Source: Macrocystis pyrifera
Taxonomy: Eukaryota; Sar; Phaeophyceae; Laminariales; Laminariaceae
NCBI GenBank assembly: GCA_031763025.1
Contig: JASSKH010000022.1
Span: forward strand, 92,128 to 156,127
DNA length: 64,000 nt
Direction of reading: 5' to 3'
The notes below the pieces were generated by a model. That model searched no databases, was not told where the DNA came from, and saw nothing but the letters and a program-made list of their open reading frames with translations. Below, piece by piece: positions 1 through 64,000 of this stretch; the first letter of the stretch is position 1; the number at the start of each line of letters is the position of its first letter. A program made the position numbers and the translations under genes.

Positions 1-930
1 TTGCAACAGCCACAACTGGTCCTCTACCCAGCCCACCCAGGCCTCCACCTCGTGGGGGGCATACTCGCCAGGGAGAAGCCCTTACCGGGAGGGGGCGGGC
101 TGATTGCAGCTCAACCCCTCCCCCGCCCCAAGGCCCAGCAAGCAGGCCGCGCTTAGTGCGGTGGTAAAAGCCGACGGGAAAGTCACGGTGGACCTGTGGC
201 GATCCTGATAATGATAAAAGTTCCACTTGACGCGTGCTTGCTTCCACGTTTCCGAGGGGGACGTCGCACGGCCTCGTGTGTCACATTTTGTCAACGGTCG
301 CCGGTGCATCGGACGACGCGGTGGAGCAGCTGCGCTCTTTGTCGGGTTCCCGGTGCAAGACTTCTGCCCACCCGCGCCAGCGGGGGAGGTCCAACGGGTA
401 TGCCACCGAGATCCACTTCGGTATTTTCATCGCCGCAATCATGGCCGTCCGCGAGTACGGCATGGAGGACGCCCCGGTGATGTGCACGCACACTGTCGGG
501 AGCGTGCGGGATGCGCTCGGGCCGGACGAGGGAGAACTCTGGGCGTATCTGCAGTTTCACGGCCTGGCCCTTGCCCCGTACCACGCGCAGGTGCAAGACG
601 TGCTCATCCACAGGCCATCGACGTGGACCTGAAAATGACATGTACAAGCTCACTATCAACGTAGCAGCAGTCATGCGGAGGCAGCACCCCCTCGTGCCAA
701 GTCCGTCGGGCAGCGGTCCTGTTTTTCAGGCTGTCGCCTTCAAGCAGCTACGGGCGCTCGTGGAGGAAGGCAGCACGAACAGTCTCGTCGTGCGCTCCGA
801 GATGTGGTCCTGCGCGCGCGCGACCGCAAAGGGTGGGGGGTTCGGGGAAAGCGCAAGACCTCCCCAGGCGCCAACGGACGGAAGGCGGCGGTCGCGAAGG
901 GCCATACGGGCTCCGGGGGGCGGGTGAGAT
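1..930 (+). other. Unidentified coding-like segment
   Basis: The base composition and open frames suggest coding on the plus strand. One frame at about 375-631 reads SNGYATEIHFGIFIAAIMAV and then ELWAYLQFHGLALAPYHAQV. It stops at 631, and a different frame then continues with MYKLTINVAAVMRRQHPLVP and FQAVAFKQLRALVEEGS to about 830. The change of frame fits a decayed gene, a mobile-element polyprotein remnant, or another one-base assembly error. I do not recognise the family. The minus strand at 1-75 also has a short protein-like frame ending in WVEDQLWLLQ. The segment would lie inside the large intron or beyond the visible exons of the actin-related gene on the other strand. Confidence 0.25.
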
Positions 931-1194
931 CCTCCCGAAGTCGCGGCCCGCCATCTTAAGTAATCTGCTGACTAACACGTGTCGCTACGCGTGGAGCGGC
1001 GACGACTGTCCCAGCCCCGCCTGTCCTTTCGATCATCACCAGGGCTCCCCCTCGGCCCGCGCTGGGGGTGCTGGCCAGGCACGAAACACGCTATCCCTCC
1101 CCCCTCCCCTGCCCCTTCCCCCTCCACCTCAGCGGCTGCAGGCCCCCGGCGCCGGGGGGAAGCAGCGTAGCTGGGGAGCGGGGGGTACTCATTA

Positions 1195-1400
1195 TCATGC
1201 ATGGCCCGTAGTCGTATGACCATAGACCCTCGATCCCTACAATTCCGGGACGGAGCACGTCGGGTTTTCACCGACCAGGTCGACATTGCTCGCACCAAGT
1301 GCGAAGCGCCGTGAGGTGTTGGGCGAGTCGCACGAAGGGTGAGCTGCATCCCACCAAGAACCGCTTTAGAGGCGGATTTTCTTGCATATGGATGACAGCA
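1195..1400 (-). mobile_element. C-tailed SINE-like element, copy cut by gap
   Basis: Read on the minus strand this copy ends with the family terminus ATGAGTAC and a C-rich tail (the G-rich run at about 1177-1190). It contains the conserved blocks GGTCGGTGAAAACCCGACGT and CATACGACTACGGGCCATGC. Its 5' part runs into the run of N at 1401, so the missing sequence is probably the rest of this repeat. Confidence 0.75.
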
Positions 1401-1500
1401 NNNNNNNNNNNNNNNNNNNNNNNNNNNNNNNNNNNNNNNNNNNNNNNNNNNNNNNNNNNNNNNNNNNNNNNNNNNNNNNNNNNNNNNNNNNNNNNNNNNN
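1401..1500. other. Assembly gap (100 N)
   Basis: Exactly 100 N, the usual scaffold placeholder, so the true size is unknown. It sits inside a dispersed repeat. Confidence 0.99.
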
Positions 1501-2340
1501 ATATACTATATAAAAATATGATAGTAAAACAAGAGTCGGACGTACAATGATAAGAGGTTATAGGCATCATCAGATCATGGCGATCAGGTCATATCCTTAG
1601 GGTTGGAGTCGTACCACGTCAACCATGTTGAAACCATGGCACGGTAACCATGCCATCATAACAACCACATCGTAACCAACACACCTCCACGACCTCACCA
1701 TCGAGTGAAGCATTTGGGCGGTCTTTTTCGATTGTGGAACGCCCCCCCTCCCCTTCCCCCCCGCGCCCACGTTGATACGCGTACCTGGGTGGTGTTGGGA
1801 AAACAAACACGTATAAAAAGGAAAAAACAAACACTGCACCAACCCTAAAATATCACCTCGCCTACCTACTGCACCATACCCGTGACAGAGCCCTACCCTT
1901 ATACTCCAAGTACCCCTTATCCGACCCCACCCCCCATGACAATTGACAAGATTTCCGATGATATACCCTACGACAAAACCAAGCAACCCAACGCGTGGTC
2001 GAGCGATGCCACGGCACATAGGGGTGTGGCCTTATAGGGGCGGTGCCTTGCAAGGGTGGCGCCTTGATATTTGCTGGGGGTCTCAGACGAGGAGGAGCTC
2101 AATACCTCACCCGAAACAGAAATGACTTTTAGAAGAAGGGTTGTTGACGCAACCCGACCAACACAACAGCAACCTCTCTGGGCGTTAATATAAGGAACGT
2201 TTATACGTGAATACGAAGACCCAAAGGTCCTTATATTTCCGGCCAGAGTGGTAATACACTAACCGGTAGTTGTTTCAGGAGTTCAACCGGCCAGAAAATA
2301 TTAGGCCAAAACGTGCGACCTTACTGTGGGATGAGTCGGC
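1501..2340. other. Intronic/intergenic stretch, no gene recognised
   Basis: No exon could be supported here on either strand. The next exon of the actin-related gene, expected to the left of 2350, is not found before the window edge, so its intron is longer than 2.3 kb. The only recognised structure is a short inverted-repeat element at 2170-2255. Confidence 0.5.
2170..2255. mobile_element. Short inverted-repeat element (ACTCTGG family)
   Basis: CTCTGGGCGTTAATATAAGG at the left end is the near reverse complement of GTCCTTATATTTCCGGCCAG...AGTGG at the right end. Relatives are at 11820-11877, 14700-14795 and 16068-16166. No coding capacity. Confidence 0.5.
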
Positions 2341-2349
2341 CTAGCTTAC

Positions 2350-2742
2350 CTGAGGTGCGCAGAACATGGCAGGGACGCCGAAGTTTTCGAAGAAGGTTTC
2401 CGCACACTGGCGGCGGTTTTTGTACGGGTTGAGCGGTGCCTCGGTGAGTAGCACTGCGTGGTCTTCGGGGGCGACGTTCAGGTTATCCCGCCCGTACACG
2501 TGCGCCCAGACCTTGGTTAAGAAAAAAAAAAACGTGCGCAATGTTTGTCGTTCATCGATGTTGATTCATGTCGCTTTCGTTGTCATCGCCGATTGTTGTA
2601 ATCGTCGTCGCCAGCAGCATCATGTAGCATCAACACCATCTCGTCGTCATGCATCATGTCGACTGTACGATCATCGCTATCGCGACCATCATCGTCATCA
2701 CCACCGTCATCACCATCACTCAGTGTCATCATCATCATGATC

Positions 2743-2783
<41 letters not shown>

Positions 2784-2825
2784 TCATCATCATCATCCTC
2801 ATCATCATCATCACCATCACTCAGT

Positions 2826-2856
<31 letters not shown>

Positions 2857-3397
2857 CCACCCAGCATCATCATCATCATCTTCACCATTCCCATCATCGT
2901 TAATTCACTACGCTATCACGATCAGCGTCTCCCATCACAATCACCACCATCACCTTCACTACGTACTTTCTTCGAATCTCTGTCGGCCACAGCCTGTCAG
3001 CCTGTCGGCTATGGCCTACCAGGAACGAAGCAAACACTAGCTACCAGCTTCCAGAGGCAAACGCACGGGGCGTTGCGAGGTGCAATGTAACACATTACAT
3101 GCAATACATCACCTACTCGTCGCTTTCGGCACTACCAAACTCGTCTCAACACTCCACACTGCACACTGCATCGCGATTCCTTCGTGGCCGGTCCATGATC
3201 GCTTCCCACAATAGATCGCCGAGCCTAATCTACTACAATATCATAGTCGTACTATTCAGAGTAAGTTGTAACATTTTTGAAAGAAGCATAACGTTAGCCG
3301 CCGGCGTCAACTCAACTAACGGAAGGTTTTGTAAGACAGGGTATGCTTTATTAATATTTTCCAGCAATACCGCCTTTTCCGTTGGTTTCACATTCAT

Positions 3398-3462
<65 letters not shown>

Positions 3463-4945
3463 GCAACCCGCTAGACACCGCACGGCGTTTCGCGCTTGGT
3501 GCAATGATTGTCACCCTGGCCGGTCGAAACCCGACGAGCTCCATCCCGGCATTGTAGGGACGCGAAGGTATATGTTCATTCGACCACGGCCATGCAATAC
3601 ATGAGCACACCCCTTCCCTTCCCCCTGCTCCTCCCACAACGGCTCCTTGTCCAACGCTACCCATTCCCGCACCTTCTCCATGTCTGCCCAGTTCTTCACA
3701 ACCCCGTGCTCCATGGGGTACGTCAGGCGAAACACTCCCCGGTGCTCCTCCACCTTCGTTGGCCCGCGCGGAGTTATCGAGGGAGGCGGGTGGGTGAGGG
3801 GGGGTGGGTGGGTTACACGAATCGTGCGGCGGCACGCGAAACAAAACGGCTCCACCCTGCCCTCACGCTCGCAAAACCAGAAAACGTACCTCGGTACATA
3901 TTTATATAAATGTTTCAGTCTCTCTCGCTATGTATCAATTGACATCTCCCCCCCGCCCCTCTTTCATCTCCCTCTCTCTCTTGCATCTCTCGAATTCTCT
4001 GTCGCCTTTCTCTTCCCCCCCCCCCCTTCCCTCCCGGCCTTGTACGAGTGCGAGGGTCCATCGTCATACGACTACGGCCATGCATGACATGAGTACCCCC
4101 CCCCCCCCCCCTTCTTCTCTCTACTTCGATCCCCCTTCTCACTTCGCTTTCTCCTTTCTGTTCCTCTTTCTCTCTCTCTCCAGCCCCCCCCCCCCCCCCG
4201 CGACGCCCCTTCTTCTATCCCCCCCCCTCTCCCGAGCGCGCAGTCGCCGCTATTGCCTCGTCCCAATCCGCAATAAAAAAAATATCCCACCTTTTTCCCC
4301 AGAAAAACGTCACCATCCAGAGCCCCTCCGATCATCGCTCGCTTGTGCTTCGGCCTGCCCACGTGGCTTGTGAATACTACCTGCCCCACGCCGCCACCGC
4401 CACAGTCACCACCACCACGGCCACCAAAGAAACGAAAAAATTGAACCAAGTTTTTCGAAAGGTACGCCATGTCAAGGCAAGGCAAGGGAGGGCAAGGCAA
4501 GGCAAGGCAAGGCAGGACAGGCCAAGGCAGGGCGAGGCAAGGCAAGACAAGGCAAGGCAAGGCACGGCAAGTCAAGGCAAGTCAAGTCAAGGCAAGGGAA
4601 GGCGAGGCAAGGCAAGGCAAGGCAAGGCAAGTTCAAGCGAAGCCGAGCAATGCCAAGCTCCGCCGTCTTCGGCGGCGTCGGCGAATGGAAACCCCATTGG
4701 GGGCCGACAGGCGGCTTGGAGGCAGGGGAGGGTGGGGGGTGATAAGCAAGGATAAGCAAGGATAACAACTTGCCACACACCTTACTGCATCTACTCGTAC
4801 TTGTGTCATATGCATGCTACGGACAAGAGTACTGCTGTATATGGATAGCGTGATATCATGTACATGCCTGCAACCACTACTCTATTACCAGGTACCGATG
4901 TACCAGGTATCAGATGTCGTATCTACATGCTGACGTTTTTCAGAT

Positions 4946-4991
<46 letters not shown>

Positions 4992-5337
4992 CTGCTGAGA
5001 TCATCTGCACGATGCACGATACGAAGCTCAATTTTCAATTTTCAATTTCAAAGTCGATTTGTTCGACGAATTCGGTTGCCAGTCTGCCGTGCTTGGCTAT
5101 CAGTGAGCATTCCTGCGCAACTCACGCGGCAGGTCGACCAATCTAGCCCGCAACCGGTATTCCACCCCCCCATCTTCCTCCTCATGATTCTCCCCCCCTC
5201 CCATCCCGACTGCCACACTGCTGTTGCTGGCAAGCACTACGTAACCTTGCCTTGGGTTTGTCGGCACCGGCGAAGCCAGCCTTGATAATTCCAGTCCCAT
5301 TATCGATCACAACCGGTTGGTTAAGCACTGCCGCCAT
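2350..5337 (-). CDS. Actin-related protein, ARP1/centractin type (5' part)
   Basis: Actin-fold ATPase; ARP1 forms the short filament of dynactin, which links dynein to cargo. Four exons on the minus strand: 5337-5251, 4380-4291, 3753-3673 and 2511-2350, all joined in phase 0, giving 140 residues. The order of motifs is that of ARP1: NQPVVIDNGTGIIKAGFAG (the phosphate-1 nucleotide loop, residues 6-24), SHVGRPKH, LDGDVFLGKK, VEEHRGVFRLTYPMEHGVVK, then VLLTEAPLNP and FFENFGVPAMF. The spellings NQPVVIDNG and EEHRG favour ARP1 over conventional actin. The start is taken at MAAVLNQPVV; an in-frame Met ten codons upstream (5367) is also possible. Intron 1 seems to use a GC donor (CCCAAG|GCAAGG). The C-terminal two thirds lie beyond the left edge. 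The family is certain; the ARP1 assignment is likely. Confidence 0.88.
2580..2905 (+). repeat. (CAT)n microsatellite
   Basis: An imperfect trinucleotide tract (CATCATCATCAC). It lies in the ARP1 gene between exon 4 (2511-2350) and exon 3 (3753-3673). The long His- and Ser-rich open frames across it are by-products of the repeat. Confidence 0.9.
3396..3461 (+). repeat. Poly(C) tract, about 60 nt
   Basis: An uninterrupted C homopolymer directly upstream of a C-tailed SINE-like fragment (from about 3468). It may be the tail of an older insertion or a pre-existing target for the next one. Confidence 0.95.
3468..3612 (+). mobile_element. C-tailed SINE-like element, 3' part
   Basis: Contains CACGGCGTTTCGCGCTTGGT, a CGGTCGAAACCCGACG block, CCCGGCATTGTAGGGACGCG and CGACCACGGCCATGCA. 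It ends ATGAGCAC followed by C-rich sequence. It is more diverged than the copies at 7093 and 10549 and lies in the ARP1 intron just upstream (in gene sense) of exon 3. Confidence 0.8.
4041..4110 (+). mobile_element. C-tailed SINE-like element, terminal fragment
   Basis: Only the last 55 nt or so of the family are present (GCGAGGGTCCATCGTCATAC ... ATGAGTAC), followed by a run of C. Confidence 0.75.
4464..4665 (+). repeat. (GGCAA)n pentanucleotide satellite
   Basis: About 200 bp of imperfect GGCAA/GGCAG repeats inside ARP1 intron 1. The open frames in it are artefacts of the repeat. Confidence 0.9.
4944..4991 (+). repeat. (CAG)n tract
   Basis: About 15 consecutive CAG units in ARP1 intron 1. 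There is no flanking splice structure to suggest a polyglutamine exon. Confidence 0.9.
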
Positions 5338-5759
5338 CGCTGATGCTCCTCCCCCACTAGCCAGCAACCAGGTGCGAGTGGACTTCTTTGATGCAACCCT
5401 TGTGCTCTTCCTCGATTCTTATACGAGGTTGTATTGGCTTCGCGGTCGCGTTTCCGTTCCCCGTTTGGCGATGTTGCGTCCCCTTTGGCCTATCTGTTCA
5501 GCTTCCATATCAGTGGCAAACCCTTGGTGTAATCTCGCCGCGTTTTCGCTGATCCCGTGTATGCTCCCTGGACATCACCACACCAAGGCGCTGCAGCGAT
5601 GCCCGTAGTAAGCTTCGACGCGCTTCCTTTTGGAATATTCAGGTGATGATTGCTTTCCCCCCCCAGTGGCTGCTCTGCCTGCCTGCTGCGAATGTTCTAT
5701 CGGCGATTATGTGTTTCGCAATGCACAGCAGTCTCACCTATGACATTGATATCTCTCGC

Positions 5760-6134
5760 TCACATGAGCTCATCGTGCTGGAGCTCTGGAGATTGATGGG
5801 ATTGTGCTGATTGCGGTTGCCTGCTGCTTGTAGAAGTGAGCAGTCCGTATGCGTCATGTGCGTTGGCATGCTGGAATGCGTCGTCTATACGTTGCCCCGT
5901 GCCTGCATTTCGCAAGAGTGTTGCTTGCGTAGCGGTTTGGGTACCGAGTGGGAACCGTTTTTTCGGTATTGAAAGAGGTTGGAAGAAGGCCGCAGACACG
6001 TTTCGGGGACAGCACACAACACTACATAACGTAAGCAGCAGTACAGCCAGCAGTTCGTGGTAGCTTGAAGTTCGACAACATCGCTTCGGATGCCTGTACC
6101 TGTCTCGCCTGTAAATATCTCGCAACCTTTCCAC
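5760..6134 (-). other. Possible small secreted/plastid-targeted ORF
   Basis: The minus-strand frame has a hydrophobic core ELLAVLLLTLCSVVC followed by NVSA then AFFQPL. This resembles a signal peptide with the A-F junction of stramenopile plastid targeting. The frame stops at 5760 after a Ser/Gln-rich tail. There is no in-frame ATG at the start (only GTG at 6134), so a start exon would have to lie upstream. It may be a chance match and is upstream of the ARP1 gene on the same strand. Confidence 0.22.
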
Positions 6135-6699
6135 TGCCCATGACCCATTTGCCTATTCGTTGATTGTTTTTTTCACCTTCGAACAAGCGCACAACAAGTC
6201 CAGGACAGCATAGAGTCACTTCGTACAGGCAGTACGTACGAACACGATTATTTTTAGGACTTATTAATGTTAATTGCAGGCCAGCCCGTTCGGGCACAGC
6301 GCGCGTGCCGCGAGCGCAAAGGGTGACTTAGCACTCACCTGATGCCAGGTCTCCGACGCCGTGCATACGGTCGACGGACCCTGCGTACAAGGCAAAGCGG
6401 GCGAACCCTATCTCAAACAAAGGTCACTACTTGACCAATGAAACATATGTACAGGCACAGCAGTAGTTGTGTCTCCGAATATGTTGTAAACTCTACGTAA
6501 ACAAACACAAACGGCGACGGGCGTGCTCATGCACAGCAGTAGTAATCCGCGGGCTACGAGTACGTACACGCGTTGTATGGACATCGCCGACCAACGCGTG
6601 CCTACACCTTTGATTCTCGACCATACATCGCGGCATGCTTGGGGGCGTCCCTAGCGCGTTGTGTCTTTTGCGCTTTTATGGACGACCGCCTGCGTCGTT

Positions 6700-7090
6700 C
6701 TCGACTGCTGCTGCTGCTGTCGCTGCCGCCGCCGCCGCCGCCGCCACTGCTGCTGCTGCTGCTGCTGCTGCTCACCGAAACGGGTGTGCGCCACACAGCC
6801 CTCGTATAGATACAAATGTGTCAGAAAATACTTTGTAAACGTATCGATATTGAACCATAAAATGATCGTCCTCAAACCCTACATTCCATCCCTGCTGGCA
6901 TCCGCCTATGTTGCTGACGACCCCTCCCCCCCCCCCCTGGCATGCGCATCCGCCACTAATATTGACGACCCCCTCCTTCCCCCCGTCCCCCCCGCATCCG
7001 AATCCGCCTCTAATATTATTGACGAATTCCCCCCCCCCCCCCTGCATCAAAATCCACCTTTTTCGTTGACGACCCCCCCCCCTCCTCTCT
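6700..7090 (+). repeat. CTG/CCG tract and C-rich minisatellite
   Basis: CTG/CCG triplets occupy about 6708-6772. From 6895 to 7085 there are about four imperfect units of roughly 55 bp of the form GCATCCGCCTCTAATATTGA followed by CGAC and a C run. No gene is seen between 6135 and 7090. Confidence 0.7.
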
Positions 7091-7092
7091 GC

Positions 7093-7537
7093 GTGAGCTA
7101 GACAACCAGGTTACCTTTTTTTTGTTTCGCGGTCACCACGGCTGGCGGTCGAGTTAGATCATTTTTTGTGCGGGGGGAGAACCTTAACTCCGCACAAGGG
7201 TGGTAGTCGTATTACGTAGTGTGTATATGGTAAGACAACCATGAGGCAGTTACATAGTAAACCCATTGCTGTCTCTGGAGGTGGCCACACCAGCCTAAAA
7301 ATGAATTCATTGACGCTGTCATCCGTATCAAAGAAAGTCCGCCTCAAAAGCGGTTCTTAATAGGATGCAGCTCACCCTTCATGCGACTTGCCCAACACCT
7401 CACGGCACTTCGGGCTTGGTGGAAGCAAGGTCTGCCTGGTCGGTGAAAACCCGACGTGCACCGTCCCGGCATTGCAGGGATGCAAGGGTCTATGGTCTAC
7501 GGTCACACGACTACGGTGATGCATGCTATTGAGTACC
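7093..7537 (+). mobile_element. C-tailed SINE-like element, full-length copy
   Basis: A near full-length member of about 445 bp. It aligns from TGAGCTAGACAACCAGGTTA with the copy at 10549-10991, and shares the T-rich block, GTGGCCACACCAGCC, AGGATGCAGCTCACCCTTCA, TGCCTGGTCGGTGAAAACCC and the terminus TTGAGTAC followed by C-rich sequence. It has no open frame of its own, so it must depend on another element. Its last 60-75 nt are related to the LINE tail at 52200-52266. Confidence 0.8.
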
Positions 7538-7539
7538 CT

Positions 7540-8040
7540 ACCCCCCACCCCCGGCTCGCCCGCGCGCATCTGCATCCACGTCCACCTCTGGTTTTGACAA
7601 GCCCTCGTACCCTTCTCCTTCCTCCGCTAAAGGTGACGAACTCCCTGCCGAACCTCTCCACATCTCTTTGGTTGCCAATTTCCACCCCCACCTCCTCCCT
7701 GCTCCCGCAAATGGACACGCCTCCTTTGCACCCAGGCGCGTCGCCGCGTGCCTGAGCCGCGTTGAGACCGTGGAACTGTCCTGCGTTGACATGAAGCGAG
7801 CGGTCCTGTCGTTTTGTCTGTGGGAGCGTACCGCGGCGTGTGAGGGCGGGGGTCTCCGAGAGCCCCGTGGAGGCGTTTGCGAGAACGGGGGGATGGGGCG
7901 AGGCGACGGGCGCAGCGCCGGGCACGACGCCACCCAAGGTGGGTTTCCAAAGACGGTTGGCGGACCGTGCTAGGAGTGAGGGGGTGGGGGTAGGGAGTGG
8001 GGGGGTGAAGTGCGCTTTGGTTTGATGGGGGTTGCTGCTG
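7540..8040 (-). other. GC-rich open region, possible exon, unidentified
   Basis: Several frames stay open because of high GC. The most protein-like is a minus-strand frame reading REEVGVEIGNQRDVERFGRE near 7640-7700. No family is recognised and no splice partner was found. Confidence 0.18.
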
Positions 8041-8149
8041 ACTCTTCTGCGCGTTAGCCCTTGTTCCACTGCAAAATAATATACCCAACCAATTACAAGT
8101 ACCTTGGGCTAAATAGTTTGGGGTGTAGATCTCAAGAGGTAAAAAGCCT

Positions 8150-8845
8150 TTCGTAGTTTTTCGCATTAAGGGAGGTTTTGGTTGTAAGGAAGGGAGTGTC
8201 ACTTTGAGGAGACTTTGCTTTGAAGGAGGTTGCACTTTGTGTGGGGTTTTGCTCTGAAGAAGGCTTTTCTTTGACGGGGGTTTCGCTTTCACGGAAGATT
8301 AGAGTTGAAGGGGGGTTCTTTTTTGTTTTTAGGTTTTAGTTTTAGGCATACTTAGCCTTGGAAGGGTGCTCCACTTTGAAAGGGGGGAGTTACCAGTAAA
8401 AGAAGCTTGGGCTTAAGCGGGATTTCGCTTTTTGAAGTGGGTTTCGCTTTTTGACGGTTCACCTTATGGCAGGCTCCGATTCGAAAGAAGGCGTGTTCGA
8501 TTTTACCAGAGATGCGTGCTATAATAGGGGTGGCACTTTTTGGCGTTTTTGTTTTTGGCTGACGGCTGCTCAAATGAGGAACCACCGTTTTTTCAAGAAT
8601 ATGCGTTACACACCTTGAGGCCATGAGAATTTTTTTACAATTTTCTCAACAGTCAGTTTTTGGGTGACTTAGTAATGACTTACTAATAGCATAGAGCTCA
8701 AGTGACGAGACTCATAGACAATAGGCGCACCCCTACCATGGCGTGCCTCCCAGGTACGTATATATATCGCTTTGTAGGGGGGTTTCGCTTTGAAGGAGGA
8801 GCTTTAGTTTGAATGAAAATTCTGTTTGAAGGAGGGAAATGCGTT
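8150..8845 (+). repeat. Degenerate GAAGGAGGTTTTGCTTT minisatellite
   Basis: Recurrent, diverged units of about 25-30 bp built on TTTGAAGGAGG..TTTCGCTT (for example 8200-8300, 8380-8450, 8775-8840). Nothing gene-like is seen. Confidence 0.6.
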
Positions 8846-9196
8846 CTCGCCCTATGTACACACCACGTAATATTTTCGTCCGAAACTATCTTCGGGCCGC
8901 GTGTTTTCGTTCGGCGGGGCGATTCGACTAAAGTCGACGAGTTGCGGGAATAGGCCGAACCCACGACGCGCGATGGAGTAAACCGAGGCACGTTCCGCAC
9001 CTGAGGGGAGAAGGGGGGGGGGGGGGGGGGCAGAGAGACCTGATTGTACCGCGGCTTGTTCACAGCACCGCCGAACGTTTGACCCTCTCAAGACCGCAAT
9101 CCCGTTTTGGGAACAAACTTAGAAGAATTTGAGTACTTTGTCCCGAAAGCGGCGGGACTACTGCAATGTGCCCTACATGGGTTCAAGTCCCTTCAC

Positions 9197-9305
9197 TATT
9201 ACGGGGGACCATAGTAAATAGGACCAAATAATGTTTATAAAAATACGTAAATATATAGGTTTTAATGTATACCATAGGTCCTATTAACTATGGCCCCCCG
9301 TAATA
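9197..9305. mobile_element. MITE-like element, TTACGGGGG family
   Basis: About 109 bp. The terminal inverted repeats TATTACGGGGGACCATAGTA and TTAACTATGGCCCCCCGTAA are flanked by TA on both sides, as expected for TA target duplication. The AT-rich core reads TAGGTTTTAATGTATACC. Confidence 0.85.
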
Positions 9306-9439
9306 GTAGAAGTGCACACACTTTGTTGGGGACAAAATACAGTATACATAGGCCCACAGACAATATATATACCAGGTAAAGTAGAGAGCGCTGGTTTCGT
9401 ACCAGGTACGATCGTTTTTTAAGCTCTGTGTGTGTTTTT

Positions 9440-9665
9440 TTTTTTTTTTTTTCCAAAACGGGAAGGTTAAGGTTGCCAATAAAATACCGAACAATGTGAT
9501 TTCGGAAATATCTGGTCGAGAGAGAGAGAGCCTTTCCGAAAATACAACGTTGAACTGTTTTTCGGCTTTGCACCCTTACGGTTGTTAAGGAGAAAACGAC
9601 CGCGTCACCCCTGTACAGACATCCAAACTAAACGCCCTATACGGCAGGCGTCTTACGTATGTACC
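9440..9665 (+). repeat. Dispersed repeat (GGTCGAGAG family), empty-site copy
   Basis: Shares blocks with 16320-16670: AACGGGAAGG, TTGCCAATAA, TACCGAACAA, TCTGGTCGAGAG, CCTTTCCGAAAATA, then GCGTCACCCCTGT and ACGGCAGGCGTCTTA. Unlike that copy it has no MITE inside. Confidence 0.65.
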
Positions 9666-10317
9666 ACTCTTGTCCATAAGTATCGTGAACACAAGACTCC
9701 GTTTTGGGGGGAGCCCAAGAGAACTGGACCGAGTCAGCGTTCTCAGCGGCGAGCGCTAGGCTAAATCCTATACTCTTACCAGGTAGGTAAGAACAGGAAT
9801 ACAAGCTCCGTTTGATGTCACGATTATAGTACAAACGGTTATTATATTACCGGTCAGAGTGGTGAAATAGTATGTGCTCAAGGTTAAGCAAATATGGTGG
9901 CACCACATGATTCTAAGGCTTGCTCGGACTGGGTGCCTCTTGTTGTCGTGCCGACTCCATACCGCGCTTGGTACTATTAATACGAGGTATTACGAGGGAT
10001 CATAGTGATCAGAATCCATCTTGTACACAATAACGTATGTGTTGCGGTATTTTTACTGAGCACATTCTGTCCTGATTACTGTGTTTCCCCCGAAACAGAG
10101 TACAACAAATTTAGAGTAGCAAAAGGGTTCAAAGCTCCTGCGAACTGGGCTGAACTTGAAACTTGAGAGAAAAAAACAAAGCAAAAAACGGTGGAATCGA
10201 AATACAACGCCTCCGCAGGCAAGGGCTAAGAGCGAGGGGCTCCCCCACGAAGCGGTGGGGTCTTCTACAAGAACTTAGGCCGCTCTAAACAGACGCAAAC
10301 AGTCCCCTCCCCCCCCC

Positions 10318-10324
10318 TTCTCCC

Positions 10325-10360
<36 letters not shown>

Positions 10361-10470
10361 CACCTCCTGGTCGGTGAAAACTCGACGCGCTTCGTCCCGG
10401 CATTGTAGGGATGCAAGGGTCTATGGTCATACGACTACGGCCATGCATGATAATGAGTATCCCCCCCCCC
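10318..10470 (+). mobile_element. C-tract plus C-tailed SINE-like 3' fragment
   Basis: A run of about 35 C (10326-10360) is followed at once by CACCTCCTGGTCGGTGAAAA, the 3' half of the family, ending ATGAGTAT and another C run. Confidence 0.8.
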
Positions 10471-10548
10471 CCCCGCCTAATATATATATTATATATGGGT
10501 TGGGTTGGCGTCGGTTGGCAACGACACTGTAAAACATGCCGCTCACTA

Positions 10549-10991
10549 CCTGAGCTAGACATCCAGGGTACCGTTTTTTTTTTTTTTTTTTTTTTTTTTG
10601 GCGGTCGCCCACAGCTGCTCGTCTAGTTAGATCATTTGTGCCAAGTAAAGAACCTTTACTCTGCACAAGGGAATTGATCGTATCACGTAGTGTTCAAGGT
10701 ACGGCACCCAAGAGGCAGTTACACAGTACTCCCATTGCTGTCTCTGCAAGTGGCCACACCGGAAATTAAACTAACTCATTGAAGCTGCCATCCATATGCA
10801 AGTCCGCCTCACAGGCAGTTCTTAGTAGGATGCAGCTCACCCTTCATGCGACTCGCCGGACACCTCACGGCGCTTCGCGCTTGGTGCAATGTCTGCCTGG
10901 TCGGTGAAAACCCGACATGCTCCGTCCCGGCATTGTAGGGATGCGAGGGTCTATGGTCATACGACTACGGCCATGCATGATAATGAGTGCA
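10549..10991 (+). mobile_element. C-tailed SINE-like element, full-length copy
   Basis: About 440 bp and co-linear with 7093-7537. It begins TGAGCTAGACATCCAGGGTA, has a T run (10575-10599), and ends ATGAGTGC followed by C-rich sequence. The 3' terminal 60 nt GGGATGCGAGGGTCTATGGT...ATGAGT are shared with the LINE tails. Confidence 0.85.
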
Positions 10992-11112
10992 CCCCCTCCC
11001 CCCACCTCTTCTCCCTCCTCCTCGACTTCCACCTTCCCCCGTTACAACTACAGCACTTTCCCATTTGTTTGCTTTTATCTCTACGCGTGTGCTGGACCTG
11101 GTAACGCGACAG

Positions 11113-11283
11113 GGTCCGGCTATTCCCCGAGCACGCCGATCTACGGATTCTTGAGCGCGGGAGAGCAAGAAGTGGAGCTACGATGCAACGGGGGACGCGA
11201 CTTGAAAACGGTGGGAATTGTTACTACTATTACTACTACTACTACTACTGCTACTACTACTGCTACTACTACTACTACTACTG

Positions 11284-11378
<95 letters not shown>

Positions 11379-14300
11379 GCTACTACTTATACTACTACTA
11401 TTACTGCTACTGTAATTGCTACCGTGGCATGACTCGTTTCGCTGTTGTGTTTTCCCGGGAGATCAAGCACTGCTGCAATCATGTTCGTCTTCGAGATCAG
11501 CTACTGCCGCTTGTGTGTCTGAATTGGTGCGTGATTATCATGCTCGGGGTACACTCACCACCGGCGAGCTGACGCGCTTCATATATATATATGTACATAT
11601 TGGGTTGCAGGTGCTGGCGAGCTACCCGCGGTCTGGAAACTCACTGCTCCGGAGGGTACTAGAAGAGGTGACAAACGAATTGACAACCCCCCCCCCCCCC
11701 CGTCCCCTTCTCCCCCCTTCCGCAATGGCGGCGTCTGCCCCATTCACGCGTGCGGTCGCCCTCGCCCCCTGCGTTAGTGCAGGAAAAGCAATACCCCTCT
11801 GGCCGTCAATATAATGCCCCTTCTATACTCTGACGTGAACTGAAACGATCATTATATTTTCGTCCAGAGTGGCAATTTTTTTTTGTGTTGCGGCTTTTGG
11901 CACTTGTCAGCCTCTACTACTTCGAGGGGCTATGCATACCAATCAGAACCCACGATGGGCTCGAAAACCATTAAATCGCCGCATGCTTACACACCATGTT
12001 TGGTTCTGATTATTATACAAACTCCCCCGAAACGGTACAAAAGCGCGCGCCGTTGCTACTGCGGTGGAACATACTATTACGGGGGACCATAGTAAATAGG
12101 AACCTACGGTACACACAAAAACCAATGTATTTCACGCTTTTTACTAACAATATTTGGTCCTCTTTACTATGGCCCCCCGTAATAATCAAAACCAAGTAGG
12201 GTTTGTTAGAGTAGGGGGGATGTATGGTTAATTGGGCCCATCGTCGGTTCTGGTTACTACATTTGCCCACCCAGTAGTGTAGTAGGAAAGGTGCGCTGCC
12301 GTTGAAGTTGATGTGCTGCTGGAGCAGCTGTGTTGCGGAGGTTGGTGGAAACGTTTCACACCCTCGAACGGCTCATGATCTAGATCATCGATTCCCACAG
12401 TTCATGATCTATTATCTCTGAAGGCAGATACACCTGTTCACGATCTGTATGATCTGTATGATCTAGCAGCTCATGTTGCCGGGTGCGACCCGCATAATCT
12501 GCATGGTCTAGCGAGCGTTTATTGGGTTGGATCAATTGCCCTATAAGGCAGATCCTGCGCAATCTCCCACAACAGCAGGTGAGGAACTAGATCATCTATC
12601 TGTAGATAGATCAGGTACAGTAGATCATCAACCGTATGTCCGAGGTGTGAAACTCTGGATGTCGTCAATGTATTTCCTGTTGGTTCGCGAGCGCACCCAT
12701 TCACCCACCCGATGTTGTCGTTTCGTTGTTCAATTTGCTGTTGTCGCTGCCGTAGTTGTTCGTTGTTGTTGTTACCTTACCGACGGGGTAGTTGTTTACT
12801 AGGTCGGTTGGAGGGTTGATTAGTTGGTCGGGAGGCTGTCTGGTAGTTGTTTGCGTACCTGGTTGGCTGGTTGGCTGGCGGTTGGTGGCTTGTTGGATTT
12901 TCAGGTTGGTTGACTGGTTAGTTGACCTTGACGTCAGTTGGTTAGTTGATTTTGGTTGGTTGGTGTGTCGATTGGTGAACTGGTTGGTTAACTGACTGGT
13001 TGGTTGGTTGGTTGGTTGGTTGGTTGGTTGGTACGTTGGTTGGTCTGCTGGTGACGTGGCGTTGAACTGTCGCTCACTCGCCCGCTGTTCTCCATCAAAC
13101 GGAGGGTTTTTGCCTGCGGCCTTGGATTGATTTTGTTCTTGGTCAGGTGATGGGGGCCATAACTGGTAGCGACACGCGCGCCGATCGCACTCTCAGCCGG
13201 AGCCTCTCCGTGTTCGGCATGCAGGTGTGTGCATGTTTGGCAACCCGTGAGCTAGCCTGTATGTATTCATCTTGTGTGCATATATCTATTTTTTTTTGTG
13301 TGTATATGTTCATGACAGAAGTTGTGTGTATGTATCCGTTCTTGTGTGTGTCTGTACCCAATGTTTTCTGTCTGTCTGTGCCTGCGTGTGTCCACGTCTG
13401 AACTCGATTGCCACCCAGCTGCTCACCCCATAACAAGATGCCAAGTACAGCAGTTGGGCGAGGTCTGGTTTTGTTTTAGCTGCATGCCACGTAGTGGAAC
13501 AACGGATACAATTCATCGCTGCAACTAAATCAGTAGCAACTGATTATAAGTCGCTATATGCCAAATAGTGGAATGATTGGGTGCAAGACGCCGCTTGATA
13601 CTGGAGAGTGGATTTAATAGACCGCTGCACGCTAGCTCACGGAAGACTCGATTAAAAAGCGCGGCAAGCCTAATCATGGAATCATTGTATTTAAGTCGCT
13701 GCATGCTGAATACTAGAACCGTGAATCGAAAACAGTTAGCTGATGTCGTCAGAAAAACAAATGTGACAATAATCAATGGGTATACATAAAGCCGCTGCAT
13801 CCCAAATAGTACAGCGCTGAATATCGGGTGATCGTGTTTCGCTGCGTGCAAAATAGAAGTGGACCGGTGGCTCAAGTATCGGCCGGTTTGTTGCTTCTGC
13901 TGCTGCTTCTGCTGCTGCTGCTGCTGCGGCCGATAAAGCCGGCAGGAATCTGAATGAAACCCACACGGAACCGAAACGGACCGATTGAACCCGAATGAAG
14001 CCGAACTCAAACCTAAACCAAACGGAAGCGAATCGAGACCAAACGGAAACAAACCGAGACCAAACCGAGACCAAACCGAAACGACCCGAAACCGAACCAG
14101 ACCAAACCCAGATCTAAGCCAGGACGAAAATAAACCGAGACCAAGCCGAACCCGAACCAAACCCAAACCGAGACCAGACTGAGCCAAACGACACCGTTAC
14201 CGAAACCGAACCGAAACTAAAACCAAAGCGAAGCCAAACCGAAACTGAAACCGAAAATAGACCAAAACAAAACCGAGTGGAACCGAAATCAAACCGACAT

Positions 14301-17300
14301 CCCGAAACCCAAACCGAACCAAGCCGAATACGAACCGAAGTCAAAAACGAAAACGGACTTGAACCGAAACCGAAATAAGACAGTAATTTTATTTATTTTA
14401 TTTCGCTGCCGTTTCCCACCACAGGGAGAGGGCGTTGTGGACCACCGCGTGCGGGTGGTGAAGACTCACTACCCGGAGAGGATGGGCTACCGAACGTTCG
14501 AGGGGAAAAAAGCCATCCTCTCGTGCGAAACCCCTTCGACGCCATCAACTCCTACTTCAACATGGCCTTGACCAACACGCACGACAAAAGGTAAGACGTG
14601 AAACCCGATCAGGCTGGTCGAAATATAAGGTGCTTTTGGACCTTTTGTGGCCATAACGTTGTCCCTTGCGTTTACGATCAGACTAGTCTAGAATAGTGCT
14701 CTTGGCCGTGAATACAACCCTTGTTTCACTCTGATGCCGTTATCACACGTAGCGTATCGTCCCGGTCAGATTGGTACATACCACGAAAGTCCTGGAACAT
14801 CCGCGCACGACCGGAGCTAGGGCGGTAGTTCGGTATGAAGCGAGTGGGTGATTTGTTTTTGTTTTTGTTTCCGTTTTTTTTTTTTTTTTTCTTTCTTTCT
14901 TCTAGCTGCAGGCCCCTTGCTCTTCCAGCTGTCTTGCTTGCATCTTATGAATCTTATATCACAATGCGTTTTTTTCTGTCGTTGTCCTCGCCATTATTGT
15001 TGTTTTTATGATTTTTTTTTTTTTAGTTTTTTGCTGTTTTTATCGCTGCTCTTACCTTATCTCATCCATACTACGCTCTTGACGGTGGTCACAAAAAACA
15101 GGCTCCAAACACCAAAACCAATACAGAGAAAAACGCTAAAGTTGTTGACATGCATCCCACCGCTCTGTTTCTAGAGACGCAAGGAGATTTTTTTGGGGGC
15201 TCTTCATGTTGGGATATGAATACCCGTACCTTCCTTACACTCCGGGCAGAGTGGTTGGTATGCACCAGATTTATTCTAGCGGCTTCGTGTCTCGCTGCAG
15301 TAGTACCGCGCGCACTCTCTCTCTTTAGACTAGGGTCTATGAATAGGCCCCGCCGCCTACATGGACGGTGGCGGGGGCATATTGCGACATGTGAATGACA
15401 CTGTCGGCAAACTTCTTGACGCAAAATGTCGAACATGCATAGCTAACGTAGATACCTCTAAGGGTCGTGCGACATTACATTTGAGTATCGCGTACGATTT
15501 AAAAAAAAGATTGAAACGATAGCGAAGGATACCTGAGGGAAAGCTCGATCCTTGGATCTCGATTCTCATGAGACGTGGACCAGTTTTGATGTGTCACGCT
15601 CTCTCTATACTTGGTACCTGGTGTACATGTCAAGCCTGCACGAGTCGATGTACGAGGAGTTCCACGAGCTTTGGGACGGCATGATCCGGAACGAAATAAA
15701 GGTCAGTTGGTTGAAATCGTCAAGCTGCTGTTGTTGTTGTTGGTGGTGGTGGTGGTGGTTGTGTGGTTGCAGTTGTTGTTGTTGTTGTGGTTGTTGGTGG
15801 TGTTGGTGGTGTTGGTGTTGTTGTTGGTGTTGCTGCTGCTGCTGCTGCTGCTGTTGCTGTTCTCGCATTAAATAGCATCGCCATCATGTACCGCAGCATT
15901 TTGCCGCAAGGTCCCGAAAGGAAAAAAGTACTGCAAACGCAAGGTTCGTATGGTACGATAAAACATTGTCGTTACTGCTTTGTGATAGGTATACAGCATG
16001 TGCCATAGGAGGAGTTTTTGGGAAGGCGTGGCGCCAACGTCTCAGCCTCGATCACAGAAAAAAGTATGCCACTCTGGGCGTGAATATAAGGACCGTTGAG
16101 GGGACCGTTGAGGTGTCATCCTGAACACATAACGGTCCTTGCATGTTCCGTCCACCGTGGTAGACCTGAAGAGAGCAAGCGATAAACCGTAATACAGTAG
16201 TACTCTTTCTTCACCCTTTGTAAACCTTACAAGTTTGCAAGCGTGCGTTTGGTACCTACCTCAAAAGGGCGTTTTGAGTTCGCTCGGGAATGATGCGATG
16301 GTTGAAGAAAACGCTAGATTGTTTTTTTTTTTTCAGAACGGGAAGGGCTCGAAGGTTGCCAATAACTACCGAACAACGTTAAGGTGACATTCGGAAGTAT
16401 CTTGGTCGAGAGGGAGCCTTTCGAAAATAGAAGTATGTTCGACTTTTATGACGAGGGAGCATAGTAAATAGGACCAAATATTGTTGGTAAAAATAGGTAA
16501 ATATATAGGTTTTAATGCATACCATAGGTCCTATTAAATATGGACCCCCCGTACCGCTGTTGTCAGCACCCGTACCGCTGTTGTCGAGTGAACGAGAACT
16601 GAAAAAAACGGTCGCATCACCCCTGTGCGAAACTCAACGCCATCTACGGCAGGTGTCTTATGCAATTTGGGGTACCTGGGTGTAAAAAAAAAAACTTGTT
16701 TTGTGGTTCTGGTCATCCCTGCGAGACTGCTGTGGATTCTCTATATACGCCCGCAACGTTGGAAACTCTGCGTGTCAGCTTGCCAGCGGTTTCAGAAGCG
16801 GGGCTTCGAGCCTCGAGCCAGAGCGCTCCACCGCACGTACCCAGTCGAAAAAAATGGCCGCCGTTTCGTGTCATGTGTACAAGAACGCCTCTTCGAGCTG
16901 TGCCTATGTGCACATGCCTCGGCTGCGTGTGATCTACGCTCCTTGCGAACGGTAGATGTTGGTCAGTTACTCCCCTGGATAATATCAGTGGTAAATGTTT
17001 TGCATTTTCGTTATCAATTCCTCACCTACGTCTGATCGCGCTGGCTCTCCGTGTCCCTAACGTTTTCGGCCGTTTTCGTTGCTTTCGTCGTTTTCCTATT
17101 TTTTTGTTCATCTTTTTCGTCCCGTTTCGTTACTTTTTCGTATTTTTCGTCGGATTCGTTCTTAATTGCGATTTTTGTGTTTTTCCATTATTTTCCGTTT
17201 CTCTCCGGATTCTTCGTGTTTGCCATTTTCGTCATCTTCTTGGCGGTTTCGTGACGGTCCCGTCGGTTTCGTGCTGGTTTCGTCGGTTCCTTTGATTGGA

Positions 17301-18582
17301 CGAGAAGGTGTGGGAACGGTTTCACAGGTACTGGCTCTCGAGCGGCGTGCCGGTGCACGCGGTGCGCTACGAGGACTTGCTGGTGCACCCCCAGGAATGC
17401 CTCAGGGATCTCGTCGCCTTCGTTTATGTGAGCTGGCTGCTGGCGACTGATGACATTGTTTTTCTCTTTCTGCCTTCATCTAAGCGAGTTACTGCACCCG
17501 GCAACTGGTGAACATTGTTTCACCTCGTCGGCTTCGTCTGTGGTGTGTGAGCCATACAGGTAGCTGGTAACATTATCCACTCCATCTGTGCGCCTGAGCT
17601 ATGTACTGGAAAAAAAACTTGTCACATTGTTTCGCCTCCTCGGCCTCATCTCTGTGAGAGGTACATGCTGGCAGATTCGTAACATTGTCCGCCCCCTCGG
17701 CTTCATCTATGCAGCATGTGGACTGCTGGTGGCCGGTGAACCGTTGCAGCCCTCGTCGGCTTCGTCCTTGAGATACTGGTAGCTGGTCACCGGTAACACT
17801 GCAACGGGTGTGTTTTGTACGGTTTATATTCTGGGGCGTACCCGGGTACATACCCGGATACATACCCAGGTACATACCCGGATACATACCCGGATACATA
17901 CCCGGGTATGACCGAAAAACCAGGCTTACTACCCGAGCAGTGCTACGGCAGGGGATTGAAGTTTTGGAGCCCAGGTACACCTGCCCGATATGCAGAGTAG
18001 CGGCCTCTCTATAGTGCCGGCTGAGTAGTGCCGGCTGCCCGCCAAAGTGCGTGTGCCTGTCGAATCGCTTGACACAGGTGGGCAAATGGGCTGACCAGTG
18101 CGGCAGAGTGCGGAGTAGTTATTACGGGGGACCATAGTAAATAGGACCTGCGGTACACACAAAAACCTATATATGTTCACCCTTTTTTTTGGCAGCAATA
18201 TTTGGTCTTACTTGCTATGCCCCCCCGCAATAGTGCCGGTTGCCTCTGTATATATTGATGTATGTATACAATAGTGCCGGTGTTTTGGGTGGGCTGTCGC
18301 GTACCGGCACTAAAGACGGGCCATTGCTGTATTTGGGTGTATTTGGATACGACGTCTGTTTTCACCGTATTTTTCGTTTCGCTCTTGGCACTACTCCACT
18401 ACTTGTGTGCCGGGCTTAAGCCTACAGTTTTTTTCCCCCCCTCGAAGTCGGTTGTTGGGTGCTGCCCCTATATAGGCCCCAGAAAGAGTTATTACGGAGG
18501 GCCATAGTAAATAGGACCTACGAGTAGAAACAATAACCTATGTATTTCGCTATTTTTACAAACAATATTTGGTCCTATTCAC

Positions 18583-18615
<33 letters not shown>

Positions 18616-21600
18616 CCATCACTTTTACTTCCCAGCCCACTCGTAGGAGGTTTTACCCTCGACGATCTTCTGGACAAGCCGTGGTCACAGGTGTTGTCCC
18701 TTCTCCCCCCCGGTACGTGCCTTTAGTTTTTATCGCGCATAGGGTTCAGCATTCCCACTGCTCGTCGATTTTCATCGAATGTAGCCAACTCACGCTCTCG
18801 CGCTTTCCGCTTATCAATTTTTTATGCAAGAAAAAGTCCCTATGAGCATGCACTCGGTGGGACTTGAACCCACGAAATTGATCTTGACAGGCACGCGGAC
18901 CACCTACCAAGCCACCGGGGACGCCGGTTTTTGGCCCCCAGTAATAGGTGCTTTCCCTGTAAGGCAAACACATGTCACCCGGGTATTACCCCTAGAGTTT
19001 TTTACTACCTAGAAGTCTACTGCGTAGATGCTCTACTGCCTAGACACACGCATCGCCGTAAGCATTGCTTGCCTCCTCCGCTTCATCCGTGCGAGGTGCA
19101 GATTGCATGCGACGGTAGGGTTACCAAACGCGTGCCTTCTCGTGCGCGCGGGTCCTATTGCGAGGGACTCCGTTCCTTCTCACCCAGAAAGTGATGCTGA
19201 GATACAAAGGAAGCTTTCGCCCCGATGATGGACCATCCCGCAGCAATACACAGGCTTATCACACTAAAAAGCTAAAAAATAGTGAAAAATCAGCAGACAG
19301 CGGTATTGGGTACGCAGAGCAGCCCGATCGGTCGTAAAAATGTTTTTTTTTTTTTTTTTTTCACACAGCCTACAGGTGGATATTGATAAAACACGCATGA
19401 TATTTGCTACGATGTCGTTTTTTTCCCCGATCTCGATTTAGGGGTCCCTTCATCGGATTTGTTTTTGGCGACTACGTGATACCGGTACCCCCCTGTATAT
19501 CGCGGCAGCACGCGTCGGTGGATGACGATGCTGCACTGCTGTGGCACCGCGGCGCGGCCTTCCACCCCACGGGTCCGCACCGCCAAACATGCTTCCGGTA
19601 TTTTTATGGGGGGTGGGGGCATAGTTATAAGAACCCACGATGCACCCAAAAACAACTATGTCCCCCCTATGTTTTACGCACTCTATGCGGTTCTGATTAC
19701 TTTTGATATTTTCCCCGTAAAGTAGATTGTTTTATTTCTCAGGGCGCGGGAAGGCCTCTTCTGGCTTTATCATGCTAGTTTTAAGTGTGGGAGGGCGGTC
19801 GCTCGAGGGGTCAAACCGCGGTCTGCCGATAGCATTGAGCAAATGTGGTCCGCACCGACGCTGTGCACCATGTCCCTCTGGGTTTTGCGGTACCGATCGT
19901 TTTCCGACCGACCCAGTGTTGCCGACGAACTTCCACCGACCGATATTGCGGAACATACCCGTCCCAATGCCACCATAAAAAAAAATCGTCCGAAACGTTT
20001 TCTGTAAAAACAAAATAAAATAAAACGGTCCAGTGATCTACAACGACCTTACCGGGCGATCGACTACCCAACCAGCCAACCAGTAAGAACGGCCAGCCGT
20101 TGCGATTGATCAATTAACCGACCAGCAGATCTACCATGTAAATGATTTACCGTAACGTAACGACCGGCCTTATCGACGGACAGTATCGACGTACCGATGA
20201 TTCGTCACACAACCGACCGACCAACTAACCAACCAACCAACCGACCGACCAACCCAAAGGACCAAGCGTACCGTCCAGCCTTTGCTGACTTTATTGATCG
20301 ACCGGGGAGACCGAACGATCAATCAAACCGCCCATCCACATGACGACTTCCCACCAGGTATACCAATCTACCGACCGAAAGACCGACCGACCAACCAACC
20401 AATCTGAACGACCAACCGCACCGACCATGCCGACCAGGAAATCTCCGCGGGCGAAGTGGAGCGCACCTTCGGCGATCGAATACACCGAGCCACGGCGATG
20501 ATTACGACAACGCCCAGAAAAATGGCGGTCGCGGAAGGGGGGACAAGCACAGGTAACGGTGTCAACCGCGGCGGCGGCGGCGGGGGGGGTGGTGGTGGTG
20601 GTGCCTGTGATGGTGGATGTGGGGGTGACGGGGGAGAGATGGCGGGGGGGCGGAGCGCGGCGGGGCTTTACCGACCTCGATCGGCCGCTTCCGGCGTTGG
20701 TGGCAGTCTTGCGAGGCATTTCAGTCAGGGGCAGGTGATATTTTCGTGACGGGTGCGTTTGTGTTGTGTTACGTTATGTTGTGTTGTGTTTGTGTGTGAG
20801 ACCCGTTTCTCCGAGGGGCAGGCTTTCGGGTGTACAATTGTACTCGTACCTGGTGCATGGTACATGTTGCCTGTGTTATTTAGGGTATGTTGTACATCTT
20901 GTTTTTCACCAAACGTTTTTTTCGCTGCACGATATACTTCGTCCGTATTGTAAATCGATGTAATATACTCGATGGTACAAGCCGATAATTGGTCGGAGCT
21001 ATGTACTGTTCTGCTGCTGCTGCTACTCGTCCAAACAAGCCGGGCGCTTCGTTGCCTTGTTCGGTCTTGTCGTTATCTCGCGGCCTGTTGTCAAGAAACA
21101 CTTTTTGTTCTCTCTGCGTCTGTCTGTCTGTCTGTCTGTCTGTATCTCTCGTGCCTCGACCGCACCAAACCTTTCGCGGCCGTCGGTAAAAAAACCAACA
21201 CGATTGCGCTCGAGCCGTTTCCTCTATTGTTGTGCTCGTATCGGTGGACGTTTAAAATATATATATAGTGGTAGTAGGTACGTACAGTAGCGCACCTTCG
21301 CCCCCCCCCTGACGCTTCCTACTTGGGGAGATTTCTATCCCTCACCCCATAAACGGATTTTTTATACTTATGGCAGACCAACCGCACGGCGTAGGCTAGA
21401 CAGCGAAAGTATAGCTGAAAAATCACACACAGAAACGGGAATTCCGAAAGTCCGACGAGATTGATTGGGGGAGTTTCTCACTTGAGGGTCGACAGTCAGA
21501 AAATAGATTAGCCTCAATCAACCCTTTCTAAACTGCAAGTGTTTTGAGGGGGGAAACCACTCAAATTCCAAGTAGTTTGTCCCCAAAATGGGACTCTAGC

Positions 21601-23681
21601 ACTAAAAGGGTTACATGCAAACCACTCAAATTCTGAGTAATTTGTCCCCAAAACGGGGCTTGCAGTTCTGAAAAGGGCCATAAAACCCTTTTAGTGCATA
21701 CTGCAGTCCCATTTTGGGGACAAATTACTCAGAATTTGAGCGGTTTGTCCCCGAAACGGGACTGCAGCACTAAAAAGAGTTAAAAAGTGATATTCCTTTC
21801 GTGGCAGGTCAACTCCTGCCGATACACGTACGTATCCATTTTTATTTTTTTTTCCCCTGGTTGGCCTAAGACAGGCACGGTTCGCGGTTTAAATCTCCTT
21901 TTTGTACTGCACTGCTGTACGTGTAACCTAACTCTGACTGTACTGTAGTTCCAAGCGTTTAGTCCCCACCACAGGAGAGAGTGCAGTCCTAAAGAGCTTA
22001 ACGCGACGTGTGTGTGTGTGTGTTTTTTTTTTGCCTTTCGACATCCCAGGTGGCCTGGTGCGTGCGGGAGGCGGGTACCCTGCTGAGACTGTTCGGCTAT
22101 GACCCTGAGTCTCAGGTGCGAATTGCCCCGTATAGGATTTCCACGGGCCACGGATGATCCATACGGGTCATGGCTACCATGGAAGATAGATAACATGGAA
22201 CATGTCTACCATGAGACGGTAGTGACACCATGGATCATGGGTACCATGGTACATGGATATCATGGGGCATGGATATACCATGGTACATGGATATCGTGGG
22301 ACATACCATGGAATTTCAATATACCTTGGGTAACGACGGTAGCGACACCATGGGTCATTGATATCGTGGGACATGGATACCGTGGGACATGATATACCAT
22401 GGCACATGGATACCATGGGAACATGGATACCATGGGAACATGAATGTGATGGATAAGAGACGGTAGCAAAGCGCCCGGGCATAATTTGCCAATGCGTTCG
22501 GCCGTCGACGCTGCTTTGTATCTATCTGGGTTCCGCGTCGTTCGTTCTACTATTGTCGTACATGAAAAATATCCACATGGTTCTGCCGCGTGTTCCTAAG
22601 TAGTGTCCACGCACCCAGTCAGCGGCCACATACGCCATATATACCGAAATATACACTATTACGGGGGTCCATAGTTAATAGGACCTATGGTATACATAAA
22701 AACCTATATATTTCCCTATTTTGTCTGATAATATTGGGTCCTATTTCCTATGGACCCCCGTAATAGAGTGATGAGATTAACACAACCTCCTGGGATGATT
22801 TTCAGAGCCGATTTTCTCCACCACCGAGGAGGAGGGGGGGGGGGGGGGGGGTGGGTACGTACACGCCACAAAGACAAGGATGGGGCTTTGGGAGTATCTC
22901 GTCGAGTTTTGTTCTCATAAGCTCGCTGTTGTCGAGAACGTTAGCGCTGAAGTTCGTCCGAGAGCGGAGCACTATCGCTGGTGTGTTGTGGGATGCTCGT
23001 TCATGGCGTGATGGCTCCTTTGTGCTTTGCCGGTCGGCGGCAGTAGCGGCGGACGAGGGCGATGTCAAGACAATAGACCGGAGCACGTGTGTGTGCAATT
23101 TTGCGATGGACTCTAGCTTGCAGTGCCCCCCTCTCTCATCCTCCCTCCCGCCCCCCCCCCCCCCTCCTCTGCCTGGTCGGTGAAAACCCGACGTGCTTCG
23201 CCCCGGCATTGTAGGGATGCGAGGGTCTATGGTCATACGACTACGGCCACGCATGATAATGAGTACAACCCCCCCCCCTCCTGCAAGCTATGTCTGCCTG
23301 GTCGGTGAAAACCCGACGTGCCTCGTCCCGGCATTGTGAGGGTCTATGGTCATACGACTACGGCCATGCATGATAATGAGTCCCCCCCCCCCCCCCCTCC
23401 CCCCGCAAACTCCGCTGCCATCAACCCTGACATCAATGCCATTGTCGTGCGCGCTCACGCATGCGGTGGTGGTTTTTTTCAAGGGCTTTCCTCCGGCTGT
23501 CAGCAAGGATATCCTTCATCTGCAAAGCCGCTGTGCTGAAAGCTACCTCTCCGATATCGTCGCATGTCCCGTTGAATCTACCGTGGGAGAGGCTACGGTG
23601 GGGGAGGCTGCCGGGGAGGAGAGGGGGCGGGGCGACCGTGCTGACAGGGCGGGACCGTCCGTGGGTCTGCAGGCGGGTCAG
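11113..23681 (+). CDS. WSCD-like sulfotransferase, multi-exon
   Basis: Transfers sulfate from PAPS, probably to a glycan or protein in the secretory pathway. Exons: 11113-11210, 11611-11667, 13147-13224, 14425-14590, 15635-15701, 17308-17427, 20438-20734, 22050-22115 and 23484-23681, with matching phase at each join. Exon 2 holds the PAPS 5'-phosphosulfate loop [11 protein letters not shown]. Exon 3 has TGSDTR. Exon 4 has VVKTHYPER and the 3'-phosphate motif [12 protein letters not shown]. Exon 6 has [20 protein letters not shown]. These are typical of WSC-domain-associated sulfotransferases. A one-base deletion near 14520 (CATCCTCTCGTGCG) breaks the frame between KKAIL and VRNPF. Exon 7 contains an in-frame Gly run. 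The first exon (start codon, phase 1) and the last are not identified; an exon at about 26877-26999 is phase-compatible. Introns carry MITEs and minisatellites. Confidence 0.87.
11222..11415 (+). repeat. (TAC)n microsatellite
   Basis: About 65 TAC units, rarely interrupted by TGC, in the first recognised sulfotransferase intron. The poly-Tyr, poly-Thr and poly-Leu frames through it are not genes. Confidence 0.95.
11820..11877. mobile_element. Short inverted-repeat element (ACTCTGG family), degenerate
   Basis: CTCTGACGTGAACTG on the left and TTATATTTTCGTCCAGAGTG on the right resemble the ends of the elements at 2170 and 16068. Confidence 0.35.
11936..12013. mobile_element. Small inverted-repeat element (AATCAGAACC family)
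   Basis: Starts CCAATCAGAACCCACGATGG and ends GTTTGGTTCTGATTATTA, giving a hairpin of about 75 bp. Relatives lie at 12181-12260 (inverted) and 19620-19695. Confidence 0.45.
12075..12184. mobile_element. MITE-like element, TTACGGGGG family
   Basis: TATTACGGGGGACCATAGTA at one end and TTTACTATGGCCCCCCGTAA at the other, with TA on both flanks. The core is in the opposite orientation to the 9197 copy. It lies in a sulfotransferase intron. Confidence 0.85.
12371..12665 (+). repeat. Dispersed GATCT-rich repeat, copy 1
   Basis: Homologous to 26215-26480. Shared blocks include TGTATGATCTGTATG, GCCGGGTG, GACCCGCAT, CAGATCCTGCGCA and GTGTGAAA. The sequence is rich in AGATC/GATCT palindromes. No coding potential. 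Confidence 0.7.
12790..13045 (+). repeat. GTTGG/TTGG-rich tract
   Basis: Imperfect GGTTGGTTGG repeats ending about 100 bp before the sulfotransferase exon at 13147. Confidence 0.75.
13880..14390 (+). repeat. CTG tract and CCGAAACC-rich minisatellite
   Basis: CTG/CTT triplets at 13895-13926 are followed by some 430 bp of imperfect AAACCGA/GACC units, directly upstream of exon 14425. Confidence 0.75.
14700..14795. mobile_element. Possible ACTCTGG-family inverted repeat
   Basis: CTCTTGGCCGTGAATACAAC near the left and ATCGTCCCGGTCAGATTGGT near the right are weak matches to the ends of the family. Confidence 0.25.
15725..15862 (+). repeat. TTG/TGG/CTG triplet tract
   Basis: A mixed trinucleotide tract starting 24 bp after the sulfotransferase exon that ends at 15701, so it is intronic. 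Confidence 0.85.
16068..16166. mobile_element. Short inverted-repeat element (ACTCTGG family)
   Basis: CTCTGGGCGTGAATATAAGG ACCGTT on the left mirrors AACGGTCCTTGCATGTTCCG and CCACCGTGG on the right. It is the clearest member besides 2170-2255. Confidence 0.5.
16320..16670 (+). repeat. Dispersed repeat (GGTCGAGAG family), filled-site copy
   Basis: Same family as 9440-9665, with a MITE-like element inserted at 16447-16553. The flanking repeat resumes with CGGTCGCATCACCCCTGT and ACGGCAGGTGTCTTA. Confidence 0.65.
16447..16553. mobile_element. MITE-like element, diverged copy
   Basis: Ends are mutated (TATGACGAGGGAGCATAGTA / TGGACCCCCCGTA) but the core TAAAAATAGGTAAATATATA is conserved. Confidence 0.75.
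17822..17912 (+). repeat. 12-bp minisatellite TACCCGGATACA
   Basis: Seven near-identical 12-mers TACCCGGATACA / TACCCAGGTACA, each containing a near-palindromic CCCGG. Intronic. Confidence 0.85.
18120..18232. mobile_element. MITE-like element, TTACGGGGG family
   Basis: TATTACGGGGGACCATAGTA opens the copy and the right end is altered to GCCCCCCCGCAATA. Core ACACAAAAACCTATATATGT. Confidence 0.8.
18490..18586. mobile_element. MITE-like element truncated by a T run
   Basis: TATTACGGAGGGCCATAGTA starts a normal copy. The right terminal repeat is replaced after TATTCACTA by about 30 T. Confidence 0.7.
18848..18926 (-). pseudogene. tRNA-like sequence (Asp-GTC-like remnant)
   Basis: On the minus strand, a good box A (TGGCTTGGTAGG), an anticodon-loop-like CCTGTCAAG, and a perfect T arm GTGGG-TTCAAGT-CCCAC with box B GGTTCAAGTCC follow in tRNA order. 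The anticodon stem does not pair and the acceptor stem pairs only about 5 of 7. It is probably a dead tRNA or a tRNA-derived SINE head. Confidence 0.4.
19620..19695. mobile_element. Small inverted-repeat element (AATCAGAACC family)
   Basis: AAGAACCCACGATGCACCC on the left and TGCGGTTCTGATTAC on the right match the ends of 11936-12013. Confidence 0.4.
20195..20430 (+). repeat. ACCGACC/ACCAACC tetranucleotide tract
   Basis: Imperfect ACCR repeats that end just before the sulfotransferase exon at 20438 and supply its pyrimidine-rich acceptor region. Confidence 0.7.
21480..21790. repeat. Long inverted repeat with CAAATTCTGAGTAATTTGTC units
   Basis: The block CTCAAATTCTGAGTAATTTG + TCCCCAAAACGGGG at 21620-21660 is repeated inverted at 21700-21755, so RNA from either strand could fold into a hairpin with arms of about 45 nt. 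A direct copy is at 21565-21600. Related single units occur at 9095-9150, 33055-33170 and 63300-63380. Confidence 0.75.
22120..22455 (+). repeat. CCATGG-rich minisatellite
   Basis: Many imperfect units of TACCATGG-ACATGGATA in both orientations, starting just after the sulfotransferase exon that ends at 22115. Confidence 0.8.
22657..22765. mobile_element. MITE-like element, TTACGGGGG family
   Basis: TATTACGGGGGTCCATAGTT and TATGGACCCCCGTAATA form near-perfect terminal inverted repeats, with TA at both ends. Confidence 0.87.
23140..23395 (+). mobile_element. Two tandem C-tailed SINE-like fragments
   Basis: A C run (about 23150-23164), a 3' fragment (23168-23263, ending ATGAGTAC), a short C run, then a second fragment (23290-23380) that lacks 7 bp after CGGCATTGT and ends in another C run. 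Both begin within a few bases of CTGCCTGGTCGG and lie 90 bp before a sulfotransferase exon. Confidence 0.85.
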
Positions 23682-24224
23682 GTGATGCAATTTTGTTTTG
23701 ACAATATGTCCATGGGGTCTGATAAGAAAGACATGAGGTAGCACTTCACGGTTTGCACGGTTGAGTACACATCGCTCAATCGTATGTTTGTTCGTGTCTG
23801 TTGTTTTTTAAACCGCTTGGGACTCATAACAAAAGTCTCGGCCTGCGTTGTTGCGCTCGAAGGAAGCACACATTGACGCGTCGACATTTAGTTCAGAAGA
23901 TGGTGTGTTGATGTGTACACATTTATTGCCAATGGGCCAACTGCGAGCTCGACCCAGTTGATAGTCCAGTCTCCCAGCTCTAGCTCAGCAAATCGAGAAA
24001 TACGTTCTCGTGCAGTGTACCTGGCTCCTGTTTTCGGCAATAGTTTTTTTTTTTTTCGCGAAACTTGTGTCATGATTCATGATGCTGACGACACTAGGAC
24101 TGTGAAGTTGACGATACTACAAAGTAGGGCTCACGGCTTGTGCACGCATCACTTTGTACCAAAGCGTGAGTACTGTTCGTCCCTTAATGTTTACTTCCAA
24201 CGGTCCTTAGAGATTCGGGAAAAT

Positions 24225-24475
24225 AATCGTTGGTCATTGCTTGGGTGGCGTATATAAGCCAACGGGCTTCCTTCGTAATTTTTTTCAAGAAGAAAAAACA
24301 CACGTCGAGCCACGAACGCGCCGATCAAGTACCAAAAACACAGAAGTCTGCACATTCCCGGCCATAACTGACTGCACGTGGCCCGGACGCAATTAACTGC
24401 AATACCCCCGCCCCCTACAGTAGAAGCGGGAGTTTCGTAATGCGCCAGTTCACAGCCCTAGTATTGATAGTAGGC
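24225..24475 (+). repeat. Dispersed 250-bp repeat, copy 1
   Basis: Matches 36370-36610: GGTCATTG.TTGGGTGGCG, AAGCCAACGG, CAAGCCACGAACGCGCC, and further on CTCACAGCCCTA. No open frame. Confidence 0.6.
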
Positions 24476-24534
24476 GGAACACTTCATTTCTTGGCGAAAA
24501 AAGCAAAAAACCCGAAAAAAAAAACTCCGGGAAA

Positions 24535-25165
24535 AAACAAGAACAATTGCCGCCAGTCTGACCTGAAACCATCAAAACCGCAACCATTAGCAAGAACGCC
24601 GTCTTGACGGACCTCGACAGAACAAATACCCGGGTGCCGCCGGTTCGAGATGGAGGCGTCAAAACTTTAACCGTAAAAAAACAAAACGTCTCCCTGACGG
24701 ACACGGACGCCGAAAAGTACAATGAACAGGCGGAAATGAAATCGTCAAAACCGTAACCGGAAACAAATGCCTCCATGAAGGAACCCCGCAAAAAAATAGA
24801 TCCCGCCAGTGGTTCGAGATGAAACCATCAGAATCGTAACCGTAAACGAAGGACGCCTCTTTGACGGCCCTCGAAGAATACAAAAAAGTGCCGCCGGTTC
24901 GAAATGAAACCGTGAAACCGTAACCTTCACCAACAACGCCTCCTTGGTGGACCCCGAAACAACGAGTAAACTGATGCCGGTGTTTCGAGATGAAACCGTC
25001 AAAATAAAACCGTCAAGAAAGCCTGACCTGAAACTGTCAGAACCGTAACGGTCAACAATAAATGTCTCTTTTCACGGAACCCGAAAAAAAATGATAAAAA
25101 ACAGGCGCCGCCGGTGGTTCGAGATGAAACCGTCAAAACCGTGACCGTCAACAAAGACGCCTTTT
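24535..25165 (+). repeat. Minisatellite of about 105 bp, six diverged units
   Basis: Each unit contains GGTTCGAGATGAAACCGTCA, AAACCGTAACCGT and GCCTCCTTGACGGACCC. The minus-strand frames with repeated TVTVLTVSS are translations of the repeat. Confidence 0.8.
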
Positions 25166-25378
25166 CAACGGGGGTGAGGGAGGAGGGGGACGTCTTCGGG
25201 CGGGGGATGACGCCTTTCCGAAAGTCCCACACGAAGCGGGACACGCAACCACTGCCGCTCAAAGGCGAAGACGAGAAGGCCGTGGAGTGGAGTATGCGCA
25301 GGAGGGAGGAGAAGGAGAAAAATAAAGGAACGGGGGGTGGTGTTCGAGTCAGGAACCACCAGCACCTTTTGTAACAGG

Positions 25379-25440
25379 GGGGGGGGGGGGGGCGTACTCA
25401 TGTGTTCCTTGCCTTATTCATTTGAATAGTGACCACGCAT
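25379..25440 (-). mobile_element. LINE tail fragment
   Basis: A run of G followed by CGTACTCATGTG and GACCACGCATCCCTTT: the C-tailed LINE terminus on the minus strand. Confidence 0.65.
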
Positions 25441-25589
25441 CCCTTTAATTATAGTGGGGAAGTGCTTTTTAGGTGATGTGGAGGCGGAAATGAGAGGGGG
25501 GAGGGGTGCTCGAGATAAGTACCGCTACCCGTAGTCGGAAAGGGTTTCCTATGGGAGAAAGGGGGGAAGGGGAGGGGCGCGCGGGGGGG

Positions 25590-25692
25590 GGTGTACTCCA
25601 TGTCATGCATGGTCGTAGTCATAATGCCATAGACCTTCGCGTCCCTACAATGTCGGGACGGAGCACGTCGGGTTTTCACCGACTGTGCAGAC
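25590..25692 (-). mobile_element. C-tailed SINE-like 3' fragment
   Basis: A G run, then GTACTCCATGTCATGCATGG and CGGGTTTTCACCGAC: the family terminus on the minus strand. Confidence 0.75.
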
Positions 25693-26214
25693 ATTGAGGG
25701 AAGGGGGAAGGCGTAATAGGGAAGAGAAGGAGAAGAAGGGAACTCGTGGCGCTCGAGGCAAAAACCCTTGTTAGAAAAGGATTTCCTAGGGGATGTGGAG
25801 GGGGAGGTAGAAGGGTAAGTGGCGAGGAAAGGTGGGGGCAGAGTTGGGGGTAGGCGGAAAAGGGAGGAAAAGAAGAAGGGAGCGTGGGTGCTCGAGACAA
25901 GAACCACAGGCACCATTCGTGGGAAAGGGTTTCATAGAGAAAGTGAATGTGGTGGTGAGGGTGGTCAAGCCGAGTACCGTTACCCTCAGTAGGACACGGT
26001 TTTCCTAGGGAGAGAAGGGGGAGAGAAGAGGAGGGGCGGAACGGGCGGGAGACCAGGTGTAGGCGAGAGAAGAGAAGAAGAGGGGAACGCGTGGTGCTCG
26101 AGCGAAGCGCTACTAGCACCCCTATATATAGGGGGAGGTGGAGGGGGAGGTGGAGAGAGAGGCTAGAGAATAAAGTGTTCGGTCCAAGCACCGGAACCCT
26201 TAGTAAGAAAAGGT

Positions 26215-26480
26215 TGAACAGCTCGGGCAGATAATCGAGTTCCACATCAATTTTCTGTAGATTTCAGGGCAGATAGATATATTTTTATGTATGATCTGTG
26301 TGACCTGTATGATCTGTATGTTCTAGCTCGTGCAGCCGGGTGGGAGCCGTGTGACCCGCATGATCTAGGAACATAGTTCCTGGGATGGATCTGTACTACA
26401 CAGATCCTGCGCAGCACCCCATATTGGCAGGTTTAAGATCTAGATGATCTACGTAAATCGTGGTCGGTCCGACGTGTGAA
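26215..26480 (+). repeat. Dispersed GATCT-rich repeat, copy 2
   Basis: Homologous to 12371-12665, with blocks TGTATGATCTGTATG, TGACCCGCATGATCTAGG and AGATCCTGCGCAGC. Confidence 0.7.
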
Positions 26481-26634
26481 ATATTTCCTGAGGTGGGAAA
26501 GGGGGACGAAGAGGGAGAGAGGGGGGAGTGGAGAGGACGGGACGAAGGTACCTGGCGGTCGAGCCAAGAACCGGTACCCTTCGTGGGAACTTGTTTCGCA
26601 CGGGGGGAGGAGGACGAGGACCGGGGAGAGGGGG

Positions 26635-26765
26635 CGTACTCAGTTGTTGCTTGCCTCAGTCATTTGACCGTTGACCACGCATCCCTTTCGAGACGGAGCA
26701 CCGTTCTTACCCCTAAGAAATATCCCTCCTACATTTTGGGCGCAAATGACGTTTTTTTCCATATA
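26635..26765 (-). mobile_element. LINE 3' tail fragment
   Basis: CGTACTCAGTTGTTGCTTGC, GACCACGCATCCCTTTCGAG and GGAGCACCGTTCTTACCCCT are the reverse complement of the LINE terminus at 52130-52266. It is preceded by G-rich sequence, i.e. a C tail on the minus strand. Confidence 0.8.
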
Positions 26766-26876
26766 TTGGACGGGGGGCGGGGTGTGTGCTCATGCAACGA
26801 TGCGGGGGGGGGGGGTGGGTGGGTAGGGTATTAAGGGAACGCAAAGTGTGCTGATGGGCGAACCAATTTCATTCAG

Positions 26877-26999
26877 GGAAGCGTACTTTTGAAAACGCCA
26901 TGGAGTTGGCGGATAGGAGCGGACTCCGTCTTGCACATCGTGCGCCTCTTGAGCGCGGGGAGGTTTGCATTTGAATGTAGCCCCCTCATGAATGTATGA
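26877..26999 (+). other. Possible terminal sulfotransferase exon
   Basis: An acceptor TTTCATTCAG is followed by a phase-0 frame GSVLLKTPWSWRIGADSVLH that stops (TGA) at about 26999, which fits the phase-0 end of the exon at 23681. It is supported only by phase and acceptor, not by family similarity; another frame here (FENAMELADRSGLRLAHRA) is also open. Confidence 0.25.
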
Positions 27000-27780
27000 T
27001 TTGTTTGGTTCGTTGACGCATTGATGGTTGATCGATTGGTTGAGTAATTAGTTGGTTACTCGACTGCTTGCTTGATTGTGTGCTCTCTTGGCTGATTGAT
27101 TGGCCCATGACTGGATGGATAGGTTGATTGACTGACACGCAATAAGACGACTCGCGTCCGTTTCTTATCCTTGGTTCGTTGATTAACTGGTTGATTGGTT
27201 ATTTGATTGGCTGGAGGATTGATTGAGTGATTGGTTGGTTGAACAGTTGCTTGATGATTGATTGCGTGCTCTCTTGGCTGATTGATTGATCCATGGCTTA
27301 ATCGATTCGTTGCTTGACCGACGCGCAATCAGACGATTCGCGTCCCTTTCTCATCCTTGGTTTGTCGATTAATTGATCGTTTGATGGATTGGTTGATTGG
27401 TGGATCGAGTTAGTGCTTGGTTGGTTGATTGATTGCTTGATGATCAGATGTGTGCTCTCTTGGCTGGTTGATTGATCTGTGGCTCGATCGATGGGTTGAT
27501 TGACTGACGCGCAAGCAGACCATTCGTGTCCCTTTCTCATCCTACCGTATGTCCGTCGATTAATTGATGGATTAGTTCATTGTTTTTTGTTGATTGGTGG
27601 ATTGATAGACTAATTGGTTGGTTGATTGGTGGCTTGATGACTAATTGTGCGCTCTCTTGGCTGATTGATTGCTCCATTGATTGGTTGATCCGTTGATTGA
27701 TAAACTGGCGCGCAATCATACGGTTCGCGTCCTTTTCTCTCGTCGATGTGATCAACTGATTGAATAGCATCCGCTGCCTT
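27000..27780 (+). repeat. Minisatellite of about 185-200 bp, four units
   Basis: Anchors CGCAATCAGACGATTCGCGT + CCCTTTCTCATCC occur at 27139, 27322, 27509 and 27711, with TGTGCTCTCTTGGCTGATTG in each unit and a TTGATTGG-rich filler between. Confidence 0.85.
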
Positions 27781-27839
27781 TTCTCTGGTGTCCTTATATA
27801 GGAGGGTTGTACAGTACAGTACAACACAGTACCAGTTGG

Positions 27840-30680
27840 CCTACATGGGTGAACTAAAGTATTTTATTTTATTGAGATACACTCGTTGGCTGACGGGACC
27901 AGACCAAAACCTAACGTCACCCTAACCCTGCCCACGCTTCGCCCAAAGGGTTGATAGACCTTGGCCCAGCTTCGATACATAACATGGTTGAACCCCAACC
28001 GTATACGTAACCCAAACCCCGACTGATCGGCTGGATTGCTTTCTCGGAATGAAGATAGGATGAGGAGCTATTAGAGTGGTCTACTGTAGATCAACCACCG
28101 CTACTCTGCCGAGCCTGGGGTAAGTCGTGACCACTGCTGCTGACTTGCCCTAATACCACTCAACCAAACCAATGGAGATTGCCAGATTTTCCCCGCAATG
28201 AGGATGTGATGGGGAGTGAGAGTGGACCATATCAACCATTTTGTCGATCCTGGTCTACGAGCTAGTCCAGCCTAGATTGAAACGCGACACTTCTTGCACT
28301 TTCGGGGTGCAGTTTTGCGAATCTCGACCTGAATACCTATGTGGGGATACTTGATCATATAGATTCAAGCGAAGACCTGAAACAAAAAAAATGGTCGGTG
28401 GTAGGTTAAGGCGTATTGGATACACACTCAGCCACTATTTTGGCCGAAATATGCACTTTTTTTCAAGATCCTCGTATGAATGCCTGGACAAACGCGCTTC
28501 AAATGAGTTGTTAAATCTTCAAGATCGAACATTCTCAGTTTGTGAAACTGACTCTATTTGGGTCATTGCAGACATGTCTGTCTGTCTGTCTGCCTGTCCG
28601 CATCCCTGATATTTTCGAACTTATATTAGTTCGTTCCAACGATCGATATATTAGTTCGCTACAGATGATATTCATACGACGTATTCGACTCTTACATACC
28701 TTATATACTGAAACATACCATACCACCATGCAGTATGTAGCCATACCATTTATCCACCACACCGTACCATAATACCATACCAACATACCATATCACGTGA
28801 GTTTCCCATATAGTATATCCACGAAACCGTACCATCATAACATTTGCGAGCGGCGGGCAACGACCTCATTAACGCCGTTAAGCAATCCCGCTGAGCGAGC
28901 CATGCTCTTATAAGGTGATCCCACTTTTGTTACGATCGATGTGCTGTAGCCAATATACGAAAGGTTTCACTGCTCGTACCGACTCTGGCGCAAGCGATGC
29001 GATTGTCTACAAGCGATCGCCCCGGGTGAGGCTGGGGCGCGTAGCTCAAGGCGCAGGGCTCCGTTGAATCCGAAAGGTGGCCGAGACTGCTTGCGTGTGT
29101 CGGCTATCGATTCGCGCCGTATACACGTCAACGCCGGGAGCGGTGTGGCATCAGATTTTGCGAGGATTGGAGTTTCCTTGTGACGGGGGACAGGCAGACG
29201 GACAGACAGATCTGCAGTTACTAAAATAGATACTCAGTTGTACAAACCGAGAATTACGCCAATTTTTCTAGCCTGAACAAAAACAAGCGCGATTCATGAC
29301 AGTTGTCGTGGCTTGACGTACGCCATATCAAGGTACTGCGCAACCCACGCGGCACTCAACGGCATCCAAACATCGGTATGGGGGCATGGCAGACTCTGCT
29401 TCGTACGCCGATGGTGGCAGCGAGCGGCTGCCCAAAGAAAACGCTGGGCGCGGGCTAACGAGCATGTTACGGGGCCACCAAACTTCGAGGAGGGGAAGAA
29501 ACAGCGCGAAGAAATAGTTCAAACAATATGAGAATCTCGCTGGCCAACCCGGGCAGACGACCCGTGAGTTTGGAATCTCGCGGATCGGGCCGGGTCGGGG
29601 GGATGGCGCGTGATATTGGAATCTCACTGGCCAGGTCGAGCTTCGACCGGTGATTCGGTGGATCTCACCGGCCGGGCCGGGCGCGGTCGGCCTTGCCCCG
29701 CGCCACCTGCAAGGCCCCACCCACAAAAAAGTTGGATTTGCAACACAAACTGAAAAGTATCACGAAACGTGACCTGTCAGCTATTTTTCGTTAGAAGTGA
29801 AATGTTACGAATCGTGATAGCTTGTTCAAACGTCACGAATCGTGTGGTTCTTGTCTCAGTTTCGTTAAAAACGACCCTTAGTCCGGACTCATTTTTGCAG
29901 TGTAGCGGACGGGTTAAGGAATCCCGCGATAGCGGAAAAAGGTACACAAGGAGCCTCACAATTCTGCGCACAGTTGTTTGCCTACAGTAACTAATAACGT
30001 CTCGCCAGGTACCAGGCAAACGGTACCAATTCCGAAAAGGGACGTTGGTATACACGGGATTTCTAATTCCGAGCGCACTGTTAATAGAGCCCCTATACGG
30101 GAGCTACCTACCTGGAATAGGTCCTCTGCCATACCCGGGATTTTAGTATCGGTATAAGTTGTTGCCCGCCAAAAACAGCGTACTACCAATGGGCTTCTAC
30201 TTCAGGTAGCACGTGTCAGGTGTGCTGGTACTATTTACGAGCAGCAAGCAGCGAGCTGTTTTCCGTCAAAGCAACAAGCAAGGCTTACTGTCAAAAAAAT
30301 GAATAGTAACGCTGCCGACACCACACCAGGAATGCATAGCATCCACCGTTTCCCACCAAAGCTCCTAAACAAATAGGAGAGATTTGCAACAGCACGAGTC
30401 ATTCGTCCATCACAGCGAAGCTACTAAAACCAATTGCGAGAGTCGTTGGTCCATCAAAGCCAAAACGGTTTGAATAGCACGATTCGCACGTCTATCAGAG
30501 CAAAGCTATCATTCAATATGAGAAAGCACTAAAATTAGCGCGAGACTGATTGCCCACCAAAGCTATCACATCATATCGCGGCATTAAAACAGTAGTAACA
30601 CTTGTCGGTTGCCCATCGAACCAAACATCTGTCACACTGAAAATGTAGTATGTTCATAGCCCTTGTCGTTTGCTCATCAA
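27840..30680. other. Intergenic stretch, no gene recognised
   Basis: No exon could be supported on either strand. 28020-28300 holds two diverged units of about 140 bp (GGAATGAAGATAGGATGAGG / GCAATGAGGATGTGATGGGG). 28560-28600 has a (GTCT)n run. The rest looks like unique sequence without clear coding bias. Confidence 0.5.
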
Positions 30681-30683
30681 ATA

Positions 30684-32711
30684 TCAAAGCTCCGACGGCA
30701 CGTCGTTGAAGAGCTCCATGAAGTCCTCGAACTTCTTCTCCACGGAGGCCTGCGCCGCTAAGAACGCCTCCGCGTCTTTCTCTCGCGCCGGCTTGTCCGC
30801 CGCCTCCACTTCTTTCTGCCGCGGTTGGAAATGTTCAAACCGTCCCCAAGTCGTTCGAATCGTTCGAATCATTCGAGTCGTTCGTAACGTTGGAATCGTT
30901 CGAAATCGTTCGAATTCGAGACGTCCGAAGCATTAGAAAATCGTTGCAATCGTTCGTGTCGTTCGAATCGTTCGAAACGTTCGAAGCATCCGAAAATCGT
31001 TTGAATCGCCATATCGAATCGTCGGATCGAGGGGAGGGCGCGAGAGTTGAATTAAAACTCCTGGTCATGTACACGTTGGATTCCGCGGCGTTCATACAAG
31101 CGCACCCGCAGATGATCGGGGGGGGGGCGGGTTATGCACTATCACGTCAATAACATAACAGTGCAGGAGTACAGTAGAGCGATCTCCGACGAGTTTACAG
31201 ATACCCACTGCATCTCCGGTTTCATCCCAGAGCAGGTGTTCTCCGTTTTCTTTTTTTTTTCCCGGCCAATGTATAGTGCTACCTGGAATACTGTACCGGC
31301 ATACCGCGCTACCAGGTATAAGCTACAAGTTTTTTCCTTCGGAGGCATCCAAACGTGGGGTGGCGCAAGATAAATCCGATGACGTTTTGTGCAGCTAAAG
31401 GAAAACAAAATATTCACGAGCCGTCGAAAATATTAAGCCTGTACAGCCCCAAAAGCAAAATACATAGCGATCCGTGAAAGGAAAATCGGTACATACATTA
31501 CTACGGTTCACGTAAAGGCGCACCTGAATGCCACGAACGAGAGCCAAGGCCGTTTTTTTTTCTTGTCCGCCGAGAACGTTCCGGCAAGGAACTCAAGGTC
31601 CCCGCCCAACTGAGCGGAGAGGCGGTTGAAGGTGCCGAGGTGAGCGACGTCGGAGAGCGAAGTCAGGGAACAGGGCGAAAGTATTGCATCATCATTTTGT
31701 ACCAGTAGTTATCACCCCAAGAATAATATATATTTTCCTAAGAAATAGCCCAAACGAAGACGAACACAACCGCCCCGCCTGGCTCACACCAGCAACCGTG
31801 CCCACCACAATCCTTTTGTACTTTTACCGTACCGTACCGTACCTTGCCCTTCCCTACTCTACCCTCCTCTACCCTGCCCTATCCTGACCCTACCTTACCA
31901 CCCTACCCTACCCTACTTCCCCCTAGCACACCGTACCGAACGGTCCTACCCAGCCTACAAAAATAAACATATTCACCAAAAACAACATACTTCGAAGTAT
32001 GATCGGCAAATACCCGCCGGGAGGACCAAAAGAACGCTTCCACTCGCCTGGTAAACCTTGCGCAGAAAGAGAGCAACGTTTTTTTCCACTCCCCTGCGGA
32101 AATGTCCGCCCCTTGCGACTTGACCGTCTTTCCGAGGGCAACCCAGTCCTTCTGGACCTTGACAAGGTTGGAGAACTGCCGGGCGCCGTCCGGCAATCCC
32201 CCCTCTCCGACCCCCAGCTCGGCCAATGCTCCGGCAGGGCTCTGTGTGCGGTAGTCGTGTTATTGGTGGTATTAGTAATAGGTGTGGTCGTAGTCGTAGC
32301 TCGTAGTGGTAGTAGCAGAGGTAGGAGTAGTATTAATAGTAGTAGTAGTATTAGCGGTCGTATTCGTAGCAGTAGCAGTAGTGATAGTAGTAGTAGCAGT
32401 AGTATTGAACATAATGGTATGTATACTAGTTTAGTAGTACTTAGTATTACGGGGGTCTATAGTTAACAGGACCTATGGCATACATAAAAACCTATATATT
32501 TAGGTATTTTTACTAACAATATTTGGTCCTGTTTACTATGGTCCCCCGTAATATTAGTAGTGGTAGTAGGGGTAGCAGTCGGTATGATTTCAGTTGGGGG
32601 GTAGTGGGTGCAAGTCGGAACAGCGAACGGGGGTCCAAATTATCGACCGTTACTCAAACATCGGAGAGAGCTTCGGTACAGAAACCGACCCTATATAGTC
32701 AGTCGTTACTC

Positions 32712-32784
<73 letters not shown>

Positions 32785-34575
32785 GCGCGCACACTAGACG
32801 TCTGACAAAAGGCTGCTGCACACGTACTCGATCATTCTGGTCGCATCATCTGGGCTCGCAGAGTGTTCACACACCGCACAGATCACGATCTATCTATCTA
32901 TCTATCTATCTATCTAGTGAACTGTACTCGTAGATCATCTACTGTAGATCCGAGGGGCGCGCAAGAGCCATGTCATACAGACCCCCACCCGGCAAACTTG
33001 ATGCACTGCTGTAGATCGAGCAGATCATAAACTATTGCAGGACGGCAGTCCCGTTATTGAGGACAAACCGATCAAATTCTGAATGATTTGTGAAACCGAT
33101 CAACTTCTGAATGATTTGTGAAACCGATCAAATTCTGAATGATTTGTCCCCAAAACGGGACTGCAGTCCTAAGAAGTGTCAATCAGGGGTACGTCTGCCC
33201 CGAAAAATCTACGAGTAGTAATGGAAAATCAAATAGAAATATGATCTGTCCGCTCTGTGTGGTTACCCCCGCAATAACTCACTTTACCCGAGGGCGTCGG
33301 GAAACACCTCCCGACACGGCATTTACTGGTACACGAAGCTGTAGCTAGGAACTTGCACAGAAGGATACTCCGTAGTCAATACGTCAGCTGTGAGTTCAAC
33401 CGGTTGAGTGGTTGATACTTAACTTTGCAAGCTGCGCGATGTATCGGACGCGCTTGCTCTATATTCCTAGCCGCCGTCAACTCGTATGCCTCGGGTGATT
33501 TGAATATTTAGGAGAAATGTATATACCAGATATGAACCTCCGTCGACCGTCGACGGTCTTAGAACCTTCGGTCGTAGAACCCGGTTTCAGCCTGCTCTTA
33601 AGGGGTACACTGCATTGTTTTTGGCGCGGTGACAACTAGAAACCGACGTTCGCTAGTAACACAATCCTGCACGCCTACCTGCGTTGCTGCGGCTGCTCCG
33701 GTCAATGCCACCCCAAGAACCCTGCTGACCCACGCGGTGCGAGACAGCTCTGAGCTGCTTCCCCCCGGCGCGGTCATGGAAACCCTGAACGGATGACGAT
33801 CGGGGGGGGGGGGGGGGGGGGGCGTTGAGGGTCGGGGAATGTTGACCATACATAGCATAGCGCGCAGAGGGGTTGCTCTGCACGCGGGTTCCAGCAGCAC
33901 TTCTTCCAGTTTGGTTGACCCACTCCGCTTCCTTGTGGTTCGTCAAGCAATAACCCACAGAGCGAGGTTTTATCCTCGAATCGCATACGGGGTTTGGTGG
34001 CTTTGGAATTTATCTGGACGAGGTATCCCCTCTCTCCGTTCGCACTCTGCCGTTTTTCGATAAAAACAAACAGCCAGGAAATCCGTCCGAGCGTGTGATA
34101 TCTTTGTTGATACCTGGTACTTAAACGCAGCCGCAGTGTGTGTACACTAAAGCAGTACCAGTAGTACGTGTACCTGATTTCATTGATGCCTAATTTCACA
34201 ATGAAAAACATCTCTACGTACGTACATACGTACACTTTGCGTCCAGTCAGCATGTCACATGGAACGGCGGCCAGCTTTACGACTCGATTTTTTGTTTAAC
34301 GAAGGCAAGCGATGCAGCAACAGGCGTGGCCGCAGCCGCCCCTTTGCCAAACGACCAACAGGTAACTGAAGCAACGAAGTCCATAGCCTTATCCCCCTGG
34401 TATCCGTCCACCTGCAAGATGCGGCCGCCCTTCCCGCATGTCGTAGGGAGGTTGCGCCGCATCCTGACGTCGAAATTGCATGTTGTACAGCGAAGCCTCG
34501 AACTTCGACGGTGGTCATGGCCAGCATGAGGATGGCCACAGACGACGATATCAGCGCTAGGTTGGAGGTCTTCAT
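30684..34575 (-). CDS. Thylakoid-lumen PSII extrinsic protein, PsbQ'/Psb31-like
   Basis: Extrinsic subunits of this kind bind the lumen side of photosystem II and stabilise the oxygen-evolving Mn cluster. Exons (minus): 34575-34412, 33784-33679, 32241-about 32044, 31609-31524 and 30815-30684, about 228 residues. The targeting sequence is tripartite: signal peptide MKTSNLALISSSVAILMLAM ending VEVRG, then FAVQ opening a Ser/Ala/Arg-rich transit peptide, then a thylakoid signal SRTAWVSRVLGVALTGAAAA. The mature part has GLPDGARQFSN, EWKKTLLSFCAR, LGGDLEFLAGTF, EVEAADKPAREKDAEAF and the C-terminus FMELFNDVPSEL, consistent with a four-helix PsbQ-like fold. A run of nine A (31553-31561) needs a tenth to keep frame into TALALVRGIQ. 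The end of exon 3 is uncertain. The lumen location is well supported; the exact PsbQ' versus Psb31 identity is inferred. Confidence 0.75.
30835..31010 (+). repeat. TCGTTCGAATCG-type repeat
   Basis: Imperfect AATCGTTCGAA units inside the last intron of the PsbQ'-like gene. Confidence 0.8.
32445..32553. mobile_element. MITE-like element, TTACGGGGG family
   Basis: TATTACGGGGGTCTATAGTT and TTTACTATGGTCCCCCGTAA, with TA flanks. It lies in intron 2 of the PsbQ'-like gene within an (AGT)n tract (32300-32600). Confidence 0.87.
32712..32784 (+). repeat. (CTG)n tract, about 24 units
   Basis: A perfect CTG run in intron 2 of the PsbQ'-like gene. The Leu, Cys or Ala frames through it are not coding. 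Confidence 0.95.
33055..33170 (+). repeat. Tandem CCGATCAAATTCTGAATGAT units
   Basis: Three direct units of about 33 bp, the last ending TGTCCCCAAAACGGGACTGC. Same family as the inverted repeat at 21480-21790. Confidence 0.8.
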
Positions 34576-34815
34576 GGCAGGAAGCTCGATGGGATGTCGG
34601 CCACAAAGTATTAAGCACGCCGTGGCAGCAGCAGAGCTCGGAGCTGCACCTGTCACTGCTGCTGTAGAAAACATGAGTGGAGCTATTTTTCTCCCTATTC
34701 CCTTGTTTGCAAGCCATATGTCCGTTACTGAAACCCCTTGCAGCGACGCCGTCCGCCGATGTCGCCAATTGTTTTATGCGACCTACAGTACACGGGCGAC
34801 CTGCTGTGGTGAGCG
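34576..34815. promoter_or_regulatory. Shared divergent promoter region
   Basis: Only 240 bp separate the predicted start codons of the PsbQ'-like gene (minus) and the CDP-DAG synthase gene (plus), so both promoters and 5' UTRs must be packed or overlapping here. No TATA box or other motif is convincing. Confidence 0.45.
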
Positions 34816-35115
34816 ATGGGGCTCCGCGAAAGATTCATGACGGCTGGGGTGGGTATCCCTCTGGCGCTGTGGGCGATCTTCTGCGACGCCCGGATATGCC
34901 TAGCCCTATTTTTGGGCCTGCAAGCAATCTGTGTTCAGGAGCTCAATCAGCTGCTTCGAAAAACAAGGTGAAGATGATATCAGACGGGGGGGGGTATGTA
35001 GAGGACGTTACTTGCCGCTACACGTACCTGGTGCTGGTACGTACGGGTACACCTCCTAAATCGTGAAAGCATCTGGGAGTAGGCACGCAAAGAGCCTTTG
35101 CTGGCAGACCGGCGT

Positions 35116-35158
<43 letters not shown>

Positions 35159-38100
35159 TGAAGCGGAAGAAATATAATGGACTGGATATTTCAGCAGTAG
35201 TTGCAGGTTGATAGTGAATCTTCCTCAAGGTATTAACAGCTATTTACGCACTCTGATTGGCTAAGGGGTGTTTTGTAAGCGGCGGAGCGGCCCAACCAAC
35301 CTAAAGTTTTTCCCAAGCCACAGCATCCCGAGCCGGCCAAATCAGTCTAGAGCCTTTCCAAGCACAGCATCCAAGCTGGCCTAATCAACCTGGAGATTTC
35401 ACAAGCCACAGCATCCAAGCACTGGTCACCCCATAGCGTTCGGGTTCGGGTTCGGGTTAGGGTTTGGGTCGGGTGGTCAACGTTAGGCACCACGGCCAAA
35501 AACCTCGGAAATAACCACTATCAAGGTGCAACCCCGTCTCGGATGTTTTCGGGGGTATTCGCGGATCATGACCCGACCCGCGGGTCGGGTCACAGGGTTT
35601 TCAAAATGTCACGGGTCGGGTCGGGTCGGGTCAAAAGGCTTTTAAATCTCTGGCGGGTCGGGTCAGGTCGGGTCAAGAGCTTTTTAAATCTCACGGGTCG
35701 AGTCGGGTCGGGTCAAGAAGTTTTCGAATCTCACGGGTCGGGTCAGGTCATGTCAAGAGGTGATGAGAAGCTCGCGGGTCGGGTCGGGTCATGACCCGCG
35801 AAAAACGGGTCACTCGCGGGTCGGGCCAGCATGACCCGCGAATTGTTTTCTGCTGATCCGCCGGTCGGACCCGCGCATCCGACTCGCGGATCCGACACTT
35901 AACACACTTCCCGCTCTCTTACCCAAAAGCTTGTCTCGTGCCAATACTCAATAATGCTCCTTTCGTATAATATTCAAACATTCAAACACCGCCAATCCAT
36001 ATACGTATGCCCGCATCCATCTAGACCCACTACAGCCAGGCCATATATCGCCGCGGGGCACAAAAATGAATATAAAATTGTTTGTAAGGTGTCGACCCAC
36101 AGGCCGGATCCGCAGGTCGAACCTGCGGGTCAAGATAAATGGTCTCACGGGTCAAGGTGACCCGACCCGCATGAAACCCGTGTCTGACGGGTCAATCGGA
36201 AGGTGGCGGGTCGGGTCACCTTGACACCCCAGCTAATACAGCGACGACACGAGGAAGCTCAGCATAGTTTTTCCCGCACCAACAGGATCTACGTACGGCA
36301 TAGGCACTAACTGTGTCGCCGTCGACTATCGTTGCGCTTGGTAGGGAGAAAGAAGGCCTGCACTTGACGGCTAGTCATTGTTTGGGTGGCGAAAAGTAAG
36401 CCAACGGACTAACTTACTCTTTTATCAAGTAAAAAACCCGTTTCAAGCCACAAACGCGCCAATTGGGATTAAATGCGTACCGGCACGTACGAAGACGCAA
36501 ATTTACGCGAACATAACCGCACGCAACTACCTGCTGTATTACCCGGCCAACTAGTACCTAGTCACCGACTTACAGTCATGGTCAGCCAACTCACAGCCCT
36601 ACTCTGATGTCGACCTGACTGACACCACGACGGTACACATCCTAACACGCGCAGCGCCGCGCGGGCGATAGCAGCCGCCGTCGGGGCGGAGGACACGCGG
36701 CGGCCGTTCTTCCTCCAGGCCATCGCAGCCGCGGTCAGCCTCGCCAGCGCCTTCGGCGGCCGCGACGCATCAGGTGGGCGAAGACGCGTTTCTTTACGGT
36801 ACGGGTGTAAAGCGCCTCATTTTTTGTGAGGGTCCTCACTTGATAAGATTTCTATCTCAACCGACAACCGACATCGATGAAAAAAAAAAAAAGACAAAAC
36901 ACTCTTGTCCCGAGATATAAAGAACGTTTGTACACCACTATTTAATCGAAAAGTTCCTTGTGGTTTCGGTACGGAGTGGTAGATGGTACAGTATAGGCTG
37001 AACCCGATGCCAGTACAGAGGCGTTCTGCGATAGAGGTACCACTTTTATTTTGGGGAAAGGAAAAAAAAAAAAAAACTTTCTGAGCCACCACGGCGTTCC
37101 CACCGGGCGCCAGCTGAAGGGTGAGTGTGTAACTCGTGCCCTACATTGTTGGGCGTAATGCCTACGTACACGTACGAGACGCGTGTAGCACCAGTCGCAT
37201 TCATGTCCCTGTCCCCGTTGAATTCCGGCATTTTTCCTTGGGGGGACATAGGAGCCCTCAGAAAATTCAGGGTGGAACTCTCTCGTAAAACGCCTCTGCA
37301 CGCTAGTGTCATGGGCTACGAACAGGCATGTGACGGGTGAATGGAAATGCGCCAATAGTAAAACGCACAATCGGGTGCAGCGATGTTGGGTTTCGCTCCT
37401 CATTTTTTGTCCGTCGAGGGTCGAGCAGGAGTAGGAGCCCCTCCCATCAGCGAGATAAAAATACCGTAAGTAAAAAAGAAAGAAAGAAGCGAAAAGCCTC
37501 TACCGTGCTGCAGCACGCCTCTGAACCTATTTATGTGCTGTGGGTACGCGACAAGAAAGATGGCCCTGTGCGAAGAGATTTCAGACGGGGAGGGAAAGTG
37601 TGGGAAAAAAACAAAACTGTGCACCGAGTGCAGCCGTCGGTTTTTCGCGGAGCATAGCATTTGCACATGCTGCTGGGGTCGGGTGGGTGGGTGGGTGGGT
37701 GTCCTGACCGCAAAAGGCAAGGAGCTGTTGCGTACGAGAAAAGCACAGCATGGTGATACTCGTACTGCCGCTGCTGCCGCTGCTGCTGCTGCACGTTCTT
37801 CCTGTTGGGTGCTTGATGATATGGCACTCACTCGTCGCGTTTTTGGTTGCAATACCGGGATTGGTTGCTACATGTGGGCTCCAAAAGGTTACATATCGCA
37901 CTCGCTCGTATTTTTTGCACTTGCTGCAATGCCTGAGTTGGTTGCAATACCTGTGTTCCCAAGGGGTTAATTAGTGTCGCTTATGTACAACAGAACGATG
38001 CTGTTGATTCACGATGACGACCACGACCGCAACCACGACCCCGCCCCCCCCCCCCCCCCCTTTGCCCTGCCGGCGTCTGGAAACCTTCGCCGCCTTCCGT

Positions 38101-39620
38101 CTCAACGTCGAAAAACGCAAACAAAAACACATGTGCGTCTGCTCCTCTCACTCGGCAATGCAGCCGTGGTGATGTCGGTCGGCACGACGCTACTTGTGGC
38201 CCGCCGCCTGGCTCTCATGCGTGACCACTGGGAAGCCGCGAGTCTTGCCGCGGAGAGAGCCGCTGCGAGGAAAACCAAAACGAGAGGGAAAGATGGCGCG
38301 CTGGACACGCGGAGTAGTAGCCAATCTACGTGGGATCTGGACGGCGCAATAAGTGCCGGTTCAGTGGCAGCGGCGGCGGCGGCGGCGGCGCTGCTTCCGG
38401 ACGATTGTTCTGATAATCCTTCTGGAGCCGCTGCTGCCACTGCTGCTATAGATGCTGCTACTGGTGGTGTTGGCAGTAGTTGTGCTACTGGCTGTGCTGC
38501 TACTGATACTGATGCTATTAATAGTGCCAAGGCTAATGCTGGAGGTGGTTGGAGTGGTCGCGGCGTTAGCGTGGGGGTGGTGGAGTCCGGAGTCTTTTTG
38601 CTAGCCCTCGAGGGGTCGGCGATGGCGTGGCTGGTTGGCGGCTGGTCTTCCCTCGCGGCTATCCGATTCAGGTGCGTTTTATCGCCAAGGTCGAAAACAT
38701 CTCGCGGCAATCCGATAAATTCAAGGGCGTTCTTGTTTGGGCGCAACATCCTCGTGGAAGTTCGTTTAAAGGTTGTTACCATGATGCTCACGACACCCTC
38801 GAGGCAGGTAAAACGGTTCAGGCGCGTTATCCTTCTGACCAAATAGCCCCTCGCGGCAATTAGTTTAATTCAGGTACGGCATCGTTGCGCTTCCTCTCTG
38901 TCCCACAACTTGGCGCCTACAGGTAGTGGTTTACACATACATTGAATTGTGATGATTGTTTTGTTGTTGTTCAGAGCAACCCGCAGGATTCTCGAGTTGA
39001 AAGGGCACCGTCCGCGTTGCAGCGAGAGGGAAGACTATCCGATCGATCGCGTCTCGGCACCTCGATCGCCGCGCTGTTGGCGTGCCGCGAGGGTGAGAAT
39101 GTAGCTGGGCGGATGGACGCCATGCGGCTGGTTGGAGCGCATGTGTAGGCGAAGAGCGTCTTAGCAAAATATTTTGATACTATCGTGGCATTTCGCGGGG
39201 ACCCTCTTCCTGGAACGTCTGTGTCACTACTGTAGTGCAGTCCACGTAGCATTCAGCAAAGTTGAGGCCATCTACGACCGTACAAATAAATACCTCTACA
39301 CATATATAAATATCTATCTAGGTATCTGTCCCTCGATCTACTCTGTATGTATATACCAAGTATCTATATATCTACTTACCAATCAATCGTCACCTCTGAC
39401 GCAATCAATGCACCCGCTTGTCGATCCATCCATCTACCCGTCAACCCATCCACCCGCCCACCTAAACTATTCGTCCGCCCATCCACCCGCTCACCTAAAC
39501 TATTCATCTATTCATCCCTCCCTTTATGCTTGCAACCCCCACCGAGTCCACACCACTCCGAACTCACTCACCCGCTCACCCCCCACCCATCCCCCCTACC
39601 TCTCCTCGAAACCCGAACCC

Positions 39621-39651
<31 letters not shown>

Positions 39652-41545
39652 GCCCACACACACCCTAGGGCATCCATGGGGGCGGCAGATGTCGTGATCC
39701 TCCTGGCCATAGTCTTCAACTCCGACAACGGCGGCCTCTTCGCCGGCTCCCTGTCCAAGGCCCTCCGGGGACGACAACGACCTCACCGATCGACACACCA
39801 CCACCACCAGCCCCCGCCCCAGCCCAAACCGCAACACCAGTCTCAACACCCCTCCCTCCCCCTAGCCGACCCACGACCACCACCACCACCCCCTCCCGGC
39901 ATCCTCTCTGTAGCGAGCCCAAACAAGACCTGGGTCGGGGTTATAGGAGCCGTCGCGCTAGGAACTGCCACCGCGCTGGCCTTAAGGCCGGGTCTACGCC
40001 TCCTCTCTGGCGCGTTTTTTTCGTCTTGGAGTTCCAGCGGGCGGGGAGGGTTCATTGATCCCGAGGAGGCGTTTTCTTTGGGGGGCATGGGGCTGGGGCT
40101 GCTCGGCGCCGCGGGGGCGGGGATTTGTGTGGTCGGCGTGGTGGGGGACCTCTGGGAGTCTCTCCTGAAAAGGATGGCGATGGTCAAGGTGAGCGGGTGG
40201 GTGGTGGTGGTGGTGGTGGTGGTGGGCGGTGTTTGAGGTGGGATGCGGTGCGGTGCGGTGAGATGGAGTGGGGTGGTGTGTGGGGTGGTGTGAGGTGGGG
40301 GGGGGGGTAGAAGCCGGGTGTAATTTTGGCCTTAGGGATGGATAGGTGGGTGGGTAGGCGCAAGGAAATGCAATGAAATGTGTTGATGAATCCGTCGCGA
40401 CCCACCCATTTTGTTGCGACGCCTTGCGCCTACCCGCTCACCCATCCACCCACCCACCGATCCATAAGGAAAACAGAAACCAGTGGGTAGTGGAAGTACC
40501 GGTATGAGACTGAATACCTTCTTACCAATCGTCACGGGTTTCTCCGCTATTCCTGCTCTGGGGGTTATCACGAGTCGAAAGTTGCCACCGGTTCCGCGGC
40601 CGTTGGTTGACTTGATTGCCACCAACCCCCACTGTTTGCTCTGCAATTGATTGCTCCAAATATCACGAATCATTGCTGGTTACGCCGCTATTGCGCTGCT
40701 ATCGTTTGATGGGATGCCTGTCAACGAGGGGGCGGGAGGGTTGAAGGAGTTTTCGATTCGTTCCTTTATTGCCGAGTGCTTCATCCGATACTGGTTATTC
40801 GGCAATTGGTTGCGTAGATTGCCATGCACCGCCACTGGTTGCTCTGCAATTGATTGCGTCAAATGTCACGAATCGTCGCTGGTTGCGCCGCTATTGTGCT
40901 GCTACCGTTTCATGGGATACCCGTTAACCGGGGGGGGGGGGGGGAGGATTCTGATTTGTTTTCATCGTGCCGAGTGCTTCATCCGATACTATTCGAAGCT
41001 TTGCCTTTTCCCCGCCGGTTGTAAATCCAATGCCGTCGTTAACCTTTGTATTCGCGAACGGTTAATGTCCTGAACCGCTGCTTTCGTGAAACCGTACTTC
41101 TACCACCCGTTACTTCTACGATCCGTTACTTTTGTTAGCCGTTGCTTGCGCGAATACCCGTAACTTGTTTTTGGTGAAACCGTTGCTTGTTCGAACCGTT
41201 TCTCCGGTGAACTATTTCTGTCGTGAACTTTGTTCTTTTTTGTGAACCCATTGCTCTTCGTTACTCCCGTCAACCGTTGCTTTCGTGAATGCATTTTTTT
41301 TGTAGAAACCGTACCGCTGGCGCGAACCGTTTCTTCTGTGAAACGCTGGTTTTGTGAACTGCTTTTTTTTCGTGAAACCGTTGCTTGTGCGAACCGTTAC
41401 TTCCGTCAACCGTCGCATGCAGGATTCCGGCACCATTTTTCCGGGGCACGGAGGTTGCTTGGACCGGTTGGACGGTGTTCTGGCAGCAGCCCCGCTGTAC
41501 TTGGCGATCGTCAAGATGTGGACTTCAGCGACGGACGATCCATGA
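34816..41545 (+). CDS. cdsA-like: Phosphatidate cytidylyltransferase (CDP-DAG synthase)
   Basis: Makes CDP-diacylglycerol from phosphatidate and CTP, the branch point to PG, PI and cardiolipin; an integral membrane enzyme. Exons 34816-34967, 36655-36773, 38164-38671, 39669-40188 and 41423-41545 join with consistent phase into an intact frame of 473 codons. Hydrophobic segments: [51 protein letters not shown] and [18 protein letters not shown]. Catalytic-region motifs: [10 protein letters not shown] (the conserved Asp region), [26 protein letters not shown] and [19 protein letters not shown], the family signature. Low-complexity inserts (His/Pro/Gln in exon 4, Ala/Gly in exon 3) enlarge it. 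No plastid presequence is evident from this start, although a frame upstream of 34816 is open, so an alternative start with a leader cannot be excluded. Plastid versus ER location is undecided. Confidence 0.9.
35115..35158 (+). repeat. (CAG)n tract
   Basis: About 14 CAG units in intron 1 of the CDP-DAG synthase gene. Confidence 0.95.
35540..36230 (+). repeat. GGGTCGGGTC element, long copy
   Basis: At 35560-35860 there are about five units of roughly 48 bp: CACGGGTCGGGTCGGGTCAA + GAGGTTTTCAAATCT. A TGACCCGCGAAAAACGGGTC palindrome follows at 35790-35815, and more GACCCG palindromes at 36085-36230. A related copy is at 57235-57405. Intronic. Confidence 0.75.
36370..36610 (+). repeat. Dispersed 250-bp repeat, copy 2
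   Basis: Matches 24225-24475 over GTCATTGTTTGGGTGGCG, AAGCCAACGGAC and CACAAACGCGCC, and ends 45 bp before CDP-DAG synthase exon 2. Confidence 0.6.
39615..39655 (+). repeat. C-tract before an exon
   Basis: About 30 C (39622-39651) form part of the pyrimidine tract of the acceptor for CDP-DAG synthase exon 4. Confidence 0.8.
40620..41410 (+). repeat. Tandem 215-bp duplication and GTGAACCGTTGCTT repeats
   Basis: Two units (from 40636 and from 40844) share GCAATTGATTGC, TATCACGAATC, GCTGGTTACGCCGCTATTG and GAGTGCTTCATCCGATACT. They are followed by imperfect CGTGAACCGTTGCTT units (41060-41410). This fills the last intron of the CDP-DAG synthase gene. Confidence 0.75.
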
Positions 41546-41754
41546 CGTCTAGTGTTGGATATATTATCACAAGCTTCGACATACCTGGTGCCGAAATATC
41601 GAGCTTTCGTTATATCGTTTCGAACTCTGACAGTAAAGTATGTGGACGCCGAAGGCGGACCGTCCATGATGACCTGTGTTTGATATCGTATCGAATATCG
41701 ATGTTGTTGACACATCGAACTATCGAATTTTCGATGTGTGGTTACGACGAATGC

Positions 41755-41878
41755 TGACATTATTTCTCCGGGCCACGGAGGCCTTCCTGGGCCGGTTGGA
41801 CGGTCTTCTGGCAGCAGCTGCCGTACTTGGCGATCGTGAGGATGCGGGCGTCTGTGGCGCAAGGATCCATGACGGCTA
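41755..41878 (+). pseudogene. Decayed copy of the last CDP-DAG synthase exon
   Basis: CCGGGCCACGGAGG, GGCCGGTTGGACGG, CTTCTGGCAGCAGC, CTTGGCGATCGT and AGGATCCATGACG mirror the exon at 41423-41545 in order, with small deletions that break the reading frame. Confidence 0.8.
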
Positions 41879-41964
41879 ATAACTGTTGTTTACTGGTACC
41901 TGGTATCGTATGGACTTGTTCGATGCAGCGAAACATCGGACTTTCGACATATCATATCGAACTC

Positions 41965-42080
41965 CGACGCTATTTTTCCGGCGCACGGGGGTGGCTTGGA
42001 CCGGTTGTACGGTAGTTCTGGCAGCAGCCAGCCCCCCGGTGTTTAGCAAGCGTCAGGATATGGAGGCTGCCATGATGGCA
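41965..42080 (+). pseudogene. Second decayed copy of the last CDP-DAG synthase exon
   Basis: TTTTTCCGGCGCACGGGGGT, GCTTGGACCGGTTGTACGGT and TCTGGCAGCAGCC match the same exon again, more diverged. The spacer before it also resembles the spacer after the true exon. Confidence 0.75.
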
Positions 42081-42700
42081 GTGACTTGCGCTATGTGTTG
42101 GTGTTGGCGCCGGGAATCAGTCCTCTACTATTACAGTAGGTAGCCGCTGCTAAGGGACCCTGCGCTGCCCCACTACTGCTGCTCCTGCAGATGCAGGGAC
42201 ACGTTGGCAATCTCGGACATGTGTCCTATCCACGACGTTCGAAACAAGTTTTTTTCTTGCACACCAACGTCCCTCATAAGATCTAGCCCTATTTTACGGA
42301 GCCTAGTCTCCATGATAAAGGGGACCCGACCGTTTTCAGGGACCAAAAATTAAGTCCCCTACACACATGGGGCCGACATGACGGCATGCAGAATATAGTA
42401 GCTTCGCTTGCTGGCTGTATATATATATATATGTATTCATGAGGCGCTGTGATTGTCACGCAATAATCGTTGCCGTCCCTGGGGGCACCCGCGCCAGCTC
42501 TGCCTTCTCCGCCGTTGCTATCGAGACCGCTACCTCCGCCACCCCTGCCGCTCGCTGCCGATTACCCGAACGATTCACATGGGGGGTCCACAGTCGGTGC
42601 CATCGTTTGGTCGTAGGGGGTGGTCCTTTGTTAGCGACCAGGAATCTCATGTTGAGCGTTGCTCGAACTGCAAGGGAGGTCACACTTACTTGTGTGTGCA

Positions 42701-42811
42701 GCTATTACGGGGGACCATGGTAAGTAGTACCAAATAATGTTCGTAAAAAAAGGTAAATATATAGGTTTTTATGTGTACCATAGGTCCTATTAACTATGGA
42801 CCCCCGTAATA
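42701..42811. mobile_element. MITE-like element, TTACGGGGG family
   Basis: TATTACGGGGGACCATGGTA and TTAACTATGGACCCCCGTAA, with TA flanks. Confidence 0.85.
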
Positions 42812-42839
42812 GCCGATGGTTGTTCTGAAGAGATACCGA

Positions 42840-44250
42840 CAACTACTGTGTGACTTCCGCGTCCGATGCACTCCACACAGAAATAAGGATCACTGCAAGT
42901 AATAAGTCCGTATCTTTCTGCTGCGCCCGTTAGACGTCCGCTCTACAAAGATCCAAAACACGTAAATATATATATATATATATATAACTATATATGTATC
43001 CGTTTTTTTTTCAGCGGCGTGGCCGAAGGATACCTGTTTTTGCCACAGGCGCGGAAAGTAAGTGCTGGTCCGTACTGGTCGCGCAAACAACAGCCGCACC
43101 AGTTCGGTCTTTGTCGTTGCCGCTCTCTTGCCAGAGGGCGAGGACTGCACGCGCCTCTCGACGAAGGGGGGGGTGTGCTTATGGAGAATAGGCGGGGGTT
43201 GCAGCACCAGCAGGGTTAGCAGCAGCTTGCCCGCCGACAGCTATAATCTATATATGCCGTTCGATTGGCCAACGGGGGCAAGCCAGCATCAGATTCTGCC
43301 GAGCACCGAACAATGTTAAGTGCCGGCTACCAATGAGATCGAGGGCAATGATTGTTATGACAAGAGATCGAGAACTATTAATAAAAAGCTGCGTGCGGTG
43401 CACTGCTGCATACGTACCGCAAACAGGATTTATCCGCATCTTACCGCGCCCGTTAGGCGTCTCCAAAAGATCCAGATACATCTGTTTTTTTTCAGGGTTG
43501 ACCGAAGGATACCTGGTAAATATCCAGCGAGCGGGAGTAGCCCAGGCCAGAGCCAGCATTTGCCCGGGCACCGAACAAGGATATATATATATATACCAGG
43601 CCGGCTACGATCAATAACTGAAAGTAGTGAGATCGAAAGTATATCGATAACAACGAACTTCTGCGCCCAACGCACTACACACAACTTGCAGGGTTCATCC
43701 GTCTCTTCCTGCGTCCGTTAGACGTCCACGAAGCTCCGAATACATATATCCGCTTTCTTTCAGAGGCGGCGGAAGGATGCCTACCGATTGACCAACGACC
43801 GGTTTTTGCCCGGAGCCAGCATTAATTTAGCCGAGCACCGATCAATGATACGCATTATACCAGGTACCAGCTACTGTAGTGAGATAGCTAACATCATGGT
43901 TGTCGTGATTAGAGATCGACAACTAACTCTCCGCGTCCGATGCTGCATACAGCAACCAGGAACCAGTCCGCATCTTGCAAAAATCCAAAGGTGTCCGTTT
44001 TATTCTCAGGGGTGCAGGGGTGGCCAATCAATACACAAGGCGATTACCCGACGGGCGTCGCGCAGCTCCATCGTCCGCTCAGCAGCAAGCAAGGTTATAG
44101 CCGACCCACGGAGATCGAAGGTGATGTTTGTTGCGAGGAGAGATCGACAACTAGCGCCTGCGTCCGATGCACCGCATAAAGCGGGATTTTTTTCTGTGTC
44201 TGATTACGCCCGTTAGACACATCTGCAAAGATCCAAAAGTATCGTTTGAA
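42840..44250 (+). repeat. Degenerate tandem array of composite units (240-480 bp), five units
   Basis: Each unit has the same order of parts: GAGATCG.CAACTA, a CGATGC.C..ACA..A block, CGCCCGTTAGACGTCC, AAGATCCAAA, an AT-rich/TATATA segment, a T-rich run ending CAG (43014, 43495, 43763, 44010), then G-rich sequence with GAAGGATACCTG. The T-run plus CAG looks like repeated splice acceptors, but no common reading frame follows them. Confidence 0.7.
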
Positions 44251-44329
44251 GTACCAGGTAACTATTTATTATTCATTAGTAGTATTAGATGAGGCCTCCA
44301 GCCCAAGCAAGAGGTCTTCGCCCCGTATA

Positions 44330-45095
44330 TACCTCCGCACAGGAGCTCGGGTTCAGTGCGGCATGCCGCGATGAAGCAGCGCTCTGCGTGGCCTCAGCCT
44401 GGCGCAACACTTCGCGGAAACCGAGCACCCCCGGCACTGACAGGTGGAAGTGTTGTGGCCAAGCGGGTTAGCCGATAGACGAGCACAGCCCGGAGACTCA
44501 CGTCGTATGCTGCCCCGTCGTCAGTGAAGCCTCTGAAACGCTCGCAGACCTTTCCCGCTCCCAGGCTTCAAGGTGCCACGGAAAACGGGTCCTCAAACCT
44601 GGTAATGGAGGGGACGGCGGTGGTCGCCGCCAGATCGGGTTGAGGCATGACTGGACTGGAGTCGGCGAAGTCGCCGCAGCCCTTGCTGTCCCGCTGCCCT
44701 CGGAGACTGCGCCGCCACCAAAGCTGGCTGGGCCACCGCCGCCGCCCGGGTCACTGTTGGTGTCGGCTGGGACCCTTCTCGGGGCCGAAGATCGAGTCGT
44801 GCGAGTCAACGAGGGCATCTCGTACTGTTCTCAGTGGTGTCTATCACCACCTCTGCTATACTCGCTTTAGGTTTCAAAAAAGCAATGCTCTGGAAGGGCG
44901 ATGTCGCTTTATTTTTATGGTATCTGATCTCGAATCTTAAGGGAAACATCTGAGTCCGTTTGCTTCGCGCTCGAATTTCGCTTTCCAGGTGGGTTGTCCT
45001 TCAGACTTCTGGCTTGACCGCCTGTACTGTAGGTACACACGCCAAAGTCACCACAGCGCGGCCGTCGGGGAAGATGCACCCGAACTTATCGTGGT
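44330..45095 (-). other. Possible minus-strand exons, unidentified
   Basis: Three protein-like pieces bounded by plausible splice sites are seen on the minus strand. One near 45093-45043 has FGCIFPDGRAVVTLA with a GTGTGT donor. One at 44593-44518 follows CATTACCAG and ends at a strong GAC|GTGAGT donor. One at 44494-44338 has VLGFREVLRQAEATQSAASS and a GAG|GTATAT donor. The frames do not join cleanly and the family is not recognised. Confidence 0.28.
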
Positions 45096-45499
45096 GTGTT
45101 GGCTGTCACTAGAGACGTAAAATCGGTACGTAGAAAAAAAGTAGTACTTGAGGTAGTCGTACGAGGTACAAACACCTAATAATTTCCGAGTACTTTTTTT
45201 TTTGTTGTCCTACGTACCATCAGAGAAGCGCTGTGGTTTTTCACTCACCCACCGGTACAAAGTCCCCGCATGCAACGAACTGCACGACAAACTGGTAGGA
45301 AGACGGTGTTACTCATTCTGTTTGAGGATTTCACCAGCGTATGTATTCTCGATTGTTGGATATTTCCCTTCCCCCCTTGTAGACAGATATTGCCTCGCTT
45401 TATTGAGCTGAATTTGCACGCCGATATGCTCAGCCACCATGCCTGTCCTTTATCATAACTTCGTTGTGGCGGTCGACGGAAGAGGAGAAGATTATCTTA

Positions 45500-45616
45500 C
45501 AATTGCGGGGGACCATAGTAAGTACCAGGTAAGACCTACGGTACAGACAAAATCCTATATATTTCCCTATTTTTACTAGCAATATTTCGTCCTATTTACG
45601 ACGGTCTCCCGTAATA
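45500..45616. mobile_element. MITE-like element, diverged copy
   Basis: AATTGCGGGGGACCATAGTA and CGACGGTCTCCCGTAATA are mutated terminal repeats. Core AATCCTATATATTTCCCTAT. Confidence 0.75.
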
Positions 45617-46089
45617 CAATGCCTGGTCCAGGTCTATTTGCCGTCGATGCAACGAAAAACAGCAAACAACGGGATGTATGTGCTCGCCGACGAAGTGTGC
45701 TGCACCCAGACATGGTTCCGAACGCAGCTAGCATTAATATTATTATGGGGACAAAGTGCATCACGAGGGGGGGGCGCGAGTGACCAGCAGTTCGCCGTGG
45801 ACTTCAATCGTTTGTCCCGTGACCACAGATGGCATCGTTTGAATTGAGCCTATTAATAGTTAAGATGTTCTTCTTCTTATTTGTTGACTTGAAAACGTTA
45901 CTGGGGCGGTGCACAAAGCCGCAAGGGTGTGCTGGACGGGGCGGGAAAGAATAAGACAAAACCACCATCCCAGCGGCGCCAAACGAGATGCAAGTTGGCG
46001 CGGGTGGGTAAAATGATGAGCACGGTGGCCAACGGCTAGGTGGTGTCCGACAGGAATCGTTTGGGACATAAATATATAGGAGGTTTGGG

Positions 46090-46700
46090 GCTTCTGAGTG
46101 CAAGCGGACACGTACACACCATTCGAATATCCGCGTGGGAAGCCTTTAGAAGCTGAGCTTCTCAGGGAACTTTGTGATATCTATCGTACTGGAATCGAGA
46201 TTGAGACTTGGCACTGGGATTGCCGTTTCACATGGGCAATCACTGATGATGGAATTTGGGACTGCCGTTTGGGCGCGGCAAAAACACTACTGATGGAACC
46301 TGGGATGTGGCGTTTTGCTTGGCGCTTTGTGATACGTTGTTCGGGACCTTTACATGTATTAATACAGTAGTAGTATCTCGCACCGATAAGAGCGACTGTT
46401 CGTGATACTGGTCTATAGCAGATCTTAAGCTCGTGTTACGTGAGAGACCTCATCATATTTATGAGGCGTTACTTCGATGCTTACGGCATGGGGGCGGCTT
46501 GCCCTTCGGGACAGTCGAAGAAGTACCTCCACCTCTAGTAAGACAGCAGCACAAAAAAATCGCAAAATCGCAAAGTGTTTGTTTTCACGCGCGGGGGGCA
46601 CCTATTGATAGTGTAATACAGTATGAAGATTTTCGGCCCAAAGCAAATGCCAAAAGGGCAAAAAAAAAAACTTCGGATTTTCGTATTTTAGCAGCATAGT
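46090..46700 (+). other. Open region of uncertain status
   Basis: Two successive plus-strand frames look mildly protein-like: FEYPRGKPLEAELLRELCDI with WHWDCRFTWAITDDGIWDC (46116-46366), then RERPHHIYEALLRCLRHGGG (46437-46570). Part of the first is an internal repeat (ACTGATGATGGAA / ACTACTGATGGAA). No family recognised. Confidence 0.2.
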
Positions 46701-47224
46701 TTCTGAAATTGCGAAATACGATACCTCTTTTGGGAAAAATACTTTCCTCTATTTCCGAGTCGTTTACATATTTTTTCTGGCGAAACGCCCACGCGCACCT
46801 ACTCAACAACAGATCCCTGAGAGATCCTCCGTGGCCTTAAGGATTGTCGCGACGACAGCAGCATAATATAATGTTTGCGTGAAACATGGGAGAAACCTTT
46901 TTTTATACATAATTTAGACACAAGCTGGCTCACAAAAAGAAATTGAGTCTCGTGTGCATGTTTGCGGCTACATTGAGTCGCTAAATATCGCATGAATGTG
47001 AATATATTCTTACAAGAAGGCTACAGTTAGCCTCAACTAACTCCGACCCCAATAACTATCAGGTATAGGGGAAACCGCAACATTCTACAAACCAATCTCG
47101 GGTGACATGAACTTGAAAAACGGAACTTGGGTAGGATACACATCGTATAGCAGTGACGAGAGAAACAACGAACAAAAGACTAGGAATTCTACCGGTACGT
47201 GAACGTGTCAACATTTTTTTTGGT

Positions 47225-47535
47225 GACGCTGACAGACAGCCCTCCCCCCCTCACGACGGCGACGACAACAACAACACCTGCCCGTTGGAACCGGTTCGTC
47301 ACCGGTATATACCGCGTCTGTATCGGTCCGACCGCCCAGAGTCACCAAAACGTGCCAAAACAAAACGCTTTTTTTTTTAGAGATGCTACTCGTACTGTCA
47401 AACAAAACAAACTTGGAGGGGCTGACAGCCTCCCTCACGACGGTGACAGCAGCGACACCCGCCCGATAAAACCGGTTTGTCATCGGTAGCGTGTCAATAT
47501 CGGTCCATCCCTAAAAACGTTATCCAAAAGTGCAA
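47225..47535 (+). repeat. Tandem duplication of about 180 bp
   Basis: CTGACAGACAGCCCTC...CTCACGACGGCGAC...CCGGTTCGTCACCGGTA...ATCGGTCC (47228-47330) recurs at 47411-47508 with moderate divergence. Confidence 0.65.
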
Positions 47536-47654
47536 ACACATCCAAAAGAGACACGATACAACCACTGAGCTAGCAGTCATCGCTGACTGTTGCCTCTCTC
47601 AGTAGTGACGTGGCATACATCCAAGCAAAACGCGCAACCGAGGGTTCGATCGAC

Positions 47655-47690
47655 CCCTCCCCCCCCCCCCCCCCCCCCCCGGCGTGCGTA
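47655..47690 (+). repeat. Poly(C) tract
   Basis: About 24 C with a single T near its start. No element terminus is seen next to it. Confidence 0.85.
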
Positions 47691-47849
47691 TATCAAGCAA
47701 AGTATACACCGCGCAATTCCCCGATCGACAAGCACAAAACAGATGAATCCATCACTACGCAGAATATTGGTGGCTGCGTATCCCGGTCTCCTCCCTCCTC
47801 CTCCTCCAGCCCTCTCCGTCTACATGACCCGCAGTCACGATGAATCCAA

Positions 47850-48073
47850 TCACGAAGCGGCCTCTCTGCCTCTTCGCAGCCCGTCCTTCTCCCGCTCTAT
47901 TCATAGCTCTCATCCCAGAGCGACCCACAACCACTAAGACCCACGCAGCAGTATCTCTGCGCGTGCACATCTCATCCTTCTCCCTTCTCTGGCTTTCTCC
48001 CCGAACGCCGAGGAATCACACGGCAGTATCTCTGCCTCTCCGCATCCATCAGCTGTCTCAAACCACGACGAAA
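47850..48073. repeat. Repeats derived from the 3' end of the adjacent gene
   Basis: Three diverged copies (about 47860, 47950 and 48015) of the 75-bp segment that encodes the last residues of the minus-strand frame ending at 48074. Each carries the equivalent of TCTCTGCCTCT.CGCAT. Only the copy at 48074-48150 is in the frame. Confidence 0.6.
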
Positions 48074-48642
48074 TCACGTGGCACTCTCTTTGCCTCTGCG
48101 CATCTCCTCCTTCTCCTCCTCCAGCTTTCCCAACCGATCAACGATCACGTCCAACCGACCGTTTAGGCGGGTAACCTCGTGCAGCAGAAGGTCCAGCTTA
48201 GCGTGCGACCCCCTCTGCGGCGAAATCGGCCTCGACCCTCGCCCCCCCGCCCCGCTCCCACGCTCCTGTTGCCCGGGCCCACCGCCTTCGCGCCCCCTGG
48301 CGACACTCCCAACCCCACGCAACGCAACCGCTCCGCTGACGGCCTCCCGCATCCCGTACCTTCGCGCATCCCGCCTCGCGGATGACACCCAAGCCTTGCT
48401 CGTTGGAGCCTCGGCCTCTGCTAGGTCGGCCTCGACCCCGCAGCCGAACGGGGACGGGAAGAGGTCCTTCGCCCGCCCCCCAGAGCTATCCTCCACCCCT
48501 TCCTCCGCAGGAGGGTCTGCCGGCTGGTCGACGGCGTCCCCGGCGTAGGGACCAGTTCTTCTTGGCGGCGCTCGTTGAACATGATGGTCGGGGAACCCTC
48601 GGTGGTCGTGCAGAGTACCGCCTTGTCCTCGCGGGAAGGAGC
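48074..48642 (-). CDS. Unidentified protein, C-terminal exon with coiled coil
   Basis: A minus-strand exon starting after the acceptor GCGCCCAG. The first part reads REDKAVLCTTTEGSPTIMFN then ERRQEELV; after about 48535 the protein-like frame is one base shifted and reads DAVDQPADPPAEEGVEDSSG, an Ala/Gly-rich middle, and HAKLDLLLHEVTRLNGRLDV + IVDRLGKLEEEKEEMRR to a stop at 48074. The last 45 residues form a charged heptad-like coiled coil. The frame change is either another assembly indel or a sign of decay. No family is recognised; upstream exons were not found. Confidence 0.4.
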
Positions 48643-48825
48643 GCTGGGCGCGGGGCGGAGAGAGTGTCGAGTGACGAGGGGGGGCAAACCCCCCGGGATG
48701 TGTTGCGGGGCGCGCGGTGCGGGTTGGGCTGTCCAGCTTCATGCGCTTCCACGAATCCAAGCTCGGCGCTAGCAGAAACACCTGTACGATGGATCACCGT
48801 GGTGTGAACAGCGGGCGGGCGGGCG

Positions 48826-49075
48826 GGTGTGTGGGGGGGGGGGGGGGGGGGGGGGGGGGGGAGGGAGCGGGTGGGGGGGGGGCGTACTTATCTGTTGCTT
48901 GATTTATTCATTTGACCATTAATCACGCATCCCTTTCGAGACGGAGCACTGTTCCTACTCCTAGTAGAGACACCTCCAACAATTGGGCGCTCATTACGTT
49001 GTTTTCATATATTACATAGAAACATTTTGCTAGGGGGGGGAAGGAGTAAGCGGGGGGGGGGGGGGGGGGGGGGGT
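48826..49075 (-). mobile_element. LINE 3' tail between G tracts
   Basis: G runs at 48833-48861 and 48873-48881 (a C tail on the minus strand) precede CGTACTTATCTGTTGCTTGA, CACGCATCCCTTTCGAGACG and GGGCGCTCATTACGTTGTTT (48882-49035). A second G tract follows at 49055-49074. Confidence 0.8.
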
Positions 49076-49154
49076 GCGGTTGGGTGCTGCTGCTTGTGTC
49101 GTTTTTGTCGAGTTTTACTAAAGCCTTTGAGACCCAGAGATAGCGCCCGAAGCA

Positions 49155-49735
49155 ATGATAAACTTGGTTTTTGTATCAGCTACTGTCTACAAGCGTGAGC
49201 GGCAGCAGCAGCATGAGCACCAGCAGCAGCATGAGATCCACCAGCAGCATGAGCATGAGCACCTAGCAGCACGGGTACGAGTAGGACCTTTCTTGCGCCC
49301 CAGTTCCGCACGACTCCTCGCATTCGACCGTTGTAACCCGGACACCAATGTTTGTGTATCACCCCCCAATGATCCAGAGAGAGAGGGAGAGGCCGGCGCT
49401 GTACTAATGGCCCCAAAGCAGGTGGCGGTGGAGATTCATGAGGAGGTAGGACTTAACAAGAGGGCTGGCTCATCTTCTTTTCTCGTCTGGAACGGCGAAG
49501 TTAAGTCCAAGCTTCTGTGTGCTCAGGGCGCTTCCGATGCCAGGTGAGCGCCTTTTGCAGTCAACGTTAACGGTGAAGTATCAGTACCCGTTCCGCGCGG
49601 TGCGGCAGGAAGATATTTTTTACATCACAAACCTCCGCAATATGTTAGCGGAGGTGCCCCGGCACCCCGCCAACCCCCCGTCCACCCACGCTCCGACGTC
49701 GACACTCCCAAATAGGCGTCGTGGGTCAGGATAAA
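49155..49735 (+). other. Possible exons, unidentified
   Basis: A frame reading APKQVAVEIHEEVGLNKRAG and SSFLVWNGEVKSKLLCAQG ends at a possible donor (AG|GTGAGC, 49543). A second piece, STLTVKYQYPFRAVRQEDIF then YITNLRNMLAEVPRHP, follows an acceptor at about 49560. A His/Gln-rich repeat precedes them. No family recognised. Confidence 0.27.
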
Positions 49736-49761
49736 TCGGAGGGATGTTCACCCGCCGAAAC

Positions 49762-49876
49762 TATCACGGGGGACCATAGTAAATAGGACCTGGGGTATAC
49801 ACAAAAATCTCGGTATATGTTTACCTATTTTTACTTTCGATATTCGGTCCTATTTACTATGGTCCCCCGAAACTAT
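49762..49876. mobile_element. MITE-like element, TTACGGGGG family
   Basis: TATCACGGGGGACCATAGTA and TTACTATGGTCCCCCGAAAC are the terminal repeats. Flanked by CTAT on both sides. Confidence 0.83.
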
Positions 49877-50503
49877 AAGTATATATAAACCCCAGAAACG
49901 TCCTCTCTACACAAAAGTAGGCCAGCACCGGACTCATCACCGAACCACGGAAAGACGAAGGTCCGAAAGTCCAATTCGGTAAATAACTTCACGTTGTGGC
50001 CTACGTTGAGGGGGGGGGTCGTTTTTCGGTCGTTTCCACCCGTTCGCGTACCCACCCACCCCCACCCGACATATATCGAGGAGGATCGCGGAACCCCCGG
50101 TCGCTTTGTTCCCTCGGAGTTATCTCCTCGTCGCAAGAACGGTGGGAATGGGGAGCGTGTCAGATGCTCCTGGTTGGTCAAACTCTCAACAGAGTTCAGC
50201 CACTGCGTTGGTGATTCTTTCTGTTTTTTGTGTATGCATGCGTGTTGGGACGTGTTGAGTCCGACCAGCCACAGGAGCATCTGTCACGCTCCTCATTCCC
50301 ACCGTTCACGTAGCATCAGCGCTCGGCCTCAACAACGATGTATATATGTATACATGTATATGCAGTATTCCCACTTTAGCGTAAAAACAACGGCAACAGC
50401 ACCAACAACAGCCGCAACACAAGTGTCCACCTCCAGCATCAGGCTTTATCCACGAGAACGTCGCGATTGAATGCCTCACGTAGACCAACATTATGCTTCA
50501 TCA

Positions 50504-50537
<34 letters not shown>
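50504..50537 (+). repeat. Poly(G) tract
   Basis: About 34 G between the unidentified frame to the left and the potassium-channel gene. No recognisable element terminus adjoins it. Confidence 0.9.
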
Positions 50538-50538
<1 letters not shown>

Positions 50539-50784
50539 GCCCATGACTTTCTACTCTATTTAGACCTGCACCATACTTTTGTCGGGGCAGGGCGGGGGCA
50601 AACCTTTTTTTCATCAGAGGGACACAACCTCCTGACCTGACCTGTCTTCTTATACCCGTATTTTTCTCGAGGAGCGGGGGCGTACCATTCAACCCTACAC
50701 GTGTGCACCAACACCAGCCCCAGACCTTATCGAAGGGCGCAAAGTTCTACCCTCTGATATTAGACCAGCACCGCGTAAAACCCC

Positions 50785-51226
50785 TCACTGGGCGGGGGGG
50801 GGGGTTGCAACGTTTTTTCCCCTACGTGGAAAACAGTAGCACCGCACCTTGTCGAGGGGCATGACTTTCTGTTGCGGGAAGGGGCAGCAGTTCACGAACG
50901 TCGGCGCCTCCTCTTCTACTTCTCCCCGAGGAGGAGAGCGGTGCCCGTCCGGCCTGGAGTTCCGGAGAAGACCGAACGGGAGAGCGTCGTACTCGCGAAG
51001 TATATACCTCATCAGGCCCTGCATGTTGTCCGGCCACATCGGGGCCGGGGCGGGTTCACGGGTGCGGTCGGCGACGAGGGAAAGGATTAAAAATCGACCC
51101 CTCTAGCGCTACCCCCCTGTGTTGGTGGCAGCCTTTACACTTGAGGGATTTAGAGTCGGACACTACTTCGGCAGGGTTCAAGTCTTGCCGCGGCAAACAT
51201 GAAAGGCACGAATCGCAATGGGGAGA

Positions 51227-51266
<40 letters not shown>

Positions 51267-54200
51267 TCAGAGCCTGCTATGTGACTCCGGATCTGAGTTT
51301 GCTCGCGACAATTAGTATTAATAGGAAGGGAGAGAGACGAGGAGGGCGACGAGGCCATAACATGGGATTGGCACAGAAAAAAAATCAAAAACGAAGGAAA
51401 ACATAAAAAGTCGTACCAGGTCGCTTTACTTTTCCCCCCTCTTTACGGAAGAATGGCACTCGCCTTTCCGGAGAGAAACTACTTGGAGTCAGCGTGGGGT
51501 CATTTTAGCCGCACGGAAAGGGTTACGTGCTGCTCACGTCAGTACGGGAGAAAACATCAAATAAGGTGGGATGGCGAAAAGTTGAGAAAGTATGGAAGGA
51601 TACAGGGGGACAATAAAAAGAGATGTGTCCGCCAGGAAGTTTGGGAGGTACAAGGCAGAAGTACAAGGAAGGAAAGAGGGCAAAGGCTAGCCCTAAGAAA
51701 CTAGGTGGAATCGGAAAAAAAAAAAGCACTTGAGAGATATACGGGGGATTGAGGGACGGAATAGGAATGAAAACGTATTTGCACCGCCCAATGGACTTGG
51801 CGAAAACGCTGAAACTGCGCTTTCGCGTAGGGAACCTGGACCTGGCAGAATGAAGAAAGAGGTATACCAGTAGCCGGGAAGAGGAGGAAGTAGATGCACA
51901 GATGTGCCCGTGAGGCAAAGAAATAGAGTAGAACTCACATAGGAGAATGTGAAATATACACGGAGGAACGGGATGTGTTAGAAGAGGAGACGAGGGAAAT
52001 AGACGAATGTGAAACATGGAGGAGTTTTATACACTAGATAGCAGCGAGAAAAAGATCGCTATCCTAGGAGATAGATGGTGGCCACAGGCGGCCAAACAGG
52101 AAAGGGGACACGATTAGCAAAATTTGCCTATATAATATATGGAACAACGTGATGAGCGCCCAACTGCTGTAGGAGGTGTCTCTATTAGGAGTAGGAACGG
52201 TGCTCCGTCTCGAAAGGAATGCGTGGTCAATGGTCAAATGACTAAGGCAAGCAACAAATGAGTACGCCCCCACCCCCCCCCCCACCCCTGTTTCGCCTCC
52301 CCTTCCGTCCTTACGGAACCCCTCCCGCCCCCCCCCCCCCCCCCCCCCCCCTTTGCACACCTGAAAGTCAGGCCTGTCGCCACTGAGCATGGCCTCTGTG
52401 AAGAACTTTTTCGGTGGCGAAATTTGCGCCATGAAGGATGTCCCTCTTCCCCCCTCCCCTGCTCCTCCACCACGACCGCGGCAACCCCCTGCTGTCCTTC
52501 CTGGCGGGCTCGCGCCCCCGCCGTCGCTCTCATCGTCAGAAATATCGACGCCCGAACCGAACGCCGGGCCCGAGGATCAAGGAGAGCCTCGACGATCATG
52601 ATCACGGCAGGGTTGTAGAACGCCTGGCACAAGAGCGTCTCGGGGAGATTGTTGGGCACAACCGCGCCAGACGCTACCCCCTTCGACACCTGTTGAATGC
52701 CGGAACCGCCGCCGCCGCCGCCGTGATTCCTCCCTGTCCACCGCTTTTTCACCACCACCCCGTTGCCTCCGCCCGCGCTCGTTCTCTCGCCCTCGTCCTC
52801 GCCCCCGCGATGCGCGGGCGCTATCGAATGCCGCTGACGCGTGCGCGCCAAGCGAAAGTTCTCGGGGCGGCCGCAATTCCTACCGGCCACGCGGCCGCCG
52901 CCGCGGGGGGGGTCCGCGGCGGACATTGACTCGCTGACAGGCGGGGCGGGTGTTTTAGAGGTGTCGGCGGCCGCCCCCTCCGGGTAGTGGTAGTGGTCCC
53001 CCTCCTCCGGGTCGGACCTGCTGCTGCGCAGGAGGTCGACGAGGATCTCGTAGTGGTTCCTGTAGGTCATGTCGTGGAGCTCGACGACGGCGGGGACGTG
53101 TGGTCCCGCCGCCCCCGCAACCTGTGTAATGCCCAGTCAGTGCGGAGGACGATCATCGTTCGTTCGCGCATGTGTGAGTGAGTGAGTGAGCGAGCGAGTG
53201 AGTGAGTGTGGGGGGGTGAGGTAACAACTCGCGGGGTGACGGGGAGGAAATAAAAATGATCTACCACGACCAACACCCGTGCAAGCTTTTCGTTGTGTGT
53301 GCGTGTGTTTACATTCTTAAATTTTCGTGCTTCGAAGTGTATGTGAGCAGGGACGCATGGTGCTATAGTTAGCGGCGGGGGGGGGGGGACGAGAACGGTG
53401 CACGACAACGTGCCCGACGACGACCACATGTACTACTGCTCCTGTTGGCTGGTTCGGTGGAGGCGACGACCGTATGCCGGACGCCCAATCCACGAGGCAG
53501 CGGCCATCTCGGGAACCACGAAGAAGCCGCCCCCCCTCTGTACTCCCCGAAACGTGATGTTAACCCTGCGTTGGATCAGATTCAAGGTAAAATATAAGCT
53601 TCAACACATTTCCGCCTAAGAACCCCGCGCAAAACAAGATTCGACTCCTCCCACCCGGGCAGGGTCCGCGCATGTGTGGGCGGCGTCTGAATTGGGAGGT
53701 CTAGCGTGTCTTGTCTGTCGCACAACAAGGCGACGCCAGGGCCCATCGCCAAGGCTGATGCGCACCGGTTTGCTTTGCCGCTTCTGACTCGGCCATGGGT
53801 TTCGCTAGCCCTTTTCCTCCCTCTCTCTGAAACCCGACATGGGGGACGACCGTCGTCTGTCTGCCTGCCTGCATGCTTGCTTGCTTGCCTACCTGCCGTA
53901 AGACCCCCCGCGCAGCAGCGGCGCAAGCAAGCAGTTTTTTAGCTGTCACGCCGACTCTCCCTGTCCCCAAGGGCGTCATCTGAGCCCCCACTACTCCTTG
54001 GCGTCCTGCACCGTCTCTACTGCCCGTTCCCTTTCGTCTGCACTCGCCTCGACTAGATGCCCGATGGTTTCCGCGTCGGCATCGCAGGCTTCCTGTCCCG
54101 GGGAACTCTTGCCCGCCCTCATCACAATCATCCTCGCACCCTTCACGCCGGCCGCTCGAAGGGATCGCCTGGTCACGGGGCCTACCACCAGGCTGACCTA

Positions 54201-54433
54201 ACATAGAAGCGCCGGGGGGGGGGGGGGGGGGGGGGGGGACCGCGTGTTCAGACGCGGGCACGGGCAGAGGTTGATACATATATTGGGACTCGTTTTTCGC
54301 TAGAGGTTGTTTTTGTGTTTTGGGACGACGTTCCGTTGGCACCTCACAAAACAAACGCCGGTTGGTCCTCTGACTGAGAGCGAGCTACTCGCGACCACCT
54401 GCCTAGAGAATGCGAGCGTCGCCGTCTCCCCCC

Positions 54434-54483
<50 letters not shown>

Positions 54484-57400
54484 TGCGACTCTGCACGGGA
54501 CGTAATATGAAGCCTTTTTTTGTTTTGTTTTTTTTTTTTGTTTTTTTCCTGAAACATTCACACTGGTTTTGGCGTACAGGAAACGTTCTACTCCACGCAA
54601 AAACAAAATTGAGCCTCTGGCCAACTTCCAACACTTTTTTAAAGTGGTGGCAGGTACTACTACCGTACATAATGACGCGTGTTATTCCTAAGGGGCATGA
54701 CTTTTTTGGCCGAAAATATTGCTGACTGACGGAGCAGCTATCAATTATCGATACCGTTGCGCGATATCGTTTGGGTTTTTTGTAATATTTTTCGATATAA
54801 CAGTTAAGCCATGGCAAAAGCTCATCGGGTGTAGGGCTCCTGAAGTGGGGAGCCTCCGAAATTATCAGGTGCACGTCCATAAAAAAAAAAAAAATAGCAC
54901 ATGCATCGTAGTCACCAAAAGAAAAAATAAATACTATTCATAGGCGCGAATAAACGCCCCTCCCCACTTGGGATAAGCGTTGCCGATTTTTTCGAACAGG
55001 GTTGAGCTATGCCGCGTACGTACTCACGCGTGCACCTTAACTATCCATAAAAAGTAGACGAGACATGCGCAACCCGAAAGGATACCAAAAAAAGATACAT
55101 GAGGAGACAAGAAACAAAAAACAAAGCCCTCCCTCTCCTCCTCCTCCTCCTCCTCTTCCTCCTCCGCCCCACCTGCGGATAAGTTCGCAGCCGCCGCATC
55201 TCATCCTTGTCCTGGTCGCTGTTCCACTCGTAGAGGGGACACACCACCACGATGCCCATCTGCGGCACCTGCGGGGCCTCCAAGGCCTCGACAAGAGCCG
55301 AAACCTGAGACAACGTCGGCGTGACCAAAACAAAATACCCCGCGTCGCCACTCCCACCGCCTCCACCGCTCCCGCTTGCCCTGGGATAACTTCCGCGGGC
55401 TCCTCCGCTGGTCCCTCCGCTAGTCGCAACACCCGGGCTGGCTCCTCCGTCGCTTCTGCTGCTAGCTCCGCCGCCACCGCCGCTGACCCCGCCGAATCCG
55501 CTCGCTCCGCGGCCGCTTCCGCTTGCTCCTCCGAGACCACTGACGCCCCCGCTGGTTGCTCCGCTGATCGTAGCCCTTGCGGTAGCTCCGTCGCTTCTGC
55601 TCATTCCGCTGCTACCGCGGCTGATGATTGCACCCCCTGCCTCGTCCAATACGCCGCCATTGCATCCAATCCTCGCCAGCGCCGCCTCCGCCGGGGCCGA
55701 GTCTTCTTCCCCCCGCGCGAGTCGTCTCTCGCCGGAGGTGATTTCCGGGGAGGGGGGGAGCCCCCCGCTGGCGCGCTGCTTGGCGCTCACAAGGGCCTCG
55801 TCGTCGAGGCCCGCAACGGCGGTCTCCGCAGGAGGGTCCGGGGGAAAGATCCCGGTAGAAACGCCGCCGCTGCCGATCCCACTGTTGCCGCCGCCATCAC
55901 CATCCTCGCCCCCGGTGGCGGAGGACAGGTGAGACCCCTTCGGCCCCATACCACCATAACCTCCGTTCGGGGTCATTCTTCTCGCTCTCGGCCCCCCTCC
56001 CGCCCCGGCTCCCACCCGGCTCCCGCTCCCGCTCCCGTGCCCCCTCCCGCTGCCGCCGCCGCCGCCGTCGATGCCTTCACCGCCGCTATCGCGTTGCTGG
56101 TCGCAGAGGTCAGGGTGTCGGTGCCGCCGCCTCGCCCGCCCCTAAGCGACGCAGCGCGGGATTTTTCTACGATGGACTGAGCCACGTCGGCGTCGTCGGC
56201 GATGAGGAAGCCTACGTCTCCCTGCTTTGCCGTTTTTTTTTTTTTTTTTTTTTTTTTTGGGGGGGGGGGGAGAGTGCGCGTCAAGCACAGCAGGAACCGA
56301 AACGAAACGAGGGTGTGTTTTCGTTTGTGTGAATTGGATTTCAGACAGAACGAGGGAGACGAGCGCGGGGGGGGGGGGTACTTATTTGTTGCTTGCCTCG
56401 GTCGTTTGACAATTGGCCACGCATCCCTTTCGAGACGGAGCACCGGGGGGGGGGGTCCGGAATGAACGCGCACTGCTTGAATTTAGTGGCTCAGAAAAAC
56501 AGGGGGGAAGGGGGGCGGCGTCGGGGTCTTGCTTGTTGTTCAGAGGCGGATGAGAAACCAATGGCTCTGGGGGAGAGGGAAACTATGTACGTTTCCCTTC
56601 GGCTGAGACTATTGCGGAGCTGAAGCCACGAGCAGGTACAGTAGTGGTTCAGCGCGGCGCGGTTATATGGGGACGTGGCGGGACTTGTCATGGGCGCACA
56701 CGCACATCCTTGTTTTTTTTTGTTTTTGTTTTTATTGGTGTTTCCAGCGTCCCGCTTCGCCGTAACGGAGTATTTAGCGAGGGGAGAGAGAAATACGCAC
56801 GAGAGAGTTGAGAGACAGAACAGGAAAAAATAAATATATGCTGTCGACAACGTTTGGATTCGCGGAGCAAACAGTGTCTATCACCCGATTCCCGGCTCGC
56901 CAATCCGCCCCCGTCCGACAGTAGAAACCTCCGAGTTAACTTCTCAAGGCAACTTCTGAGGTAACTTCTGCGGCAGCTTCCAAAGGCACTTTGCTACCCA
57001 GCCATGACATCCCGCCGCCCTCATCTATTTCGTTGTACATGCATACTGCGCGCGGGATTTCAAAGGCTACATTCAATCGAAAACGTCGATCGAACCGCGA
57101 GGAACACGCGCCCTCAAGTCGGAGACTTCCGCCACTTGGGTTATATATTGACACGTAGCTATTCATAGCAGCTTAAAAGATCCCTACTAACATAAATATC
57201 ACATGTATAGTGGTGCTTCCAACTCTAAAATTACCAGGGCTGTTGACGGGTCATGACTCGACCCACGGGACGGGTCAGGAGGTCTTGGACATCTCACGGG
57301 TCGGGTCGGGTCAGGAGGTCTTGAAAATCTCACGCGTCGGGGTGGGGTTGGATTTGGTGACCCGATCCGACCCGACCCGGCCCGTCCCACGAGTTTTGGC

Positions 57401-59161
57401 CCGTCCCGTGGACACTAACGTTCCGTAGTTCGTATCATTCGCGATCGAGGTGTCAGACGCAGCTTGAAAAACGCGAGCATTGCCGATCAAAGTATTTGGT
57501 ATATCGAGTTCACAGCTCACGGGGTACTTTTTAGAGAAGAGCTTTTATTCTGCAGAAAAATAGTAAAACGAAACAAACAAAAAAACAAAAAAAACAAAAA
57601 ACAAGCAAACGGAGTCGCTCAGGACTGAGCCATGATTAATCGCCCGCACTCGTTCTCGTCACGTTTTACTTCGTACAACGATTATTATTTTCAAAGCTAA
57701 GTCGTGTACTGGTACACGCTGATGCACTCTTACGAAACAAAAACCTAAATTTGACTCTAATTTCGAGTGTTTAGTCCCCACAGCAGAAGATGTGAGGTCC
57801 TAAACCTCCCCTCTCTTGGAGTGCGTGTGGCAGCACCTGGGACACGATGTAGCCGGCGCCAGGGGGTGGAGCGTCACCCTGTCCTCCTCGCTGATTCCTA
57901 GCAGGATAACGCCGTGCTGTTCGAACATCTGCTGTACGAGCGCGCTGAATCCTCGACCGGCAAATACGCCGATAGAGACTACGTATATTTCTTCCGAGCG
58001 AGGAAAAAGAAGAACGAAAAGCCGAAAGGGCAACAGAAGGAGGAGCGGGACAGGGCAGGGCAGGGCAGGACAGCACACGACAGGACAGGACAGGACAGGA
58101 CAGGACAGGACAGGACAGGACAGGACAGGACAGGACAGGACAGGACAGGACAGGACAGGACAGGACAGGACAGGACAGGACAGGACAGGACAGGACAGGA
58201 CAGGACAGGACAGGACAGGACAGGACAGGACAGGACAGGACAGGACAGGACAGGACAGGACAGGACAGGACAGGACAGGACAGGACAGGACAGGACAGGA
58301 CAGGACAGGACAGGACAGGACAGGACAGGACAGGACAGGACAGGACAGGACAGGACAGGACAGGACAGGACAGGACAGGAAAGGACAGGACAGGACAGGA
58401 CAGGACAGGACAGGACAGGACAGGACAGGACAGGAACAACGAACAGACAGACAGAAAGTCAGTCAGATCACCACTCGTAATGAGTTATCAATACCTACGC
58501 ACATACAAAACACTACAGCATTGGACAAGCGGAGCACGTTCGCTAGACGAGAAACACGCGTTGAGTACCCCACACGAGTCCAATGACCAACACAAAATGA
58601 GCAAAACACATACGTCGTATATGTACGATACATACACGATAAATATATATGTATATACACTAACCATCCCTTTTGGGAGCCCAGGTAGTGACCCATCCCA
58701 ACAGTAGGGGCCTTCTATTCGACAATGTACCCGTCCGCGTAAACGCCTTCCATCCGACGTTACATCCGTTCTAGCGGGTATATTTTGCTCATGGAATTCT
58801 CACACACCGACAGTAGGAAAGGTATGTGGGCAATACAAACCATGTCCCCACCGCGCGCCTGCGGGTCTCTCGCGCCGAGCGCTGCTTGCGACCGGTGGTG
58901 TCTTTCTGTCTGCGACCGATGGTTGTATTTTAGGCCTAAGGCCCAGCGGGGTACAAGCGAGATGGGCATCATCCAACACTACTGTTACACAGCTTTCTTT
59001 CCGTCGTGTGCGCCCTCTCCCTCTCTCCCAACAACATCGGAGCGGCCGACTCCTCCGTACCGGTAGACGTTGTGAAAGGACTACTCACCTTTCCCAAGGC
59101 CGCAAGCGTACTCCTTTACCCAGGCGGGCACGTCGCTCTCCTCGTCTATCGACGCTGACAC
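50785..59161 (-). CDS. Slo/BK-type potassium channel, RCK gating-ring part
   Basis: Cytosolic domain of a tetrameric K+ channel gated by ligand binding to RCK1/RCK2. Exons (minus): 59161-59089, 57990-57837, 56221-55173, 54197-54012, 53121-52361 and 51018-50785, about 819 residues. RCK1: VPAWVKEYACGLGK, GVFAGRGFSALVQQMFEQHG, VTLHP..GYIVSQ, GDVGFLIADDADVAQSI. A Gly/Ser-rich linker of some 240 residues follows. RCK2: GYFVLVTPTLSQVSALVEAL, GIVVVCPLYEW, VVGPVTRRSLRAAGVKGARM, DADAETIGHLVEA, VPAVVELHDMTYRNHYEILV, LPETLLCQAFYNPAVIMIVE, then LMRYILREYDALPFGLLR and a final VMPLDKV. The order is that of BK channels. No acidic calcium-bowl cluster is visible. One base is missing in each of three exons (57862-57866, 55992-55997, about 52573); restoring one gives exact phase closure each time. 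The pore-bearing 5' exons lie past the right edge or in unrecognised sequence. Confidence 0.88.
51229..51265 (+). repeat. Poly(G) tract
   Basis: About 37 G in the last intron of the channel gene, 160 bp upstream of the LINE copy. Confidence 0.95.
51420..52268 (+). mobile_element. 5'-truncated LINE, plus orientation, C-tailed
   Basis: Co-linear with the better preserved minus-strand copy at 59805-60480. It holds the decayed end of the reverse-transcriptase ORF (many stops), then a 3' UTR with GTGGCCACAGGCGGCCAAAC, GGAGGTGTCTCTATTAGGAG and GGATGCGTGGTCAATGGTCA, and ends AACAAATGAGTAC + GCCCCCACCCCCCCCCCC. It sits in the intron between the last two channel exons. Confidence 0.82.
52330..52351 (+). 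repeat. Poly(C) tract
   Basis: About 22 C right at the 5' end (gene sense) of the intron after channel exon 52361-53121, 60 bp from the LINE tail. Confidence 0.9.
54213..54238 (+). repeat. Poly(G) tract next to a splice acceptor
   Basis: About 26 G (C on the coding strand) 16 bp upstream, in gene sense, of channel exon 54197-54012. Confidence 0.9.
54427..54484 (+). repeat. Poly(C) tract, about 54 nt
   Basis: One of the longest C homopolymers in the window, in a channel intron (54198-55172). No element terminus recognised beside it. A T/GTTTT-rich block follows. Confidence 0.95.
56236..56450 (-). mobile_element. T/G homopolymers and LINE tail fragment
   Basis: A T run and G run (56236-56270) lie just upstream, in gene sense, of channel exon 56221. 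Further right, a G run at 56369-56378 precedes GTACTTATTTGTTGCTTGCC and CACGCATCCCTTTCGAGACG (to 56444), the LINE terminus on the minus strand. Confidence 0.75.
56475..57230. other. Intron stretch, no feature recognised
   Basis: Part of the channel intron between 57837 and 56221. No exon or repeat family was identified in this part. Confidence 0.5.
57235..57405 (+). repeat. GGGTCGGGTC element, short copy
   Basis: GACGGGTCATGACTCGACCC, two units of CACGGGTCGGGTCGGGTCAG + GAGGTCTTGAAAATCT, and an inverted GACCCGATCCGACCCGACCC. Same family as 35540-36230. Confidence 0.75.
58076..58436 (+). repeat. (GGACA)n pentanucleotide satellite
   Basis: About 72 almost perfect ACAGG units in a channel intron. 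The long frames of repeated DRTGQ or SCPVL are products of the repeat. Confidence 0.97.
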
Positions 59162-59204
59162 CTGTCGCCCACGTGTTGCATTCGCGTTGCGTTCGCACGG
59201 GGCG

Positions 59205-59427
59205 GGGCGGGGCGGGTACACTCATCTAATGCATCACCGTAGTCGTGTGCGTGTGAGGGGTGTGCTCGATATCATGATAGGCCGTAGTCGTATGACCGTT
59301 GACCCTCGCATCCCTACAACTCCGGGACGGAGGACGTCGGGTTTTCACCGACCAGACAGACATTGCTTGCACCACGCGCGAAGCGTCGTGAGGTGTTGGG
59401 CGAGTCGCGTTAATAGTGTGTGTGTGT

Positions 59428-59476
<49 letters not shown>
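59205..59476 (-). mobile_element. C-tailed SINE-like copy beside poly(G)
   Basis: GGGCGGGTACACTCATCTAATGC opens the terminus on the minus strand. The body runs to 59415 (GTGAGGTGTTGGGCGAGTCGCG), then a (TG)n run and about 36 G (59441-59476). The terminus is partly duplicated (59217-59270). Confidence 0.8.
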
Positions 59477-59477
<1 letters not shown>

Positions 59478-61170
59478 ACTCATTTGTTGCTTTTCCTAGT
59501 CATCTGACCATTGTCCATGGTTCCCTTTCGAGACGGGGCGTACTCATTTGTTGCTTGCCTCAAGTCGTTTTGACCATTGACCGCGCATCCCTTTCGACTT
59601 TCGAGACCGAGCACCGCTCCTACTCCTGACAGAGGCACGCCTCTAACAGTCGGGCACTCATTGCGTTGTTTCCACACAACACAAAGCTGTTTTTTTTTTG
59701 CTGAATCTTGGTAGCGTGGGGGCGGGGGGGCGTACTCATTTGCTGCTTGCCTTAGTAATTTGATCATTGACCACGCATCTCTTTCGAGACGCAGCAGAGG
59801 GGGGGCGTACTCATTTGTTGCTTGATTTATTAATAGTCATTGGACCGTTGACCACGCATCCCTTTCGAGAGGGAGCACCGTTCCTAATCTTAATAGAGAC
59901 ACCTCCAACAAATGGGCGCTCAGTACGCCGTTTCCAAATATTGCATAGAAACTTTTTGCTAATCTTATCCCCTTCCTGTTTGGCCGCCTGTGGCCACACC
60001 GTCTATCTCCTAGGATAGCGGTCGTTTTCTCGTTGCTATCTAGTCCTCCATGTCACATTCGTCTATTCCCCTCATCTCTTCCAGCACATCCCGTTCCTCC
60101 CTGTACATTTCACATTCTCCTACTATGTGAGTTCTACTCTCTACTGCTTTGCCACACGGGCACATCTGTGCATCTACTTCTTCCTCCCGGCTACTGGTAT
60201 ACCTCTTTCTTCTTTCTGGCAGGTCCAGGTCCCCTACACGAAATCGCAGTTTCAGCGTTTTCGCGAAGTCCATTGGGTCGTGCAAATACGCTTTAATTTC
60301 TATTCCTCCGCTAAATTCCCCGTATACCTCCTAAGTGTTTTTCCGATTCCACCTTGTTTCTTAGCGCTAGCCTTTCCTTTTCTTTCTATTATTTCTTCTA
60401 CTTCCCAAACTTCCCGGCGGACATAGCCTCTTTTTGGTTTCCCCCTACATATCCTTTCATACTTTCTCAACTACGCCACCCCACCTTATTCCAGCTCGGC
60501 CTTTGGTTAGTTCTCTTATACAGCTCTATCAACCATGGCTGGCAACCTCTTTTTTGGCATGTTCCTTACTTTCTATTGCCATTTCAACTTTCTAATGTCT
60601 CTATTTGTCTTGAGTGGGTGTATTCCCAATTCTGCTCTTGATACTGTATTACTAGTCGTACTTGAGCATCCTAGGATTTTTTTGTAGCTGCTGTCATCTG
60701 TACTGATTTACGAGTTTCGTGTTCCCTTTCAATACTTCTCCTGCATATTCTAGCTTCGGTACTTTCACATTCATCAGGATACAACTCTTAATCCTAGTGT
60801 CAAGGTGCGAGTCTGCTGGGATCGCATCCATCTTGCCTACTTGTGCCTTACCCTTTCCTATTACTTTTGCTATATGTGTATCCCAAGAGCAGTCTTTTGA
60901 GATCTCTACGCCAAGGCACGTATACTGGTCTACGATCGGCGATTCATCTCATCCCACCATTTTACTGCTCTGTCAAATTCTTCCCTGTTATTCTACTTGC
61001 TGTGGTCTTGACCAACTGCTCCCATCCTTCTATTACCCTAGCTTCTGCATCATTCCTTTCTATATCGTTCCTTGTTGTACCTATTCTTTCCAACAGCTCG
61101 GAAAATTTATCTGCATTTTTGGCCATCGCTTCTTGGAACTCTTCCCGTTTCTCTCTTTCTAGAACAGAAG
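59477..61170 (-). mobile_element. 5'-truncated LINE with tandem C-tailed 3' ends
   Basis: Minus orientation. The body encodes, with scattered stops, an upstream helix-rich part (EEFQEAMAKNADKFSELLER), a reverse-transcriptase thumb-like part (LGCSSTTSNTVSRAELGIHP) and an intact C-terminal piece at 60285-60040 (LKLRFRVGDLDLPERRKRYT, then CPCGKAVESRTHIVGEC, a CxC...HxxxxC cluster). The RT catalytic core is absent. The 3' UTR ends at 59805 with ATGAGTAC and C-rich sequence. Three further terminal fragments follow (59797-59732, 59690-59537, 59535-59477), each ending at the same point. Confidence 0.85.
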
Positions 61171-61171
61171 G

Positions 61172-61208
61172 GGGTGGGGGGGGGGGGGGGGGGTGGGGGG
61201 GGGGGGGT
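61172..61208 (+). repeat. G tract at the LINE 5' boundary
   Basis: About 33 G interrupted by single T. On the LINE strand this is a C run directly before the truncated 5' end. Confidence 0.9.
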
Positions 61209-61494
61209 ATATAGCGAAGGAGAGCACCCGTTGAAAGCTATGCCAATGAGGGTACTATTTCTTTTTGAGATTCGCACGTTAGAAATACATACAACATAAC
61301 GAGGAGCTGCATACCTGGTAGCTCTCACCCCAGAAAAAAATGTTTCGGAGGGGAATAGAAAAAAAAAGCCAACCCGGAGCGTTGATGCAAGTACCGCTTG
61401 GTCTCCATATTCAGGCCTAAGCGGCGACGGCATTTTTGCAACAGAGTGGCGCTTCGTATATCCGCGCAACCCGACTTCAACACTTCCTTTCGCT

Positions 61495-61724
61495 AGGCTA
61501 GGCTAGGCTGGGCTGGGCTGGGCTAGGCAATATATATATATACCAGGTATACCAAAATTAAGCACACATATTCCATGAAAGTGGACAAAGGAGACTGCAA
61601 ACGTATCGGGCAGCTTGTATATGGGTATTCAGGCAGGGAGCCATATGGATCGGCAGCCGTTGGGGCCCAAACGTGGTACATATCTTCTGCCGTGGAATTC
61701 CAAGTAGCTGCATGCAGACAGGCA

Positions 61725-61759
<35 letters not shown>

Positions 61760-61760
61760 A
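61495..61760 (+). repeat. GGCTG and CAGG short tandem repeats
   Basis: GGCTAGGCTGGGCTGGGCTG at 61496-61527, a TA run at 61531-61542, and (CAGG)n at 61718-61760. No gene recognised between 61210 and 62500. Confidence 0.75.
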
Positions 61761-62506
61761 AGGAACCCCGCACGACAAATGTGTGTGATTTGGCATCGGT
61801 CGGTCAAGCGACGACGTTCATGTCGTTTTCCCTCGACGTTATATTTTCCTTCCTTTTCCTGTTTTTTTTCATCCCCGAGACAGCTATTTCCGGATGTAAA
61901 GAGCTTTGCGGTTCTTCACGCTCGGTTTTTATAAGTCACAGGAAAATTCGGCACGTAGCGCGATGGCCCGCCGTCTACACACCAATTTTCCCTGCCAGGT
62001 AATCGTAGTGGATAATTCGAAGCCTGTAAGCCCGATCAGCACGCCGATTTTTTTTTTGGAGATAGCACCCGAAACTTCGTATGGCAGTTGCCTCAACCAT
62101 TGACCAACAGGTTTATAAAGGGGACATGTTTCTTTTTTTCTTTTTTCTTCTTTTTTTGTCATGTTTTCTAAGATATAAACCGGAAAAGGGGGATTTTTAA
62201 CCGATATCTCCGGAAACAAAAAAGCAAAACAATAGACGTCCCCCTATCGAATGTCTAGACATGAGCGTTGTTAGTCACGTATAAACAAATCAGGCATTGG
62301 TGATTTGTAAAAACGGTGTGTTAATCCCTGTTTCGCCCATGTATCTTCCACTTACTTGAGTTTGTACATAATGGAGGGTCGCATTTGCGGTTGAAACTAT
62401 TTACGGCCAACGATTCAGAAAATATAGCAAAACCCGGCGCTTTCGTAGACCTTCGCGAACGTACCCATCAAGCGTTAGCGGGATAATGTTCGGTAGAATG
62501 TTATGC

Positions 62507-62617
62507 TACTACGGGGGGGTCCATAGTTAACAGGACCTATGGTATACATAAAAACCTATATATTTACCTATTTTTACTAACAAAATTTGGTCCCGTTAAC
62601 TATGGACCCCCGTAATA
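62507..62617. mobile_element. MITE-like element, TTACGGGGG family
   Basis: TACTACGGGGGGGTCCATAG and GTTAACTATGGACCCCCGTA, with TA flanks. Nearly identical in its core to 22657 and 32445. Confidence 0.87.
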
Positions 62618-62937
62618 CCAGATATATATAGTCTATTTGTGCCCAGCCAAAACGAGAAAAAAAAATACAGTTTTTGAAGAGTTTTGTGCCCCTTAAACAA
62701 CTCGATTTATTATGAGGAGCCAAATGCAAGAACATCGAAAAAGCGAAAACCAATCAGATTGTTGTTAAAGACGTGCAGAAGCGCAATAGTATGGTTGAAT
62801 AATAAAAGCAGGGTAGGCTTATATATCTCGTCGGCGTTCATGGGCTCTGACCGAGAAATTCCAAGTTAGATTATACACCAGAACAGCTACTAGCTCCCTC
62901 TCTGTGGCAAATCAGATCCGGGGTCACATAGCGGGCC

Positions 62938-62960
62938 CCCCCCCCCCCCCCCCTCCCCCC
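62938..62960 (+). repeat. C-rich tract
   Basis: About 16 C then CTCCCCCCTCCC. Between 62620 and 63590 I see no gene; 63085-63250 holds two diverged units of about 110 bp with TCGTAGTTTCCTCT and CGTTTTCGAAAACGAAAAA-like blocks. Confidence 0.6.
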
Positions 62961-63299
62961 TCCCATGGTGCGCGCCTTCATTTTTGTAGCGGGAAGAGTT
63001 TCATTCAGCATTTTCTCCCTGCGTCGACTCGCGTCGAAAGTCGTGCACATGCGATGGCGAGTTTCGTCAATCAAAACCGAAACGGCAGTTTTCGAAATCG
63101 AAAAAAACAGGGGCCTTTTTTTCCGAAGACGGCGGTTTTCGTAGAAAATGGTACACACCCCAGGTGCAAGTCGTAGTTTCCTCTTAGCGTCCGTTTTCGA
63201 AAACGAAAAAAGGCCTTGTATTCAACAAGCTGGCCGTTTTTCTTCCAGAAAATGGGATACATCCCAGGTAGTTAGTTTCCTCTCTACACCCTTCCAGAG

Positions 63300-63380
63300 C
63301 AAAAACTGAAGTCCCCATCTGGGGACAAACTACTTAGAATCTGGGCGTTTTGTCCCCTAAACGGAAGCGCAGTTCTTAAG
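63300..63380 (+). repeat. Unit of the GTCCCCAAAACGGGACTGCAG family
   Basis: CTGGGGACAAACTACTTAGA...TTTGTCCCCTAAACGGA matches the arms of the inverted repeat at 21480-21790. Confidence 0.55.
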
Positions 63381-63592
63381 GCGAAGTTTCCCTAAAACGA
63401 CGGATTTTCAGAAAACAAAAGAGGCTGCGAGGGCCGTGGTGAGACCTCTTGGCTTGACCGTCCCCACCCCAAACGCAGCATACATGTAGCAATAAGCCTT
63501 TCGGCGCGGGGATAGCGACGGTAAGCAGATCGTCGCGAGGGTTGAGTTCGCACCCCCACCGGGATGCGATCGTTTTTTTTTTTTCTCAGCGC

Positions 63593-63720
63593 TCTCGAAA
63601 CGTTTTTCGGAGGGCGGGAAGGGTTGCCGAAACGTTTTTCGGAGGGCGGGAAGGGTTGCCGACACCGATCGAGGCGTTCTTCCGGATAGATATCCGGTCG
63701 AGAGCCCTTCCGACACAACA
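63593..63720 (+). repeat. Direct repeat and third GGTCGAGAG-family copy
   Basis: CGAAACGTTTTTCGGAGGGC + GGGAAGGGTTGCC occurs twice back to back (63597-63660). It is followed by CGGATAGATATCCGGTCGAGAG and CCCTTCCGACA, as in 9440-9665 and 16320-16670. Confidence 0.65.
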
Positions 63721-63772
63721 TCCCACTCTTGTCCTCGAATACAAGGACTGCTTTCATTGAATATTACTATAC

Positions 63773-63880
63773 TGCTACGGAGGACCGTAGTAAATAGGAC
63801 CAAATATTGTTAGTAAAATAGGTAAAAATATAGGTTTTTGTGTGTACCGTAGGTGCTATTTACTATGGCCCTCCGTAATT
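63773..63880. mobile_element. MITE-like element, TTACGGGGG family
   Basis: CTACGGAGGACCGTAGTAAA and TACTATGGCCCTCCGTAATT terminal repeats. Confidence 0.8.
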
Positions 63881-63910
63881 AAGGCCTGTACGTTAAGGAG
63901 TAAGAGTGGA

Positions 63911-63988
63911 AATTTTGTTAGTAAAAATAGGTAAAAATATAGGTTTTTGTGTGTACCGTAGGTGCTATTTGCTATGGCCCACCGTAAC
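63911..63988. mobile_element. MITE-like element, partial duplicate
   Basis: TTTTGTTAGTAAAAATAGGT onward repeats the last 75 bp of the neighbouring copy (63773-63880) almost exactly, so it arose by local duplication. Confidence 0.8.
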
Positions 63989-64000
63989 AAAGGCCTTTAC

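Follow-up and report, generated by a model that had tools for sequence, protein, structure and literature searches.

LINE and N copies in the window

The window, the 64,000 nucleotide stretch of Macrocystis pyrifera DNA analysed here, contains copies of two repeat families. One is a LINE and the other is a short noncoding partner of about 511-528 bp, which we call N and which the initial annotation had named a SINE. The LINE and SINE-like termini reported in that annotation were confirmed at their places. The LINE copies, all delimited by profile, are the following.

51488..52265, + strand: LINE 3' part, its 5' limit being the reach of the profile
59807..61156, - strand: 5'-truncated LINE, with an upstream C run at 61170-61207 and C7 downstream
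59732..59796, - strand: LINE 3'-end fragment that follows the C7 of copy 59807..61156
59540..59702, - strand: LINE 3'-end fragment that follows the C-rich tail of 59732..59796
59476..59538, - strand: LINE 3'-end fragment, immediately after the GCCCC of 59540..59702 and followed by C34
56378..56445, - strand: LINE 3'-end fragment, with C runs at 56445-56455 and 56367-56378 (G on the + strand)
48884..49032, - strand: LINE 3'-end fragment, 5' flank C23GCTTACTCCTTC8, 3' flank GC10
26636..26769, - strand: LINE 3'-end fragment, 5' flank CCCCGCCCCCCGT
25394..25446, - strand: LINE 3'-end fragment, 3' flank GC16, 5' flank only CCCC

The copy at 51488..52265 has GCCCCCACCCCCCCCCCC after its terminus and no C5 within the 30 nt before its profile match. 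The first part of copy 59807..61156 (61156-60919) matches the profile weakly, and its exact break is uncertain.

The reverse transcriptase domain expected of a non-LTR element was found as Pfam RVT_1 in two of three LINE pieces (E values of 1.2e-11 and 9.2e-12, from L013 and L010), while nothing matched the third piece, which is C-terminal and comes from L012. Relatives of known structure are R2 and LINE-1 ORF2p. The LINE copies also have the common 3' end and variable 5' truncation of a non-LTR element: where the 5' flank is readable, they start between positions 238 and 2378 of the 2436-position profile and end at 2436. Profile positions of about 918-1268 represent an unrelated repeat inside L009, which leaves the 3' ends unaffected. 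Searches with the reverse transcriptase piece in phage records and in viral and genome contigs brought up no relative, and two nucleotide patterns matched 0 stretches of the viral contigs. A DNA similarity search within the same genome, of a kind that skips common words, gave no match. An RTE-X label for the kelp LINE was considered by analogy with Ectocarpus only.

The N copies of the window are listed below.

1185..1400, - strand: N copy (profile), upstream sequence masked and 5' flank left unscored
3460..3608, + strand: 5'-truncated N copy (profile), directly behind C62 (3399-3460)
4029..4096, + strand: N copy (profile), flanks C12TT and C15TTC
7085..7536, + strand: nearly full-length N copy (profile), 5' flank C10TC
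10366..10460, + strand: N copy (profile), 5' flank C34GCACCT
10478..10990, + strand: full-length N, about 514 bp (profile), behind the C14 of 10366..10460
23168..23266, + strand: N copy (profile), flanks C14TCC(T) and C10TCCT
23282..23383, + strand: N copy (profile), behind the tail of 23168..23266, flanks C10TCC and C14TCC
25593..25696, - strand: N copy, 5' flank TTCCCCCTTCCCT, 3' flank AC9
59262..59418, - strand: N copy (profile), behind C34(AC)n

Downstream of the copy at 10478..10990 lies CCCCCCACCTC, which resembles the 5' flank of the copy at 10366..10460. A second partial N end, at 59216 after the copy at 59262..59418, was left unscored.

N is noncoding, the longest open stretch in three copies, read on one strand, being 77 codons. 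The initial annotation is supported in describing a LINE and a short partner that have a 3' end in common and are associated with C tracts. A SINE in the strict sense would have a clear internal pol III promoter of the tRNA type, and none was seen in N. An A-box-like word with one mismatch is present at 268-285, and no B box with fewer than three mismatches was found behind it or elsewhere in three full-length copies. A search of the window for known RNA families and tRNAs found none, and hence no tRNA head was seen for N. The element is abundant, with 11,215 places in the genome lying within three mismatches of its 43-nt tail.

The shared 3' tail

A related 3' tail is common to the nine LINE ends and 10 N ends of the window and is followed by C-rich sequence, and 11 further family ends elsewhere in the genome show mostly the same tail and C-rich pattern. 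The exact word AATGAGTAC occurs seven times in the window (five LINE and two N ends), compared with 0.35 expected, and none of 100 shuffles reached seven. The claim that every terminus carries the same word was overstated, since 12 of the 19 window ends are variants, such as AATAAGTAC, CATGAGCAC and AATGAGTAT. The homology proposed between the 3' ends of the LINE and its short partner was borne out. Consensus tails were built from seven LINE and nine N ends (16 of the 30 copies described below), and 53 of 66 aligned positions are identical, with a local alignment score of 46 against a maximum of 25 across 5000 dinucleotide shuffles. As in LINE/SINE pairs, the partner carries the 3' tail of the LINE (16 of 30 ends). 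N may be mobilised in trans by the LINE. Between the GTAC and the C run there is often at least one extra base, commonly G in the LINE and A in N.

The tail had also been described as hairpin-like. RNAalifold applied to the 16 ends left a hairpin in the shared tail unsupported, as none of the 10 predicted pairs changed on both sides, and the covariation term was +0.18.

C runs on both flanks

The flanks were counted in 30 copies, 13 LINE and 17 N, for which both flanks were readable. Twenty-eight of these come from the window and from three of seven loci taken by place; L011 and L012 were reached through a protein search. L006 held the dropped fragment alone, and no family end was seen in L001, L003 and L005. 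Dropped before counting were window 1185-1400, because the sequence upstream of it is masked, the partial second N end at window 59216, L006 4407 (a 34-nt fragment with no profile match), L012 1-208 (edge), and L009, L010 and L013 (edge of the locus or of the model). Two profile matches were joined to give L002 1915-2095, and another two to give window 59807-61156. The 5' breaks were set by profile matches; pairwise BLAST ran through nested copies and C runs.

A run of at least five C was present within 30 nt 3' of the terminus in 28 of the 30 copies, and a run of at least five G in none. The initial annotation had overlooked C runs in the 5' flanks. Within 30 nt 5' of the break, at least five C occur in 26 of 30 copies (all 17 N and nine of 13 LINE; the four copies lacking C5 are all LINE), and at least five G again in none. 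As would be expected of insertion into simple repeats, the repeat thus lies on both sides. The background for C5 over all positions and both strands is 4.4%, and the 5' rate is about 20 times this position-wide rate. When the nine nested copies, those beginning no more than 60 nt behind another family end, are omitted, the 5' flank has C5 in 18 of 21. In the 5' flank, the frequency of C peaks at -6 to -12 (20-24 of 30 copies) and is lower at -1 to -3 (14-16 of 30), as would follow from a duplication that ends in a few bases other than C. The 50 nt after the terminus are 57.8% C against 25.1% at random sites, and an unrelated repeat of about 105 bp, used as a control, has C5 or G5 in only one of 34 flanks.

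The genome-wide counts that follow refer to the forward strand; reverse-strand counts of gapped patterns were left out because overlapping matches seem to have inflated them. C6 starts within 4 nt of 1007 of the 1378 exact 22-nt N termini but not of the other 371, and in 112 N copies one internal site has C8 no more than 20 nt upstream of it, with C8 alone counted. In 134 kb there are 79 C/G runs of at least nine, 51 of them not scored as adjoining family elements, although the 51 include two, at 61176-61207, that are in fact upstream of the LINE break at 61156. None of the 79 adjoins an element in antisense.

A duplication test anchored on the run, for which 17 of the 30 pairs were usable and 3 nt of element were allowed as junction overlap, found at least 4 nt beyond the C run common to both sides in six pairs (permutation mean of 2.05 pairs, p = 0.0041; summed length, p = 0.0003) and fewer than 4 shared nt in the other 11. 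Two of the six (L004 5356 and L007 4217) match largely by C. A cruder test of all 30 pairs, with nested flanks mixed in and no anchoring on the run, gave p = 0.09. In L012, for example, a LINE copy that follows an N copy has C18GAGGT(GA) on its 5' side and C23GGTGA on its 3' side. The longer 3' run expected of an added poly(C) tail was not seen: among 26 pairs the 3' run was longer than the 5' run in 15, shorter in 10 and equal in one (p = 0.45). Very long 3' runs do exist, for example C37, C46 and C119.

Probable insertion into C runs, its alternatives and known systems

Since C runs flank both sides, the bases beyond them tend to recur and the 3' run is not the longer one, the C run is, in our reading, mainly a target site duplicated on insertion and not mainly an added tail. 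The earlier suggestion that the LINE machinery primes on, or adds, C tracts is favored in its first part by the runs on both sides and the tendency of short bases beyond them to recur; addition is not needed, and the run lengths do not favor it. A mixed model, with a target run and some added C, may apply. We consider it likely that the LINE and its noncoding partner with the related 3' tail insert into C runs, by the nicking and priming route outlined here. A putative LINE endonuclease would nick what is presumably the strand opposite the C run, at the point where its G run ends on the 3' side, and the resulting G-ended primer would pair with a C-ended RNA, whose last C might be the final C of GTAC or have been transcribed by read-through from the previous target. 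Reverse transcription would start at this primer and usually stop early, and a top-strand cut a few nucleotides past the C run would duplicate the run. As one C run would become two, every insertion would supply a further target, and this would account for the head-to-tail nesting of copies. The extra bases between the GTAC and the C run are left unexplained by simple priming.

The C run might instead be a true 3' tail, templated or added in reverse transcription, with sites otherwise unselected. Such a tail would fit the runs after 28 of 30 termini, the very long 3' runs and, in the parts available of a review, the common description of LINE/SINE 3' repeats as element parts (PMC3747384), but it does not predict the 5' runs, which persist in the non-nested copies, and the 3' runs are no longer than these; we regard it as unlikely. 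An upstream run made of nontemplated nucleotides at the RNA 5' end, paired with a downstream tail, would suit the several copies in which the upstream run abuts the break. It requires, however, that G be added to the cDNA end and does not produce the short non-C bases common beyond both runs, and it seems to us extremely improbable.

C/G runs of nine or more are frequent enough, with about 50 lying away from elements, that adjacency might be an effect of selection or assembly, with elements lying beside runs by chance or survivorship. The strand specificity of the runs (no G runs in the 30 pairs of flanks and no antisense adjacency), the near absence of runs beside the control repeat and the 20-fold 5' excess all speak against this, making it very unlikely. 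Tandem arrays formed by unequal exchange or template jumping, and not by fresh insertion into C runs, could account for the nine nested copies; yet the other 21 of the 30 lie outside such nests, 18 of them with upstream C5 all the same, and we give this origin hardly any weight.

If insertion into C runs is the correct reading, the pair would be a natural replicate, with A/T changed to C/G, of target choice through pairing of the RNA end with the nicked strand, and whether the endonuclease or primer pairing sets LINE targets would become testable from genome data. Such insertion may help explain the frequent C/G homopolymers and nested short repeats of the kelp genome. A wider proposal, whose chances we judge to be evenly balanced, is that C homopolymers serve as target, as primer-pairing site and as heritable 3' context, so that the pair multiplies its own targets and has contributed to the spread of C/G runs and nested arrays in a kelp genome with more than 10,000 partner places.

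To our knowledge, and in the literature searched, no other non-LTR pair is aimed at poly(C). In the portions consulted of Dinatale et al. 2025 (PMC12477816), Ectocarpus RTEX-1/RTEX-2_Ec32 and RTEX-N1_Ec32 are described as a LINE and non-autonomous pair, the latter being about 600 bp with more than 6000 copies, a 3' end conserved with the autonomous LINE and a 5' region of origin unknown to its authors. Likened by description, this is also a brown-algal pair with an abundant partner bearing the LINE 3' end, but those portions mention no C run or LINE target site. LINE/SINE pairs share a tail and 3' repeats (review by Ohshima 2013, PMC3747384), and the repeats in the tables seen there have A, T or mixed units (ATT, CTTT, CA, CAA, CCAT and others), green-algal RTEX included, with no (C)n among them. 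In those pairs the partner shares the LINE 3' end, as in kelp, whereas the kelp run lies on both sides. Insertion into simple repeats is also described, in the parts available of PMC4640811, for microsatellite-specific non-LTR elements such as Togen at (TG)n and some HERO families, target-specific families being mainly early-branched (with a restriction-like endonuclease), Tx1 or R1; unlike Togen and HERO, the kelp pair has a homopolymer target that is used by a noncoding partner too.

The nearest mechanistic comparison is with LINE-1, and by analogy the kelp pair looks like its C/G counterpart, a mirror image of LINE-1 use of A/T. The target run of LINE-1 falls inside the duplication, as in our reading of the kelp copies. 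According to the sections available of PMC12809410, LINE-1 has a 5'-TTTTT/AA target and poly(A) RNA, and the strand that serves as its primer is able to base-pair with the end of the RNA, as would be the case in the mechanism proposed here; the kelp pair differs in that C/G replaces A/T and that the tail, a bare poly(A) in LINE-1, bears sequence and is shared.

The shared 3' tail of the LINE and its partner

The initial annotation stated that the LINE and SINE-like tails in the window end in AATGAGTAC. The exact 9-mer occurs seven times in the window versus 0.35 expected, a count reached in 0 of 100 shuffles, and this enrichment stands; however, a similarity search placed nine LINE and 10 partner ends in the window, so that 12 of these 19 have a variant of it instead. 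Seven additional 10-kb stretches of the genome were chosen by place, and 11 further ends were found in four of them, while family ends were absent from the other three. When 16 of the 30 ends were used to build consensus tails, those of the LINE and the partner matched at 53 of 66 positions; their local alignment scored 46, and no score exceeded 25 in 5000 shuffles. Judged by this alignment, the two tails are related, as had been proposed. The tail had also been described as hairpin-like, but none of the 10 pairs predicted in a fold of the shared tail had a two-sided change and the hairpin was rejected as unsupported.

Pieces of two LINE copies contained the reverse transcriptase domain RVT_1 (E values 1.2e-11 and 9.2e-12), whose solved relatives include R2 and LINE-1 ORF2p. 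The domain search yielded no hit for a third piece, which is C-terminal, and a C-terminal zinc-binding match was under the cut-off (E value 0.29). The LINE copies analysed all begin 3' of the endonuclease region. Using the C-terminal part of the protein of the window's LINE as query against the genome, we obtained 6030 first-look candidates, and all 150 of the 150 scored were matches.

The partner, N, is 511-528 bp long in three full-length copies (as trimmed here). Their longest open frame, on one strand, spans 77 codons. B boxes with fewer than three mismatches are absent, though N contains an A-box-like word with a single mismatch. Since it has no long open frame and no such B box, N is classed from its sequence as a non-autonomous element rather than a demonstrated SINE. 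N is abundant in the assembly used for genome-wide counts (537,376,219 bases, 223 contigs; the window is G000:C203:92128-156127), in which 11,215 places lie within three mismatches of a 43-nt tail stretch and none matches the reversed pattern.

C runs on both flanks

The 5' breaks, i.e. the upstream ends of the often truncated copies, were placed using profiles of both families, and the 30 copies with readable flanks (13 LINE, 17 N) were scored. At least five consecutive Cs were found within 30 nt upstream of the break in 26 of the 30 (17 of 17 N and 9 of 13 LINE copies) and downstream of the terminus in 28, and five or more Gs in none of the 30 on either side. The background C5 rate over all positions on both strands is 4.4%. 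Nine copies begin no more than 60 nt behind another family end; the upstream run is kept in 18 of the 21 that do not. C accounts for 57.8% of the 50 nt that follow the terminus and 49.6% of the 50 nt that precede the break, versus 25.1% at random sites. The C-rich sequence that the initial annotation reported after the termini is thus confirmed, and the observation extends beyond that claim to the upstream flank.

The LINE profile includes as an insert a ~340-bp repeat of L009, another locus of this genome, where one copy lies within the LINE match (1-1929) and another beside it, at 1913-2248 on the opposite strand. Further matches to the ~340-bp repeat:
Window 18595-18929
Locus L003, 4226-4575
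Locus L006, 833-1177
Locus L006, 1661-1947

C or G tracts proved rare beside an unrelated repeat of ~105 bp, which served as flank control only: C5 or G5 was present in 1 of 34 flanks of its 17 copies in the window and loci. Palindrome-like and MITE-like in form, this repeat aligns to itself on both strands. Copies in the window, among others:
9197-9306, ~105-bp MITE-like repeat
12071-12184, same repeat
16447-16553, same repeat
22658-22765, same repeat
32444-32553, same repeat
42703-42813, same repeat
45501-45617, same repeat
62510-62614, same repeat
63776-63891, same repeat

Tandem repeats are also present in the window, namely a (GGACA)n array at 58048-58435 (~78 units, 97% matching) and 36-40 bp repeats with similar, CGGGTCGGGTC-like units at two distant places, 35581-35790 and 57266-57341.

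In 134 kb there are 79 C or G runs of at least nine, of which 28 were scored as lying next to an element end in sense and none in antisense. The other 51 were scored as free; two of these (61176-61207) nonetheless lie upstream of a LINE break near 61156. In genome-wide counts of the forward strand, a C6 begins within 4 nt of 1007 of the 1378 exact N ends, and in 112 N copies a C8 (C8 alone being counted) precedes one internal site by no more than 20 nt. Very short N 3'-end fragments of tens of nt (L006 4407-4440; window 59216-59262) also adjoin C-rich sequence.

Probable target-site duplication and a proposed mechanism

The LINE machinery had been suggested to prime on, or add, C tracts. Of these two options, the C runs on both flanks favour priming, and addition of C is not needed, since downstream and upstream runs do not differ in length (26 pairs, p = 0.45). 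C peaks 6-12 nt before the break and not directly at it. Of the 30 copies, 17 gave usable pairs; six of these share at least 4 nt beyond the run, C making up most of the match in two of the six. In an anchored duplication test permuted pairs averaged 2.05 (p = 0.0041; summed length p = 0.0003); in a previous test that was not anchored on the run, p was 0.09.

Bases shared beyond both C runs (up to 3 nt of these are junction overlap with element sequence):
Copy 23168-23266, TCC(T)
Copy 4029-4096, TTC
Locus L002, 1797-1644, TGCTCT
Locus L002, 3115-2772, ACGACCC
Locus L012, GGTGAT

Such a flank pattern would be expected from duplication of a target made up of a C run and a few further nt. We conclude that the C run is probably mainly duplicated target site rather than a C tail; added C may also contribute. 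The opposite strand would be nicked at the 3' end of the G run, the G end of the nicked strand would prime the C-ended RNA, reverse transcription would terminate early, and the second cut would fall a few nt beyond the C run. Because each insertion would leave two C runs, copies would come to lie nested behind the C run of another, as at 10366-10990, 23168-23383 and in L012. Elsewhere in the assembly, a head-to-tail array (G000:C126:2463838-2464306) has three exact N tails on one strand with spacings of 229 and 218 bp.

Comparison with known systems

That LINE and SINE partners can have a tail in common is well established. Among plant and algal 3' repeats, the examples tabulated in the portion of PMC3747384 consulted include no (C)n, and no C-run target is described in the extracts of open-licence literature among the matches listed. 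LINEs specific for simple repeats do exist, e.g. at (TG)n, according to an extract of PMC4640811. According to a passage of PMC12809410, the choice made by the endonuclease and pairing between primer and RNA end may both underlie the LINE-1 preference for 5'-TTTTT/AA; the mechanism proposed here would be the C/G counterpart. Of greatest relevance, in Ectocarpus an excerpt of PMC12477816 describes a ~600-bp non-autonomous element whose 3' end is common to autonomous RTE-X elements. The kelp pair, in which a non-autonomous element likewise has a 3' end related to that of a LINE, may well be a relative of the Ectocarpus element.
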